NCBI RefSeq assembly: GCF_014132355.1
Contig: NZ_BLZO01000075.1
Span: 1-64,000, forward strand
DNA length: 64,000 nt
Direction: 5' to 3'
Source: Okeania sp. KiyG1
GTDB lineage: Bacteria; Cyanobacteriota; Cyanobacteriia; Cyanobacteriales; Microcoleaceae
Shown here piece after piece: positions 1-64,000 of this stretch; the first letter of the stretch is position 1, and each line of letters opens with the position of its first letter. A program made the translations under genes and the position numbers. The notes under the pieces are model-generated. The model did no database searches. It worked only from the letters and a program-made list of their open reading frames with translations, and was not told the DNA's origin.

Positions 1-287
1 GGTGGTCAGGGTAATAATACTATCAGTGGTGGTGAAGGTGGCGATCGCTTTGTCTTAACTGCTTTTGAAGGAGTTAATACCATAACTGACTTTGAGAATG
101 AGGATACTTTAGCTTTAGTTGGCTTTAGTGTTGAAGAACATAGATTTGGATTCCCAATATTGGGGAAAATATAACAAATATTGTTTTCAATGGTGAAACG
201 ATAGCTATTCTCGAAAATACTCAAGTTATTGATACGAATGACTTAAACTTCATAGAATATCAATCCATTGAGGAATTTAGAATTTAG
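1..287 (+). pseudogene. 3' end of an RTX calcium-binding protein, frame broken near the end
   Basis: The window opens inside a gene. Frame 1 reads glycine-rich nonapeptides (GGQGNNTISGGEGGDRF) and then an aliphatic tail with VNTITDF, and stops at 172-174. A second frame continues the same kind of tail (NIVFNGETIAILENTQ, then VIDTNDLNF) to a stop at 285-287. One extra A near 164 would join the two as FPNIGENITNIVF, which reads naturally for a hemolysin-type repeat protein. Such proteins are usually secreted by type I systems and bind Ca2+ through the glycine-rich turns. The 5' part lies outside the window, so domain content and length are unknown. The frame break is the first of a series with the same sense, one A missing. 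Confidence 0.6.
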
Positions 288-415
288 AATTTAGAATGCG
301 CGAATTTAGAATTCATCATAGACATCTCCGGTAATAAAAAATCAAATCAACTAAGGAGGAATTTAGAATTTAGAATGCGCGAATTTAGAATTTAGAATTA
401 ATTTTGAGCTTTGGT
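274..415. repeat. AATTTAG heptamer clusters around a MITE end fragment
   Basis: Heptamers AATTTAG occur in short runs at about 274-290 and 361-395. Between them, 318-352 carries AGACATCTCC followed by an AT-rich stretch that matches the right end of the element at 21270-21380 in reverse orientation. I read it as a solo end of that MITE family. No gene is apparent. Confidence 0.5.
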
Positions 416-471
416 ATTTTTGAGAATGCAGGGCATTTCGCGTCGGGGTAATATCAAAATTATGCATTCTT

Positions 472-827
472 TTAATTTTGAGCTTTGGTATTTTTAATAA
501 TTGCATGAAGAATAGAAATTAATTCATTAGATTCATTTAATAAAGGAAGTAATCTTTGTTCTAGTTCTTTTTCTGTTGCAATTAATATTTTTAACCAGTA
601 ATTGGTCTCTCTAGCTTCTTTGAGAGAAATATTCATTTTATGGATAAAATCGGCTTTACTTTCTGCGTTTTGTGCTTCCTCAATATTCGCGCCTATGCTT
701 GTGCCAGAGCGTATTAATTGTTTACTCAAATCATAGCCTGTCCCACCATTTTCTCTCAAAAACTTGCAAAGCTTTACTATTCTGATGCTAAAATTTAAAC
801 TTCTATCTTGTATATTTTTTTTACCAT
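472..827 (-). CDS. Four-helix-bundle protein (S23/23S intervening-sequence-like family)
   Basis: The reliable part (472-759) encodes helices with LSKQLIRSGTSIGANIEEA and SLKEARETNYWLKIL, typical of the small four-helix-bundle family first noticed in 23S rRNA intervening sequences. The molecular role of this family is not settled. The longest open frame begins at a TTG, but the same frame continues upstream with INKDRSLNFSIRIVKLCKFL-like residues, which is how the family normally starts. The only ATG there (825-827, reading MVKK) is one base out of frame across an A8 run (coding strand) at 815-822. A ninth A would give MVKKNIQDRSLNFSIRIVKLCKFL and a full-length protein of about 118 residues. 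Family assignment is fairly safe. The start is uncertain. Confidence 0.65.
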
Positions 828-849
828 ATCCATATATAGGTTATATTTA

Positions 850-931
850 TTCTAAATTCTAAATTCTAAATTCTAAATTCTAAATTCTAAATTCTAAATT
901 CTAAATTCTAAATTCTAAATTCTAAATTCTA
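850..931. repeat. TTCTAAA heptamer tandem array
   Basis: About eleven and a half head-to-tail copies of a 7-base unit (TTCTAAA). This is the class called short tandemly repeated repetitive sequences in filamentous cyanobacteria. The array runs right up to the stop codon of the acyl-CoA ligase gene, whose TAG (complement of 929-931) is made by the last repeat edge. Confidence 0.9.
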
Positions 932-2544
932 GTGAATCCTTTTTTCATAACCGACCCACTCTTTTTCCCGCAACAAATATTTCTGCACCTTACCCGTAGC
1001 AGTTTTTGGCAACTCTATAAATTCAACCGCTTTCGGAATCTTAAAAACCGCTAAATGCTGACGACAAAAATCAATAATTTCCTGCACAGTTACACTAAAA
1101 TCAGACTTGAGAGTCACAAAAGCTTTCGGCACCTCACCTCGTTTCGCATCTGGAATAGCTATCACCGCAACTTCTAAAACTGCCGGATGTTTATAAATAA
1201 CCCTCTCCACCTCAATAGTCGAAATATTCGTGCCACTACTAATAATAATATCCTTAGCGCGATCGCGTAACTCAATATAACCATCAGGATACATCACTGC
1301 TAAATCTCCACTGTGAAACCAACCACCGCGAAACGCCCACTCAGTCGCATCTGGATCATTAAAATATCCCTGCATGACATTATTGCCACGCATCACAACT
1401 TCTCCCATAGTTTCTCCATCTGCGGGTACATCCTGCATATCTTTATCTACAACCCGCATCTGAGCAGCATGAATATAAGGCACTCCTTGTCGAGCTTTCA
1501 ATTTTGCCCTTTCTGCCATTGGTAAATCATCCCAAGGTGCTTGCCATTCACAAACACTATGGGGCCCGTAAGTTTCTGTTAAACCATAAACATGAGTAAT
1601 ATCAACTCCCAACTCTTCCATTGTTTGAATAATAGTGGGGGAAGGTGGCGCTCCAGCAGTAGCAACTCGAAGAGTATGAGAAAGTTGTAATTTTTTGATG
1701 GCGCGGTCGTTAGCAAGAGCAATTAATATTGTAGGAGAACCACAGAAGTGAGTGACTCCCTCATCCATAATTAACGAAACTACAGTATTGGGGAAAAATT
1801 TCCGCATACAGATATGAGTACCACCCACAGCAACAACTCCCCAGGTAAAACACCAACCATTGCAGTGAAACATGGGTAACGTCCACAAATAAATGCTGCG
1901 ATTATTCATTCCTAGTTCTAATGCTTCACCCAAAGCATTGAGATAAGATCCACGGTGGGTATATACTACTCCCTTTGGTTGACCGCTGGTGCCACTGGTA
2001 TAGTTGATCGAAATTGGTTCGTTTTCGTCTGTTAGTGAGGATGGTAGAGGGTCTGAACTGCCTGTAGTTAAAAAGGTTTCATAATCTGTTCCTGGTAATT
2101 TTTCTCCTGTTATCTCTATTTGACTGTCTACTATATTGATAATTTCTTCTACAGTTTCCAAATCATCCCGCACTGATGCTACTAGGTGAGATAATTCTGT
2201 ATCTACAAACAGTAGACGCGCTCCACAGTTATTCAGGATGTAGCAAATATCTTTAGCAGCTAATCGAATATTGATAGCGACTAAAACTCCTCCTGCTAGG
2301 GGAACGCCAAAATGTGCTTCTAACATTGGTGGAATATTCGGGCAAAGGAAAGCTACGCGATCGCCTTTTTGTAACCCCCAGTTTTTAGGGCATTTGCTAG
2401 TTGATTAACTCTAGTTGCAAATTCAGCATAAGTCCACCGTTGCTGACGGTAAACTATGGCATCTTTCTGATGAAATGCTGCGACACTACGTTCTAGGAAA
2501 CTTTGGGGAGTGAGACATTGATAAGAAACTTTATGGTTTGACAT
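929..2544 (-). CDS. Acyl-CoA ligase (AMP-forming), frameshifted near the N-terminus
   Basis: This is an adenylate-forming enzyme that would couple a carboxylic acid to CoA through an acyl-AMP. The body (929-2326) shows the P-loop-like YTSGTSGQPKG, LPMFHCNGWCFTWG, YGLTETYG, GWFHSGD and the C-terminal PKTATGKVQK lysine segment. The HCNGW block resembles the medium-chain/methylthiopropionate-type ligases. The N-terminal 63 residues (2353-2544, MSNHKVSYQC, then LERSVAAFHQKDAIVY) sit in another frame. Adding one A to the coding-strand A5 run at 2382-2386 joins them as ANALKNWGLQKGDRVAFLCPN, the expected family sequence, giving about 540 residues. The gene is therefore either full-length with a sequence error or recently broken. 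Substrate cannot be told from sequence. Confidence 0.8.
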
Positions 2545-2700
2545 TATTAGAATTTAGAATTTAGAATTTAGAATTTAGAATTCTGAATTTAGAATTCTGA
2601 ATTCTGAATATATTAAAACCTAATATGGCTATGGCAAAATTATCAGAATTTAGAATAAATAGAATCTAATTCTAAATTCTCAAAAATTCTAAATTCTAAT
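2545..2700. repeat. Heptamer repeats in both orientations between two genes
   Basis: Runs of GAATTTA units at 2550-2610 face reverse-complement TTCTAAA units at 2665-2700, so the spacer could fold into a long hairpin. It separates the acyl-CoA ligase start from the HEAT-repeat gene stop. Confidence 0.6.
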
Positions 2701-3438
2701 TTATAACCCCTCCATTGCCAAATCTTCAATAACTTGTAGACCCCTAGGGTCTCCTACTCGTAACAAAGATGATTTAGCATCTTCCCGCACTCCCATATCT
2801 CGATCCTCTTCTAACGCTTCAATTAAGGCATCAATGCCACCTGCATAAACCACATTAGAAGGTAATTCTCGACATAATTGACCAATGGCCCATGCACAAT
2901 TACTTCTAACTGCTGGCATTGAGTCTCGTCGCAAACCTTCAATTAATGGTGGTATTGACCCTACTACCACTTCATAACTTACTTTGGCCATCTGACCAAG
3001 GGAACTTGCTGCCCACAGACGTACTGCAGAAATATCCGTTCTGAGGACATCAACTAAAGGCTCCAAAGCACGGCGATCGCGGCAATTTCCCAAGGCCCAA
3101 ACCACTCCTTTACGGACATAGCCATTGAAGTCCCTATTCAATTGTGTAATTAGAGGTTCTACTGCATCTGGGCTAGGATTACGGCCCAAAGCATAAGCAG
3201 CACTCACTCGTATTAATGGACAATCATCTTCTAATAATTTAATTAATGGAATAATAGCCCGTTTTTCCTGGAGTTCACAGAAAGCTCGCGCTGCAATCAT
3301 CCTTTGGGAGGGTTCTAAAGAAGTTAGCAATGGCAACATTTCCTCTGGATCTGGTTTTGGGGGTTCTTCTCCTAAATGATCTAAAGGACTTTCTGCCATT
3401 GGCTGAATATTTAGTTGATTGAGGTCTTCATTGTCCAT
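2701..3438 (-). CDS. HEAT-repeat protein
   Basis: A 245-residue soluble protein. After an acidic, proline-rich N-terminus (to about residue 35) it consists of about five HEAT units of roughly 30 residues. Each has the pattern of paired helices: RAIIPLIKLLEDDCPLIRVSAAYALG, DAVEPLITQL then VRKGVVWALGNC, RALEPLVDVLR then VRLWAASSLGQM, and IPPLIEGLRRDS then VRSNCAWAIGQL. Proteins of this make are scaffolds. In cyanobacteria some are bilin lyases or phycobilisome-degradation factors (NblB-like), but no phycobilisome gene is nearby and I do not assign that role. The complete frame, a plausible ATG and the absence of signal peptide or membrane segments argue for an intact cytoplasmic protein. Confidence 0.85.
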   Translation of the reverse strand: MDNEDLNQLNIQPMAESPLDHLGEEPPKPDPEEMLPLLTSLEPSQRMIAARAFCELQEKRAIIPLIKLLEDDCPLIRVSAAYALGRNPSPDAVEPLITQLNRDFNGYVRKGVVWALGNCRDRRALEPLVDVLRTDISAVRLWAASSLGQMAKVSYEVVVGSIPPLIEGLRRDSMPAVRSNCAWAIGQLCRELPSNVVYAGGIDALIEALEEDRDMGVREDAKSSLLRVGDPRGLQVIEDLAMEGL

Positions 3439-3581
3439 AACAGTAATTTTACTGTATTGATGTACTTTATAATTTTTTACTTTCTTTTGTGAAATTGTAT
3501 TATTACTATGACAAATTAATCAAAAATAAATTAACTATTTATCAAATTTTTAGTCCAAGTCTCACCTAAAAATTTGGGTAG

Positions 3582-3774
3582 TTACCGAAAAATTGTGGTA
3601 TGAAGCCTCCCCTTTTAAGGGGATAAAAGCGGTCGTAGCGGAGCTTCCCGTAGGGTGGGATGGCGGACCGCGGAGCGGCTCTGATAAGAGCGGGTTTCCT
3701 CGCCATATCCATGAGACCAAGAGAAGAAAAAATTTCATGATTAGTCAATCAATTCCGTTTTAAAGGAGAGGTAA
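3582..3774 (+). repeat. PATE-like non-autonomous element, family 1
   Basis: It starts TTACCGAAAAATTGTGG, then GAAGCCTCCCCTTTTAAGGGG (a hairpin). It carries an internal palindromic block (TTCCCGTAGGGTGGGATGG) and ends AATTCCGTTTTAAAGGAG then AGGTAATT. The left motif is the same as the left ends of the two TnpB elements at 18246 and 21719. Other members are at 5481-5771, 12468-12570, 17731-17849, 49509-49676 and 63030-63187. Most of the 3439-3972 spacer is this element and the next. 3439-3581 is plain AT-rich DNA. Confidence 0.65.
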
Positions 3775-3970
3775 TTCGCGCATTCGCGCATTCGCGCATT
3801 CTTGAAGTTTCCTCTTTCAAGAGGATAAAAAGCGGTTGTTTTGCTGGCGCACAACTCCGTTAACGCTGCGCAAACAGTTAGAGGTACTGATAACGCAGTT
3901 CCTCCGGAGGAGGCTAACTGATAACTGTTAACGCAGTTCCTCCGGAGGAGGCTAACTGATAACTGAAATG
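3775..3970 (+). repeat. PATE-like element, subfamily ending in GAGGCTAACTGATAACTG
   Basis: Three copies of CGCGCATT come first, then TTTCCTCTTTCAAGAGG (hairpin), a GC-rich palindromic middle, and two direct copies of the end GTTCCTCCGGAGGAGGCTAA followed by CTGATAACTG. Related copies lie at 5931-6096, 7185-7356 and 62895-63000. Confidence 0.55.
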
Positions 3971-3972
3971 AC

Positions 3973-5189
3973 CTAAGCTTGATTCATTTTCTGCCAACAT
4001 TCACAAGCGATCGCCCAATCTTCTTCTGTATGTACTACCAATACTTGTACTTTTGAATCTGAAGTAGAAATCTCGGTATCCATCCCTGGTTTAATATTTT
4101 TTTCCTGGTCTATTTTTAATCCTAAAAATTCAAAATTTTCACAAGTTTTTTCTCTGACAATTGCTGAACGTTCTCCTATTCCAGCAGTAAATACTAAAAC
4201 GTCTATACCACCAAGAGAAGGGAGCATTTTTCCAATACAACAACAAAGTTGATGAATATAAATATCGAATGCTAATTGGGCACGTTCATCTCCTTCTTGC
4301 ATAGCTGTAGTGATATAACGCATATCTCCAGATTTTCCAGATATTCCTTTTAACCCTGATTCTTTGTTGAGAATTCTATTGAGTTTTTCCGCATCAAGAC
4401 CATGTTCTCGCATCAAATAAATGAGAATTGCTGGGTCAATTGAGCCACTACGAGTTCCCATCATTAATCCTTCTAATGGAGTAAATCCCATAGTAGTATT
4501 AATACTAATTCCATTACGAACTGCTGCTAAAGAAGCTCCATTACCTAAATGACAAGTAATTATCCGCAAAGATTCTAGTGGTTTTCCTAATATTTTTGCT
4601 GTTTTTTGAGCACAATATTTATGACTTGTTCCATGAAATCCATAGCGTCTAATTCCTTTTTCAAACCATTCATAAGGAATGGGATAAACAGCAGCTCTTT
4701 TTGGCATTTTGCTATGAAATGCTGTATCAAATACTGCTATTTGAATCACATTTCCTAATGTTTTTTCAATAGCTTCAATTCCTTCTAAATGATTCGGATT
4801 ATGAGTAGGTGCTAAAGGGATAAGATTTTTGATTGTTGCCTTGACTTTATCTGTAATTAATGTTGCTTCTGAATAATCTGAACCGCCATGAACTACTCGA
4901 TGACCAACTACATCTATATCGGAAAGTTTTTCTATAACTTTAGTTTCTCCTTGACTAAGAGTTTCTAACATTTTAGCAATGCTTTCTAGGCGTTTTCCTG
5001 GGTTAAGTTTTACCTTCTTTTCCACTCCATTTGCTGCTATTTCCATCAGACCATAATTATCATTAGCAGTCCAGTCAATTGCTGCTTCCCAAATTGGTTT
5101 TGGTGGATTTTCTGGTAAGTTTTCCCCAGCAATTTCATACAAGCAACTTTTTGAGAACTAGAACCTGCGTTTAAAACTAAAATTTTCAT
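3973..5189 (-). CDS. ackA: Acetate kinase, frameshifted at codon ~16
   Basis: This enzyme converts acetyl phosphate and ADP to acetate and ATP, or the reverse. Family marks are VGHRVVHGG, HLGNGASLAAVRNG (with the preceding FHGTSHKY), TPLEGLMMGTRSGSIDP and VFTAGIGERSAIVRE. The open frame from 5142 lacks the first strand and phosphate loop. An ATG at 5187-5189 starts MKILVLNAGSSSQK, the conserved acetate kinase N-terminus, in another frame. One more A in the coding-strand A5 run at 5148-5152 joins it to SCLYEIAGENLPE and gives about 405 residues, the normal size. As written the protein would lack the essential Asn at the N-terminus. No pta is visible beside it. Function is safe; whether it is expressed depends on that run. 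Confidence 0.85.
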
Positions 5190-5480
5190 AGTTAATAATT
5201 ATTTCTATTGTTTAAAAAGCTTTCAGCAGTGCAGCAGTTCAGCGGTCAGCTTTGCGCGGAAAGCGGAGCATTCCGGAACAGAAAAGGGATGAGCAACCCA
5301 AGCTTTTCCTGACGGACTGATCCGCAAACAAATATCTAATTATATGCACAAATTTTTAGGCTGATAGCTGTTTGCGTAGCATCCCGTAGGGAAGCGCTAA
5401 TAGCTGATAGCTAGTTCAATTATACTTTTTGGTAATAGTATACAATTCATTAATTGATAATTGATAATTGATAATTGATA
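5190..5480. other. Spacer with short repeats, no gene
   Basis: It contains dispersed CTGATAGCT and CAGCAGT words, a GC-rich piece (GCGCGGAAAGCGGAGC) and TTGATAA heptamers at 5452-5480 that lead into the next element. No convincing coding sequence. Confidence 0.6.
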
Positions 5481-5771
5481 ATTACCTCTGGTTTTAACCG
5501 TTACGGAATTGAATATAAGTAAATATTATTTCTTCTCTTGGTCGATGGGATATAGCGAGGAGACCCGAAGAGTGACAGAGCCGCTCCGAATATCGCCATC
5601 CCACCCTACGGGAAGCTCCGCTACGACCGCTGTCTTGGTCGATTGGATATGGCGAGGTCCCCTCGCCATCCCATCCTACGGACTGCTCCGCAAACGACCG
5701 CTTTTTCCCCTTAAAAGGGAGGCTTTAAGACGCAGAATTATTTAATTATTAATTATTAATAATTCGGTAAT
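5481..5771 (-). repeat. PATE-like element, family 1 (longer copy)
   Basis: Read on the minus strand it starts ATTACCGAATTATTAATAA, has the AAAGCCTCCCTTTTAAGGGG hairpin and then two palindromic GTAGGGTGGGATGGCGA-type blocks instead of one. It ends TTCCGTAACGGTTAAAACC then AGAGGTAAT. It shares both termini with the copy at 3582-3774, which supports a mobile unit rather than a chance hairpin. Confidence 0.65.
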
Positions 5772-5930
5772 GATATTCCCTCATAAAAGTTAATTAGTTT
5801 ATCTATATTTTTCCTGGAAAGAGATAGTCCTGTATATGTACTAATAAAATTATGGTGAAGCGCTCGCCTACCAAATAAATTTTTAATTTTCAAGTAGACA
5901 TAAGTGCAATATTTCAGAGATTAATGTCAT

Positions 5931-6096
5931 TTCAGTTATCAGTTAGCCTCCTCCGGAGAAACTGCGCCCTTCAGTACCTCTGCCTGTTTGCGCAGCATTC
6001 CGCAGGAAAGCATCGGGATTGAAATATTGAATTTTATTTTATTTTATCCCCTTGAAAAGGGAGGCTTGAGACCTGATTTTTTGGTCAGAAATTGAT
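5931..6096 (-). repeat. PATE-like element, GAGGCTAACTG subfamily
   Basis: On the minus strand it reads TGACCAAAAAATCAGG, AAGCCTCCCTTTTCAAGGGG, a GC-rich middle with CTGCGCAAACAGG, and ends GAGGAGGCTAACTGATAACT. The spacer 5772-5930 beside it shows nothing. TAATTAT heptamers fill 6133-6170. Confidence 0.55.
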
Positions 6097-6170
6097 GGCT
6101 TATATCAAGATATCACTACATATAAAGAACCACCTAATTATTAATTATTAATTATTAATTATTAATTATT

Positions 6171-6809
6171 TTAAGTACCTTGTAAAGACCGTAATTTTTC
6201 GTCCAGATAACAACGGTCTGATAAACAATGTAGCAGTGGACCATGATGACCCATTTCTATAATACTGACTCCACCAACCAACATCGCAATGCGATCGCGA
6301 TACCTGCCAATATCAATTCCTAATAAATCACAAAGCATAATTCTAATAGTTGCTTTATGAGATACAACTAATACATTACCAGTTTCATATTTATCTTGAA
6401 TTTCTTGAATTACCTGAGAAGAGCGACGAGCAATATCTATACCTTTTTCTCCACCAGTAGGTGAATTCCAACCAGGATCTGTTAACCAACGAACATATTC
6501 ATCATGATAGTCGCGATTAACTGTTTCAGGAGTTTCTCCTTCCCATTTTCCGTAAGCAATTTCTTTCAAACCATCCCGTATTTGCATTTCTAATCCTACT
6601 GCATCACACAAAGGTTTTGCAGTAGCAATTGTTCTTTTCATCGGGCTAACATAGGCGGCAGTCCAATTTAATGAGCTATGAGTTTTAGCAAATTGTTCTG
6701 CCATTTCTAACCCTTCTGGAGTCAATTCTGGGTCTAAAATTCCACAGTAACCGCCAGTTTTACTGTATGTAGTTTCTCCATGTCGGATAAAATATAACTT
6801 CAAATTCAT
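6171..6809 (-). CDS. Histidine phosphatase family protein (phosphoglycerate-mutase-like)
   Basis: A 212-residue branch-1 histidine phosphatase. The catalytic motif FIRHGETTYS is at residues 8-17, with the phospho-accepting His10. The proton donor Glu region is LKEIAYGKWEG near 84-94, and the second His is in VVSHKATIRIM near 150. The arginine in SPMKRTIATA is also present. Members dephosphorylate small phosphoesters (for example CobC-type or broad-specificity PGM-like enzymes). The present sequence does not identify the substrate. It stands alone, with repeat-filled spacers on both sides, so the neighbourhood gives no clue. Confidence 0.85.
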   Translation of the reverse strand: MNLKLYFIRHGETTYSKTGGYCGILDPELTPEGLEMAEQFAKTHSSLNWTAAYVSPMKRTIATAKPLCDAVGLEMQIRDGLKEIAYGKWEGETPETVNRDYHDEYVRWLTDPGWNSPTGGEKGIDIARRSSQVIQEIQDKYETGNVLVVSHKATIRIMLCDLLGIDIGRYRDRIAMLVGGVSIIEMGHHGPLLHCLSDRCYLDEKLRSLQGT

Positions 6810-7184
6810 GGACTATATTCCTAATAATTTTTATTTGATATCCTAGCACTTTTACTAATTAAAAGTTAACAGTCAAAAGTTAGATAAATTAAGTAGTTAA
6901 AACCTGGTTAAAAATAGGTTAATTTTCGATAAAAATAATTATTATTTTTAAAAAGTTAATTTAAAATACTCTAAATATAAATATTCTATTTCTTAATTGA
7001 ATGAAGTATAAAGTTGAAAATTTTAGGCAACAAAAAATCTGGGAGTATAATGTACCTCTGTGAAAATTAGAAGTCATATCTTGAATAGTTGAAATAATTA
7101 ATAACCCTTTGAGGATTCTAAACTAATTATAAAATCTATAAATTTAGCCCCATAGATGGTAATTTGAAATTTCGTATCTGGTCA
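6810..7184. other. AT-rich spacer, no gene seen
   Basis: The upstream region of the phosphatase gene is unusually AT-rich, with no recognisable repeat or coding frame. Confidence 0.5.
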
Positions 7185-7356
7185 CTTCAGTTATCAGTTA
7201 GCCTCCTATGGTCGGAGCTACCCTAACAGGTATCAGTTATCAGTACCCCTAGCTGTTTGCGCAGCATAACCTAGGAAAGCAAAGTGAATTGAAATCTGAA
7301 TTATTCTCTTTATTTTATCCCCTTAAAAGAGGAGGCTTTAGACCATAATTTTTCGG
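7185..7356 (-). repeat. PATE-like element, GAGGCTAACTG subfamily
   Basis: Minus strand: ATTACCGAAAAATTATGG, TCTAAAGCCTCCTCTTTTAA, the GCTGCGCAAACAGC block, and an end in GAGGCTAACTGATAACTGAA. It combines the left end of family 1 with the right end of the second subfamily, so the two groups are related. Confidence 0.55.
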
Positions 7357-7360
7357 TAAT

Positions 7361-7930
7361 ATCTTACAAAGCAGAAAGTCACAGAAATTATAGTGTAGAA
7401 ACTATTAATTTATCTAACTTTTGACTTTTGACTTTTGACTTATAAATATGGTAATTTGAAATTTCGTATCTAGTAATATCTTACAAAGCAGAAAGTCACA
7501 GAAATTATAGTGTAGAAACTATTAATTTATCTAACTTTTGACTTTTGACTTTTGACTTATAAATATGGTAATTTGAAATTTCGTATCTAGTAATATCTTA
7601 CAAAGCAGAAAGTCACAGAAATTATAGTGTAGAAACTATTAATTTATCTAACTTTTGACTTTTGACTTTTGACTTATAAATATGGTAATTTGAAATTTCG
7701 TATCTAGTAATATCTTACAAAGCAGAAAGTCACAGAAATTATAGTGTAGAAACTATTAATTTATCTAACTTTTGACTTTTGACTTTTGACTTATAAATAT
7801 GGTAATTTGAAATTTCGTATCTAGTAATATCTTACAAAGCAGAAAGTCACAGAAATTATAGTGTAGAAACTATTAATTTATCTAACTTTTGACTTTTGAC
7901 TTTTGACTTTTTGACTTATAAATTATAAAT
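7361..7930. repeat. 117-bp tandem repeat, five copies, directly upstream of malQ
   Basis: The word ATCTTACAAAGCAGAAAGTC begins at 7361, 7478, 7595, 7712 and 7829, an exact spacing of 117 bases. I saw no differences between units apart from the last. Each unit contains ACTTTTG heptamer triplets and ATGGTAATTTGAAATTTCG. The last unit ends in a slightly altered heptamer run just before the malQ ATG at 7934. A lone copy of GGTAATTTGAAATTTCGTAT at about 7159 lies before the array. Near identity suggests recent amplification. Confidence 0.95.
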
Positions 7931-7933
7931 ACT

Positions 7934-9439
7934 ATGACTTTTGAACGTGCAAGTGGCATCATACTACACCCTACCAGTTTACCCAGTAGATTCGGCATCG
8001 GGGATCTAGGCAAATCAGCTTATGAGTTTATTGATTTTCTGGCCAGAAGTGGGCAAAAAATCTGGCAAGTATTACCTCTAGGCCCAACAGGTTATGAACA
8101 TTCACCCTATACCATGAATTTCAGCGCCTTTGCAGGAAATCCTTTGTTAATTAGTCTAGATATATTAGCAGAGAAAGGACTATTAAATCCTGATGAACTT
8201 ATACCTCTACCTTCAGAAGGAGACCCAGCATACGCCAGAGTCAACTTTGCAGAAGTTATTCCCCACAAAACTAAATATTTACAGCAAGCTTACAACCGCT
8301 TTAAACAAGCCATTCCACCAGAATACGAAATTTTTTCCCAACAACAATCATATTGGTTGGATGACTATGCTTTATTTATGGCTTTGCATGAGGCTAACCC
8401 AGATAAAACATGGAATCAATGGGAACCAGGTTTAGCCCGTCGAGAATCAGGTGCAGTAAAAATAGCAACTGAAATATTGCACGATAGTATCCAATATCAT
8501 AAATTCTTGCAATTTCAGTTTTTTGAACAATGGACAAAAGTCCGCAGATATTGTAACGGAAAAAATATCAAAATTATTGGCGACGTTTCGATTTATGTTT
8601 GTCATCATAGTGCAGAGGTTTGGAGTCACCCAGAAAACTTTGACCTCAACCCAGAAACTTTAGAACCTGCATGGAAAGCAGGAGTACCACCAGACTATTT
8701 TAGTGCAACTGGGCAGTTATGGGGAAATCCTGTCTATAATTGGGAAAACTTAATTAATACTAACTTTGCTTGGTGGATCGAAAGATTTAGAGCAACTCTA
8801 CAATATGTAGATATCGTGCGCATCGATCATTTCCGTGGTTTTGAAGCTTTCTGGCGAGTACCTGCAGGGGAAGATAATGCTATTAATGGCGAATGGGTAA
8901 AAGCACCTGGATATAAATTATTTTCCAAATTACAGGAAGCTCTAGGAACTCTACCTATCTTGGCAGAAGACTTGGGAATTATTACTCCAGAAGTAGAAGC
9001 AATGCGCGATCGCTTTGAATTTCCGGGAATGCGAATATTATTGTTTGCTTTTGACAGTGAGGCAGATCATCCCTACTTACCTCATAGTTATATTAATAAC
9101 TGCATAGTCTACACGGGTACTCACGATAACGATACTACCGTCGGTTGGTGGTTACAAGCTCCTCAGCAAGTAAAACAGCACGTTGCTCAATATTTGGGTT
9201 ATGCTAGTGATGGTGATATCCATGAAATCAGTTGGTCGCTAATGCGTTTAGCTTCTGCTTCCGTTGCTGACATGGCAATATTCCCTCTCCAAGATATTCT
9301 TTCCTTAGATAACGGGGCTCGTATGAATGACCCTAGTGTTACTCCTGGCAACTGGCGTTGGCGTTACACTGCTTCAGAGCTTTTGAGTCCAGAATTGAGC
9401 GATCGCTTACTAAAACTTACTCAACTTTACAACCGATAA
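7934..9439 (+). CDS. malQ: 4-alpha-glucanotransferase (amylomaltase, GH77)
   Basis: This enzyme moves 1,4-alpha-glucan segments between maltodextrins and takes part in glycogen breakdown. The protein is 501 residues, normal for the family. It begins with the typical ASGIILHPTSLPSRFGIGDLG and has the pocket motif PTGYEHSPYTMNFSAFAGNP. The GH77 catalytic residues appear as Asp298 (VRIDHFRGF), Glu345 (LAEDLGIITPEVE) and Asp398 (GTHDNDTTVGWW). The start is the first ATG after the tandem array, and the preceding bases are repeat sequence with no clear Shine-Dalgarno. Its promoter must lie in or before the 117-bp repeats, so copy number could affect expression. Glycogen relatives in the window (glgP remnant, pgm) are not in an operon with it. 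Confidence 0.95.
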   Translation: MTFERASGIILHPTSLPSRFGIGDLGKSAYEFIDFLARSGQKIWQVLPLGPTGYEHSPYTMNFSAFAGNPLLISLDILAEKGLLNPDELIPLPSEGDPAYARVNFAEVIPHKTKYLQQAYNRFKQAIPPEYEIFSQQQSYWLDDYALFMALHEANPDKTWNQWEPGLARRESGAVKIATEILHDSIQYHKFLQFQFFEQWTKVRRYCNGKNIKIIGDVSIYVCHHSAEVWSHPENFDLNPETLEPAWKAGVPPDYFSATGQLWGNPVYNWENLINTNFAWWIERFRATLQYVDIVRIDHFRGFEAFWRVPAGEDNAINGEWVKAPGYKLFSKLQEALGTLPILAEDLGIITPEVEAMRDRFEFPGMRILLFAFDSEADHPYLPHSYINNCIVYTGTHDNDTTVGWWLQAPQQVKQHVAQYLGYASDGDIHEISWSLMRLASASVADMAIFPLQDILSLDNGARMNDPSVTPGNWRWRYTASELLSPELSDRLLKLTQLYNR

Positions 9440-9514
9440 TTTATGGATAAAACAGTATAATACGTTACTTTTGTTTGACTAACTAGATGTAAAAAACAGA
9501 AAAAAAAGATTATC

Positions 9515-9964
<450 letters not shown>

Positions 9965-10014
9965 AATTATTAATTATTAATTATTAATTATTAATTATTG
10001 AACCTACCTTTACA

Positions 10015-10066
10015 GAGAATGTCAATGGGGTTGGTGGCATGAAAATGCCCATCGACCCCATTCTCA
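10015..10066. other. Strong hairpin with GAAA loop
   Basis: AATGGGGTTGGTGGCAT pairs over 17 positions (two G-U wobbles, one bulged C) with ATGCCCATCGACCCCATT, closed by a GAAA tetraloop at 10024-10061. The outer GAGAATG/CATTCTC could extend it. No U-run follows, so it is not a classical terminator. It could be part of a small RNA or of a mobile palindrome. Confidence 0.5.
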
Positions 10067-10776
10067 GTTTCGATGACTACTGACTACTAATTACTGACTA
10101 CTGACTAACTATTCAAAAATTTTTCTCAGCCAAAAGTATGATTTTTTTCTGCTTGATTGTATCAAATCCTTTTAATTGGACATCAAAAAAATCTCTAATT
10201 GTCATAACTACTAAATCTTTGTGATTCTCTCTCCTCCTGTACTTCGCTAATCCGACGGCTCCCCTACCTAACTCCTCCTAACTTAACCGATCTATAACCA
10301 TTTAACCGGATTTTATATTAATTACCAATATTAACAGGCACATTTCAGCATCATATAAAATACCCTAGTCTTCCGTAGATACACAGAGGGTGCTATATAT
10401 AGTCAAGCTTGGTGTTAAAATTACCCAGACCAGTTATAGCAATTTTAATTTAGATAAAGGAAAGAGACCTGAGAAGTATATTTCAGAGGGCATAGAGCAG
10501 AAATCATTTGCTTCACTTAACTGAAAAGCCCTATAAACTTATATAAAGTTTTTATGAAGCTTATATAAAGTTTTTATGAAGAATTTTGATTCTTTTCTCC
10601 TCTGTATATTCTCAATTTTATTAAAATTATAATCTTCAGTTTTTTATACATTTTAACAATAATATAAAATTCATTACCTGGCTTCTATTAAAATTGCTAT
10701 ACTGTAAGGAAAAATCAAGGGGTCAGACAAAATTAGTCTCATCCCCATGTCATTCATCATTCAGAGGAATTAGGCA
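10067..10776. other. Long leader in front of the protease gene
   Basis: About 700 bases without a gene. GACTACT-type heptamers fill 10070-10110. A direct repeat, CTTATATAAAGTTTTTATGA, occurs twice around 10535-10580. AGAGGAATTAGGCA just before 10777 can serve as ribosome binding site for the protease. No conserved regulatory site was recognised. Confidence 0.5.
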
Positions 10777-12450
10777 ATGCATCTTTATCTATCAAAAAAT
10801 GACAAACTAAAAGCAAGATCCAACCATTCCATACTCAAATCTTTTAAAGCGAAAAAAATTAGCAAAATAGGGCTTAGTTGTGTACTAGGTTTAGTGGCTA
10901 GTCAGAGTATTCAAACATCAGTACGAAGCATAGTAATAAATGATACAGCAACAGAGCAAACTGCTATAGAGATAGGTTCTCCTTTGACTGCTGTCACTGA
11001 CATTTTATTTTTCGATGAAGATGAAGATGGTTTTGTTAGTAAGTGTACTGGTTCGCTGATTGCAGAAAATTATATACTCACAGCCCAACATTGTTTTGAT
11101 CCTCTATCTGGAGAAGTTTCTCCTGAAGATTTGACTGTTAGATTTCGGGATGAAAACAACGCTTTCTTGGAAGATATTGCAGTGAGTGAAATTTCATTCT
11201 TGGATGAAACTTTCAATCTATATGATGGTACAGATATTGCTTTTCTTAAACTTGCTGAAGATGCTCCAGAATCAATTGATCCTTTAAAATTATTTGGTGG
11301 AGACCCCGATGAACTTATTGGAAGTAATGCAACTCTAGTTGGTTTTGGTTTAAGGGGTTTAGGTAGCGAGGGTGTTGATGAGGAACTCATAGAATCTGAA
11401 TTTGATCAGAATGGGTTGCGTTGGGGTGCTGAAAATACCATTGATGTTGTTGATGGTGTTTTCGATCCAGACCTTAGTGTCCTCTTTGACTCAAATATTA
11501 TTGAACTTGACTTTGATGATGACAATTCATCTACTAACACTCTGGTTAGTCTCGGTAGTAGTCCCGTTCCTCTAGAAAATGAGGGGAGTGGCGCTGTTGG
11601 CGATAGTGGTGGTCCTCTTCTAGTAGAAAAAAACGACGAGTTATTAATTGTTGGGGTTCTTACTGGTGGATTATTTCCTACCTCTGAATTTGGTAATATA
11701 TTTGATTATACTGGAGTCTCAAAATACCGCGATGCCATAGAAAAACTTGGCGGTCAATTTGTAGGTGATTTTGTGATGGAGGAACCTGAAGCTACAGATG
11801 ATATTCAGAATGGTAGTTTTGAAGAAGGTTTAAGTGGTTGGAGTATCATAGGAGCTGCGGGTTCACCAACTGATCTTGGTACGCCAACGTCAGACGGTGA
11901 ATCTGATGCCTTAATTTATAACGATCTAATTGCTGTAAGTGACTATGAAATAGAAGAATTTTTAGGATTAACAGCAGGAAGTTTAGAAAATTTATCAGGT
12001 CGTTTCCCTTTTGAAGGTTCTGCTATCAAGCAAACTTTTACAGCAAATGCTGGAGATATGGTCTCATTTGATTTTAATTTTTTGACAGATGAATTGGCAG
12101 CCGAAGATTTCGGTGAAGAAATGTTCAATGACTTTTCTTTTGTCTCTCTTTCTGGTGCAGATACCTATTTAGATTTATTAGCTGATACTTCCTCTGATTT
12201 TGTTCCTTCTGATACTTACTTCTTTAACGAAACAGGATATCAAAGTTTTTATTATGAGATTCGTGAGACTGGAACTTATACTCTTGGGTTTGGTGTTGCG
12301 GATGCAGAAGAATTTACTGGGTTTTCTGGACTTTTAGTTGATAATGTGGCGCTTGTTTCCACACCAGAACCCACTACAACAATAGGATTATTTGCTACTG
12401 TTTTTGGAGCATTTTCTTTGCTCAAGCGTAAAAGAAAGCAATTTCAATAA
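10777..12450 (+). CDS. Trypsin-like serine protease with PEP-CTERM anchor
   Basis: A 557-residue exported protein. A basic N-terminus followed by a hydrophobic stretch (about 30-45, IGLSCVLGLVASQS) acts as a signal. The S1 protease domain shows the triad His105 (LTAQHCFD), Asp153 (GTDIAFLKL) and Ser277 (GDSGGPLLVE). From about 343 a second, acidic beta-rich domain begins NGSFEEGLSGWSIIG, of the kind found in choice-of-anchor proteins. The C-terminus is a textbook PEP-CTERM tail: TPEPTTTIG, a hydrophobic helix GLFATVFGAFSLL, and KRKRK. Known PEP-CTERM proteins are cut and sorted by an exosortase at the cell surface. No exosortase is in this window. A terminator hairpin lies about 235 bases downstream. 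The calcium-rich look (many Asp/Glu) is typical for marine secreted enzymes. Confidence 0.9.
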   Translation: MHLYLSKNDKLKARSNHSILKSFKAKKISKIGLSCVLGLVASQSIQTSVRSIVINDTATEQTAIEIGSPLTAVTDILFFDEDEDGFVSKCTGSLIAENYILTAQHCFDPLSGEVSPEDLTVRFRDENNAFLEDIAVSEISFLDETFNLYDGTDIAFLKLAEDAPESIDPLKLFGGDPDELIGSNATLVGFGLRGLGSEGVDEELIESEFDQNGLRWGAENTIDVVDGVFDPDLSVLFDSNIIELDFDDDNSSTNTLVSLGSSPVPLENEGSGAVGDSGGPLLVEKNDELLIVGVLTGGLFPTSEFGNIFDYTGVSKYRDAIEKLGGQFVGDFVMEEPEATDDIQNGSFEEGLSGWSIIGAAGSPTDLGTPTSDGESDALIYNDLIAVSDYEIEEFLGLTAGSLENLSGRFPFEGSAIKQTFTANAGDMVSFDFNFLTDELAAEDFGEEMFNDFSFVSLSGADTYLDLLADTSSDFVPSDTYFFNETGYQSFYYEIRETGTYTLGFGVADAEEFTGFSGLLVDNVALVSTPEPTTTIGLFATVFGAFSLLKRKRKQFQ

Positions 12451-12467
12451 TGGATAATGGATAATTG

Positions 12468-12570
12468 ATAATTACCTTTCCCTAAAAGGAAGAGCATTGA
12501 ATAAAAGGAAAATTTTTTCTTGTTTCTCTACGGCGAGTGAGAGGATTTTTACCTTAATTATTCGGTAATG
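12468..12570 (-). repeat. Short PATE-like element, family 1
   Basis: Minus strand: CATTACCGAATAATTAAGG at one end and CTCTTCCTTTTAGGGAAAGG then TAATT at the other. At about 100 bp it is the shortest copy with both ends. It sits just after the protease gene. Confidence 0.55.
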
Positions 12571-12684
12571 TCAATTAGTTGTTGGCTTTTTACTTTCTCT
12601 GAAAATCTCTCAGCTTTCAAAACTGCTTAATTTATTTAACTTCTAGATGCCAGTGCTATATTTCCAGGTATTGGAACTAATATT

Positions 12685-12727
12685 TATCCCTACTCTTAAG
12701 ATTAGTTTGAGTAGGGATAATTTTTTC
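12685..12727 (+). terminator. Rho-independent terminator-like hairpin
   Basis: ATCCCTACTC (12686-12695) pairs with GAGTAGGGAT (12709-12718) around a 13-base loop, followed by AATTTTTTC. It could end transcription from the protease gene. A similar stem occurs near 16055-16090. Confidence 0.6.
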
Positions 12728-12810
12728 AATTACGGAACAGAGAATAGGGAACATCCCTAGAAGGGTTTTGATATCAAATCTGTTTAATAAGGCAGAAGGC
12801 AGCTATATTT

Positions 12811-13108
12811 AGGGTTTGCGCTCAAAAGTCTTATGGGTGAGGGTAGGAGACAGGAGACAACCCACCCCTCGCCCCTCCCCTCCCAACCCACCCCTCGCCC
12901 CTCCCAGGAGGGGAGGAAGACAGGAGACAGGAGAAATGGGAATTATAGAGGAGGTAGTCGGGAAAATTGTCCTTTGATTTGTCTGCCATAATCCTCCCAA
13001 AATACTAGCATGCATGAGCTTTTTCCACTGAAAAGCTGACACTTTTTTAGAGCAAAAAATGCTACAACCAATATCAATCAATGCTTTGAGATTTAATCAG
13101 CAAGCCCT
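12811..13108 (+). mobile_element. MITE-like element with AGGG(T/C)TTGC ends and ATTT duplication
   Basis: The left end AGGGTTTGCGCTC and right end CAGCAAGCCCT are inverted to each other over about 9 bases. ATTT stands on both sides (12807-12810 and 13109-13112), a likely 4-bp target duplication. The interior is GC-rich heptamer-like sequence plus an AT-rich half shared with 9700-9964 and 21066-21269. No coding sequence. The IS that follows starts directly after the right ATTT. Confidence 0.6.
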
Positions 13109-13217
13109 ATTTATTGGACTTTGGACAAAAAAAAGTAGTTAGCGTAATAGTTACACTAACTACCAAAATTAAGGTTTAAAGACCGAATTCATACTGGAAT
13201 TATCTTTGTTTTTGACA

Positions 13218-13645
13218 TTATTTATCATCCCGAAGATCATAGGATGGGTCTGGTTCAATTTCTCCACCAAAACAAATATCTAAATAACTTTCTTGAAGGG
13301 AATGAACAACTCTCTCCAACTCATCAATAAGATTCCTTCGACTCATTTTTTCAACTGCATCAATATGAGCTTCACTACCCGCTTTGCCTAAATATTTATA
13401 TTTAGTTTTTTCTGACTATCAGTAGCCATAGGAAAAATCGGTGAAGCAGATTGTAATTTATAATAATAGTAAAGTTTCTGATTTCTATTGACTTGATAAC
13501 GGATGATATGAACTTCACGAGGAATCACCTCTCCTTCTCGTTCAATTTTCTTAATTTTCTGCTTCATCTGACGGATTAAACCCTGAATTTGTTTCCCTCT
13601 AATGGCTGCAGGTTGAGTGGTTTGCTTGGATTTCGGTGTAGACAT
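13218..13645 (-). CDS. IS accessory protein, frameshifted
   Basis: Divergent from the transposase and inside the same element. The open part (13388-13645) starts MSTPKSKQTTQPAAIRGKQI, is lysine/arginine rich and ends in another frame than its continuation. One more A in the coding-strand A6 run at 13406-13411 joins it to KTKYKYLGKAGSEAHIDAV and EKMSRRNLIDELERVVHSL, with the stop at 13218-13220, giving about 142 residues. I do not recognise the family. The basic N-terminal half suggests nucleic-acid binding and the C-terminal half is acidic and helical. A role in regulating transposition or acting as passenger is inference only. Confidence 0.6.
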
Positions 13646-13721
13646 GAGACTGAATAGTTAAGAAAGGATTTATGTTGGCGTAAAATATACACTAACATTC
13701 AGAGGTGTATTATTCACAACC

Positions 13722-15167
13722 ATGGAAAATCAAGAAAACAGTCAATCAATCAAGGAGTTCTTATCCTGGAGGCAAAACCTTTATCATGGAGTTAATGCAA
13801 GAATTGAAACTATTATAGAATTAGTAGATGCCCTTTCATCAAACTCCATCGCAAGTTCGGTAGTAGAATTGTCTGAACATCCTTTATTTCGACGAAATTA
13901 TAACAGTTTATATAAAGGAATTCAAGAATTTTTACCTGATAAAAATGATGATAATTACTCACAACAAGTTAATTACTTATTAGAGGCTGCGTCTCAAACA
14001 ATTCCTACTCCAGTTTCCCGACATTTTCATTTATTTGGAATTGATACAACTCCTTGTCCACGTCCTTTTTCAGCTACATTGGCCGACAAAACTTTTATCA
14101 ATTATCCCAATCCAATTAAAGGAAATAAACCCATTAGTATTGGCCATTATTATTCAGTTATATGCGCTTTACCAGAGAGAATAGCAACAGGTAATGTACC
14201 TTGGGCTGTTCCCTTATTAGGAGAAAGGGTTCCCTCGTCAGAAAAGGCTACTAACATTGGTAATAAACAACTGGAAAAAATCTTTAAAACTGCTTCTTTC
14301 TCTGGAGAGAAGTTATCAGTTTTAGTTGCTGACAGTTTCTACAGCCAAAGAAATTTTATTGGAGAACAAGTCAAGCATAAAAACTTAATTACCGTGACAC
14401 GAGTGAGAAGCAATCGAGTCTTTTACCGTCAATTTATCAGGAAAGAACACCAAGCAATTACTTCAGGACATCCCCGTTGGTATGGAGATAAATTTGACCT
14501 GAAAGATGAGAATACTTGGCATGAACCTACGGAGGTTAGTCAATCCATTTTTACTACTAGAAAAGGTCGTCAATTGACAGTAACAATTTCGGGTTGGAAC
14601 CAGATGTTAATGAAAGGAACTCAGAACTATAAAATGAATCGTTATCCTTTTACTTTACTACAAATTAATATTACTGATGAAGTAGGTAATCAGATTGGGA
14701 AACCGATGTGGTTAATTGTTATTGGTTCTCGACGTCAAGAGTTAAGTTTGATTGATTGCTATGAATCTTATCGGCAACGTTATGACATAGAACATCTGTT
14801 CCGATTTGGTAAACAAAGATTATTAATGACAGCTTATTCAACCCCTGATGTTGAACATGAAGAAAATTGGTTCAAATTAACATTAATTGCTTATGTTAAT
14901 TTATGGGCTGCTAGGAATTTAGCCATTGTTTTACCCCGTCCTTGGGAACATTATTTGAAGACTAATAAATCAGTTAAAATCACTCCCAGTTTAGTTCAAA
15001 GAGATTTTTATCGAATAATTTCGACTTTGGGTACAATGACGACATCTCCTAAACGTCGAGGTTATTCTACCGGACGGATTAAAGGATATAAAACAACACC
15101 ACGAACTCGTCATCAAGTTATCATCAAAGGCAAAAAAAAATCCAAAAAACAACGAAAAGTTTCTTAG
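13722..15167 (+). CDS. DDE transposase (IS4/IS701-like)
   Basis: The 481-residue protein carries out transposition of the surrounding element. Acidic residues expected of a DDE RNase-H fold are visible in FGIDTTPCPRPFS (about 106-118), LSVLVADSFYSQRNF (about 203-217) and the YRQRYDIEHLFRFGKQRL segment (about 347-364), the last being the Y-(2)-R-(3)-E-like signature of IS4-group enzymes (here with IEHLFRFGK). The C-terminus is very basic (KGKKKSKKQRK). The frame is intact and the element has perfect ends, so it may be active. The exact IS family needs a database comparison. Confidence 0.8.
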   Translation: MENQENSQSIKEFLSWRQNLYHGVNARIETIIELVDALSSNSIASSVVELSEHPLFRRNYNSLYKGIQEFLPDKNDDNYSQQVNYLLEAASQTIPTPVSRHFHLFGIDTTPCPRPFSATLADKTFINYPNPIKGNKPISIGHYYSVICALPERIATGNVPWAVPLLGERVPSSEKATNIGNKQLEKIFKTASFSGEKLSVLVADSFYSQRNFIGEQVKHKNLITVTRVRSNRVFYRQFIRKEHQAITSGHPRWYGDKFDLKDENTWHEPTEVSQSIFTTRKGRQLTVTISGWNQMLMKGTQNYKMNRYPFTLLQINITDEVGNQIGKPMWLIVIGSRRQELSLIDCYESYRQRYDIEHLFRFGKQRLLMTAYSTPDVEHEENWFKLTLIAYVNLWAARNLAIVLPRPWEHYLKTNKSVKITPSLVQRDFYRIISTLGTMTTSPKRRGYSTGRIKGYKTTPRTRHQVIIKGKKKSKKQRKVS

Positions 15168-15312
15168 TAGTGGGCGACAACTCTTAATTATTGCCATTTT
15201 TCAGTGATTAAATTCACTGGAGACAGAGAAATATTTCTCTAATATAGTTAGCGTAAATATTACGCTAACTGTTTTCTTTTTGTCCAAAGTCCAATATTTA
15301 GCCATACCCCTA

Positions 15313-15717
15313 TTATCGCCCAAACAAACTAGAATCAACCTTAAAAAAATTTCCCAAAGTTTCAGGCAACTCATCGCTAATCTCACCCTTACCATTAACC
15401 AACTCAAGCACAACATTCGACGAACCAACAACCTCTACCAAATCTTCTGGTTGTACTTTCTGCTGTTCCATTAAAAACAGTAACATCGAATCAGGTGTCG
15501 ATGTTGCACCAGGACGATAAAAATCGCTCTCAAATTTTTCAATTAAAACAATCAATAACTCATAGAGATCCTCCTCTTCAGGAGTGCGATTTTGAATGTG
15601 CATCAACTCCTCTATAACAGCCAGCATTCGTTCGTTTTCATCCTCTGTTTTAATTAGCTTAGGCTGGTATTTTACTAATAAATCGCTATATTTTTGCGAG
15701 CTAAAAGTAAGGGTCAC
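15313..15717 (-). CDS. HigA-like antitoxin/HTH regulator without visible toxin
   Basis: I choose the GTG at 15715-15717 because AGGAG lies ten bases upstream and the protein then starts VTLTFSSQKYSDLLVKYQPK, as HigA relatives do. The longer TTG start at 15747 has no ribosome site. The 134-residue protein has an N-terminal helical part (EEDLYELLIVLIEKFE) and a C-terminal helix-turn-helix (SMLLFLMEQQKVQPEDLVEVVGSSNVV then ELVNGKGEISDELPETLGNFF). HigA antitoxins neutralise HigB mRNA interferases and repress their own operon. No higB frame is present upstream (15720-16100), so this looks like an orphan. The insertion sequence ends only 17 bases from its stop. Confidence 0.75.
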   Translation of the reverse strand: MTLTFSSQKYSDLLVKYQPKLIKTEDENERMLAVIEELMHIQNRTPEEEDLYELLIVLIEKFESDFYRPGATSTPDSMLLFLMEQQKVQPEDLVEVVGSSNVVLELVNGKGEISDELPETLGNFFKVDSSLFGR

Positions 15718-15719
15718 TT

Positions 15720-16120
15720 TTCCAAGACTCCTGATCGTATTCTGCAAAAACAGAAAAATAACAACCTTTTTTACTCTTTTTTTTCAGGCGATTAAAATCG
15801 CCTGTTCGCTTTTCATCCACGCACTAAGAAGTAAGAAGTAAATTATAGTGGTCAATAGGAGTCAAGGATTCAGTAAGTATTTATGCTTAAAATTTCACTG
15901 AGAATTTGACTCCTAATCAAGGTAAATGAGGAAGTAGGGAGTAGGGAAAAAAAGATTAATCTTAAAACTGTACCTCATTATCCTAAAAAGTGCTGTAAGT
16001 CCCGTTAGAATGGGAGCAAGATGCTCCCACTGTCTATACCATTACAATATTAATCCCCACTCCAAATTAATGTTCAGAGTAGGGATAATTTTGTCTAAGA
16101 ACTAGGCTTTAATTTAACAA
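15720..16120. other. Spacer with an empty MITE site
   Basis: 15841-15912 (ATTATAGTGGTCAATAGGAG ... TTTATGCTTAAAATTT) is a near copy of 47471-47514 joined to 47659-47700. In the latter a MITE is inserted at the TA that here is uninterrupted (15874-15875). The rest holds a stem ATCCCCACTC/GAGTAGGGAT (16053-16092) just after the transaldolase stop and no gene. Confidence 0.7.
15785..15804. promoter_or_regulatory. Perfect palindrome upstream of the HigA-like gene
   Basis: CAGGCGATTAAAATCGCCTG, 20 bases, fully symmetric, about 70 bases upstream of the GTG start and preceded by a run of T. It could be an operator for the regulator, or a hairpin left from a mobile element. Confidence 0.4.
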
Positions 16121-17290
16121 CTAAACCTTAGCTAATTGGAACACAGCTCCTAACCCAGATGCCATTTCTTCTGGAGAAATTTTACCATCCTGATTGATAT
16201 CTAGAGCATCAAATACAGCATCAGTTCCTGCCCACTCTTCACGAGTGATGAAACCATCACCATCTAGGTCATAGATATGGAAAATATCTTCTGCTGCATG
16301 AGTGACTCCCTCTAGACGAGTCAAGCGTTCTGCCAACAGATTTTCCAATGATTCTAATGCTTTGGAGAAACCTTTAATACCTTCATCTAGTTTCTGAGAT
16401 GCCATGCGGTTTTCAGCGTGCATCTTATCAAATGTCTCTTTGTCTAAGGCAATTTTTTCTGCATCAGACTGAGCCGCTTTCTCAACAGAAAGTTTCGTTG
16501 GTAGATCCCCTGTAGTTGATTCTAGCTCACTTAATAAACCAGGTGAAATAGTCAACAAGTCGCAACCTGCTAATTCTGTGATTTCACCAATGTTGCGGAA
16601 GCTAGCTCCCATGACTTCAGTCTTGTAACCAAATTTCTTGTAGTAATTGTAGACTTGAGTCACAGATAATACACCGGGGTCTTCCGCAGGAGGATAAGAG
16701 TCTCGCCCAGTTTCTTTTTTGTACCAGTCTAATATTCTACCTACAAAAGGAGAAATTAGAGTTGCTCCTGCTTCAGCACAGGCGATCGCCTGATGCAGAC
16801 CAAATAGTAGAGTTAAGTTGCAGTGAATACCCTCTTTTTCTAATACTTCGGCGGCTTTGATACCTTCCCAGGTAGAAGCAATTTTAATCAAGATGCGATC
16901 GCGTGAGACTCCTGCTGCTTCATACTGAGCGATTAAATCTCGTCCTTGGGCTATAGTTGATTCTGTATCGTAGGATAGTCGTGCGTCAACTTCTGTAGAT
17001 ACTCGCCCTGGAATAATCTGTAAAATCTTGAGTCCAAAAGCAACTGCCAGTCTCTTAAATGCTAAATTTGCTACGTCAGAAGGAGTAGCATCTGTTCCCA
17101 ACTCTTCCCTTGCTTTTTTTAAGGTTTCATCCACAATTTCCTGATACTGTGGCATCTGAGCTGCAGCAGTAATTAATGAGGGATTAGTCGTAGCATCCCG
17201 TGGTTGAAATTTTTCGATTGCTTGAATATCGCCTGTATCAGCAACAACGATGGTTACTTCTCGTAATTGTTCGAGTAAATTCTTAGCCAT
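16121..17290 (-). CDS. tal: Transaldolase with C-terminal EF-hand pair
   Basis: This enzyme of the pentose-phosphate/Calvin-cycle interface transfers a dihydroxyacetone unit between sugar phosphates. Residues 1-320 are the TIM-barrel transaldolase: DATTNPSLI (32-40), the Schiff-base lysine Lys136 in [22 protein letters not shown] and [13 protein letters not shown]. The extra 70 residues carry two EF-hand loops, [13 protein letters not shown] (341-353) and [13 protein letters not shown] (363-375), both with all calcium-binding acidic positions. This fusion is known from cyanobacteria, with 389 residues near its usual length. A strong ribosome site AAAAGGAG stands seven bases before the ATG. 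Calcium control of activity is plausible but not shown. Confidence 0.95.
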
Positions 17291-17533
17291 TTATTTCTCC
17301 TTTTCAGAATAAGTTGCTTACTTATGGTTTAGTCGATAATTTCCTAGTATTCAATATACTTTGAGATATTAGGACAAAGCTATTTGCACTAATTTTCTAC
17401 TGTATTTCCATACAAATCTTCATCCAATTCCATTTCTGATACCATACTTTGAGCATTAACTCATCTATCTGCAGCCGAAAGAACGTCATTCAGATAACCC
17501 AAAAAAAGACATTTTTTTAGTAACTATTTTCAT

Positions 17534-17711
17534 TTATTGAGTTAGTTCTCTTTCTTCTTCAGTATTATCTGAAGTTCCTAGTTTACCTAATAATTTATCC
17601 CTACATTACTTCATAATAAGCTTGATAATTTCTCAAGTATTCATGCAGTTTAGTTACCAGTTTGGAGACTGAGTAATCGCCAATGTCTAATTGTGGTTTT
17701 TTCTTGCTCAT
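17534..17711 (-). pseudogene. Small unrecognised protein gene, broken frame
   Basis: The ATG at 17709-17711 opens MSKKKPQLDIGDYSVSKLV then TKLHEYLRNYQAYYEVM and stops at codon 37. The next frame continues with CRDKLLGKLGTSDNTEEERE and LTQ to a stop at 17534-17536. Both halves look like real protein (amphipathic helices, no repeats), so I read one gene of about 58 residues with a frame error near 17600. I do not recognise the family. It lies upstream of tal on the same strand, with about 240 AT-rich bases between. Confidence 0.5.
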
Positions 17712-17730
17712 TAGGAGTATTTGTAGTTAA

Positions 17731-17849
17731 TTACCGAATAATTAATAATTAATAATTAAATAATTCTGGTTTAAAGCCTCCCCTTTAAGGGGAAATAAAG
17801 AAATAATATTTCCTTATATTCAATCCTCTCGGTTTTAACCAGAGGTAAT
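17731..17849 (+). repeat. PATE-like element, family 1, minimal form
   Basis: TTACCGAATAATTAATAATT at the left, GGTTTAAAGCCTCCCCTTTA with its AAGGGG hairpin, then TTCAATCCTCTCGGTTTTAA and CCAGAGGTAATT at the right, followed by TTATCAA heptamers. It is the clearest minimal copy: two end hairpins with almost nothing between. 17850-18123 shows no gene. Confidence 0.65.
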
Positions 17850-18343
17850 TATCAATTATCCATTATCAATTATCAATTAATGAACACCTCAGTATTATAT
17901 CAGAACAAATTTTTAATTCATTATGGAATGGATGAAATTATACGTTAGTTTTGCGCTTGACTTTATGGATAACTTACCAGATTAACTTCCGGATTTCTGT
18001 GCCTTAACATACACTCTCAATTTTTCAAATATATTATTGTTAGGAGCATACAGTTAAGCTGAAAAAACTCGTAACTAAAATTATTTTAAGTATTTACCAA
18101 GTTTATGATAAATAGCTTAATAACTAGATAGAATCCTTAATTTTGCGAAGACGATTGGAATAACTCCGAATTACAGACAGGGCAAATAAAGGTGTTTCTT
18201 GAACTACAAATAAAAAGCGTTCTTGGTCAAGATAAGCTAATTTACCGAAAAATGGGTCTAAAGCCTCGCCCATAAGCGGGCGACTTTTTAGTTGTTTTTT
18301 TCAATAAATATGTTATTTTAAGTGTTAGTTAAAAAGTCAGATT

Positions 18344-19546
18344 ATGAAAGCTAGATTTAAGTATCGTATATATCCAACAGCGGGACAAAAATACCGATTA
18401 GCAAAGCTATTTGGTTGTGTCCGCGTTGTTTGGAATGATAGCCTAGCTTTCTGCCAGGAGAAATACAAGTTAGGAGAAAAGAAACCTGGTAGCTCTGAAC
18501 TACAAAAACAGTTCATTACTCAAGCTAAAAAGGCTGAAGACAGAGAATGGCTATCAGAAGTTTCTGCTATACCATTGCAGCAATCTTTAAATGATTTAAA
18601 CCAAGCTTATCAAAACTTTTTTAAATCAACTAGAGGCCAAAGAAAAGGTAAGCCGATCAGACCTCCTAAATTTAAAACTAGAAAGTCAAAGCAAACTGCT
18701 AGATTTACAAGAGGAGGTTTTAAAGTTGGTCAGCATAAAGTATATTTAGCTAAGATTGGAAAACTCAAGATAGTTTGGTCTAGAGAGTTACCTGCTCCTC
18801 CATCATCAGTAACTATTATTAAAGACTCAGCTAATAGATATTTCTTAAGTTTTGTAGTAGAAACTTGTGCCACAATATTGCCTCAGATTGATAATTCTGT
18901 GGGGATAGACTTAGGCATCAAAACCTTTGCTACATTTAGCGATGGTACAAAGGTTGATGCTCCTAAACCATTGAAAAAGCGGATTAAAAAGTATCGAAAG
19001 TTAAGTAAATCATTATCCAAGAAAACTTTAAAGTCTAAACGATATGAAAAAGCTAGATTGAGAGTAGCTAAATTTCATGCAAAACTCAAAGACACTAGGA
19101 CAGATTTTCTGCATAAATTATCCACTGAAATAATTCGTGAAAACCAAACAATTGTTTTAGAGGATTTGAATGTATCTGGTATGGTGAAAAACCGTAAATT
19201 ATCCAGAGCAATATCAGATTTAGGTTGGCGGACATTCCGAACACTTCTAGAAGGTAAAGCAGAAAAATACGGTCGGGATTTGAGAGTAATTAATCGTTGG
19301 GAGCCAACCAGCCAAAAATGCAGTTGTTGTGGTTTTCATGGAGGCAAATTAGACCTTCAAGTGAGAGAGTGGGAGTGCCTTAACTGTGGTGCTAAACACG
19401 ATCGCGATACCAACGCAGCGATAAATATATTAGTCGCGGGCGGGCAGTCCGAGACATTAAACGGACGCGGAGGCAAGCGTAAGACTACCGTCAAGGTAGC
19501 AGCAGCCTGTGAAACGTCAACCCCCCGAGGAGCTATAGCTCGGTAG
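18344..19546 (+). CDS. tnpB: TnpB RNA-guided nuclease
   Basis: A 400-residue protein with the TnpB/Fanzor/Cas12-like layout: N-terminal KARFKYRIYPTAGQKYRLAK (wedge domain), helical REC part, and a split RuvC. RuvC residues are Asp189 (GIDLGIKTFA), Glu273 (VLEDLNVSGM) and Asp355 (HDRDTNAAI). The zinc knuckle is Cys326/Cys329 (CSCC) with Cys345/Cys348 (CLNC). All catalytic positions are present, so nuclease activity is likely. Family members use an RNA from the element's right end to cut DNA next to the element's target motif, which keeps the element in place after excision. The expected motif here is TTAC. The ATG is preceded by GTCAGATT without a clear ribosome site. Confidence 0.9.
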   Translation: MKARFKYRIYPTAGQKYRLAKLFGCVRVVWNDSLAFCQEKYKLGEKKPGSSELQKQFITQAKKAEDREWLSEVSAIPLQQSLNDLNQAYQNFFKSTRGQRKGKPIRPPKFKTRKSKQTARFTRGGFKVGQHKVYLAKIGKLKIVWSRELPAPPSSVTIIKDSANRYFLSFVVETCATILPQIDNSVGIDLGIKTFATFSDGTKVDAPKPLKKRIKKYRKLSKSLSKKTLKSKRYEKARLRVAKFHAKLKDTRTDFLHKLSTEIIRENQTIVLEDLNVSGMVKNRKLSRAISDLGWRTFRTLLEGKAEKYGRDLRVINRWEPTSQKCSCCGFHGGKLDLQVREWECLNCGAKHDRDTNAAINILVAGGQSETLNGRGGKRKTTVKVAAACETSTPRGAIAR

Positions 19547-19578
19547 GAATCCCCGTGCCTTTAGGCCGGGGAGGATGT
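19420..19578 (+). ncRNA. Probable omegaRNA scaffold at the right end of the TnpB element
   Basis: By analogy with characterised TnpB systems the guide RNA overlaps the 3' end of tnpB and runs to the element border. This segment is GC-rich against its surroundings, contains several stems (for example CCCCG..CGGGG around 19551-19571) and is conserved in the second copy. The guide would then be the flanking DNA starting CAAATTCTGTTTTGGC at 19579. RNA borders are inferred. Confidence 0.5.
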
Positions 19579-19844
19579 CAAATTCTGTTTTGGCAATAGC
19601 AGTAGAAGCTCGAGTATGTTCTTCGTGAACTAGCGCTCCTTCACCAAAAACATCACCTTTTTTAATTGTTTCCACAACTTGACCATTAACAAATAATTCG
19701 ACAACTCCTTCAATAATTCCATACATTACATCAGCTTTTTGCCCATCTTCAAAAATTACATCTCCTGGTGCAAAAGTTTTTTGATCTAGATGTTTGTGAA
19801 ATAATTCTACAGTTTTTGCTGGTTCTAACATAACTATGTATCTC

Positions 19845-20120
19845 CTATTTTAACTGAGGATTAGAGTTATAGTAATCCCAGGGATTATATTCATTAGCCT
19901 TCAGTTCTTGGACTTCTTCAATTGTTAGCCCAAACAGGAATAAATTTTCCTCTCCCACTTCCTGGGGAATTTCCACATTTGCACCATCTAAAGTACCAAT
20001 AGTCAAAGCGCCATTGAGAGAAAATTTCATATTTCCCGTACCAGAAGCTTCTTTTATGATTAGTATAGTGTATAGTTCATCTTGTATAATTCCAGTTTGA
20101 TTCAAAAAGCCAAAAGGCAA
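19845..20120 (-). pseudogene. glgP: Glycogen phosphorylase C-terminal fragment
   Basis: [20 protein letters not shown] then [20 protein letters not shown] is the pyridoxal-phosphate region of glycogen/alpha-glucan phosphorylase. It is followed by [20 protein letters not shown] and [10 protein letters not shown] stop (TAG) cuts it there, about 100 residues before the normal end. Upstream of EASGTG the reading ([19 protein letters not shown]) no longer resembles the family. A whole enzyme has over 800 residues, so this is a remnant. Its stop codon lies within the leader of the cyclic-nucleotide-binding gene, 13 bases from its ATG, which suggests a deletion fused the two. Confidence 0.8.
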
Positions 20121-20273
20121 AAAAATATAACCATGACTATTAGTATATCCCAGATTCTAGAAGATTTGCCTCAACGTATTAGCATTTTCAGGCTTTAAAA
20201 CATTGCCGATCCTCTGTCTTTGAACTGAAATGACTTTTAAAAATTCAAAATTATTTATTTCTAGATACCTTTT

Positions 20274-21056
20274 ATGAAGACAATGCACAATATTACAGCC
20301 AAGCAAGAATTGAACCAACAACTCCAATCTTCCTCATCAGTTTCCCCTAAACTTGCAGAAACTATCACACAAAAAAAACAATGGACGATAGAAGATGTGC
20401 AGAATATTATTGAGGAGCGACAGAAGAAACTCGAAAATCAACCACTTTTTAAAGCCCTTGATAATTCTTCCCAGATTGATGATCTGCAAGCTATTGCTCC
20501 CCACTTTTACTTCTTCATCTTGATATTCCAAGATATGCTACGGCTCACTCATAACCTAATTTCCGACTCTGTCCTCAAAAAAGTTGCAGCAAGTTTGATG
20601 GCAGAAGATGCAGGACACGAGCAATGGTATTTGTTTGACATCGAACAACTCAATTGCAAACGGGATATCTCCTGGGTATTCGGAGCCACTCACCAACCTG
20701 TGCGAGACTTTGCTTATGGACTTATCGGCGATCTTTTATATATTAGCGATGACAGAATTCGCATTATATTCCCATTGGTCTTAGAAGCAACTGCAAAGGT
20801 GTTCTTCAAATATCTAGTCGATCTAGTCCAGCGTTGTGGCTATAACCAGTCCCTACAGTACTTTGGTACTTACCATCAGGAAATTGAAATGAACCACAAT
20901 ATTCATCAAGATGGAAATGAGGAACTGCATAACATTGAGTTTGACGAGAATACATATCGGGAAGCAGTCGCTTTCATCCACCGATGCTTTGACTATTTCG
21001 AGTGTTTTGCAGACCATCTCGAATGCCAACGAGCAGATGGAATAGGTAAGGAATGA
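20274..21056 (+). CDS. Haem-oxygenase-like diiron/iron-containing redox enzyme
   Basis: A 260-residue, mostly helical protein. Helix signatures with potential metal ligands are LMAEDAGHEQW (Glu111, His115), LVLEATAKVFF (Glu171) and GTYHQEIEMNH (His201, Glu205, His208). This set matches the iron-containing redox / haem-oxygenase-like oxidase group, whose members oxidise or cleave small substrates (UndA-, BesC- or TenA-like relatives). The exact reaction cannot be told. The ATG is preceded by TACCTTTT without a strong ribosome site. A second ATG three codons later is possible. Neighbours are a glgP remnant and repeats, so there is no biosynthetic context. Confidence 0.7.
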   Translation: MKTMHNITAKQELNQQLQSSSSVSPKLAETITQKKQWTIEDVQNIIEERQKKLENQPLFKALDNSSQIDDLQAIAPHFYFFILIFQDMLRLTHNLISDSVLKKVAASLMAEDAGHEQWYLFDIEQLNCKRDISWVFGATHQPVRDFAYGLIGDLLYISDDRIRIIFPLVLEATAKVFFKYLVDLVQRCGYNQSLQYFGTYHQEIEMNHNIHQDGNEELHNIEFDENTYREAVAFIHRCFDYFECFADHLECQRADGIGKE

Positions 21057-21065
21057 TAGCTATTT

Positions 21066-21269
21066 AGGGTTTGCGCTTCACTAGTCTTTTAGTAGGGGTA
21101 GGAGACAGGAGACAGGAAGAACGGGGAATGAGCTAGGAGGTAGGAGTAAGAATTGTAAGAATGATTTTGCTGCCATAGTCAACCCAAAATACTAGCTTTT
21201 TGAGCGTTTTCAACTGAAACAGGCGCACTGCAATTCGCGATTCAAAATGCTCAAACCTTTATTTATCAA
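21066..21269 (+). mobile_element. MITE-like element (AGGGTTTGCGC end), truncated by another element
   Basis: ATTT followed by AGGGTTTGCGCTT repeats the left end of the element at 12811. The interior CCAAAATACTAGC and AAAATGCT words also match. At 21270 the TAGACATCTCC element interrupts it and no right end is found after 21380. Confidence 0.5.
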
Positions 21270-21380
21270 TAGACATCTCCGAAAAAGAGGGAGTAGGCAG
21301 TAGGCAGTAGGCAGTAGGGGATAAGAATTGATAATTTATGTGCGACAATTGATTTGATTTTTTATTCTTGGAGATGTCTA
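21270..21380. mobile_element. MITE with TAGACATCTCC ends (111 bp)
   Basis: Perfect 11-base inverted termini: TAGACATCTCC at 21270 and GGAGATGTCTA ending at 21380. The interior has AGTAGGC heptamers and an AT-rich right half. Another complete copy lies at 59357-59472, with partial copies at 318-352 and 52352. It sits inside the preceding element. Confidence 0.7.
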
Positions 21381-21718
21381 ATACTTTTATATAGCAATGT
21401 GCGCTGGCATATTTACAAATTTCAGGAACTGTCCAATAGCTAAAAGTTTTATATTATTCCAACGGAGATGCTACGCAAACAGCTTTTTATCCCCCCTACT
21501 GCCTATTGCCTATTGCCAGATGAGCTGCGCGCAGCGCTATATTTGATCGGTAATATCATGTCCGGATAATTAGTGATGAAAAAATCTTCTCTTCTTCTTT
21601 CCTATTTTTCTTCCCTCCTGTAGGGGCGTTAGCGTCAGCTATGCGTCAGCAAACGGCCGAAAGCTTGCGCATAACTATCGTTAACGCCCCTACTTCTTCC
21701 TTCTTCCTTCTTCCTTAC

Positions 21719-23178
21719 CGAAAAATTGGGGTATGCGCCTCGCCCATAAGCGGGCGACTTTTTAGTTGATTTTATTTCTATAAATATGTTATAATACTAT
21801 TAGTTTAAATAGGAATTATGAAAGCTAGATTTAAGTATCGCATATATCCAACACCGGGACAAAAATACCGATTAGCCAAGCTATTTGGTTGTGTTTGCTG
21901 GCGCAACACTTCGTGAACTGTGGTTTGGAATGATAGTCTAGCTTGTTGCCTGTGAAAAGTATCAATTAGGAGAGAATAAACCTACTAACTCCGAGCTACA
22001 AAAACAGTTTATCACTCAATCGAAAAAGACTGAAGACAGAGAATGGCTATCAGAAGTTTCTGCTATACCATTGCAGCAATCTTTAAATGATTTAAATCAG
22101 GCTTATCAAAACTTTTTTAAATCGACTAAAGGCCAGAGAAAAGGTAAGCCTGTTAAACCTCCTAAATTCATGCATCAGGAAATCACGCGCAGACTGCTAG
22201 GTTTACACTCATGAGGGTTTAAAGTTGGTCAACACAAAGTTTATTTAGCCAAAATTGGGAAGCTGAAAATAGTTTCGCCTGTGAGAATTACCTACTGTTC
22301 CATCATCAGTAACAGTAATCAAAGACGTAGGGGCGAACGGCCGTTCGCCCCTACATAGATATTTCTTGAGTTTTGTAGTAGAAATACAACCAGAAGTATT
22401 ACCTAAAACTGATAATTCAGTAGGCATAGATTTAGGTATTAAAACTTTTGCTACATTTAGTGACGGTACACAGGTTGATGCTCCTAAGCCACTGAAGAAA
22501 CGAATTAAGAAATTAAGAAAGGTAAAGTTTGTCATTATCTCATAAAACTAAAGGGTCAAAAAGGTATGAAAAAGCAAGGATTAGAGTTGCTAAGTTCCAT
22601 GCCAAGCTGAAAGATACGCTTGACAGATTTTCTACATAAATTATCTACTGAAATAATTCGTGAAAACCAAACAATTATTTTAGAAGTATAACAACGTTTC
22701 TGGAATGGTTAAAAAGCGGTGCGACCCCGCGACGACGCCAGCTCGCTTGCGGAACGCGCACCAAGAGACCGTAAGTTATCTAGAGCAATATCTGATTTAG
22801 GTTGGAGACAATTCCGGACATTTTTAGATGGAATTGCTGAAAAATATGGTCGTGATTTCAGAGTAATTAGTCGCCCTTGAGCCAACATCCCAAGTTTGCT
22901 CAAATTGTGGCTTTAAAGGTGGGAAGCTAGACCTGAAGGTGCGAGAATGGGAGTGTCTCAACTGTGGTGCAAAACATGATAGAGACGAGAATGCAGCGAT
23001 AAATATATTAGTCGCGGGCGGGCAGTCCGAGACATTAAACGGACGCGGAGGCAAGCGTAAGACTACTGCAAAAGTAGCAGCAGCCTGTGTTAGCGGAGCT
23101 TTGCGCTAGCAAAACGTCAACCCACCGAAGAGCTAAGGCTCGGTAGGAATCCCCGCGCCTTTAGGCCGGGGAGGATGT
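21719..23178 (+). mobile_element. IS200/IS605-group element with decayed tnpB
   Basis: Preceded by TTAC (21715-21718) and starting CGAAAAATTGGGG, then GCCTCGCCCATAAGCGGGCG. It ends with GCCTTTAGGCCGGGGAGGAT then GT, as in the copy at 18246. It is about 130 bp longer than that copy because short GC-rich palindromes have been inserted in several places. A promoter-like TTATAATA at about 21789 remains. Confidence 0.85.
21818..23146 (+). pseudogene. tnpB: Decayed tnpB with small palindromic inserts
   Basis: Aligned by eye to the intact copy, the gene begins MKARFKYRIYPTPGQKYRLA and ends at TAG 23144-23146, but carries many frameshifts. Four inserts stand out: GCTGGCGCAACACTTCGTGA at about 21897, GTAGGGGCGAACGG/CCGTTCGCCCCTAC at 22327-22355, a ~50-base GC-rich piece at about 22720-22770, and TTAGCGGAGCTTTGCGCTAG at about 23089. 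Other changes are single-base indels. Zinc-knuckle codons (CSNCGF, CLNCGA) and HDRDENAA remain recognisable. It cannot encode a working nuclease. Its RNA end is also invaded. Confidence 0.85.
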
Positions 23179-23217
23179 CAACCTCTCTATACAATACCGA
23201 TGCTACCGGACATGATA

Positions 23218-23505
23218 TGACTCCTGACTCCTGACTCCTCTCTCGTTATTTAAACTATTCAACCGGACATAATATAAGCCCTATTTAAGCTGCCTGTGTT
23301 GGGTAAGCGATCGCTTTTCTCAAGATATTTTGTGATTAAGTGCTTTTGCCGATCAAGCGCCTCACGTCACAACCAAAACCCTGTAGGAGCTAATGGCCAT
23401 TAGCCCCTATAGTGGTCTACCGAAATGAAAACCGCTGTAAACCCAGTCCTTAAGGATAGAGTTTTGGCTCTTTGTGGGATGGGGTAATTCTTCTACCTTC
23501 TTAAG
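23218..23505. other. Spacer with MITE fragments, no gene
   Basis: TCCTGAC heptamers, a second GGACATAATAT end fragment (23265-23277), a HIP1-like GCGATCGC site, and a small palindrome TAATGGCCATTA (23393-23404). Confidence 0.5.
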
Positions 23506-25139
<1,634 letters not shown>

Positions 25140-25501
25140 AAAGTTTATTCCTATTTTACAACTTTCTATATTAGAGGAATTCCTGCCAAAGTCTTATAAT
25201 ATCTAGTTTTTTCGTCAATTAATGCTTAAGTTGATATCTACTCCTATTGCATCATGGCCATTAATATTTTTATAACTCATAGCTTGACTGTTTCTGTTTT
25301 AACTTTTACACCAAATATGACGCGTTTGAATAATTAATTTTTTGGTGTTGAGCAAATGTGCTTATGGTTAAGATCGGGTTAATAACATAGAGAATTTTTG
25401 AGCTACAAAAATCTAAATTTTTAATAAAGAAAAAGTAGATTGCAATGGATAATCTGTTACTGATTGAATTAATTAATACTCCTTTAAAATTCTCTACAAT
25501 T
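25140..25501. promoter_or_regulatory. Upstream region of the DUF4347 array
   Basis: Divergent spacer between pgm and the first array gene. AT-rich, no mobile repeat, so it probably holds both promoters. An in-frame ATG at 25445 could extend the first gene by 19 residues, but the paralogues begin at MNQTKLLFIDSK (25502), which I prefer. Confidence 0.45.
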
Positions 25502-28156
25502 ATGAATCAAACCAAACTTTTATTCATCGACTCTAAGGTAGAAAATTACCATAATTTAATTTCAGAGATTGACCTTGATACAAAAGTATTTATTCTACAA
25601 CCCAATGGAAATGGTATAGACCAAATAGCTGAAAACTTAGGTAAATACCATCTGGTAGAGACAATTCATATTATTTCTCATGGGGCAAAAAATACTTTGT
25701 ACCTGGGAAACAGTATCTTGAATTTAGAAAATATTCATCTATATGCTGAGAGTATTCAACAGTGGGGCAAATGTTTGTCTGCTGATGGAGAAATATTAAT
25801 TTATGGTTGTCAGGTGGCAAGTGGTAAGGAAGGTAAAGAATTTGTCCGACAACTGCATCAACTCACAGGAGCAAATATTGCAGCATCAGAAACTCTGACT
25901 GGAAATGTAAGCAAAGGTGGTAACTGGAATTTAGAGGTAATATTTGGTCAACTCAAGTCAGCATTGGCATTTACCTCAGAAGTTAGGGCAACTTATGCAG
26001 GAGTATTGGCAAATATTGTGGTGGATACTACTGATGATGTAGTAGATAATGCTGATGGTGTGACATCTTTGCGGGAAGCAATTATTGAAGCAAACAATAC
26101 CCCCGAAGATGATACTATTCAATTAACGGCAGGAGAAACATATAATCTGACTATCTCAGGTAGTGATGAAGATGCTGCTGCTACCGGAGATTTAGATATT
26201 GTTGCTGGAGGTGGAGAAATAACAGTTATTTCACAAGGAGGAGAACAAGCTGTTATTGATGCTGGGGGTGAGAGTGGAATAGGCGATCGGGTGTTTCATG
26301 TTTTGGAAGGTGCTGCCCTAAAGTTGGATAATTTAGAAGTTACTAGAGGAGCAATAACTAGCGCTCCTAGTGGTGGTGGCATCTTCAACTACTCAGGTAC
26401 AGTTAGTATTAGCAACAGCACTATTAGCGGTAATTCAGCAACTTATGGTGGTGGTGGCATTGTCAACATATACGGCAGCGCCAGTATTAGCAACAGCACT
26501 ATTAGTGGTAATTTTGCTTTTAGCGGTGGTGGTATTCTCAACTCAGTAGATAGTACAGCAAGTATCAGCAACAGTATTATTAGTGGTAATTTTGCAAACT
26601 TCCCAAATGTAGGTAGTGGTGGAGGTATCAGCAACGATGGCACAGCAATTATCAGCGACAGCACTATCAGTGGCAATTCAGCAGATGATGATGGTGGTGG
26701 GATTGAAAACCTAGATGGCACAGCAATTATTAACGATAGCACTATCAGTGGCAATTCAGCAGATAATGGTGGTGGCATCTCTAACTTATTCTCTGGCACA
26801 GTTAGTATCAGTGATAGCATTATTAGTGGCAACTCAGCAAATAATGGTGGTGGTATTTATAACAAGCTAAATAGCACGCTCAGTATCAGCGACAGCACTA
26901 TTAGCGGTAACTCAGCAAATAATGGTGGTGGTATTTATAATAAGTTTTACAACTCAGCAGGTGTTACAATCAGTATCAGTAACAGCACTATTAGCGGTAA
27001 CTCAGCAAATAATGGAAGTGGTATATACAATTTAGCTGGTACAGCCATCATCAGCAACAGTACCATTACCAATAATGGTAATCCTTCAGACTCAGGAAGT
27101 GCCATTCTCCAAAAAGCTGATTTTAGAACAGTTTATACTCCTGATAATTACTACGACAAATCTTATTACGCCTCCACAACTATTACCTCTAGCATTGTAT
27201 CCGGTAATATCAATAGTGACGTTGAGTCTGTAGAAAGTAACAACCTCTTTATCAGTGGTGGCAACAATCTCATTGGTACAGGTAGCGCCATAAATGACTT
27301 CAACGGTAACAACGACCAAACAGGTATCACCAACCCTCTACTTGCAGACCTAGCAGACAACGGTGGCCCCACCTTCACCCATTTACCCCTCCCCAATAGT
27401 CCCGCCATTGATGCAGGCAGTAATCCCAATGCACTTACCACAGACCAACGAGGCGAACCACGGTTTGTAGGAGAGGGGGTTGATGTTGGTGCTGTAGAAT
27501 TACAAATTCCACTAGAAATTATTGGCATTCCTGAAAGCGAAGTCCTCAATGGTGCAGGTGAAAATGATACCATTACAGGTTTGGCAGGTAATGACACTAT
27601 TAATGGTCGTGGTGGTGATGACCAAATTATTGGTAGTCGAGGTAGCGACTTCCTCTTTGGAAAAAACGGCAACGATACCCTCCAAGGTCGTCAAGGTAAT
27701 GACTTCCTCTTTGGTGGTAATGGTAACGACTCTTTGGTAGGTGGTATTGGTCGCGATCGCTTCAATGGTGGTGCAGGCGACGATACTCTGACTGGTGGTG
27801 CTAGTATTGACCGTTTTATTTTCAATACAACTGATGAATTTAACTCAGATGATATTGGAGTAGATGACATTACTGACTTTGTTCCAGGACAAGATATTAT
27901 TCTCCTAGACAAAAGCACTTTTACTGAAATTACCAGTAACTCAGGAGTAGGTTTCAGCATTAATATTGAATTTGCTATAGTTACCAGTGATGCTGATGCT
28001 GAAACCTCAGAAGCATTCATTGTTTATAACAGTAACAACGGCAAATTGTTTTATAATGCCAATGGTACAGATGCAGAATTTGGCAGTGGTGGTGAATTTG
28101 CTAATCTCACGAATACCGCATCTATTAGTGAGGATGATTTCTTGCTCAGAGGATAA
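25502..28156 (+). CDS. DUF4347 / beta-helix / RTX surface protein, paralogue 1
   Basis: About 884 residues from the ATG at 25502. Domains in order: DUF4347 (about 1-165, LLFIDSKVENYHNLI, HIISHGAK, EILIYGCQVASGKEG, LTGANIAASE), a CSLREA-type segment (VVDNADGVTSLREAIIEAN), and about ten right-handed beta-helix coils with ISNSTISGNSA repeats. Then a choice-of-anchor Q block (DNGGPTFTHLPLPNSPAIDA), RTX nonapeptides (GGNGNDSLVGGIGRD) and a conserved tail ending ASISEDDFLLRG. DUF4347 is frequent at the N-terminus of giant cyanobacterial cell-surface proteins. RTX repeats imply calcium-dependent folding outside the cell, probably by type I export. No classical signal peptide is seen. Likely an adhesin or sheath protein, by inference. 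Confidence 0.85.
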   Translation: MNQTKLLFIDSKVENYHNLISEIDLDTKVFILQPNGNGIDQIAENLGKYHLVETIHIISHGAKNTLYLGNSILNLENIHLYAESIQQWGKCLSADGEILIYGCQVASGKEGKEFVRQLHQLTGANIAASETLTGNVSKGGNWNLEVIFGQLKSALAFTSEVRATYAGVLANIVVDTTDDVVDNADGVTSLREAIIEANNTPEDDTIQLTAGETYNLTISGSDEDAAATGDLDIVAGGGEITVISQGGEQAVIDAGGESGIGDRVFHVLEGAALKLDNLEVTRGAITSAPSGGGIFNYSGTVSISNSTISGNSATYGGGGIVNIYGSASISNSTISGNFAFSGGGILNSVDSTASISNSIISGNFANFPNVGSGGGISNDGTAIISDSTISGNSADDDGGGIENLDGTAIINDSTISGNSADNGGGISNLFSGTVSISDSIISGNSANNGGGIYNKLNSTLSISDSTISGNSANNGGGIYNKFYNSAGVTISISNSTISGNSANNGSGIYNLAGTAIISNSTITNNGNPSDSGSAILQKADFRTVYTPDNYYDKSYYASTTITSSIVSGNINSDVESVESNNLFISGGNNLIGTGSAINDFNGNNDQTGITNPLLADLADNGGPTFTHLPLPNSPAIDAGSNPNALTTDQRGEPRFVGEGVDVGAVELQIPLEIIGIPESEVLNGAGENDTITGLAGNDTINGRGGDDQIIGSRGSDFLFGKNGNDTLQGRQGNDFLFGGNGNDSLVGGIGRDRFNGGAGDDTLTGGASIDRFIFNTTDEFNSDDIGVDDITDFVPGQDIILLDKSTFTEITSNSGVGFSINIEFAIVTSDADAETSEAFIVYNSNNGKLFYNANGTDAEFGSGGEFANLTNTASISEDDFLLRG

Positions 28157-28246
28157 ACTCTTAACATAAAATAATATTAAGAAATTAGGAAATAATACAA
28201 AATGATGGTACATTATTGTAGTTTAACTCTACAACCATCCTAGATT

Positions 28247-30919
28247 ATGAATCAAACCAAACTTTTATTCATCGACTCTAAGGTAGAAAATTACCATCAT
28301 TTAATTTCAGAGGTCGATCTAAAGACAAGAATAGTTGTCCTAGAACCCAATCAAAATGGTATAGACAAAATATCTAAAAGTCTGGGTGAATGCTCTGATG
28401 TAGAGACAATTCATATTATTTCTCATGGGGCAAAAGGTGCTTTGTGTGTGGGAAATAGTCTCCTGAAAAATGACAATATTCATCTATATGCTGAGAATAT
28501 TCAACAGTGGGGCAAATCTTTATCTGCTGATGGAGAAATATTGATTTATGGTTGTCAGGTAGCAAGTGGTAAGGAAGGTAAAGAATTTGTCCGACAACTG
28601 CATCAACTCACAGGAGCAAATATTGCAGCCTCAGAAACACTTACTGGAAATGTTAGCAGAGGTGGTAACTGGAATTTAGAAGTAATATTTGGTCAACTCA
28701 AGTCAGCATTGGCATTTACACCAGAAGTTAGGGCAACTTATGCTGGGGTGTTGGCAAATATTGTGGTAGATACTACTAATGATGTAGTGGATAATAGTGA
28801 TGGAGTTACTTCTCTACGGGAAGCAATTATTGAGGCGAATAGTACACCGGAAGATGATACTATTCAACTGACAGCAGGAGCAACATATAATTTGACCATC
28901 TCAGGGAGTGATGAGGATGCTGCTGCTACCGGAGATTTAGATATTCTTGCTGGTGGTGGAGAAATAACAGTTATTTCACAAGGAGGAGAACAAGCTGTTA
29001 TTGATGCTGGGGGTGAAACAGGAATAGGCGATCGGGTGTTTCATGTTTTGGCAGATGGTGTCCTACAGTTGGAGAATGTAGAAATCACTCGTGGTTTTGT
29101 AAATAATGGTTCTGGTGGAGGAATCTTCAACTCAGGTACACTTACTATCAACAATAGCACTATTAGTGGCAATGATGGTGGTGGTATCAACAACTCATCA
29201 GGCAGAGCGAGCATAAACAATAGCACTATTAGTGGCAATGTTGTTTTTGCTTTTGGGGGTGGTATTCGTAACTATGATGGTGGCACAGTCAGTATCAACA
29301 ATAGCAATATTAGTGGCAATTTGAGTAGTGCTGGTGGTGGCGGCATCATCAACTCATCAGGCCAAGATGTAAGCAGCATTATCAATATCAACAATAGCAC
29401 TATTAGTGGTAACTCAGCAGGTATTAATGGTGGTGGCATCTACAACTCATCAGGCCTATATGGCACATCCATTATCAATATCAACAATAGCACTATTAGT
29501 GGCAATTCAGCATTTGCTGGTGGTGGTGTCGCCTCAAGAGGCGCAACCAGTATTAGCAATAGTACAATTACTAATAATGAAGCTATTGAAGAAGGAAGTG
29601 GTATTTTCCATGATATACTTGGTGTAACCCCTACTTCTATAGATGTAACCTCTAGCATTATTTCCGGTAATGTTAACACTGATGTTGATATTGATGCCGT
29701 AAGTAACGATAACTTTACCAGTGGTGGTAATAATCTAATTGGTACAGGTAACGCCATTGATGATTTTGACAGTGAGAACGACCTAGTAGGCATCACTGAC
29801 CCTCTACTTGGAGACCTAGCTGACAATGGTGGCCCCACTTTAACCCATTTACCTCTGCCCAATAGTCCTGCTATTGATGCAGGCAGTAATCCCAATGCAC
29901 TTGTCACAGACCAACGGGGGGAACCGCGATTAGCTGGTGAAGGGGTTGATATTGGTGCAGTAGAATTGCAGACTACACAAGAAATTATTGGCACTCCTGA
30001 AAGCGATCGCCTCAATGGCACAAATGAAAATGACACCATTACAGGTTTAGCAGGTAATGACACTATAGATGGTCGTGGAGGTGATGACAAAATCATAGGC
30101 GATCGAGGGAATGACTCCCTCTTGGGCAAAAACGGAAATGATACTCTTACTGGTGGTAATGGTCGCGACCGCCTCCTAGGTGGAAATGGTCGGGATGTTC
30201 TCAACGGTGGTGCAGGTAACGACAATCTCAATGGTGGCAACGACCGCGACCGCCTCCTAGGTGGAAATGGTCGGGATGTCCTCAACGGTGGTGCAGGTAA
30301 CGACAATCTCAATGGTGGCAACGACCGCGACCGCCTCCTAGGTGGAAATGGTCGGGATGTCCTCAAAGGTGGTGCAGGTAACGACAATCTCAATGGTGGT
30401 AATGGTCGCGACCGCCTCGTAGGTGGTAGCGGTCGGGATATTCTCAACGGTGGTGCAGGTAACGACAATCTCAATGGTGGTAATGGTCGCGACCGCCTCG
30501 TAGGTAGTAATGGTCTGGATGTTCTCAACGGTGGTGCAGGTAACGATACTCTGACTGGAGGAGCAGGTGTTGACCGTTTTATTTTCAATACAAATGATGA
30601 ATTTAACTCAGATGATATTGGAGTAGATGACATTACTGACTTTGTGCCAGAACAAGATAAAATTCTCCTAAACAAAAGCACGTTTACTGCTATTACCAGT
30701 GACTCAGGAACAGGTTTTAGTGTCAATGCTGAATTTGCTATAGTTACCAGTGACTCTGATGCCGAAACTTCAGAAGCATTTATTGTTTACAATAGCAACA
30801 ACGGTAAATTGTTCTACAATGCCAATGGTACAGCAGCAGAGTTTGGCAGTGGTGGTGAATTTGCTAATCTCACGAATACCGCATCTATTAGTGAGGATGA
30901 TTTCTTGCTCAGAGGATAA
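28247..30919 (+). CDS. DUF4347 / beta-helix / RTX surface protein, paralogue 2
   Basis: 890 residues with the same architecture as its upstream neighbour, 90 bases away. DUF4347 and CSLREA parts are nearly identical. The helix repeats (INNSTISGN) and the number of coils differ. The RTX part is longer, because an 81-bp unit is repeated five times (30164-30568). The last 110 residues and the following 60 bases (TAAACTCTTAACATAAAAT...) are almost the same as after paralogue 1, a sign of recent tandem duplication or gene conversion. The ATG is preceded by CCATCCTAGATT, with only a weak ribosome site. Large antisense frames over this gene are products of the repeat composition. Confidence 0.85.
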   Translation: MNQTKLLFIDSKVENYHHLISEVDLKTRIVVLEPNQNGIDKISKSLGECSDVETIHIISHGAKGALCVGNSLLKNDNIHLYAENIQQWGKSLSADGEILIYGCQVASGKEGKEFVRQLHQLTGANIAASETLTGNVSRGGNWNLEVIFGQLKSALAFTPEVRATYAGVLANIVVDTTNDVVDNSDGVTSLREAIIEANSTPEDDTIQLTAGATYNLTISGSDEDAAATGDLDILAGGGEITVISQGGEQAVIDAGGETGIGDRVFHVLADGVLQLENVEITRGFVNNGSGGGIFNSGTLTINNSTISGNDGGGINNSSGRASINNSTISGNVVFAFGGGIRNYDGGTVSINNSNISGNLSSAGGGGIINSSGQDVSSIININNSTISGNSAGINGGGIYNSSGLYGTSIININNSTISGNSAFAGGGVASRGATSISNSTITNNEAIEEGSGIFHDILGVTPTSIDVTSSIISGNVNTDVDIDAVSNDNFTSGGNNLIGTGNAIDDFDSENDLVGITDPLLGDLADNGGPTLTHLPLPNSPAIDAGSNPNALVTDQRGEPRLAGEGVDIGAVELQTTQEIIGTPESDRLNGTNENDTITGLAGNDTIDGRGGDDKIIGDRGNDSLLGKNGNDTLTGGNGRDRLLGGNGRDVLNGGAGNDNLNGGNDRDRLLGGNGRDVLNGGAGNDNLNGGNDRDRLLGGNGRDVLKGGAGNDNLNGGNGRDRLVGGSGRDILNGGAGNDNLNGGNGRDRLVGSNGLDVLNGGAGNDTLTGGAGVDRFIFNTNDEFNSDDIGVDDITDFVPEQDKILLNKSTFTAITSDSGTGFSVNAEFAIVTSDSDAETSEAFIVYNSNNGKLFYNANGTAAEFGSGGEFANLTNTASISEDDFLLRG
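30164..30568 (+). repeat. 81-bp in-frame RTX repeat, five units
   Basis: CGCGACCGCCTC recurs at 30164, 30245, 30326, 30407 and 30488. Each unit encodes 27 residues, GRDRLLGGNGRDVLNGGAGN followed by DNLNGGN, that is three RTX nonapeptides. Copies differ by few bases, so unit number may vary by slippage or recombination without breaking the frame. Confidence 0.95.
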
Positions 30920-31007
30920 ACTCTTAACATAAAATAATATTAAGAAATTAGGAAATAATACAAAATGATGGTATATTGTAGTTTTACTCTACAACCCTCC
31001 TAAGATT

Positions 31008-33527
31008 ATGAATCAAACCAAACTTTTATTCATTGACTCTAAGGTAGAAAATTACCATCATTTAATTCCAGAGGTCGATCGTCAGACAACAGTAGTTATC
31101 CTAGAACCCAATGGAAATGGTATAGACCAAATAGCTGAAAACTTAGGTAAATACCATCAGGTAGAGACAATTCATATTATTTCTCATGGGGCAAAAGGTG
31201 CTTTGTGTGTGGGAAATAGTATCCTGAAAAATGACAATATTCATCTATATGTTGAGAGTATTCAAAAGTGGGGCAAATGTTTGTCTGCTGATGGGGAAAT
31301 ATTGATTTATGGTTGTCAGGTAGCAAGTGGTAAGGAAGGTAAAGAATTTGTCCGACAACTGCATCAACTAACTGGAGCAAATATTGCTGCCTCGGAAACA
31401 CTTACTGGAAATGTTAGCAGAGGTGGTAACTGGAATTTAGAAGTAATATTTGGTCAACTCAAGTCAGCGTTGGCATTTACACCAGAAGTTAGGGCAAGTT
31501 ACGCTGGGGTGTTGGCAAATATTGTGGTAGATACTACTAATGATGTAGTGGATAATAGTGATGGAGTTACTTCTCTGCGGGAAGCAATTATTGAGGCGAA
31601 TAGTACACCGGAAGATGATACTATTCAACTGACAGCAGGAGCAACATATAATTTAACTATTGCAGGAAGTGAGGAAGATGCTGCTGCGACAGGAGATTTA
31701 GATATTGTTGTTGGTGGTGGAGAAATAACAGTTATTTCAGAGGGAGGAGAACAAGCTGTTATTGATGCTGGGGGTGAAACTGGAATAGGCGATCGGGTGT
31801 TTGATGTTTTGGAAGATGCTGCCCTACAGTTGGAAAATGTAGCAATCACTGGTGGTAGTGGTATCACCAATAACTCAGGTACACTTACTATCAACAATAG
31901 CACTATTAGTGGCAGTGATGGTAGTGGTATCTTCTCAATTTTTGGCACAGTCAGTATCAACAATAGCACTATTAGTGGCAATTATTCAACTGGCGTTGGT
32001 GGTGCTGGCGGTATCACCAATAACTCAGGTACACTTACTATCAACAATAGCACTATTAGTGGCAATTCAGCTTCTAGTGGTGGTGGTCTCTCCAGCCTAG
32101 GTGTAAGTGCTACAGTCAGTATCAACAATAGCATTATTAGTGGCAATTCAGTTTCTGGTGGTGCTACTGGTGCTAGTCGTGGTGCTGGTATTTGGCTAGG
32201 AAGTGGTACACTTACTATCAACAATAGCACTATTAGCGACAATTCAGCGTCTTCTAGTGGTGGTGGTATCTTCTTATTTGGTGGTACAGCGAGTATCAAC
32301 AATAGCACTATTAGTGGCAATTCAGCTTCTGGTGGTGGTGGTATCTCCTTAGATCGTGGTATACTTACTATTAACCATAGCACTATTAGTAGCAATTCAG
32401 CTTCTAGGGGTGGTGGTATCGACAACGTCTTTGGCACAGCCAGTATTAGCAATAGTACAATTACTAATAATGAAGCTGATGCAGGTCGAGGAAGTGGTAT
32501 TTTCCACAATAATCTAACTGATACAAATCCTAACTCTACTAATGTAACCTCTAGCATTGTTTCTGGTAATGTTAACACTGATATTGAGATTGATGCTGTA
32601 ATCAGTACTGAGATTGATGTCGTAAGTAACGATAGCTTTACCAGTGATGGTAATAATCTAATTGGTGCAGGTAACGTCATTAATGTTTTTAATGGCGACA
32701 ACGACCAAGTAGGCATCACTGACCCTCTACTGGGAGACTTAGCTGACAATGGTGGCCCTACCTTAACCCATTTACCTCTCCCCAATAGTCCTGCTATTGA
32801 TGCGGGCAGTAATCCCAACGCACAGACCACAGACCAACGGGGGGAACCGCGATTAGCTGGTGCAGGGGTTGATATTGGTGCTGTGGAATTGCAAATTATA
32901 CAGGAAATCACTGGCACTGCTGAAGCAGATATTCTCAATGGTACAATAGAACAAGATACCATTTTTGGGTTAGATGGTAACGATGTAATTAATGGTTTAG
33001 ATGATGACGATGTTTTATTTGGTAATCGAGACCTAGATACTCTCAACGGGGATGCAGGTAACGACACAATTTATGGTGGTAGAGATGGGGATTTAGTTTT
33101 TGGCAACATAGGGGAAGATTTTCTCAGGGGAGATAGAGGTAGTGACTCAATTTTTGGTCAGGAAGATAACGACACAATTTTTGGTGGTAGAGATAATGAT
33201 TTTGTAGATGGGGGTTTTGGTGACGATTCAATATCAGGGGATCTAGGTAGCGATACCTTAAGTGGAGGTCAAGGAATAGATACCCTCAGTGGTGGTGGCG
33301 ATGCTGATATTTTTCAATTAGCTGTTGGGGAAGGTTTAGATATTATCACCGACTTTACTGATGGTATAGATTTGATTCAATTACCAGATTTTCTAAGTTT
33401 TAGTGACCTGGGAATCAGTCAAACAGATGACAATAGCACGTTAATTACTGTAACTGATAATGGTGAAGAATTAGCCTTGTTAAATAATATTTCAGCATCG
33501 TTAATTACAGAAACAGATTTTGTTTGA
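31008..33527 (+). CDS. DUF4347 / beta-helix / RTX surface protein, paralogue 3 with different C-terminus
   Basis: 839 residues. The DUF4347, CSLREA, beta-helix and choice-of-anchor Q (LPLPNSPAIDAGSNPNAQTT) parts follow the array pattern. After about residue 640 the RTX block is of another type (GRDGDLVFGNIGEDFLRGDR then GSDSIFGQEDNDTIFGG), and the end is FQLAVGEGLDIITDFTDGID, IQLPDFLSFSDLGISQ and ASLITETDFV. This replaces the DDFLLRG tail of the other three. This C-terminal block is usual in many cyanobacterial RTX proteins, so the gene looks like a chimera made by recombination in the RTX repeats. Spacing from paralogue 2 is 88 bases with a nearly identical spacer. Confidence 0.85.
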   Translation: MNQTKLLFIDSKVENYHHLIPEVDRQTTVVILEPNGNGIDQIAENLGKYHQVETIHIISHGAKGALCVGNSILKNDNIHLYVESIQKWGKCLSADGEILIYGCQVASGKEGKEFVRQLHQLTGANIAASETLTGNVSRGGNWNLEVIFGQLKSALAFTPEVRASYAGVLANIVVDTTNDVVDNSDGVTSLREAIIEANSTPEDDTIQLTAGATYNLTIAGSEEDAAATGDLDIVVGGGEITVISEGGEQAVIDAGGETGIGDRVFDVLEDAALQLENVAITGGSGITNNSGTLTINNSTISGSDGSGIFSIFGTVSINNSTISGNYSTGVGGAGGITNNSGTLTINNSTISGNSASSGGGLSSLGVSATVSINNSIISGNSVSGGATGASRGAGIWLGSGTLTINNSTISDNSASSSGGGIFLFGGTASINNSTISGNSASGGGGISLDRGILTINHSTISSNSASRGGGIDNVFGTASISNSTITNNEADAGRGSGIFHNNLTDTNPNSTNVTSSIVSGNVNTDIEIDAVISTEIDVVSNDSFTSDGNNLIGAGNVINVFNGDNDQVGITDPLLGDLADNGGPTLTHLPLPNSPAIDAGSNPNAQTTDQRGEPRLAGAGVDIGAVELQIIQEITGTAEADILNGTIEQDTIFGLDGNDVINGLDDDDVLFGNRDLDTLNGDAGNDTIYGGRDGDLVFGNIGEDFLRGDRGSDSIFGQEDNDTIFGGRDNDFVDGGFGDDSISGDLGSDTLSGGQGIDTLSGGGDADIFQLAVGEGLDIITDFTDGIDLIQLPDFLSFSDLGISQTDDNSTLITVTDNGEELALLNNISASLITETDFV

Positions 33528-33547
33528 TCGTACCCGAACTGCTACTT

Positions 33548-33791
33548 AGGGTTGGCTGAAAAAATTGGTTGGTGGGGGTAGGAAACGGGGACGCACCAGA
33601 CGCACCAGACGCGGAGATGGGAGGAACAGGCAACAGTTTAGACTATCTGCTACGGCCAAATTTTCGGCATCGTCAAGGAACAGTATTAGCATTTTGAGGC
33701 TAATTGAGCCAAAAACCTTGCACCCCCTCAGCAATATTTAACCCTGAAATCATTACTGTATAAGTTTTTTAGATTTATGAGCGCAAACCCT
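33548..33791. mobile_element. MITE with AGGGTT ends and ACTT target duplication
   Basis: AGGGTTGGCTGAAAAAATTGG at the left, GAGCGCAAACCCT at the right, ACTT directly outside both (33544-33547 and 33792-33795). Same terminal type as 12811-13108. The remainder of 33528-33944 has a palindromic GGTAGGCTTGAG/TAACCTAACCTAC region (33828-33915) and no gene. Confidence 0.65.
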
Positions 33792-34116
33792 ACTTAGATC
33801 GAGTTTGGATAAGAGTGTTATAATACCGTAGGTAGGCTTGAGAACTCCAGCGAAATCCAACAATAGTCTGTTAATGTTGGGTTTGGCACTTCCTTAACCT
33901 AACCTACAAAGGACGAACTTTTTACTATCAATATTTAATCGAACATGATATTATTCATCGACTCCAAGGTAGAAAATTACCATCACCTCATCTCACAGGT
34001 TGACCCTCAGACAAAAGTAGTTATCCTACAACCCAATCAAAATGGTATAGACCAAATATCTAAAAGTCTGGGTGAATGTTGTGATGTGGATACAGTTCAT
34101 ATTATTTCTCATGGGG

Positions 34117-35383
34117 TTTGTAACTGTTGGCTAAAATCTGGTATAATCTATAAAAATCTGGGATTATCTGTTTTATGTTACTAGGATTCCAAACTGAACT
34201 GCACCCAAATAAACAGCAAAAAACATTACTGGCTAAACACGCAGGTGTAGCCCGTCACGCTTGGAATTGGGGATTATGGCTAACCAGAAATATATTGAAT
34301 CATAACCACCATAATCCAGACAGCAAACTTAAGTTTCCTACTGCCATTGACTTACATAAGCTTTTGGTAGCAATGGTTAAACCAAAAAACTGCTGGTATT
34401 ATGAAGTATCTAAGTGCGCTCCTCAATATGCTTTAAGATATTTATCTCTAGCTTGGAAACGTTGCTTTAACAAAGTGTCTGGTCAACCTAAATTCAAGAA
34501 AAAGGCCAGAGATAATAGTTTTACTCTAGACGGTTCAATCACAGTAGGTTTTAATCGTATCAAACTACCTCGAATTGGATGGATTAAAACCTATGAAATA
34601 CTGCCAGGCAATGTTACTCTGTCGTCTGTAACTATTAGCAAAACAGCAGATAAATGGTTTGTTAGTTTCAAGGTAGAAGCCATACCTCAAATTACGGAAA
34701 AGTCTGTAGATGTAGTTGGTGTAGATTTAGGAGTAAAAACTTTAGCAACATTGTCAACAGGGGAAGTATTCGATGGTGCTAAACCTTACAAAAAGTTAGA
34801 ATCTAAATTATCACGATTGCAATACCTAAGCAGACATAAAACCAAGTTTTCCAATAACTGGAAAAAAGCGCAGCTAAAAATAGCGACGTTGCATAATAGA
34901 ATAGCTAATATCAGGAAAGATACATTGCATAAACTAACTACCTATTTGGCTAAAAACCACAGCCAGATAGTAATAGAGGACCTTAATGTATCAGGGATGA
35001 TGGCAAATCACAAGCTAGCGGCAGCTGTTGGCGACATGGGTTTTTATGAATTCAGAAGACAGTTAGAGTACAAGTGTGAGTTATATGGTTCATCCTTAAT
35101 CATTGTTGATAGATGGTTTCCTAGTTCTAAAACTTGCAGTAGGTGTGGAACTGTTAAAGAGTCTCTGTCTTTATCGGAGCGTGTTTTCAACTGTGAACAC
35201 TGCAATTTTAGCTGTGATCGAGACTTAAATGCAGCGTTAAATTTAGCTATGGCGGTCAGTTCGACCGTGACAGCCTGTGGACTGGATAACGCCGACGTTG
35301 CCAGGTTGAAGCAGGAATAGAACAGATTATTTATTATAGAAAATCATAGATTTTTACAGATAATCATAGGTTTTTAAGAACGG
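34117..35383 (+). mobile_element. TnpB-only IS200/IS605-group element, second type
   Basis: Borders are defined by paralogues 1-3, which read CATGGGGCAAAAG without interruption. Left inside: TTTGTAACTGTTGGC and ATAAAAATCTGGGATTATCT. Right inside: ATAGATTTTTACAGATAATC and ATAGGTTTTTAAGAACG, partly complementary to the left. No target duplication. Ends and TnpB differ from the elements at 18246 and 21719, so a separate lineage. Confidence 0.8.
34175..35320 (+). CDS. tnpB: TnpB RNA-guided nuclease, second type
   Basis: 381 residues starting MLLGFQTELHPNKQQKTLLA, with GVARHAWNWGL in the helical part. RuvC residues are Asp184 (GVDLGVKTLA), Glu268 (VIEDLNVSGM) and Asp350 (CDRDLNAALNL). The zinc knuckle is Cys321/Cys324 (CSRC) and Cys340/Cys343 (CEHC). 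Complete and probably active. It is clearly diverged from the TnpB at 18344 outside the RuvC motifs. Like other TnpBs it would use an RNA from the right end of its element, so the guide would begin at about CAAAAGGTGTTTTG (35384) in the DUF4347 gene. The ATG has no good ribosome site (TCTGTTTT). Confidence 0.9.
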   Translation: MLLGFQTELHPNKQQKTLLAKHAGVARHAWNWGLWLTRNILNHNHHNPDSKLKFPTAIDLHKLLVAMVKPKNCWYYEVSKCAPQYALRYLSLAWKRCFNKVSGQPKFKKKARDNSFTLDGSITVGFNRIKLPRIGWIKTYEILPGNVTLSSVTISKTADKWFVSFKVEAIPQITEKSVDVVGVDLGVKTLATLSTGEVFDGAKPYKKLESKLSRLQYLSRHKTKFSNNWKKAQLKIATLHNRIANIRKDTLHKLTTYLAKNHSQIVIEDLNVSGMMANHKLAAAVGDMGFYEFRRQLEYKCELYGSSLIIVDRWFPSSKTCSRCGTVKESLSLSERVFNCEHCNFSCDRDLNAALNLAMAVSSTVTACGLDNADVARLKQE

Positions 35384-36580
35384 CAAAAGGTGTTTTGTAT
35401 CTAGGAAACAGTATCCTGAATTTAAACAATATTAATCAATATAGTGAGAGTATTCAACAGTGGGGCAAATGTTTATCTGCTGATGGGGAGATATTAATTT
35501 ATGGTTGTCAGGTGGCAAGTGGTAAGGAAGGTAAAGAATTTGTCCGACAACTGCATCAACTCACAGGAGCAAATATTGCTGCCTCGGAAACACTGACTGG
35601 AAATTTTAACAAAGGTGGTAACTGGAATTTAGAGGTAATATTTGGTCAACTTAAGTCCGCATTGGCATTTACCCCAGAAGTTAGGGCGAGTTATGCCGGG
35701 GTATTGGCAAATATTGTGGTAGATACTACTGATGATGTAGTAGATAATAATGATGGAGTGACTTCTCTGCGCGAAGCAATTATTGAAGCTAACAGTACCC
35801 CAGAAGATGACACTATTCAACTGACGGCAGGAGCAACATATAATCTGACTATCTCAGGGAGTGACGAAGATGCTGCTGCCACAGGAGATTTAGATATTGT
35901 TGCTGGTGGTGGAGAAATAACAGTTATTTCACAGGGAGAGGAAAAAGCTGTTATTGATGCTGGTGGTGCAACTGGAATAAATGACAGAGTGTTTCATGTT
36001 TTGGAAGATGCTGCCCTACAGTTGGAGAACTTAGAAATCACCGGTGGTTTTTTAGCTGGTAGCGATGGTGGAGGAATCTACAACTCTGGTACAATTAGCA
36101 TTAATGATAGCACTATTAGTGGTAATTTTGGTAATACCCTTGGTGGAGGCATCTTAAATTCATCTGGCACTGTCAGTATCAGTAACAGCACCATTAGTGA
36201 TAATTCAGCAAGTTTGAACGGTGGAGGCATCTCAAACTCTTTCGGTACAGCTAATATCACCGATAGCACTATCGGAGTAGATAGCATTACTGACTTTGTT
36301 CCGGGACAAGATATTATTCTCCTAGACAAAAGCACGTTTACTGAAATTACCAGTGACTCAGGAACAGGTTTTAGTGTCAATACTGAATTTGCCATAGTTA
36401 CCAGTGATGCTGAGGCTGAAACTTCAGAAGCATTCATTGTTTATAACAGCAACAACGGTAAATTGTTCTACAATGCTAATGGTACAGCAGCAGAATTTGG
36501 CAGTGGTGGTGAGTTTGCTAATCTCACGAATACCGCATCTATTAGTGAAGATGATTTCTTCCTGAGAGGATAAACTCTTA

Positions 36581-36712
36581 ATATCATGTCCGGATAATTA
36601 GTTATAAAAAACCTTATCTCTTGAAACCTTTCTTTCTTTCCCTTCTGCCTTCTGCCCTCTGCCTTCTGCCTTCCTTCCTCCAAAGTGTAACTATTCAACC
36701 GGACATGATATA
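36581..36712. mobile_element. TATCATGTCCGG MITE
   Basis: ATATCATGTCCGGATAATTA at the left and TTCAACCGGACATGATA at the right, with TA on both outer sides. It is inserted 8 bases after the stop of the fourth array gene, in the TAAACTCTTA spacer that follows paralogues 1 and 2 too. The interior is CCTTCTG heptamer-like. Confidence 0.75.
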
Positions 36713-37028
36713 ACAGGAGGACAAGGAAGACTTGGGAAACTTGGGAGAAAAGGCGTTGGTAATTTGAGGTATGATATCACGTCGGGATAAGAGCCCTATA
36801 GAACTCCGTGACCTTGACACGACCAAAAACTTTCTCCTTATATTCCTCTTTCTTCTTCTTTCTTCCCTCCTGACTCCTGTACGGGCGTTAGCGGCAGCTT
36901 TGCGCCAGCAAACGGCCGTTTGCTTCGCATAACTATCGTTAACGCCCCTACTGACTCCTGACTCCTAAGTAATGCGCGATTAATATCATACACGCGCTTT
37001 ACCAACGCCGGAGAAAAAAGCTTAAATA
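36713..37028. repeat. Spacer with large palindrome
   Basis: A partial MITE end (TATCACGTCGGG at about 36775) and a 75-base imperfect palindrome, GTACGGGCGTTAGC ... GTTAACGCCCCTAC (36878-36950), followed by TCCTGAC repeats. The same palindrome family is at 9551, 21621, 22327 (short) and 59103. No gene. Confidence 0.6.
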
Positions 37029-38032
37029 TTATGAGTTTGAATGCTCTTTGTTTCTGCTTCCTTGTCCACTTTCTGTAATTATCGGATTGATCGCAGATAA
37101 AACAGCAATATGCACGATCGCATCACCTTGATTAACCAGAGGATTTTGTAAACTACCAATGACTATTCCTGCACAGGAAGCATTAACCGTAGTATTTTTT
37201 TCTCCAAAAGCATCTGAAATTATACCTAAAACTTGCTTCTTTGTTACTTGCTGACCTAATTTAACATATAGTCTCAAAATTCCACTACAAGAAGCTCTCA
37301 CCCACTTAGTCTCATAAATTTGTACAGTAGGTTGTGGATCTATATACGTTTCTTGTTGATACATATTTAATGCTCCCATTACCTGCAGAATTCCTTCTAC
37401 TCCTATTTTAATAGCATTTTCGTCAAAGCGTAATGCTTCTCCTGCTTCGTACAATAAAACAGGAATGCCACGTTTTGTCGCTGCTTGGCGTAGAGAACCA
37501 TCTCTGGTTTGGGAATGAATTGTTACTGGTGCTGCAAACGCTTTTGCACATTCATAAGTTCTACTATCATGGAGGTTTGCCCGAATTTGTGGTAAATTTT
37601 TGCGATGATCTGAAGCAGTGTGTAAATCAATACCATGAGTAGATTTACTAACAATTTCTGCCATGAATAAATGAGCTAAACGACTGCCAAGGGAGCCTCT
37701 ATTTGAACCTGGAAAAGAACGATTTAAGTCACGACGGTCTGGTAAGTAACGTGATTGTTCTATGAAGCCAAATATATTAACAATTGGTACTGCAATTATT
37801 GTACCTTTTAATAAAGATGGAGAAATTTTTGTAATACTTGACGAATAATTTCTACACCATTAATTTCATCTCCATGAATAGCGGCACTTAACCAAAGTAT
37901 CGGCCCTGTATGACTACCATTTATAACTGTAACTGGTAAAGTAATTAAAGTTTGAGTAGGTAGACGTGCTACTGGTATTTCTATGCGTTGTCTTTGTGCT
38001 GGAGGAATAATTAAACCACCGATTTCGATCAT
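37029..38032 (-). CDS. M14-family succinylglutamate desuccinylase/aspartoacylase-like, frameshifted
   Basis: A zinc carboxypeptidase-fold deacylase. The N-terminal part (37808-38032) has LWLSAAIHGDEINGVEIIRQ with the His and Glu zinc ligands. The second part continues SPSLLKGTIIAVPIVNIFGF, RYLPDRRDLNRSFPGSNRGS (substrate arginines) and HGIDLHTASDHRKNLPQIRA (third ligand), and ends in a biotinyl/lipoyl-like barrel (VKLGQQVTKKQVLGIISDAF). Both join in one frame if the coding-strand A5 run at 37826-37830 has a sixth A (VLQKISPSLLKG). The total is then about 335 residues, normal for the AspA/AstE group. The true substrate is not clear. Confidence 0.8.
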
Positions 38033-38688
38033 TTTGTACTGAGTTTATGGCTAAGAATATCAAATGTAATTTTTTTAAGTATTCAAGATGAAAATACCAT
38101 TTCAACCAAGCTATTTTTTGGTCAAAAAAGTGCTATTTTACTGTTATAAATATAATTTTTGAGTAATCAGATATAAGTAGGTGAGTCTAATTAAATAGGA
38201 AATAGTTTCTGGGAGGAATACAGGAAATAGGGAACAGAAATTAAACAATTTTTATGATTTCATTTGACATTTGCCTTTTAGTATGATATGATTATTCCTT
38301 ATTTTTCTCGCTATATAATTTTTATGGCTGGTTACAATACTTCATAAATATGAAAACTACTATATTTATTTATTCTACCTGCTCAACTTTATTATTTAAT
38401 TATAATATCATAAGTATGTTAATCAATAAAATATCTTATATAAAAGCTAAATTTTTATTTATAGAAATCATCTCTATTTTTCGTAAAAACTTTACCTATA
38501 TTCATAGTTTTCTTACATATAAAAATAATATCAAAATTTTCATGTAGCGATCGCCCAGTTGAACTAGCTATGCAATTTAGTTGAAATTACTGAAACAGAT
38601 TGAAGGTGACACAGATGATTATGGATATTATATAATTATAGTATAAAAATTCACTTAGAGGATTTTATAACTATGATATATATTATTT
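38033..38688. other. Very AT-rich spacer, no supported gene
   Basis: A 65-codon frame at 38350-38547 is rich in Ile/Phe/Tyr/Asn, as random AT-rich DNA gives, and has no ribosome site; I do not accept it. A GCGATCGC-like site lies at 38547. The region probably holds the promoter of the kinase gene. Confidence 0.5.
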
Positions 38689-41600
38689 TTGCGTTTTTTT
38701 GGCTGTAAAAATATTTTTGACTTAGTTATTTTTCAGAAAATACAATTTAATCAATATAAAGATCGAGTATTAAAATTTCTATCATTAAGGCAAAATCGTC
38801 GTGCGATCGCCAAACAATTTACACTGACATTTTTTCCGATGTCTATTCTCATCGGTGGTATTCTTGCTAACAGCTACTACATAGAATTGAACAGTAAAAA
38901 ACAAGCCATAAAAATAGAAGAAAAGCGAGTTTTACAAGTAAAAAAAACCCTCATAAAAAACTTATTTGTGTCCTTAATTTTAGATGTGCAAAGTTTATCT
39001 CAACTACCAGACATAGGAGAATATTTTGCTGATAAAAAGATAATTCTCAAATACAACACTCACATTTAGAGCATATAGAAGAACATTTTATAGCATTTGC
39101 CAAATATCAGCAAATTTATGACCAAGTTCGACTACTTGATACTACAGGTCAGGAAATACTGAGAGTTAATTATGAAAATGGAAAAGTTGAACTTGTTCCC
39201 CAAAACTTACTGCAAAATAAAGCAGATAGGGATTATTTCAAAACAGCGGTCGCTATGCCAAAAGATAGTATTTACATCTCGGTATTTGACTTAAACCAAG
39301 AACAAGGAAAAATTGAGCGACCATTAAAACCATCTATACGATTAGCTGCACCTATATACAATAGTCAAAATCAGCTACAAGGGATTGTAGTAAGCAACTA
39401 CATGGGAGAACACCTAGATCAACAACTAACCCAAAAAAGTTATAGGACTTTAGGCCAGTCAATGCTACTGAATAGGGCTGGATTTTGGTTAATCAACCCA
39501 GAAGAGCCAGAAAAAGAATGGGGTTTCATGCTACCCGACCGCAGGCAACAAACATTTGAGCGTCAGTTTCCCGAAGCATGGCAAGATATATCTCTCAAAG
39601 ATTCAGGACAAATACAAACTAAGGAGGGATTATTTAGTTTTACCACCTTCGATCCTCAGAATATACCTAAAAACTTAACTCAAGTAAACATTCCCAAAAT
39701 TACCCTATCCAAAAACGCCATAGATAGCTACGGTTGGAAAATAGTTTCCTATATTTCTCCAGAAGTATTGTCCGCTAAATCAGATGGAATGTGGATAAAT
39801 TTCCTCTGGTTGTATCTGTTTTTCAATGGTTTGCTTGCTGTAAGTGTTGCTGTGGTGACAATAGTACGGAGAAAAAATCAACTGGCAAATGCTGAATTAG
39901 AGAAAACCAAGCTTAAATTCCTGGAAGCTCAAGAGCGCGAATGGCTCAAAAATCGTATTGCTAGCCAAATTCTTCACTCTCTCGATATCAACACTATTTT
40001 AGAAACAGCGGTGAGTGAGATTCATTCTTTACTCAACATTGAACGCTGTACTTTTGCCTTGTATAGTACTACAACTGTACAGCCATTCTGGGAAATAGTG
40101 ACAGAAGCTAAAAATCCTGAATTAGTCAGTGCCATTAATTGTTATTCCAGAGAAAGTGTAGGCAAATTATACGATCGCTTTTTAGAGGGGAAAACTATCA
40201 AAATAAATCGAGTTAGTACCCTAAAAGATTTAGAACTCAAAAAATTGTTAGCTGTTCAAAAATGTAAGTCTTTTATCGGATTAACAATAGACACCTCCTC
40301 TGAAGTAGTGGGAGTGTTGAGTTGTAGTTATAGTAGTCAAGTACACCATTGGCAGCAAGAAGAAGTAATACTGCTACAGGAAATAGTTGAGCAACTTGCA
40401 ATTGCCATTAACCAAGCCAAACTCTACACTGATACTCGACAAACAGCTCTATCACTCCAAAAACTCACTGCTGAATTACAACATAGTCGCAGCCAGTTAA
40501 TTGCCCATAATAAAATACTGGTGGAGCTTTCTAAAAATAAGATATTAACTCAAGGAGATTTCCTGCTAGCTTGCCAGATAGTCAACCAAGTAGTTTCTCA
40601 AACATTGGAAGTCAAACAAGTTAGTATTTGGCTGCTAGATGAAAATCATACTAGGATCGAATGTGTTGATTCTTACAATTTGACCACAGACGAACATACT
40701 CAGGGAGGGGAACTCAAAGTTACTAATTACCCAAATTACTTTAAGTGTTGGGAAAATTCTCATCTGATAGTTAGTAATGATGTGTCCTCAGATCCAAGAA
40801 TAGAAGAACTACTGGAAGAATACTTAAAACCCTTTGGTATCACTTCCATGTTGGATGCGGTAATCTATTTTCGTGGAAAAATGATTGGAGTAATGTGCTT
40901 GGAGCATATCGGTATTGCTCGTAACTGGAGTTTAGAAGAACAAAATTTTGCTAGTGCTTTAGCAGATTTACTTTCCTTAGCACTAGAAGCAAGGGAGCGA
41001 GTTGAAGCAGAATTACAACTGCAAAAACGCACGCATGAATTAGAAACTACTTTACGGAAGTTGCGACTCACCCAAGCTCAGATAGTGCAGAGTGAAAAAA
41101 TGTCTAGTCTTGGGCAAATGGTTGCAGGGGTAGCTCACGAAATTAATAATCCAGTCAGTTTTATTCACGGTAATTTAATTCATGCTACCGAATATACTCA
41201 AGACTTGTTAAAGTTGATAGAACTCTACCAACAACACTTCCCTGACTCTCCAGAGGATCTTACTGAAATGCTAGAGGAGTTAGATTTAGACTTTCTCCGA
41301 GAAGATTTGGATAAGTTATTTAAGTCAATGCGGATGGGAACCGATCGCATTACTCAAATCGTCAAATCTTTGCGGACTTTCTCTCGCCTAGACGAAGCAC
41401 AATTTAAAGAAGTGAATATCCATGAAAGTATTGATAGTACCCTCACTATCCTCGAGAACCGTCTGAGGGCAAAACCAGGTGCTTCAGAAATTGAGGTAAT
41501 CAAAGACTATGGCCAGCTACCTCTGATTAACTGCTATGCTGGCGAACTCAATCAGGTATTTATGAATATTATCAGCAATGCTATTGATGCGGTGGAAGAA

Positions 41601-41921
41601 CGAAATCAACAGCAGGCAATGGCAGGGGAAACATATACGGGTAAAATTAGTATTAACACTACAATAGTAAGAGAAGATTGGGTCGCCATTAGGATAGTTG
41701 ACAATGGTTCTGGAATTACGTCAAATATTCAGTCTAAGTTATTTGACCCATTTTTTACTACCAAAGATCCTGGCAAGGGAACAGGATTAGGATTGTCAAT
41801 TAGCTACCAAATTGTCGTCAAACATCATGGAGGAAACCTAATATGTAACACTGAATCAGAAGAAGGGACAGAATTTATCATTGAAATTCCGATCTCTTGG
41901 TCAACATTCCCTTGCGTCTGA
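38689..41921 (+). CDS. Sensor histidine kinase (Cache, GAF-GAF, HisKA, HATPase), frameshifted
   Basis: The first part (38689-39069) has a membrane helix (FTLTFFPMSILIGGILANSY) and the start of an outer Cache domain. The rest (39255-41921) completes Cache (APIYNSQNQLQGIVVSNYMG), a second membrane helix (WLYLFFNGLLAVSVAVVTIV), two GAF domains, and the kinase core SSLGQMVAGVAHEINNPVSF (phospho-His), NVFMNIISNAIDAVEE-type N box, DNGSGI and KGTGLGLSISY. The two parts join with one extra A in the A5 run at 39034-39038 (ADKKDNSQIQHSHLEHIEE). The first codon shown is a TTG. An ATG at 38673 is one base out of phase across a T7 run, so the start is uncertain. No response regulator is adjacent, but the next gene pair may be its partner. 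Confidence 0.85.
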
Positions 41922-41946
41922 CGCGCCCCACGGGATCTGACCGCTT

Positions 41947-42143
41947 ATATCATGTCCGGTTGAATACTTATTATTAAAATAGTAAGGGAGCGGGTAGGGA
42001 CGTTGCATAAGCGGCGTCCGTACCGGGAGTAGGGGAGTAGGGAACCCACCCCTAACCCCTCCCGTGGAGGGGAAAATAGAAAGATTTACTGTTTAAGCAC
42101 TCGTGATAAGTTTTTTCCAGATCGCTCTTATCCGGACATGATA
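41947..42143. mobile_element. TATCATGTCCGG MITE between two kinase genes
   Basis: TATCATGTCCGGTTGAATAC at the left and TTATCCGGACATGATA at the right, flanked by TA. Inside are a small AGGGACGTTGCATAAGCGGC palindromic piece and TAGGGAG repeats. It separates the two histidine kinase genes. Confidence 0.7.
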
Positions 42144-42236
42144 TTAGACAATCTTTGAGTCAAGCTATATAAGCAGCCTTAATGAATTCAAATAGAATCT
42201 AAAGAGATTGCTTTTAGATAACAGGAAGTTTTATTC

Positions 42237-45176
42237 ATGTTAAAAATTCTCGTGCATAATTTAATAATCAGGGTAGTTTGTTTTTGGAGGCGACAACGTT
42301 CTAATTATGTCCAAAGTCTTTCCGGCAAAATTTCTCTGTGTAGTTTTTAGTGATTTTTTATGTTACAAATATCAACAGTAATGTTACTACTGATATTTGT
42401 AACAGTTTGGAATGGGCATCGAACTAGCTATAACCTAGCAAGAAATCTCCATAAAGAAATTATCAATAATGTTACTAATTTACTAGAAAATTATCTGCGT
42501 CAACCTCTTTTGATTAACCAGATGAACCACAATGCTGTGAAATTAGGTTTGTTGGATTTATCCGATCTAGAAACAACAGGGCGTTTATTCCTCCAGCAAA
42601 GCCAGATATTTGATGTCAGCTATATTAACTTTGCTAATGAGGACGGAGAATTTGTGGGTGCTGGTATAACAGCCAAGAATTATATAAGTATTGATATTAC
42701 AAATCGCTCCCATCCTCAAATCGTATATGAATATGCTGTTGACTCAGAAGGAAATCTGGGAAATGTTCGCAGAACTTATGCCTACAATTACAAAACAGAA
42801 CACTGGTATACTCAGCCAATTAAAGCAGGTAAAGCTATCTGGAGCGACATTTATCTGTGCGATGGAATAACTAATGCCTTAGCAATTTCTGCGAGTTACC
42901 CCATCTATGACGACAACCAAAAATTACTTGGTGTTTTGGGAGTAGATCAAGGGATTTCCGATCTTTCCAATTTCCTACAGAAGTTAAAAATTAGTCAATC
43001 TGAAGTAGTGATGATTATGGAGCGCTCAGGAATGTTGGTTGCCAGTTCCTCAAAATTACCTTCTTTTGAAGTTGTCAATGGTAAAGCAAAACGGTTAGCA
43101 GCAGTTAATAGTCCCGATCCCCTGACTCAAGCAACTGCTCAATATTTGCAGCAAGAGCTTGAAAACCTACAGAAAATTGAGTCAGAGCAACATTTTCATA
43201 CTAAATTACTAGGCAAGCAATATTTTGTTCATGTTTCAAGTTGGGGAGACAATTTAGGTCTGGACTGGGTGGTAGTTGTAGCAACACCGGAGTCATACTT
43301 AATGGCAGGTGTTTATGCCAGGCTGAAAATCATTATCCTAGTTTCTTTCATAGCATTCATACTAGCAATACCATTAGCCATCAAGATTGCACGTTGGCTT
43401 ACTACTCCTATTCTCAGCGTTCATCAAGCATCTCTATCTGTTGCGTATGGAAATTTAGACCAGAAAGTGCCATTAAAAAGTCTTGCTCCTTGGCTACCAA
43501 ATATTCGCGAACTAGACGAACTAGCGATCGCTTTTAATCTAATGGCTGCTCAGTTAACAACTGCTTTTGAAGCATGGGTAGTAATGAATCAGAGCTTAGA
43601 AAAACAAGTTGATGAACGCACTGAACAACTGCAAAGGAGTCGCAGACAGTTAATTGCTCATAATCAGTCTCTGATCGAGTTATCTAAAAATAAGGTATTA
43701 ACTCAAGGAGATTTCTTAGCAGCTTGCCAAAAAATCAATGAAGTCGTATCGCAAACATTGGAAGTTAAACAAGTAGGTATTTGGTTGCTAGATGATGCTC
43801 ACACTCTCATTCAATGTGTTGATTTTTACAGACTTACAACAGACGAACATACTCAACAAATAGAATTGCTAGCTGCTGACTATCCAAGCTACTTCCAAGC
43901 TTGGAAAAATAATCGGGTACTGGTGATTGACAACGTACATTCCGATCCAAGAGTCAAAGATTTGCTTCAGGAATATCTGATACCACTTGGCATCACTTCC
44001 ATGTTAGATGCTTTGATTTATTCTGGAGGAAAAGTCATTGGGGTCATTCGTCTAGAGCATATTGGTACTCCCCGTACCTGGACTCTAGAGGAACAAAATT
44101 TTATTGCTACTCTAGCAGATTTTGTAGCCCTAGCACTAGAAGCAAGTGAGCGAGTTGAAGCAGAGCGCGCTCATCAGTTAGCACAAAAAGCGCTTCAGCA
44201 GAGCGAAACCCGTAACCGGGCAATGTTAGAGGCAATTCCAGATTTAATTATGCGCGTGCAGCGAGATGGCACTTGTTTAGATTTTATTCCTCCTGAAAAT
44301 ATTGATATGGTAGATTTTACCTCTAATGATGAACCTTTACCAATAAATTTATTAGAGCAAGAGCTTTACTATATCAATCAAGCAATACTCACAGGCAAAC
44401 TACAAGTTTATGAACGACAAATTCTCAGAGATGGTGAGGTACGTTACGAAGAACTCCGCATCGTTGGCAATGGAGAAGAGGAAGTATTAATGATTGTGCG
44501 AGATATCACCGAACGGAAACAAGCTGAGGAGCAAATCAAGCAATCTTTAGCAGAAAAAGAAATATTACTTAAAGAGATTCATCATCGCGTTAAAAATAAC
44601 CTCAATATTATCTCTAATTTATTAGATTTGCAATCCTACTCAATTACTGATGACATTTCGCTTCACCTATTTAATGATGCTAAAAAACGCATTCAAACTA
44701 TGGGACTAATTCACGAACAGCTTTACAAAGGTAATCATTTTGGAAAGGTAGATTTTGGAGAATACATCAAGCAGTTAGTCAACAATATCTTTTTTTATTG
44801 TCAAAGCAACCATAACAGAGTAAATCCTATTATTAAAGTCGAACCAATATTACTCAATTTAGAAACAGCTGTTCCTTGCGGGTTACTGATTAATGAACTT
44901 CTGATGAATGCTTTTAAACACGGTTTTCCCGATCTAAGATTAGGAGAAGTTCGGATCGTGATGTTTAAAGATATCAATGAAAAATTCGTCTTGGAAGTAT
45001 GTGATAATGGTATTGGAATACCTTCGACAGTTAATTGGGAAACTTCTAATTCTCTGGGTTTAAAACTCGTCCGTATTTTGGCGAAACAGTTAAATGGAAC
45101 TATTACTGTTGATACTTCTGAGGGCACATCTATTAGTTTGATTTTCTCAGAATTAAAGTATAAACAAAGGTTTTAA
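42237..45176 (+). CDS. Sensor histidine kinase (dCache, HAMP, GAF, PAS, HisKA_2)
   Basis: The clean frame starts at 42360 (MLQISTVMLLLIFVTVWNGH, a membrane helix). An earlier ATG at 42237 with AGGAAG nine bases before opens MLKILVHNLIIRVVCFWRRQ in the same phase, but TAG TGA at 42348-42353 interrupts. T-run indels could bypass these stops, so the true start is open. Then come an outer Cache domain, a second helix (LKIIILVSFIAFILAIPLAI), HAMP, a GAF domain, a PAS domain ending MIVRDITERKQAEE, and a HisKA_2 core with LLKEIHHRVKNNLNIISNLL, LLINELLMNAFKHGF, DNGIGI and NSLGLKLVRILA. The kinase type resembles PdtaS-like enzymes that pair with the regulator class encoded next, 45 bases downstream. 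Confidence 0.9.
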
Positions 45177-45221
45177 AATGTCAAAAAAATTATAATATAT
45201 ATTATCTTTGGAGATATTACA

Positions 45222-47036
45222 ATGAAAATCACTAGCCCTTATGCAAAAAATGATCGAGTTAACCACACTGCAACTACTAGAATTCTGATTGTTGAAGATG
45301 AGTTAATTGTAGCAGAAAACCTAAAAATGGTTTTACAAAAACTAGGCTATGAAATTGTCGGAGTTGTTCACTCTGGAGAAGAAGTAATACAACAGGTTGC
45401 GAAAACAAATCCAGATGTGATCCTCATGGATATCATGCTTCAAGGCGAGATTGACGGAATTACAGCAGCAGCAAAAATATACCAACAATTCCAGTCTCCA
45501 GTAATTTTTACTACAGCCTATGATGACGATGATACCATCGAACGAGCAAAACATACACACCCCTATGGTTATCTCATCAAACCTTTTCAAATCGCAAACT
45601 TAAAAACTACTATAGAGATGACATTGCAAAAACACCAGTCAGTTGTTGCTACCAAAGCAGAATATACTGGTAAACTTGAAGATGCTTACCAAAAGTTAGA
45701 GCGTTTGCACAAGTATGATCCACTGACCAACCTACCCACTAGGAAAGTTTTGCAAAGTATGTTTGAAGAGATAGTAGATACATTATCAAACCCAGTAGTG
45801 AACGACCGCTCTCATTTACACCAATCTCTCTACATACCAGTATTTTGTCTGAGTATCGATCGCTTCTATCGAATCTACCAATACATGGATCATCAAGAAA
45901 CTGACTATTTGTTGCAAGCTGTGGCCAAGCGAATTGTTGAGGTAGTAGGAAAAAATAATGTTGTTGCCCGTACAGATATTAATGAGTTTATCCTAATTTT
46001 GGAGCCTGTTGAGTATTTAGGTCAAGCTAGCGAAATTGCTAAATGCGTATTAAAAACGGTCGCCGATTCTTATATTATTGGAGAGCGAGAAGTTTTTCTC
46101 ACAGCCAGCCTTGGTGGAGCGCTCTATCCTCGTGACAGCAACAGTTTTCTTTCTTTATTACAAGATTGTCATTTAGTCATGCAAAAAGCCCAAGATCAAG
46201 GAGGAAACCGTCATCAATTCCATAGCTCACAGGGTAAAACCAACAATACTAACTTGTTAGCTCTAGAAACAGATTTACATTATGCGATCGACCGCGAACA
46301 ACTGCAGCTTTATTATCAACCGAAAGTAGACCTAAAAACAGGTAAAATTTCTGGTGCTGAAGCTCTCTTGCGTTGGCAGCACCCACAGTCAGGTTTCATA
46401 TCTCCAGCAAGATTTATTCCTCTAGCAGAAGCTACTGGTTTGATTGAAACTATTGGGGAATGGGTATTAGAAAATGCCTGCAAACAACTCCAAGTATGGA
46501 AAGAAGATGAGCTGCTCAAAGACTTTAAAGTAGCTGTTAACATTTCAAGTTATCAACTTCGACAACCTCTGTTACAGCATAAGTTTTCCAAAATATTACT
46601 AAATCACCAACTCAGTGCTAATTTTATAGAATTGGAGTTGACTGAAAGTGCTTTAGTGGAAGATATCGATTTAGCCCAGCAACAGCTAGAAGCTTTCAAA
46701 ACTCTAGGACTGAATCTAGCGATCGATGATTTTGGCACTGGTTATTCGTCTTTGAGCTATCTCTACAGATTTCCTTTTGATACTCTGAAGCTCGACCGTT
46801 CATTTTTATCCAATATTCACAAGCATTCTAAGAACAGAGCTATTGTGATTGCAATGATTCAGATGGCACGTCAACTAGAGCTTACTGTTGTAGCAGAAGG
46901 AGTGGAAACAGAAGAAGAACTAGCATTCTTGCAAAAACACCATTGTGATATGATTCAGGGTTATCTTTTTAGTCCTCCTATTTCTGCACAGGCATTTTAC
47001 GAATTAGTGCATCAGGGAAAAATTTTGCCTATATAG
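45222..47036 (+). CDS. Response regulator with degenerate GGDEF and intact EAL domain
   Basis: 604 residues. REC (about 18-135) has the acid pair Glu25-Asp26, phospho-acceptor Asp70 (VILMDIMLQG) and Lys120 (YLIKPF). A GGDEF-like domain follows (about 165-335), but the signature is replaced by ARTDINEFILIL, so cyclase activity is unlikely. The EAL domain (about 345-600) keeps EALLRW, NISSYQL, ELTESAL, IDDFGTGYSS, LKLDRSF, VAEGVET and QGYLFSPP, all residues needed to hydrolyse cyclic-di-GMP. GGAG lies nine bases before the ATG. With the HisKA_2 kinase gene just upstream it forms a two-gene unit that should lower cyclic-di-GMP on stimulus, an inference from the domains. Confidence 0.9.
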   Translation: MKITSPYAKNDRVNHTATTRILIVEDELIVAENLKMVLQKLGYEIVGVVHSGEEVIQQVAKTNPDVILMDIMLQGEIDGITAAAKIYQQFQSPVIFTTAYDDDDTIERAKHTHPYGYLIKPFQIANLKTTIEMTLQKHQSVVATKAEYTGKLEDAYQKLERLHKYDPLTNLPTRKVLQSMFEEIVDTLSNPVVNDRSHLHQSLYIPVFCLSIDRFYRIYQYMDHQETDYLLQAVAKRIVEVVGKNNVVARTDINEFILILEPVEYLGQASEIAKCVLKTVADSYIIGEREVFLTASLGGALYPRDSNSFLSLLQDCHLVMQKAQDQGGNRHQFHSSQGKTNNTNLLALETDLHYAIDREQLQLYYQPKVDLKTGKISGAEALLRWQHPQSGFISPARFIPLAEATGLIETIGEWVLENACKQLQVWKEDELLKDFKVAVNISSYQLRQPLLQHKFSKILLNHQLSANFIELELTESALVEDIDLAQQQLEAFKTLGLNLAIDDFGTGYSSLSYLYRFPFDTLKLDRSFLSNIHKHSKNRAIVIAMIQMARQLELTVVAEGVETEEELAFLQKHHCDMIQGYLFSPPISAQAFYELVHQGKILPI

Positions 47037-47316
47037 CAGGAGGAAGAAGGAAGAAGGAAGGGGGAAGAAGGAAGAAGGAAGGGGGAAGAAGGAAGAAGGA
47101 AGAAGGAAAAATCTGTTGTCTGAGTTTTACAGCAGTTTTCATTTTGGTAGACTACAGTAAGAGCAAATGACCTTATGCTAACCTAGAGAGCTTCTCCGCT
47201 TTATATGTTGTGGAGCAAAACGCCCCTACAACCTACATTCCACACGACAAAATGTAGCATAAAAATATAAGTCAAAAGTTAAAAGTTAAAAGTCAAAAGT
47301 TAAAAGTTAAAAGTAA
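47037..47316. repeat. GGAAGAA tandem repeats and spacer
   Basis: GGAAGAAGGAA-type heptamers at 47037-47110, then TTAAAAG heptamers at 47272-47312. 47111-47271 has no gene. Confidence 0.6.
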
Positions 47317-47460
47317 TATCAAATCCGGTAGCATCGGTGTAATTAGATGGGGGATGGGGGATGGGGGGATGGGGAGATGGGGGGATGGGGGGATGGAGAA
47401 ATATTTGGTAATCGTTGAAGATGAAACATTTTTTACGTGCCGAATTAAACGGATTTGATA
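47317..47460. mobile_element. TATCAAATCCGG variant MITE
   Basis: TATCAAATCCGGTAGCATCG at the left, ACGGATTTGATA at the right, TA outside. Inside: GGGGGAT and GGGGAGAT heptamers. A sister family to the TATCATGTCCGG elements; another copy is at 59280-59576. Confidence 0.65.
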
Positions 47461-47515
47461 TAAGAAGAAAATTATAGTGGTCAATAGGAGTCAATAATTC
47501 AGTAATATCATGTTC

Positions 47516-47658
47516 GGTTGAATACTTACACTTTGGAGGAAGGAAGGCAGAAGGCAACCCACCCCTAACCCCTCCCAGGAGGGGAAGGCTGGAGGCAGTA
47601 GAGAATATTGGTTCAAGGCCAGAAGTTTTTTTTATAACTGATTATCCGAACATGATAT
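47516..47658. mobile_element. TATCATGTTCGG MITE with known empty site
   Basis: Left TATCATGTTCGGTTGAATAC, right TTATCCGAACATGATA, TA duplicated outside. Flanks (47471-47514 and 47659-47700) match 15841-15912 without the insert, so this is a real insertion at TA. The compensatory change TCC to TTC at both ends keeps the inverted pair. Confidence 0.8.
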
Positions 47659-47856
47659 AAGTATTTATGCTTAATATTTAACTGAAAATTTGACTTTTGA
47701 GAAGTAATTTATACAGTATAAATATTTACCAATAATAGAAATTGTATACTACTTTTAATGTTACGCTCTTGACGTGGGGAATGTGGGCTACAAGATTTTT
47801 GTTATTACCGAATAATTAAGGTTTAAAGCCTCTCCTTAATTATTAATTATTAATTA
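47659..47856. other. Spacer with a solo PATE left end
   Basis: ATTACCGAATAATTAAGGTT then TAAAGCCTC at 47815-47843 is the left end of the PATE-like family. No right end follows. TAATTAT heptamers then run to the rimK stop. Confidence 0.5.
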
Positions 47857-48747
47857 TTAATTGTTGAACCTTTTTTCTGCATTCTTCTCTAAAAACTCAA
47901 TTATCTTGCCAGAAACATCTACTCCTGTAGCTGTTTCTATTCCTTCTAAACCAGGAGAAGAATTCACCTCCATCACCACAGGGCCATGATTAGAGCGTAA
48001 CAAATCTACTCCAGCAACTCTCAACCCCATTGCTTTAGCTGAACGCACAGCAGTTGAACGTTCTTCAGGAGTTAATTTAATTTTTTCTGCTTTACCACCC
48101 CGGTGCAAGTTAGAGCGAAACTCACCCTCAGCTCCCTGTCTTTTCATAGATGCTATTACTTTATCTCCTACTACAAAACATCGCAGGTCTGCACCATCTG
48201 CTTCTTGAATAAATTCTTGAACTAAAATATTAGCATCCAAGCCACGAAAAGCTTCAATAACTGACTTAGCAGCTTGATAAGTTTCTGTTAAAACTACTCC
48301 TATTCCTTGAGTGCCTTCTAATAGTTTAATTACTAAAGGAGCGCCTCCCACAGTATTAATTAAACCATCAATATCTTTAGTGGAATTAGCAAACCCAGTT
48401 ACAGGTAATCCAATTCCGTCTCTAGCTAATAATTGCAAACAATGTAATTTATCGCGAGACCGAGAAATGGCTTGAGAAGGATTTGGGGTAAAAACTCCCA
48501 TCATTTCAAACTGTCTAACTACAGCAGTCCCATAAAATGTTTTAGAAGCACCAATGCGAGGAATTATAGCATCAAATCCTTCCAAAGGTTCACCTTTGTA
48601 AATAACTTGAGGCTTCATAGAAGTAATATTCATATAACAGCGCAAGTAATCAATAACTTGCACTTCGTGACCTTTTTTTTCCCCTGCTTCTAGCAATTTT
48701 CTAGTCGAATAAAGAGTTGGTTCAGTTGATAAGATAGCGATTTTCAT
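47857..48747 (-). CDS. rimK: RimK-type ATP-grasp alpha-L-glutamate ligase
   Basis: It adds glutamate residues to the C-terminus of ribosomal protein S6, or makes poly-glutamate, in characterised bacteria. 296 residues: [20 protein letters not shown], then [36 protein letters not shown], the ATP-grasp loop [55 protein letters not shown] and the Mg2+ site [17 protein letters not shown]. All ATP-grasp motifs are kept, and the length matches RimK. Its ATG is 22 bases after the stop of the RimB-like gene, on the same strand, so both are co-transcribed. The stop is followed by TAATTAT repeats. Confidence 0.95.
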
Positions 48748-48769
48748 TTGATTGTTTTCTACAATTTAT

Positions 48770-49228
48770 TTACCTGATTTTTGACATTTTTTTTGCCTTT
48801 TTACCTAAATAGGATTTGCTTGGGTCAATTAAGAAAATTCCTCGCACAGCTTGTCGCCCTAATAACATTCTAAATCCCATTAATTCCCGATTAGTTAATG
48901 TTAACTCAACTTGCCATTTTTCTTGCATTAAATTTACTTCTGTGAGAATCACAGGGCGTAATTCTGCTTGTCCACTAGAACTACGAACATGACGTTCATC
49001 TATTAATTCTGCTTCAGCAATTACTATTTGATTCGTATCTCGTTGTTTGGGATGAATTTTAAATTTTACTCTTGGTTTACCATCGATTTCAAAAGTCTCA
49101 ATATCAAAAGCGTGTAAACTAGAGGTACGAGCGCCAGTATCGATTTTTGCCTTGATTTTAGTAATGCCAATTTCGGGTAATGCTATCCATTCCCGCCAGC
49201 CAATAATTGGTAATTCTTGATGTTTCAT
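48770..49228 (-). CDS. rimB: RimB-like retropepsin-type protease (ATP-dependent zinc protease family)
   Basis: 152 residues from the ATG at 49226-49228: MKHQELPIIGWREWIALPEI, the active-site KIDTGARTSSLHAF (Asp-Thr-Gly as in retropepsins), VRSSSGQAELRPVILTEVNL, and LMGFRMLLGRQAVRGIFLID. A longer frame to 49333 exists, but its first 35 residues (SLLPTPYSLLPTPYSL) are only the translation of GGGAGTA repeats, so I reject that start. In Pseudomonas, RimB is a protease that removes glutamates added by RimK. The gene order rimB-rimK supports that pairing here. No rimA is nearby. Confidence 0.85.
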   Translation of the reverse strand: MKHQELPIIGWREWIALPEIGITKIKAKIDTGARTSSLHAFDIETFEIDGKPRVKFKIHPKQRDTNQIVIAEAELIDERHVRSSSGQAELRPVILTEVNLMQEKWQVELTLTNRELMGFRMLLGRQAVRGIFLIDPSKSYLGKKAKKMSKIR

Positions 49229-49346
49229 ATTTAGTTTTAGGGAGTAGGGAGTAGGGAGTAGGGAGTAGGGAGTAGGGAGTAGGAAAAATGGGGAGCAAGA
49301 TAGGGAACAAGCTAAATATTTTTGGCTTGTCAATTTTACCGAATAA
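49229..49346. repeat. GGGAGTA heptamer array in front of rimB
   Basis: Seven head-to-tail GGGAGTA units at about 49239-49282, directly upstream of the rimB ATG, so the promoter or leader must include them. A solo TTACCGAATAAT lies at 49336. Confidence 0.75.
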
Positions 49347-49508
49347 TATCATGTCCGGTAGCATCGGTATTGTATAGCAAAGGTAAGGAAGAAGGAAGAG
49401 GGAAGAGGGAAGAAGAGGGAAGAAAGCTACCCTCGCAAGAAAAAAATCTAAATTTCCTGTAGATATTCACCCTTGGGTTTACACAAACGATTGCGTTCGG
49501 ACATGATA
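49347..49508. mobile_element. TATCATGTCCGG MITE
   Basis: Left TATCATGTCCGGTAGCATCG, right GCGTTCGGACATGATA, TA outside. Its interior begins GGTATTGTATAG, as in the right half of the disrupted copy at 21553-23217. Confidence 0.7.
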
Positions 49509-49676
49509 TAATTAAGGTAAAAATTATCTCCTTTAAAGGAGAAACAAGCGGTCGTAGCGCAGCTTCCCGTAGGGTGGGATGGCGAGGACACCTGCGCCAT
49601 ATCCAATCGACCAAGAGAGAAAAAATTTTCCTTTTATTTAATCCTCTTCCTTTTAGGGAGAGGTAATTATCAATTA
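49509..49676 (+). repeat. PATE-like element, family 1
   Basis: ATTATCTCCTTTAAAGGAG hairpin, the block GCGGTCGTAGCGCAGCTTCC and GTAGGGTGGGATGGCGAG, and the end TTAATCCTCTTCCTTTTAGG then GAGAGGTAATT. It lacks the usual TTACCGAA start, which was perhaps lost when the adjacent MITE arrived. Confidence 0.55.
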
Positions 49677-49906
49677 TCAATTATCCATTATTGAACACAT
49701 TAATCACCGAACCTGCTGTAAGTGCGTTATTATTGGGTTGGGGGCGGGTTCATCTAATCATTTGTAACGCCATTAATTTAACGTGGAACCCGCATCTACA
49801 TATTGCAATATTTTAGGTGTGTCACGCCACTACTAGAGAATCTCCCCATCTCCCCATCTCCCCATCTCCCCATCTCCCCACCCTATTTGACATGACTCCT
49901 GACTCC
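49677..49906. repeat. Spacer with CCCATCT repeats
   Basis: TTATCAA heptamers, a GC-rich piece GGTTGGGGGCGGGTTC, and CTCCCCAT repeats at 49842-49880. No gene. Confidence 0.6.
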
Positions 49907-52072
49907 TTATTTCTGATGTTTAGCGTAATGTCTCTCCATTAACTGAGCAACTTCAGGATTATAAATTTGCAAATAATTCCAATAATTTTCAAAGACAGAC
50001 TCCACATAACCCCTAGTTTCAGGATAAGGAATTTTCTCCACAAAAGCATCAGCATCATCAAACCCAAACCGCTTTAACCAACCACTCACAGCATTCGGTC
50101 CAGCATTATAACTCGCCACTGCTAACATCGAATTATCCTTGTACTCTTTATGAGTAAAACCCAAGTAATAAGTACCCAAATTTACATTATCATTCACATT
50201 CTCTAAATCATAATTCGCAAGATTAATTTTCTTAGCTACCTCCTTTCCCGTTTCTGGCATAACTTGCATTAACCCCGTAGCACCAACTACCGATTTTATC
50301 TTCGGCATAAAACGAGATTCTTGACGAATTAAAGCAGTAACCAACACAGTATTTAACTCTCGTTTGTTAGACCATTTCACAACAGTTTCCAAATAAGGAA
50401 AAGGATACAAAGTTTGCCAATAAGTAGGCTTTTCCTTCAATGCTTTATACTCAGCTATCTCCTCTGGTTTTTCCCGTCTGCTCAAGCTAGTAAGCATCCA
50501 AATACCATCTAAATTATCTCCTATACCAATCCTTAACACACCATCAGTATACTGTTGAGCAACAGTTGGACTCATCCTATCTTCAAATTCTACCTGCCAT
50601 TGTTTCCAAGCATCCCGGTCTTGACCGATCTGATATAGTTCTCGCAACGTGTCAGAACCAAAAGGCAATGGGTCTCGCTGTTTAGTATGTACAACCTTTG
50701 GAGATAGAGAACGAATGGTAGTAAAATCACCCACAGGCCAATCCAACATCACCGCTGATCGCCAAGCATAATAAGAGTGGGGATAACGTAAAATCATAAA
50801 TTCAAAAGCCTTTTTAGCATCCTCTGTTTGCCCAAGTTGTTGTGCCCACTTACCTACCCAGAAACCTGCTTGTGGTGCTAACTCACTATCAGGATTATTC
50901 GCAGTCAACTCTTGTGCCCACTTCCAAGCTACTTGTAAATTGCCCCCCTCAGCAGCTTTTTCGGCCAACTCCCACCGTAATTCAGCAGCCGCCTCAGAAT
51001 TCTTATACTTACTCAACAACTGTTGACGTACCTGTGAAGCTGACTTAGCAGAGTCCAGTCGATCGAGTAACTTAGACTTGTCGAGCATAGCTTCAGCAGC
51101 ATGGCTAGGAAAATTAGCAATTACTCTGTCAAGATAGGGTATGGCTTCTTTTGGATCGACCAGTCTCGACAGACGGATCAAACCCAAAGCTGTATCTTCT
51201 CCCCCATTGGGAAACTGATTAATTAAGGCTTTGTAGGCTTCGCGGGACTCCTTGGTTTTTCTCCCTAACCATAAACCCCTGGCATAACGATATAAATTTT
51301 TGGGGGTCTTGGTTGCTTTCTGATATGCCAGGCCACCTTTAAAATAATCCTGCTTTTCCCAATATCCAAAAGCAATCATTTCCCAATCTTCAGGAGTTAA
51401 CTGGGAGGCATATTTTGTTCTGAGTTGCTCCAATACTGTTCCATATTCCGGCACATGAAAAGCATATTTAGCAATGAGCAATAACAACTGAGGTTGATTA
51501 GGATTTTGCTTCAGTCTTTCTTGAGCAATTTTCACTGTAGTGGGATGACCTGGAAATTTAGCGATCGCCTCATCCCAATATTCCGGATTTTGTTTTCCTA
51601 GAACATACAAAGCTTCTGCTACAACTGGTTCTTCTGGATAGGTTGCTAATAATTCTGACCAAGCTTGTTGTGCTTTTTCAGTGTCCCCAGTTAATTCATA
51701 AGCTTGTGCCCGTTTTAAGATGACATAGGGTGCTAGAACTGTATATTCTTGGTCTAAATTCTTAAGTTGAGCGATCGCCGACTCTACCTCTCCCTGTTGC
51801 ATTAAATCATTGGCCAGAATATAACGTGCTCTACTGCTATTTAGAGATTTTCCTTTCTTTATAGCAGTTTCGAGTTTATTCCTTCGTTGCTGGGGTGGAT
51901 ATGACACAAAATTTGTTACATCTAGCTCTGGGTTGAGCTGCTGATTTTGGGTTGGGTTTTGAGAGATACTTTTGTTATGGTTTGTCAGTTCTGGTAGAAA
52001 CACTCCTAGTAACAAAGCACTTATAGAAACGCCGACCAGTATAGAAACTTTTGTTATATTTTGCTTTAGCAT
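49907..52072 (-). CDS. Soluble-type lytic murein transglycosylase with TPR-like repeats
   Basis: 721 residues. The N-terminal hydrophobic helix VSILVGVSISALLLGVFLPE (8-27) is a signal or anchor. Residues about 60-520 form a superhelix of TPR/Slt70-like repeats (for example ESAIAQLKNLDQEYTVLAPY and EKAQQAWSELLATYPEEPVV). The C-terminal SLT domain has ALIRQESRFMPKIKSVVGAT with the catalytic Glu, GLMQVMPETGKEVAKK, NLGTYYLGF and AVASYNAGPNAVSGWL. Such enzymes cut glycan strands of peptidoglycan with 1,6-anhydro product formation in the periplasm. Large size and layout match Slt70-type enzymes. It stands alone on its strand. Confidence 0.9.
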   Translation of the reverse strand: MLKQNITKVSILVGVSISALLLGVFLPELTNHNKSISQNPTQNQQLNPELDVTNFVSYPPQQRRNKLETAIKKGKSLNSSRARYILANDLMQQGEVESAIAQLKNLDQEYTVLAPYVILKRAQAYELTGDTEKAQQAWSELLATYPEEPVVAEALYVLGKQNPEYWDEAIAKFPGHPTTVKIAQERLKQNPNQPQLLLLIAKYAFHVPEYGTVLEQLRTKYASQLTPEDWEMIAFGYWEKQDYFKGGLAYQKATKTPKNLYRYARGLWLGRKTKESREAYKALINQFPNGGEDTALGLIRLSRLVDPKEAIPYLDRVIANFPSHAAEAMLDKSKLLDRLDSAKSASQVRQQLLSKYKNSEAAAELRWELAEKAAEGGNLQVAWKWAQELTANNPDSELAPQAGFWVGKWAQQLGQTEDAKKAFEFMILRYPHSYYAWRSAVMLDWPVGDFTTIRSLSPKVVHTKQRDPLPFGSDTLRELYQIGQDRDAWKQWQVEFEDRMSPTVAQQYTDGVLRIGIGDNLDGIWMLTSLSRREKPEEIAEYKALKEKPTYWQTLYPFPYLETVVKWSNKRELNTVLVTALIRQESRFMPKIKSVVGATGLMQVMPETGKEVAKKINLANYDLENVNDNVNLGTYYLGFTHKEYKDNSMLAVASYNAGPNAVSGWLKRFGFDDADAFVEKIPYPETRGYVESVFENYWNYLQIYNPEVAQLMERHYAKHQK

Positions 52073-52760
52073 TTACTTATCTTGATAAAAAGGATATGGT
52101 ATAATTTTTTTTCCTAGCAATAATTCTATTTTTCCTAATTTGTATTTTGGATTACAGTTTTGGAAAAAACAGAAATTCTCTCAATCTTAATTTCAGAGTT
52201 GAGCAATGGACTTTCATCAAAATTTTGACTCAGCCCATATTAGTCATCATATAGCAGTCGAAGCAAAGGGCGCGGACATATCAAAAGCTTAAAATTCAGA
52301 CAAAGCCAGATTTTTCCTTCTGCCTTCTGCTATATCTGGGATTATTTTCTTTAGACATCTCCACCAAAAGAGGGAACAGGGAACAAGGAACAGGGAACCC
52401 ACCCCTAACCCCTCCCAGGAGGGGAATAATTGGTAATTTATGGATAAGAATTGATTTTATTTTGAATTTTCACGCCTATGTCTTTTAGTGAGCTACACAT
52501 TTTCTGACTAATTTCCGGACTGAATCTATTACTAATTTTGGTATTGCTGAATTAAGGTATGAAAAGGTAAGTTTATAGGGAATAGGGAATAGGGAATAGG
52601 GAACAGGGAATATTAATATAGAATCCGGTTATACAGTATATGTTTATAATTCTATCCACACTTCAATATTAAATCTCCCCATCTCCCCATCTCCCCATCT
52701 CCCCATCTCCCCCATCTCCCCATCTCCCCATCTCCCCATCCCCCCATCTCCCCATCTCCC
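52073..52760. repeat. Repeat-rich spacer
   Basis: It contains a partial TAGACATCTCC element (from 52353, decayed right end near 52485), GGGAATA heptamers (52578-52612) and a long CTCCCCATCTCCCCAT array (52672-52760) that touches the stop codon of the next gene. 52081-52320 shows no gene. Confidence 0.6.
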
Positions 52761-55700
52761 CTACGACTCATCTGGCAAATCTAAGGGTTGTGGATAACTA
52801 ATTCCATAACCTTGACCATAGTCTACACCTATAGTCTTAATTTTCTCTAAGATATCACGATTGCTCACAAACTCAGCAATCGTTTTGAGACCCATCACAT
52901 GGCCAATCCGATTCATTCCCTCAACTATTGCATAATCTAAGGGGTCGCTAACAATATCCTTGACAAAACTACCATCAATTTTTAAGTAATCTACAGGCAA
53001 ATTTTTCAGATAAGTAAAAGAAGAAACTCCACTACCAAAGTCATCTAGAGCAAAACAACAACCCAAATCTTTAAGCTGTTTAATTAATTTAGCTGCTTGA
53101 GATAGATTAGCGATCGCCACTGTCTCAGTAATCTCAAAACATATCATCTGTGGAGAAATATTAAACCTGTCTAATTCTGCTTGTAAAAAAGTAACAAATT
53201 CCTGGTCATTAACCGTTTCACCAGAAAGATTAATTGCATAAATAGTATCTGTTTTACTTATATCTGACTCCCCAAACAATCTCTCATTATCAAGATCCTC
53301 AAAAGATGGTTGCAACTGACCTTGGAGCTGTGACAAATAACTAAAAAAGTTTTGAATCACCCAACGGTCAATCATTGGCATCAGATTATATCTTTCTGCT
53401 GCCGGAAGAAAGGCCATTGGCGGAATTAAGTTATCTGTTTCATCTCTTAAGCGTAAAAGTATCTCATAATAAAAATTATTCAGATGCGAATTTGCCAATG
53501 GTGCAACAGGTTGATAATACAAACAGAAAAGATTTTGTTCGCAAGCTTGATGAATTTTTGTTACCCAATGTACAGTATTTTTTTGCTGCTTCAAATCTGA
53601 ATCATCAGTTTCGTAAACCTGAAAACGATTTCGGCCTCTATTTTTGGCCACATAACAAGCAGCATCAGCAGCACTGAGCAGCCAATTAACATCATTGATC
53701 ACACCTGCCTGACTGAGATTTTCCTGACTCAGAGTAATCATACCCATACTAACACCAATATTAAAAGTTTTATCCTCCCATACAAATCTGTAATCCTGAA
53801 TACTATCAATTAACTTTTGCACTACTTTTTGAGCATTATCCATGTCGCACTTTAATAATAGCAAAGCAAATTCATCTCCACCGATCCGAGCTAAAATATC
53901 TGCTTGACGGCATTGAGATTGTAATAGAGTGGTAACCTGGCGCAACAATTCATCCCCAGCTTTATGACCACAGGTATCATTAACAATTTTAAATCGATCT
54001 AAGTCTATATAAGCAAGAGTATGTACTTGATTGTTTTGATTCACTTCCTCCAAAGAATTTTCTAAATATTTCTCAAATTCTCTGCGGTTTAACAACCCTG
54101 TTAGAGAATCATGTTGAGCTTGCCAAAATATTTGATTTCTCAACTTGCGCTTGTCTGTCACATCTCGAAATACTAACACTGCTCCTAAGATTTGATCGTC
54201 TTCTGTTTTGATAGGAGCAGCAGAATCTTCTATTGCATATTCTTGACCATCACTAGCCACCAAAAGAGTATGATTTCCCAGTTCGACAATTTGCCCGTCT
54301 CGGAAAACTATATCTACCGGACTTTCCATTGGTGTGCGGTCTTGCTCATCAAAAATTTGGAAAATCTCAGATAGTGGCAAACCTTTAGCTACTGATAACT
54401 CCCATCCAGTAAGTTTTTCAGCAATGGGATTCAGATAATCAACATAACCTTTGTCATCAGTAGTAATCACCCCATCACCGATAGATTTTAATGTAATTTC
54501 GGCTAGTTCTTTTTCTTGAAACAGAGCCAACTCCATCTGTTTGCGTTCTGTAATATCTTCAAAAATACCAGCCGTGCGGTATATTTCTCCAGTTCGATCG
54601 CGTACAGGAAAAGCACGACTCCAAATCCAGCGCATTTCACCATCAGGCCGTACAATTCGATACTCATCGTCAGTAAACTCACCACGCCGTTGTTTTTCAT
54701 CATCCAAAACAAAACTATCGCGGTCTAATGGATGAATGCTATTTATAACTGTTTCTCGCCATTGGTCTAAATTTGTAATGGAGCGCCCCCAAACATATTC
54801 ATAAGTGGGACTGACGTAGATTGACTCATTTTTGTCAAGGGTGGTTATCCAAAAAACCTCTCGGATATTTTCGGCAATTTGACGGAAATTTTCCTCGCTA
54901 GACCTCAGAGAATTCTGAGTTTTTTGTCGTTCGATCGCTGTACCTAATATATTAGCTACTGCCTGCAAAAAATAAACATCATCCTGAGTGAACCACCACT
55001 TCATTTTAGTATGTATAGCTAGTATCCCATAAGGTTTTTGTTTTTCACCCCCAGGAATAATGACGCTGACTCCAGAAATAATTCCATGTTCATGCAGTAG
55101 TTTTGGCGCTCTGAATCTGGTTTCAAAACGAAGGTCTTGAACAATTACAGGTTTAGATGATTTTAGGGTATAACCTGCTTGAGTCTCACTGCCAGCACTT
55201 ACGAGCGCAAAACCTACAAGTCCTTCTTGCCAACCAACACCAGCTCGTAATAGTAAAGAATTGCTATCAGGTAACAGTTGGAGAATCTTGCAGTATTCTC
55301 CATCTAATATTTGAGCAACTATTTGTACTATCTCATCCATCAGTAGAGAAATATTTTTACCTGATAAGGCTTTTTGAGTAATTTGAGCCACAGCTCGCTG
55401 CTGTCTAATTCGATTTTTACAAGCTTGAGTAATCAGTCTTAATTGGGAGGTTTGCTCTGTAACTCGTGTTTCTAATTCAGCATTGAGAATAGAAAGTTGT
55501 TTTTCTACCTGTTTGTTATCCGTGATATCGTGACCTTCGGAAATTAATAGGATCACCTGTCCAAGTTCGTTAAAAACTGGCTTGAGAGAAAAGTCGATGG
55601 TAATTGTTTGTTCATATTGACCAACTACCATAACTTCATAACGTACAAATTCACCTATGACTGCTTTAGCGATCGCTTTTCTCATTTGTTTTTTAGCAAG

Positions 55701-56726
55701 TCTATGTTTAGTTTCTCTGTTTCTAGGATGTTCTTCATCATCCACTGCTAACCACCATTTAACTTGCCAAAAAAAATGTCCGACAATTTCTTCATGTTTG
55801 AGACCAGTAAAATCTAAAAATGTCTGATTAGCTTCTAAAATAGTACCGTCTGGGTTTAAAAGTCCCATAAATTGAAATGTTTGATTAAAAACAGCCTGGA
55901 AGCGTCTTTCGCTTTCTCGGATAGCTGTAATATCTCGACCCACTGCTTGATACTCTACTAAGTTATTGTCTTCGTCAAATATTGCTCGATTTGTCCATTC
56001 GTGCCACCTCCACTCTCCGTTGGGCATTTCTATTACTTGTTCATTGATAATTGCTGGCTGTTCTGGGGTCAGAGTATCTAATAGTTTTTGTAGCTTTACA
56101 ACCTCGAAAGATGGTAAAAACTTATAAAAACTTATCCCAATTAGCTGTTCTGGTGTTGTGTCAAAATAGCGACAGTAAGCATCGTTGACAAAATTCAAAA
56201 TTCCCTCTGGATAAAAACGACAAATCAATTCTGTTTGGTCTTGGACTATGGCACGATATTGACTTTCACTTTTTCGTAGTGCTTCTTCTATATCTTTGCG
56301 TTCTTTAATTTCTGATTCTAAAGTTTCGTTAATTATTGTTAATTTGGATGGGCTTGGTAATTCTAATGCTTGGGGAATCAGAGAATACATTTCCAGGGCT
56401 GTGTATAGGGAAATCATTACTGTTATTGCTTTGAGACCTCCTAATAACCAATAGGCGGGATGCCACAAAGTCCAAACTTTCAGGAGATGGACTGTACCAC
56501 AAGAAGCAATAAAAGCCCCAAACATCCAGAAGATCCGTTTAAAGGGTATATCCTTTCGTTGACGGACAAAGTACATTAACATGAATGATATGGAGTAGTA
56601 AGCTATTGCTGTTAATGCGTTTGAGGTAGCGTGTAGCAAAATTAAGCCTGATTTCCAAAGATAGCATTGTCCATAGGGCATTAATTGTTCTGGGGAAAAT
56701 ATGTTTTGTATTAATTGCCAAATCAT
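52761..56726 (-). CDS. Ethylene-receptor-like sensor with PAS/GAF domains and GGDEF-EAL output
   Basis: 1321 residues. Residues 1-125 are three membrane helices like the ethylene-binding domain of plant ETR1 and cyanobacterial Etr1: IAYYSISFMLMYFV and FGAFIASCGTVHLLKVWTLW. The copper ligands are kept (Cys76, His80, matching ETR1 Cys65/His69), as are Tyr43, Ile46 and Ile73. ETR1 Asp25 is Asn36 and Pro36 is Ser47. Then come PAS (about 150-270), PAS (275-405), coiled coil, GAF (440-605), PAS (610-735), PAS (740-865), GGDEF (about 865-1030, intact RIGGDEFALLL) and EAL (about 1060-1315: YEILLRL, NLSGETV, EITETVAI, LDDFGSG, LKIDGSF, QGYGISYP). Both output domains look competent. It probably makes or breaks cyclic-di-GMP in response to a membrane-sensed signal. 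Confidence 0.9.
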   Translation of the reverse strand: MIWQLIQNIFSPEQLMPYGQCYLWKSGLILLHATSNALTAIAYYSISFMLMYFVRQRKDIPFKRIFWMFGAFIASCGTVHLLKVWTLWHPAYWLLGGLKAITVMISLYTALEMYSLIPQALELPSPSKLTIINETLESEIKERKDIEEALRKSESQYRAIVQDQTELICRFYPEGILNFVNDAYCRYFDTTPEQLIGISFYKFLPSFEVVKLQKLLDTLTPEQPAIINEQVIEMPNGEWRWHEWTNRAIFDEDNNLVEYQAVGRDITAIRESERRFQAVFNQTFQFMGLLNPDGTILEANQTFLDFTGLKHEEIVGHFFWQVKWWLAVDDEEHPRNRETKHRLAKKQMRKAIAKAVIGEFVRYEVMVVGQYEQTITIDFSLKPVFNELGQVILLISEGHDITDNKQVEKQLSILNAELETRVTEQTSQLRLITQACKNRIRQQRAVAQITQKALSGKNISLLMDEIVQIVAQILDGEYCKILQLLPDSNSLLLRAGVGWQEGLVGFALVSAGSETQAGYTLKSSKPVIVQDLRFETRFRAPKLLHEHGIISGVSVIIPGGEKQKPYGILAIHTKMKWWFTQDDVYFLQAVANILGTAIERQKTQNSLRSSEENFRQIAENIREVFWITTLDKNESIYVSPTYEYVWGRSITNLDQWRETVINSIHPLDRDSFVLDDEKQRRGEFTDDEYRIVRPDGEMRWIWSRAFPVRDRTGEIYRTAGIFEDITERKQMELALFQEKELAEITLKSIGDGVITTDDKGYVDYLNPIAEKLTGWELSVAKGLPLSEIFQIFDEQDRTPMESPVDIVFRDGQIVELGNHTLLVASDGQEYAIEDSAAPIKTEDDQILGAVLVFRDVTDKRKLRNQIFWQAQHDSLTGLLNRREFEKYLENSLEEVNQNNQVHTLAYIDLDRFKIVNDTCGHKAGDELLRQVTTLLQSQCRQADILARIGGDEFALLLLKCDMDNAQKVVQKLIDSIQDYRFVWEDKTFNIGVSMGMITLSQENLSQAGVINDVNWLLSAADAACYVAKNRGRNRFQVYETDDSDLKQQKNTVHWVTKIHQACEQNLFCLYYQPVAPLANSHLNNFYYEILLRLRDETDNLIPPMAFLPAAERYNLMPMIDRWVIQNFFSYLSQLQGQLQPSFEDLDNERLFGESDISKTDTIYAINLSGETVNDQEFVTFLQAELDRFNISPQMICFEITETVAIANLSQAAKLIKQLKDLGCCFALDDFGSGVSSFTYLKNLPVDYLKIDGSFVKDIVSDPLDYAIVEGMNRIGHVMGLKTIAEFVSNRDILEKIKTIGVDYGQGYGISYPQPLDLPDES

Positions 56727-57433
56727 AACTACACTATTTTTGTAAATTTTTTGAAACTTCTAATCCTTATATTTTGGTATAATTTAATGTCTTATGGCTC
56801 GTTACACTTATACCAACTCCATAAAATATTGCTACAGTCACGACATAGGTGACAGGGAAACTAGAACTGGGAATAGGGAAATAAAAACATAATAAAAAAG
56901 AAGAAAAAAGGTTTAATTTTTATAATTTATGGAATTTATATTTTTTTATTGTAGGAATAAATCGCTAATTAAAATGTAACTACATTTTTGAAAATTTGGT
57001 ATTATAACTATTTTCAAAAGAATTAGTATTCAAGTAAGCATTTCCTACAAAATGCGCTCGCATTCAGCTTTTTATTTAATGCATGAAGCAAGCATTTGTT
57101 TGACTTATACTACATTTTCAACTCTATGGAGGGAAATTGTAGATATGGTTCGATAGACCCCTAAGTTTAAGTGATGGGCTTTACCCATACTTTTAATTCT
57201 ATAAAGCTGATAGCTGACTGCTGAATGCTAAATGCTTAAATATTGCTGGAACTAGCTAATATTTGAACAGCAATTCCTAGTTCCAGCGATATTTTTTCTG
57301 GTCATCTAAATCTATTCCCAAAATTAATGTATATTAACTGAATCAAAAATCATCAAAATAAAAGTAATTATCTGAGTTTGAACTTAAAAACGATTAAGAT
57401 AATTTACCAATTACCAATTATCAGGAAATCAAG
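56727..57433. other. Divergent promoter region
   Basis: About 700 bases between two divergently read genes. It is AT-rich, has CTGATAGCTGACTGCTGAAT words at about 57207 and no recognisable mobile element, unusual for this window, which suggests selection for regulatory content. AGGAAATCAAG precedes the pepA ATG. Confidence 0.45.
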
Positions 57434-58906
57434 ATGGAAATTATAGCAATCAATACACCTATTTTAGAATGGACCGGAGATGCCCTAGCCATTGGTTTAT
57501 TTGAAGATGCCGATAGTATATTAACCGGGGATATGGCCTATTTGGATGAAAAGCTGACTGGCACTTTATCTGAACTAATCGAAGAAACAGAATTTAAGGG
57601 TAAAGTCAACACCAGTGCCTCAACTCGTGTGGGTAGCAAAAAATCCATCCGCAAAATTATTATAGTGGGCCTGGGTAAATCGGAAGAGTTAAAATTAGAA
57701 ACTCTGCGCCAAGCAGCAGCAACCTGCGGACGTTTGGCAAAAAAGGAGAGATGCAAAACTTTAGGCATTAGCTTGCCAATATGTGAAAATACTGAAGCTA
57801 CAAGTGCAGCCATAACAGAAGGCGTTGAGTTAGTCCTCCATCAAGATAATCGCTTTAAATCTCAATTGGAAGACCAAGGGCCAGATGTAGAAAAAGTAGA
57901 GTTAATCGGTTTAGCTGGCTCTGATGAAGCCATTGCCCGTGCCCGGAAAATCTGTTCTGGGGTGATCCTAGCCAGGGAACTTGTGGCAGCACCTGCTAAT
58001 TCCTGCACCCCAATAACTATGGCTGAAACTGCTGAAGGTTTGGCTAAAGAGTTTGGGCTAACTATAGAAATTTTGGAACGAGAAGATTGTGAAAAATTAG
58101 GTATGGGAGCTTTCCTGGGAGTTGCTAAAGCTTCTGACCTCCCGCCAAAATTTATTCATATCACCTACACACCAGAAGGTACTCCTCGTAAAAAGTTAGC
58201 AATAGTAGGAAAAGGCTTAACTTTTGACTCAGGTGGCTTAAACCTCAAACCCTCTGGTAGTGGCATTGAAATGATGAAATTTGATATGGGTGGAGCTGGT
58301 ACAACTTTTGGTACTGTTAAGGCGATCGCTCAACTTAAACCAGATGTGGAAGTTCACTTTATTAGCGCCGTCACTGAAAATATGGTTAGTGGCCACGCCA
58401 TGCACCCTGGAGACTTCCTCACTGCTTCTAATGGTAAAACTATTGAGGTTAACAATACGGATGCAGAGGGGCGTTTAACTTTGGCCGATGCTTTAGTTTT
58501 TGCCGAGAAATTAGGAGTAGATGCGATCGTTGATTTAGCTACTCTCACAGGTGCTTGTGTTGTGGCGTTGGGTAATGATATTGCTGGTTTATGGAGTCCT
58601 AATGATGATTTAGCCGGGCAACTGGCGGCAGCAGCAGAAAGTGCTGGTGAGAAACTATGGCGGATGCCTTTGGAGGAGAAATATTTTGAGGGGTTGAAAG
58701 CTATACACGCTGATATGAAAAATACTGGACCTCGCCCTGGTGGTGCTATTACTGCTGCTTTATTTTTGAAGCAGTTTGTTCAAGATACACCTTGGGCACA
58801 TTTGGATGTGGCTGGACCTGTATGGATAGATGCAGAGAATGGTTACAATAATGCTGGGGCAACTGGTTATGGCGTTCGGACTTTAGTGAATTGGGTTTTG
58901 AGTTAG
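57434..58906 (+). CDS. pepA: Leucyl aminopeptidase (M17)
   Basis: Cleaves N-terminal residues from peptides in the cytoplasm, as a hexamer with two metal ions. 490 residues, normal. The N-terminal half carries the regulatory domain. The catalytic half has [20 protein letters not shown] (metal and Lys), [14 protein letters not shown] (Asp) and the family signature [14 protein letters not shown], followed by [20 protein letters not shown]. All metal ligands are present. Start at the first ATG, with AGGA eight bases before. It is flanked by non-coding DNA on both sides, so transcribed alone. Confidence 0.95.
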
Positions 58907-59279
58907 GAGTCAGAATTCAGAATTCAGAATTCAGAATTTAGAATTTAAAATTTAATCTAGTAGTGGACTGAAACACCTAAAATGGTGAGTAGGGGCGGGT
59001 TCCGCGTTAAGTTAATGGTGTCACCCACGACTGAGTAAACCCGCCCCCGCCCCAATAATCTAATGCACCATTTACAGCGCTTTTCATTTCAGTAAAGCAC
59101 AGTAGGGGCGTTAACGATAGTTATGCGAAGCAAATGGCATTTGCGCTCCGCAAAGCTCCGAATTGCGCCCTTATAGGTTTTTGGTTATGACGATGTGGTT
59201 TATCAATCTGAAAAGGGCTGTAAGCTGTGTCAGTCTAGTGGACTGTTTCATCTTAAATGTTGCATTAGAAAATGGGGTG
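58907..59279. repeat. Repeat spacer after pepA
   Basis: CAGAATT heptamers (58911-58945), a GTAGGGGCGGGTTCCGCG piece, and a palindromic GTAGGGGCGTTAACGATAG ... AATTGCGCCCTTATAG block (59103-59175). No gene. Confidence 0.6.
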
Positions 59280-59576
59280 ATATCAAATCCGGTGGGGTTG
59301 TACATAGAATCCGATTATATAATATCTGTTTATAATTTCTTAAATTACTTCAATATTAGACATCTCCTTCATGCATAGTAGGGACGCCCTTATGCAACGT
59401 CCCTACAGGGAAATAATTTATAATTTCTGTACGATAATACGATCATAGATTTTTTATTATTGAAGATGTCTATTTAATCTCCCCTACTCCCCCACTCCCC
59501 TCTTCCCCTCCAGGGAGGGGCTAGGGTGGGTCCCCCACTCTCAACTATATAATAAGTATTCAACCGGATTTGATAT
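59280..59576. mobile_element. TATCAAATCCGG MITE with a TAGACATCTCC MITE nested inside
   Basis: Outer ends: TATCAAATCCGGTGGGG at 59281 and CAACCGGATTTGATA at the right. Inner element at 59357-59472: TAGACATCTCCTTCATGCAT and TTATTGAAGATGTCTA. The inner copy carries a TAGGGACGCCCTTATGCAAC palindrome. The GGATGGGG heptamers after 59576 lead to the flotillin stop. Confidence 0.7.
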
Positions 59577-59748
59577 GATGGGGGGATGGGGTGATGGGGA
59601 GATGGGGTGACGAAAAAAGCTAATGCACTATTTTAGGTGAAACAGTCCACTACTGGACTCAGAAGTCAGAAGTAAAAAGATTCAGAAATAGAATAATAGA
59701 GGAAAAAGGTAGAAAAATTCTCCCCCACTCCCCTACTCCCCTACTTCC

Positions 59749-61008
59749 CTACTTCCCTACTCCCCTACTCCCTATACCCCGATCGCTTAAATTATTTACC
59801 GTAGCAGCTACATCAATACCAGTAGTTTGTTTAAACTCCTCAAGAAAGGCAGCCATTTTTGTCGCATTGTTCCCACCTTGAGCATTAATTACGGTAACAT
59901 TATCCACATCAACTTCTGGCACAGTAGATACCATAATCTTCAGCAACTCTTCCAATTTCTGATACAGAAAAACTTCTCGTGCGTTTGCACCAGCAGCTTT
60001 CCAAGATTCTGCCAACTTCTTAATACCCTCTGCTTGTGCCTTCCCTGGTTCGACAATAGCAGCAGCATCGCCCTTAGCACTAGCGATCGCTCGCTTACAT
60101 TCAGCTTCTGCGGGAGCAACTACATCTGCCTGTAACTGTTGTTCTACCTGCTTAATACGCTCATTCTGCACTGCTACTTCAGCTTGAGTCCGCGCCACCT
60201 CTGACCCAATATCAGCCTCTGCTTCGGCCACCACTGCTTGCCGTTTTGTCACAGCATCTTGAATGCGTCTTTCAGCTTCTGCACGAGCTACAGCAATTTT
60301 CGTTTCAATCTGTTTGAAAGAAGTATTCTTTTTGTTCTCTGCTTCTTTAACAATTGATTCTGCCTGGGTTTGTGCTTCTGCAATACGAGAATCTCGCAAC
60401 AGTTCAGCCTGTTGTTTTCGGCCAATAGAATCAAGATATCCTACATCATCAGCAATATTCTGAATTTGGAGAGTATCCAAAACTAAACCTAATTTTTCTA
60501 GGTCGTCTTCTGCTTCTTCCAGCAAGCTTTTAGCAAAAGCAATTTTGTCTTCATTGACTTGTTCTGGTGTCAGAGAAGCTAACACACCACGCAAATTTCC
60601 TTCTAGAGTTTCCTGGGCTAATTTTTCAATTTCCTGACGAGTTTTGCCTAGCAGACGCTCGATCGCGTTGTGAATAGTAGGTTCTTCGCCAGCAATTTTG
60701 ATATTTGCCACACTCTCGACTGTGAGAGGAATACCACCTTTAGAATAAGCATTATTAACCTTGAGTTCAATAATCATATTACTCAAGTCCATGCGGAAAG
60801 CTTGTTCTAACAGGGGGACGCGAATGCTACTACCTCCCTTGACGAGACGGTATCCAACTTTTTGATCGCTGTCTCCAACATGGTGACGACTTCCAGAAAA
60901 AATTAGGACTTCACTTGGTTGACAAATATAATAAAGGTTGCGAATGACAAAGACACCAGCACCAGTACCAAGACCGAAAACTCCCAATAATGCTAATACT
61001 ATTTCCAT
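59749..61008 (-). CDS. Flotillin-family (SPFH/band 7) protein, downstream copy
   Basis: 419 residues. Membrane helix at the very start (IVLALLGVFGLGTGAGVFVI), then the SPFH domain (PSEVLIFSGSRHHVGDSDQK, GYRLVKGGSSIRVPLLEQAF, NAYSKGGIPLTVESVANIKI). A long alanine/glutamate-rich coiled coil follows (about 215-345, AEAERRIQDAVTKRQAVVAE), and a C-terminal conserved part (YQKLEELLKIMVSTVPEVDV). Flotillins oligomerise at membranes, organise lipid microdomains and are regularly encoded beside NfeD proteins. GGAG precedes the ATG by ten bases. It is separated from its paralogue by a repeat-filled 367-base spacer, which weakens but does not exclude co-transcription. Confidence 0.9.
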   Translation of the reverse strand: MEIVLALLGVFGLGTGAGVFVIRNLYYICQPSEVLIFSGSRHHVGDSDQKVGYRLVKGGSSIRVPLLEQAFRMDLSNMIIELKVNNAYSKGGIPLTVESVANIKIAGEEPTIHNAIERLLGKTRQEIEKLAQETLEGNLRGVLASLTPEQVNEDKIAFAKSLLEEAEDDLEKLGLVLDTLQIQNIADDVGYLDSIGRKQQAELLRDSRIAEAQTQAESIVKEAENKKNTSFKQIETKIAVARAEAERRIQDAVTKRQAVVAEAEADIGSEVARTQAEVAVQNERIKQVEQQLQADVVAPAEAECKRAIASAKGDAAAIVEPGKAQAEGIKKLAESWKAAGANAREVFLYQKLEELLKIMVSTVPEVDVDNVTVINAQGGNNATKMAAFLEEFKQTTGIDVAATVNNLSDRGIGSRGVGK

Positions 61009-61375
61009 GATTTTTTTGACTCCGTTATTTTAGTTGTTTAAGAAGGAAGAGGGAAGAAGGAAGAAGGAAGAGGAGGACAAGAAGACAAGGGAGAAGAAAG
61101 AGGGAAGAGGGAAGAAGGAAGAGGAGGACAAGAAGACAAGGGAGAAAAAAGCTCTACTTATGGGGAGGGCAAATGCCATTCGCCCCTACAAATGGTGATA
61201 GAATCTGGTTATATAGTATATGTTTATAACTATACTCCCCTGCTCCCCTGCTCCCCTACTCCCCAGGGGAGGGCGAATGCCATTCGCCCCTACAAATGGT
61301 GATAGAATCTGGTTATATAGTATATGTTTATAACTATACTCCTCTACTCCCCTGCTCCCCGACTCCCCTACTCCC
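61009..61375. repeat. Direct repeats between the two flotillin genes
   Basis: GGAAGAAGGAAGAGG-type runs (61042-61150), and a ~110-base direct repeat: GGGAGGGCAAATGCCATTCG ... GGTTATATAGTATATG (about 61158-61230) and again from about 61262 to 61332. Each is followed by CTCCCCTGCTCCCC heptamer-like runs. Confidence 0.7.
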
Positions 61376-62743
61376 TTACTCCCCTACTGCTCTACTCCCA
61401 TTCCTGAAATTACCTGTCACATCAACGCCCAGGGTTTGATTAACATTTTTGAGGAACTGGCGGAAGATTTCAGGATAAGCATTTACCAAACTAGCGATCG
61501 ACTTGCCATCTCCACTATCGATAACTTTGATATTTTCCAATTTAACTTGCTCTGTCACTTTCGCAGACTCGCGTAAAATCATACTAATTTGTTGTAAGTA
61601 GAACAACTCCGCGGCATCTTTACCAGTTTCTTGCCAAACTTGGGAAAGCATATCGTTAACTAACGCTTCAGCTTGAGCATTTTCTGATAGAGAAGCAGCA
61701 TTTCCCTTAGAACGGAGTTCTTTTGCTTGTCGTTGTGCTTCTGCTGGCAATACTTCATCTGCTTCTAAACGCAACCTCTCTAACTCAGCGCGGACTGTTT
61801 GCAATAATTGTTCTGCTCTTGCCCTTGCTTCTTTAGCTGCTGCTTTGGTTCGTTCTTCTTCCGAACGTGCTTGCTGTTCCAATTCTGCTTGAATTTTACG
61901 GAGTTCGTTTTCTTTCTGGACGATAAATGTTTCTGACTGAGTTTTGGCAATTTCTGACTGTCGTTGGCAGTCAGCTTCTATTTGGTCTGCTTCTGCTTTG
62001 GCGTTAGACTCAGCTATTTCAGCATCTCGACGGATCATGGCAATTTGTTTGCGACCAATTGAGTTTAGGTAGTCTACGTCATCGGAAACGCTTTGAATTT
62101 TCAGAATGTCGAGTTGTAGGCCCAATTTTGCTAAGTCGCGACTCACGTCTTCGGCAATACGTTCGGCAAATTGGAGACGGTCTTCGTTTAGTTGTTCTGG
62201 GGTCAGGGTGGCAACTACACCCCGCAGGTTTCCTTCTAGGGTTTCTCTTGCTACACGGGTAATTTCTGAGCGGTCGCGGTCGAGAAATCTTTCTATGGCA
62301 TTGCCTACTATTTTGGGGTCATTGGAAACTTTGATATTGGCGATCGCTTGAATATTTAGTGGAGTACCGCCTTTGGAGTAAGCATTCCGCACTTCTACAG
62401 GTACTGGCATTGTGCGTAGGTCCATTGTTTTAGTTGTTTCCAGAATTGGGATGGGAATTGCTCGGCCACCGAAGATTACACGATAACCCACTGTTTCTCC
62501 TTCTTTTGTCTTCCGTTTTCGACCGGATAAAATTAGAATTTCATTGGGTTTACAAATTTGTATGAATGTGTTGATAAACCAGATTAATACTATCACTCCA
62601 AATATAGATAGAGCGATGGGTAAACCTGTAGAAATTTTTCCTGTAAAATCCTGAATTGGCTCCCTTTGTATTACAGGAGGAACTTGTGCTATTTCTACAG
62701 TGGTTAATTCGGCTTGATTGGATTCTAAAATTTTACTTTTCAT
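61376..62743 (-). CDS. Flotillin-family (SPFH/band 7) protein, upstream copy
   Basis: 455 residues. It is a clear paralogue of the downstream protein but has a longer N-terminus before the membrane helix (LPIALSIFGVIVLIWFINTF, about 41-60). SPFH: PNEILILSGRKRKTKEGETV, GYRVIFGGRAIPIPILETTK, NAYSKGGTPLNIQAIANIKV. The coiled coil (about 245-345) is richer in Glu/Gln/Arg (EEERTKAAAKEARARAEQLL). C-terminal: LQQISMILRESAKVTEQVKL and LENIKVIDSGDGKS. GAGGAAA lies nine bases before the ATG. The two paralogues may form hetero-oligomers, an inference from their pairing and the shared NfeD-like genes upstream. Confidence 0.9.
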   Translation of the reverse strand: MKSKILESNQAELTTVEIAQVPPVIQREPIQDFTGKISTGLPIALSIFGVIVLIWFINTFIQICKPNEILILSGRKRKTKEGETVGYRVIFGGRAIPIPILETTKTMDLRTMPVPVEVRNAYSKGGTPLNIQAIANIKVSNDPKIVGNAIERFLDRDRSEITRVARETLEGNLRGVVATLTPEQLNEDRLQFAERIAEDVSRDLAKLGLQLDILKIQSVSDDVDYLNSIGRKQIAMIRRDAEIAESNAKAEADQIEADCQRQSEIAKTQSETFIVQKENELRKIQAELEQQARSEEERTKAAAKEARARAEQLLQTVRAELERLRLEADEVLPAEAQRQAKELRSKGNAASLSENAQAEALVNDMLSQVWQETGKDAAELFYLQQISMILRESAKVTEQVKLENIKVIDSGDGKSIASLVNAYPEIFRQFLKNVNQTLGVDVTGNFRNGSRAVGE

Positions 62744-63352
62744 TAGTTAAATTTCCTCATTTATTTTTGTGAAATATAGTATTTTTCATGTAGTAGTATG
62801 AAAGTTGGAGTTAACTGGCCTACAAATCGTTTATTTCCCTAAAAATATTTGTGGTTATTCATTATCTTTTCTGTGGTGGGTTTAATACCCCACCGTCATT
62901 TCAGTTATCAGTTATCAGTTATCAGTTATCAGTTAGCCTCCTCCGGAGGAACTGCACCCTTCAGTACCTCTCTGTGCCTGTTTACGCAGTATTCGGTAGG
63001 AAAGTCAGAGGCTTGAAATATTGAACTTGATTTTCTCTTAGTCGATTGGATATGGCGAGGAAACCCGCTCTTGACAGAGCCGCTCCGAAGATCGCCATCC
63101 CACCCTTCGGGAAACTGCGCTACGACCAAGAGAAAAGAAATAATATCTCCTGATATTCAATTCCGTAGCGGTTTTAACCAGAGGTAATTATCAATTATCC
63201 ATTATCCATTATCAATTAATGAATCCCCCACTCCCCCACTCCCCCATTCCCCCACTCCCCACTCCCCTACTCCCTTTTTCTAAGGGTGACAATAAATTGA
63301 CCCTGGGGGGTAGGGGGGATACCTTCAGCATAGCTGCCTTCTTCATTTCTGA
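62744..63352. repeat. Spacer with PATE-like elements between NfeD-like and flotillin genes
   Basis: 62895-63000 is the GAGGCTAACTG subfamily (minus strand) with four TTATCAG heptamers. 63030-63187 is a family 1 body with the GATATGGCGAGG and CGCCATCCCACCCTTCGGG palindrome and the end CGGTTTTAACCAGAGGTAAT. It is followed by CCCCCACTC repeats (63224-63270) and a GGGGGGTAGGGGGG run. No gene. Confidence 0.65.
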
Positions 63353-63700
63353 TTATTCCTGATGTTGAAAAGATGATTTGGAAATTACCCACACTTGATT
63401 ATTTTCTGTGCCGATAATAAATACTTCTTCTCCCTTAGTAAATTCTTTAGATTCTTCTGTTGTACGGGCAATTAATCCGATGTTAGATCCTTTAATATTT
63501 AGACTAACTTTACCTCTACTATGAGTATCGAATGGAATTTCCACAATGCAGGGTAAACCTAAAAAATCTTGAGGGCTAACAAGACTATTTATTACTTCTT
63601 GGTTTTGTCGAAAAATCGACAACAATAGTACTATTAACATCCCAGCAAATATTCCTACTACTACTGAAATATAGGCTAACATTAAAAGTTGATTTTTCAT
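63353..63700 (-). CDS. NfeD-like membrane protein
   Basis: 115 residues: one membrane helix (LAYISVVVGIFAGMLIVLLL, about 8-28) and a C-terminal beta barrel (FLGLPCIVEIPFDTHSRGKV, then SLNIKGSNIGLIARTTEESK and KGEEVFIIGTENNQVWVISK). The OB-fold-like barrel with the GLPCIVEIPFD..SRGKV pattern is that of short NfeD proteins lacking the protease part. Such proteins (YuaF type) are partners of flotillins, and two flotillin genes lie downstream on the same strand. The ATG has a poor ribosome site. Homologous to the partial gene next to it. Confidence 0.75.
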   Translation of the reverse strand: MKNQLLMLAYISVVVGIFAGMLIVLLLSIFRQNQEVINSLVSPQDFLGLPCIVEIPFDTHSRGKVSLNIKGSNIGLIARTTEESKEFTKGEEVFIIGTENNQVWVISKSSFQHQE

Positions 63701-63796
63701 GCCGAGCTATTCATATCGCAACTATATTTAAGTTTTGCAGAAAATTTCTTGAAATTGGGGAATTGGAAAATAGCGTTCGAGGATAGCTGAAAAATA

Positions 63797-64000
63797 TTAA
63801 GATTCATCCTCTGATGTTTTATCTAGATAATCTTCTGATACTACCCATACTCTATTATTTTCTATTCCCACGATAAATGCTTTTTCTCCTCTAGTAAATT
63901 CCCTAGATTCTTCAGTAAAAGCCATCAATTCTAAAACAGAATTTTTCACATTTAATCTAATTTTTCCTCTACTATTTTTATCAAAAGGAATCTCCACAAT
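63797..64000 (-). CDS. NfeD-like protein, second copy (cut by the window end)
   Basis: Only the C-terminal 67 or so residues are in the window: MEIPFDKNSRGKIRLNVKNS, then VLELMAFTEESREFTRGEKA and FIVGIENNRVWVVSEDYLDK. It parallels the neighbouring NfeD-like protein residue by residue (EIPFD, SRGK, EESREFT, GEKAFIVG), so it is a tandem paralogue 96 bases upstream. The start and the membrane helix lie beyond base 64000. Confidence 0.7.
   Translation of the reverse strand: MVEIPFDKNSRGKIRLNVKNSVLELMAFTEESREFTRGEKAFIVGIENNRVWVVSEDYLDKTSEDES

Follow-up and report, generated by a model that had tools for sequence, protein, structure and literature searches.

One reverse-strand gene in the window, the 64,000-nucleotide stretch analysed here from a contig of the marine filamentous cyanobacterium Okeania sp. 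KiyG1, joins an N-terminal membrane domain of the ethylene-receptor type to a series of PAS and GAF modules and a GGDEF-EAL end (Table 1). The open reading frame, its strand and its coordinates are as the first-pass annotation, made from the sequence alone, had given them, and Pfam domain calls bear out the succession of PAS/GAF modules followed by GGDEF and EAL. The Pfam ETR1_N match (PF25487) spans residues 28–123 and scores 124 bits, against a curated cut-off of 27. The two output domains had been called intact-looking; their motifs are indeed intact, both by inspection and in alignment with the phosphodiesterase RbdA. On inspection, no chromophore cysteine motif is recognisable in the GAF domain.

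Table 1. Position of the gene, its domains and its binding-site residues in the window.
Feature	Position	Strand	Remarks
Whole gene, 1321 aa	52761..56726	-	Ethylene-binding domain, PAS, PAS, GAF, PAS, PAS, GGDEF, EAL
N-terminal ethylene-binding-type membrane domain, residues 1-129	56340..56726	-	PF25487 ETR1_N, 124 bits
Predicted helix 1, residues 26-56, with Asn36, Tyr43, Ile46, Ser47	56559..56651	-	AlphaFold2 model
Codon AAC, Asn36 = ETR1 Asp25 (GAC in 4/4 Okeania orthologues)	56619..56621	-	One assembly
Codon TCA, Ser47 = ETR1 Pro36 (CCA or CCG in four Okeania orthologues)	56586..56588	-	One assembly
Predicted helix 2, residues 63-88, with Ile73, Cys76, His80	56463..56540	-	AlphaFold2 model
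Cys76 = ETR1 Cys65, copper ligand	56499..56501	-	
His80 = ETR1 His69, copper ligand	56487..56489	-	
Predicted helix 3, residues 92-122, with Lys99 (ETR1 Lys91)	56361..56453	-	Alignment and AlphaFold2 model
PAS1 and PAS2, about residues 151-403	55518..56276	-	
GAF domain, residues 462-598	54933..55343	-	PF01590
PAS3 and PAS4, residues 636-860	54147..54821	-	
GGDEF domain, residues 870-1034	53625..54119	-	GGDEF motif and upstream RxxD (RQAD), read from sequence
EAL domain, residues 1058-1312	52791..53555	-	EAL motif reads EIL; same catalytic residues as RbdA

The resemblance of the sensor domain to ETR1 is not a matter of chance: against the ETR1 N-terminus the local alignment scores 152, and the highest of 500 shuffles reaches 62. 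The alignment had been described as 125 residues without gaps at a constant offset of 11; the offset holds over ETR1 residues 23–76, but a three-residue gap follows, so that helix 3 runs at an offset of 8 and the lysine at ETR1 position 91 is conserved, as Lys99. As the first-pass annotation had claimed, Cys76, His80, Tyr43, Ile46 and Ile73 are retained, while Asn36 stands for Asp25 and Ser47 for Pro36. Five of the seven residues reported essential in ETR1 are present and D25 and P36 are altered, the set being D25, I35, P36, I62, C65 and H69, as named in papers, together with Y32 (these sites carry their ETR1 numbers below). An AlphaFold2 model of the domain (mean pLDDT 84.5) has three predicted transmembrane helices bearing the expected residues, the counterparts of Cys65 and His69 both lying on helix 2; a sequence search for a solved ethylene-binding domain structure yielded none, its one match being at chance level (E 1).

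At the other end of the protein, PAS4-GGDEF-EAL (the last 580 residues or so) matches RbdA with an E value of 7.3e-168 over chain residues 7–563 of 568, and the catalytic residues of the two align; the likely output, judged from this match, is therefore breakdown of cyclic di-GMP. RbdA (PA0861 of Pseudomonas aeruginosa; PDB 5XGB, 5XGD and 5XGE) is a biofilm-dispersal phosphodiesterase that has the PAS-GGDEF-EAL arrangement in common with the window protein, although its solved part does not match the N-terminal sensor, and the enzyme activity of the window protein is putative. The phosphodiesterase activity of RbdA is reported to be GTP-stimulated (PMC10294637, PMC10874727, both in part), although PMC10294637 found no significant effect of GTP in its own work.

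Both exchanges in the binding site are specific to this lineage. Relatives of the N-terminal domain occur in 57 of the 62 genomes of the family that were searched (the window genome included), and full-length syntenic orthologues, 86–91% identical, are present in four of the five other Okeania genomes, all of them keeping Asp and Pro. On the tree L040 is sister to the window protein (support 97/95), and the change at Asp25 and Pro36 is placed on the terminal branch of the window genome; both residues would have been lost in this species since its split from the nearest sampled relative, at a synonymous divergence of about 0.17.

We think it somewhat probable that the gene encodes a low-affinity, copper-dependent sensor of the ETR1 type, mounted on a membrane-bound cyclic-di-GMP enzyme of Okeania and weakened by the recent Asp25→Asn and Pro36→Ser changes. 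An ethylene-receptor-type sensor wired to cyclic di-GMP, as first proposed, is supported by homology; the weaker binding then suggested draws support from homology and from the reported effect of the same exchange in ETR1, where, according to a 2026 review, the receptor stays functional after Asp→Asn at an affinity reduced about 100-fold; the review adds that there are natural variants (PMC13012798, in part). In outline, a copper ion held by Cys76 and His80 would bind ethylene, the resulting rearrangement would pass through the coil and the PAS/GAF stack, and the RbdA-like PAS-GGDEF-EAL end would then alter net cyclic-di-GMP turnover, most likely as a phosphodiesterase with GGDEF serving as a GTP-binding regulator. 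By analogy with the engineered receptor, what remains would be a folded, copper-competent protein whose affinity for ethylene is roughly 100-fold or more lower. Pro36 is among the residues reported essential in ETR1 (PMC6586836, in part), so Asn and Ser together may abolish binding instead of weakening it; the protein is best read, from its sequence and this analogy, as an ethylene sensor that has been weakened, and possibly silenced, in nature.

Outright loss of ethylene binding, with the two changes marking early decay of an unneeded input and the enzyme left to its PAS/GAF inputs or to a fixed rate, is possible but on the whole unlikely. Two of the seven residues are, after all, altered, and other radical changes specific to the window protein lie nearby (H18Y, S64R and E83K), although two of these sites are freely variable across the family, a 151-row tree placing 47 changes at position 64 and 31 at position 83. 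Damage is also found in sister lineages within the clade: Pro36 is altered in three of the seven members of the orthologue clade, L046 having Pro36→Ala and a connection from helix 1 to helix 2 that is six residues shorter, and G003 having Pro36→Ser and an in-frame stop, a pattern that suggests decay over tuning; within the window genome itself, neither copper ligand survives in the paralogue C82 (L009). Nonsynonymous and synonymous changes in the domain number 9:3 on the window branch and 4:8 on the L040 branch, small counts whose excess of amino-acid change is itself small and only suggestive of relaxed selection. Against decay stand the intact equivalents of Cys65, His69, Tyr32, Ile35, Ile62 and Lys91, the intact reading frame and output motifs, and the frequency with which Pro36 is missing from domains that keep Asp25.

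That frequency comes from a survey of 234 distinct cyanobacterial ethylene-binding domains, a non-random sample in which most entries had been selected because they matched the window domain, L040 or an Asn query best. A domain sequence found more than once entered the counts a single time, and a match had to cover at least 90 of the 129 columns. The counts also omit L001–L005 and L140, loci of the window genome already represented by others, and L186 and L303, which have short fillers (10 and 2 bases); L197–L201 have no ethylene-binding domain. All seven residues are kept in 202 of the 234. Asp25 is kept in 225 and replaced by Asn in nine, a figure that is not a prevalence because the sample was picked by best match, and that went from 1/151 to 4/211 to 9/234 as sampling grew. 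Asn variants reportedly exist, according to an abstract by Azhar. In the other eight Asn25 domains the output is a histidine kinase, and C65, H69, Y32, I35 and P36 are unchanged. The Asn25 state takes a minimum of six changes on a quick tree, many of whose forks are weak; two of the eight come from different species of a single genus (L259 and L292), and four more, from four families (L228, L304, L261 and L285), belong to a clade of five (SH-aLRT 93) whose remaining member, L241, keeps Asp. Asn therefore looks tolerated, not merely broken. Pro36 is replaced in 21 domains, 20 of them among the 225 with Asp25, so its loss is fairly common; Asn25 together with an altered Pro36 is found in the window protein alone.

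These counts bear on two further readings. That the protein is an ordinary high-affinity ethylene receptor in which Asn36 and Ser47 are neutral seems quite improbable: Pro36 does vary, and Asp and Asn are chemically close, but Asp25 is nearly always kept and its mutation eliminates or strongly reduces binding in ETR1 (PMC11819568, PMC13012798, both in part). More improbable still is that the site now takes another ligand, whether copper itself, CO or a small alkene other than ethylene. The two exchanges do lie along the ligand site, which retains its copper ligands, and the Asn/Ser combination is singular in the survey, yet no conserved clade carries it, Asp25→Asn ETR1 is reported still to be an ethylene receptor (PMC13012798, in part) and a simpler explanation exists; the changed ligand raised at first pass found no support in this analysis. 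Nor does the Asn/Ser variant form a clade of its own with GGDEF-EAL output, as had been envisaged, given the Asp/Pro state of the four Okeania orthologues and the kinase outputs and retained Pro36 of the other Asn25 domains. Cyclic-di-GMP outputs are not more often coupled to altered sites (3 of 16, against 26 of 172 kinases; p 0.72, leaving out 46 of the 234 with unassigned output). Lys91 is lost in five of nine Asn25 domains and 30 of 225 others (p 0.005 by simple table); we do not claim covariation, because pairing on the tree (four independent pairs on supported branches) gave no support.

The putative ethylene-to-cyclic-di-GMP sensor is, from its sequence, a variant on known ethylene receptors, both its binding and its enzyme activity being predicted. 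With Arabidopsis ETR1 it shares the three-helix domain, the Cys/His copper ligands and the Lys91 equivalent, and with the engineered Asp25→Asn ETR1 (Azhar 2023 and Aman 2025, via PMC13012798, in part) the same exchange; it differs in being bacterial, in having GGDEF-EAL in place of the histidine kinase, in its altered Pro36 and in its numbering (+11 in helices 1–2). The bacterial ethylene receptors described in the passages cited here signal through two-component parts. Synechocystis SynEtr1/UirS (Slr1212) is likewise cyanobacterial and likewise couples an ethylene-binding domain to a cytoplasmic signalling part, but it is a histidine kinase and UV-A photoreceptor (PMC5812497, PMC6682694, both in part), whereas the window protein ends in cyclic-di-GMP domains. 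Azospirillum AzoEtr1 affects biofilm formation (PMC11819568, in part); unlike the window protein it is of two-component type, and its D35 and C75 correspond to D25 and C65. Geitlerinema GeiEtr2, a cyanobacterial ethylene-binding protein, is grouped with a gene predicted to encode a diguanylate cyclase domain (PMC6682694, in part), but that domain lies in the neighbouring gene, unfused, and all seven residues are kept. None of the matches listed in literature searches, seen in part, describes an ethylene-binding domain fused to GGDEF or EAL, which is weak evidence of absence.

A receptor writing straight into cyclic di-GMP would connect ethylene with biofilm or motility through a single protein, and the Okeania pair, one gene 91% identical between species with Asp/Pro in one and Asn/Ser in the other, would offer a natural mutant pair for the study of affinity tuning. 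The recurrence of Asn25 in cyanobacteria suggests that such tuning may be used repeatedly. A bolder reading, less likely than not, is that cyanobacteria repeatedly retune their ethylene receptors through Asp25→Asn, and that in one Okeania species this struck a direct cyclic-di-GMP writer, producing a gas sensor desensitised (or re-aimed) in nature alongside paralogues with intact sites and a matched pair with a sister species. Ethylene-domain/GGDEF fusions themselves recur (16 of the 234 domains), and ten cyanobacterial proteins—L071 of Aphanothece, L079 of Iningainema, L170, L171, L127, L153, L174, L234, L260 and L295—have the same wiring of sensor to messenger, EAL being present in some. Nine of them keep all seven residues, L295 having Cys65→Tyr and Pro36→Ser. 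Together with the Okeania group they do not form one clade on the best trees, which call for 8 to 11 changes, and on one tree at least three of these are forced by well-supported branches.

The ethylene-receptor-type protein, whose domains are listed in the table below, begins with a domain that aligns to ETR1 with a local score of 152, against a maximum of 62 over 500 shuffles. The gapless alignment at a constant offset of 11 described in the first-pass annotation extends to ETR1 residue 76; a three-residue gap follows, giving an offset of 8 in helix 3 and pairing ETR1 Lys91 with Lys99. That one correction aside, its observation stands: alignment and codons agree that Asp25 of ETR1 is Asn36 (AAC) and Pro36 is Ser47 (TCA), and the alignment retains the equivalents of Tyr32, Ile35, Ile62, Cys65 and His69. 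An AlphaFold2 model (53 sequences, mean pLDDT 84.5) predicts helices at residues 26–56, bearing Asn36, Tyr43 and Ser47; 63–88, bearing Ile73, Cys76 and His80; and 92–122, bearing Lys99, placing Cys76/His80 as in ETR1 at the level of helix assignment.

Table. The ethylene-receptor-type gene and its encoded domains
Feature	Position	Strand	Basis or content
Whole ORF	52761-56726	-	1321 residues encoded
ETR1_N	residues 28-123		Pfam, above curated cut-off
Four PAS stretches and one GAF			Pfam, above curated cut-offs
GGDEF	residues 870-1034		Pfam, above curated cut-off
EAL	residues 1058-1312		Pfam, above curated cut-off

Passages of PMC11819568 state that mutating C65 or D25 abolishes binding in ETR1 and predict that D25 positions H69 and contacts K91, whereas an excerpt of PMC13012798, specific to Asn, differs on the severity of D25 loss, describing an Asp-to-Asn ETR1 that still functions at roughly 100-fold reduced affinity, and reporting variants in nature. 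Judged by its residues, the window domain is an Asn variant of this kind with a Pro36 change added, and the published precedent makes weakened ethylene binding likelier than a new ligand. The earlier interpretation is right in part: weaker binding is plausible; a changed ligand and a separate Asn/Ser clade find no support. At the two positions the four Okeania orthologues all carry Asp (codon GAC) and Pro (codon CCA or CCG). What we say of this protein past its sequence, phylogeny and fold, we infer. The main rival is complete loss of ethylene binding, because Pro36 is counted among the essential residues and sister lineages bear damage: L046 (G056), itself altered at Pro36, is missing six residues between its first two helices and has an EAL part broken at an ambiguous base, and L023 (G003) has an in-frame TAA.

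Full-length orthologues, 86–91% identical, occur in four of five other Okeania genomes (G041–G044), each with an aminopeptidase and/or SLT gene in the same fetched stretch. Domain and PAS-GAF queries did not find one in G040, where the best domain match has E 2.4e-26 and the best PAS-GAF match spans the GAF end only. On a 151-domain tree the window protein and its nearest orthologue, L040 (synonymous divergence 0.17), are sisters (support 97/95) within a clade of five Okeania proteins (100/95), to which L046 and L023 attach (99/95); Pro36 is altered in three of these seven. Within residues 1–129 the window protein departs from the four orthologues at 7 of 102 positions invariant among them (H18Y, S34T, D36N, P47S, S64R, E83K and A103V). 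The protein, a fusion of sensor to c-di-GMP output, is a candidate natural affinity mutant confined to this species, with a sister orthologue for comparison.

Matches to the ethylene-binding domain occur in 57 of the 62 family genomes searched, including its own. Among 234 distinct domains, picked largely by similarity, all seven site residues are intact in 202; position 25 holds Asp in 225 and Asn in nine, position 36 Pro in 213, position 65 Cys in 231 and position 69 His in 232. The eight other Asn25 domains (L259, L292, L228, L304, L261, L285, L293 and L306) all have histidine-kinase outputs and retain Pro36; L306 alone among them has Val for Ile62, and one clade of five includes four of them, drawn from four families. 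Asn25 requires at least six changes on a quick 234-domain tree with many weak forks, and three on an earlier 211-domain tree with four Asn rows. On the 151-row tree (median 15 changes per column) Pro36 calls for 12, Asp25 for one, and Tyr32 and Ile35 for none: Pro36 drifts, Asp25 rarely. The window genome encodes five ethylene-receptor-type proteins, the other four with kinase outputs. One paralogous histidine kinase (L009; G000:C82, about 4186-6675, -) has lost both copper ligands by profile alignment (Cys65 to Ser, His69 to Tyr), with Pro36 as Ala and Asp25 retained.

Outputs among the 234 domains comprise 172 kinases, ten GGDEF plus EAL and six GGDEF only; 46 are unclassed, the fetched stretch ending or the output going unrecognised. 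On the 151-row tree the c-di-GMP outputs take eight changes, of which well-supported branches force no fewer than three. One GGDEF-output domain (L295; G130:C40) has Cys65 to Tyr and Pro36 to Ser. Residues 733–1319 of the window protein match the phosphodiesterase RbdA (PA0861; 5XGB, 5XGD, 5XGE; E 7.3e-168) across its solved PAS-GGDEF-EAL region; the GGDEF motif lines up with it, as do the acidic, Asn, Lys and Gln catalytic residues of the EAL domain. Published accounts describe RbdA as a phosphodiesterase with activity reported to increase with GTP; PMC10294637 finds the GTP effect not significant. The window genome (10.98 Mb, 198 contigs) has 26 GGDEF matches, some partial. Of two c-di-GMP-binding families, ComFB has four matches across three ORFs and PilZ one.

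The gene is flanked by an ORF at 57434, which we take to be leucyl aminopeptidase-like, and an SLT-domain gene at 49907 (Pfam). A second c-di-GMP gene of the window, a response regulator-GGDEF-EAL (45222-47036, +), follows two sensor genes (39255 and 42360) that carry GAF/Cache and kinase domains. Three tandem large ORFs (25445-33527, +; 903, 890 and 839 aa) each combine an N-terminal DUF4347 with RTX calcium-binding repeats. Two adjacent flotillin-like ORFs lie at 59749-62743 (-), the first with a Band_7 match and the second with 39% resemblance to the first's orthologue at another locus, L041.
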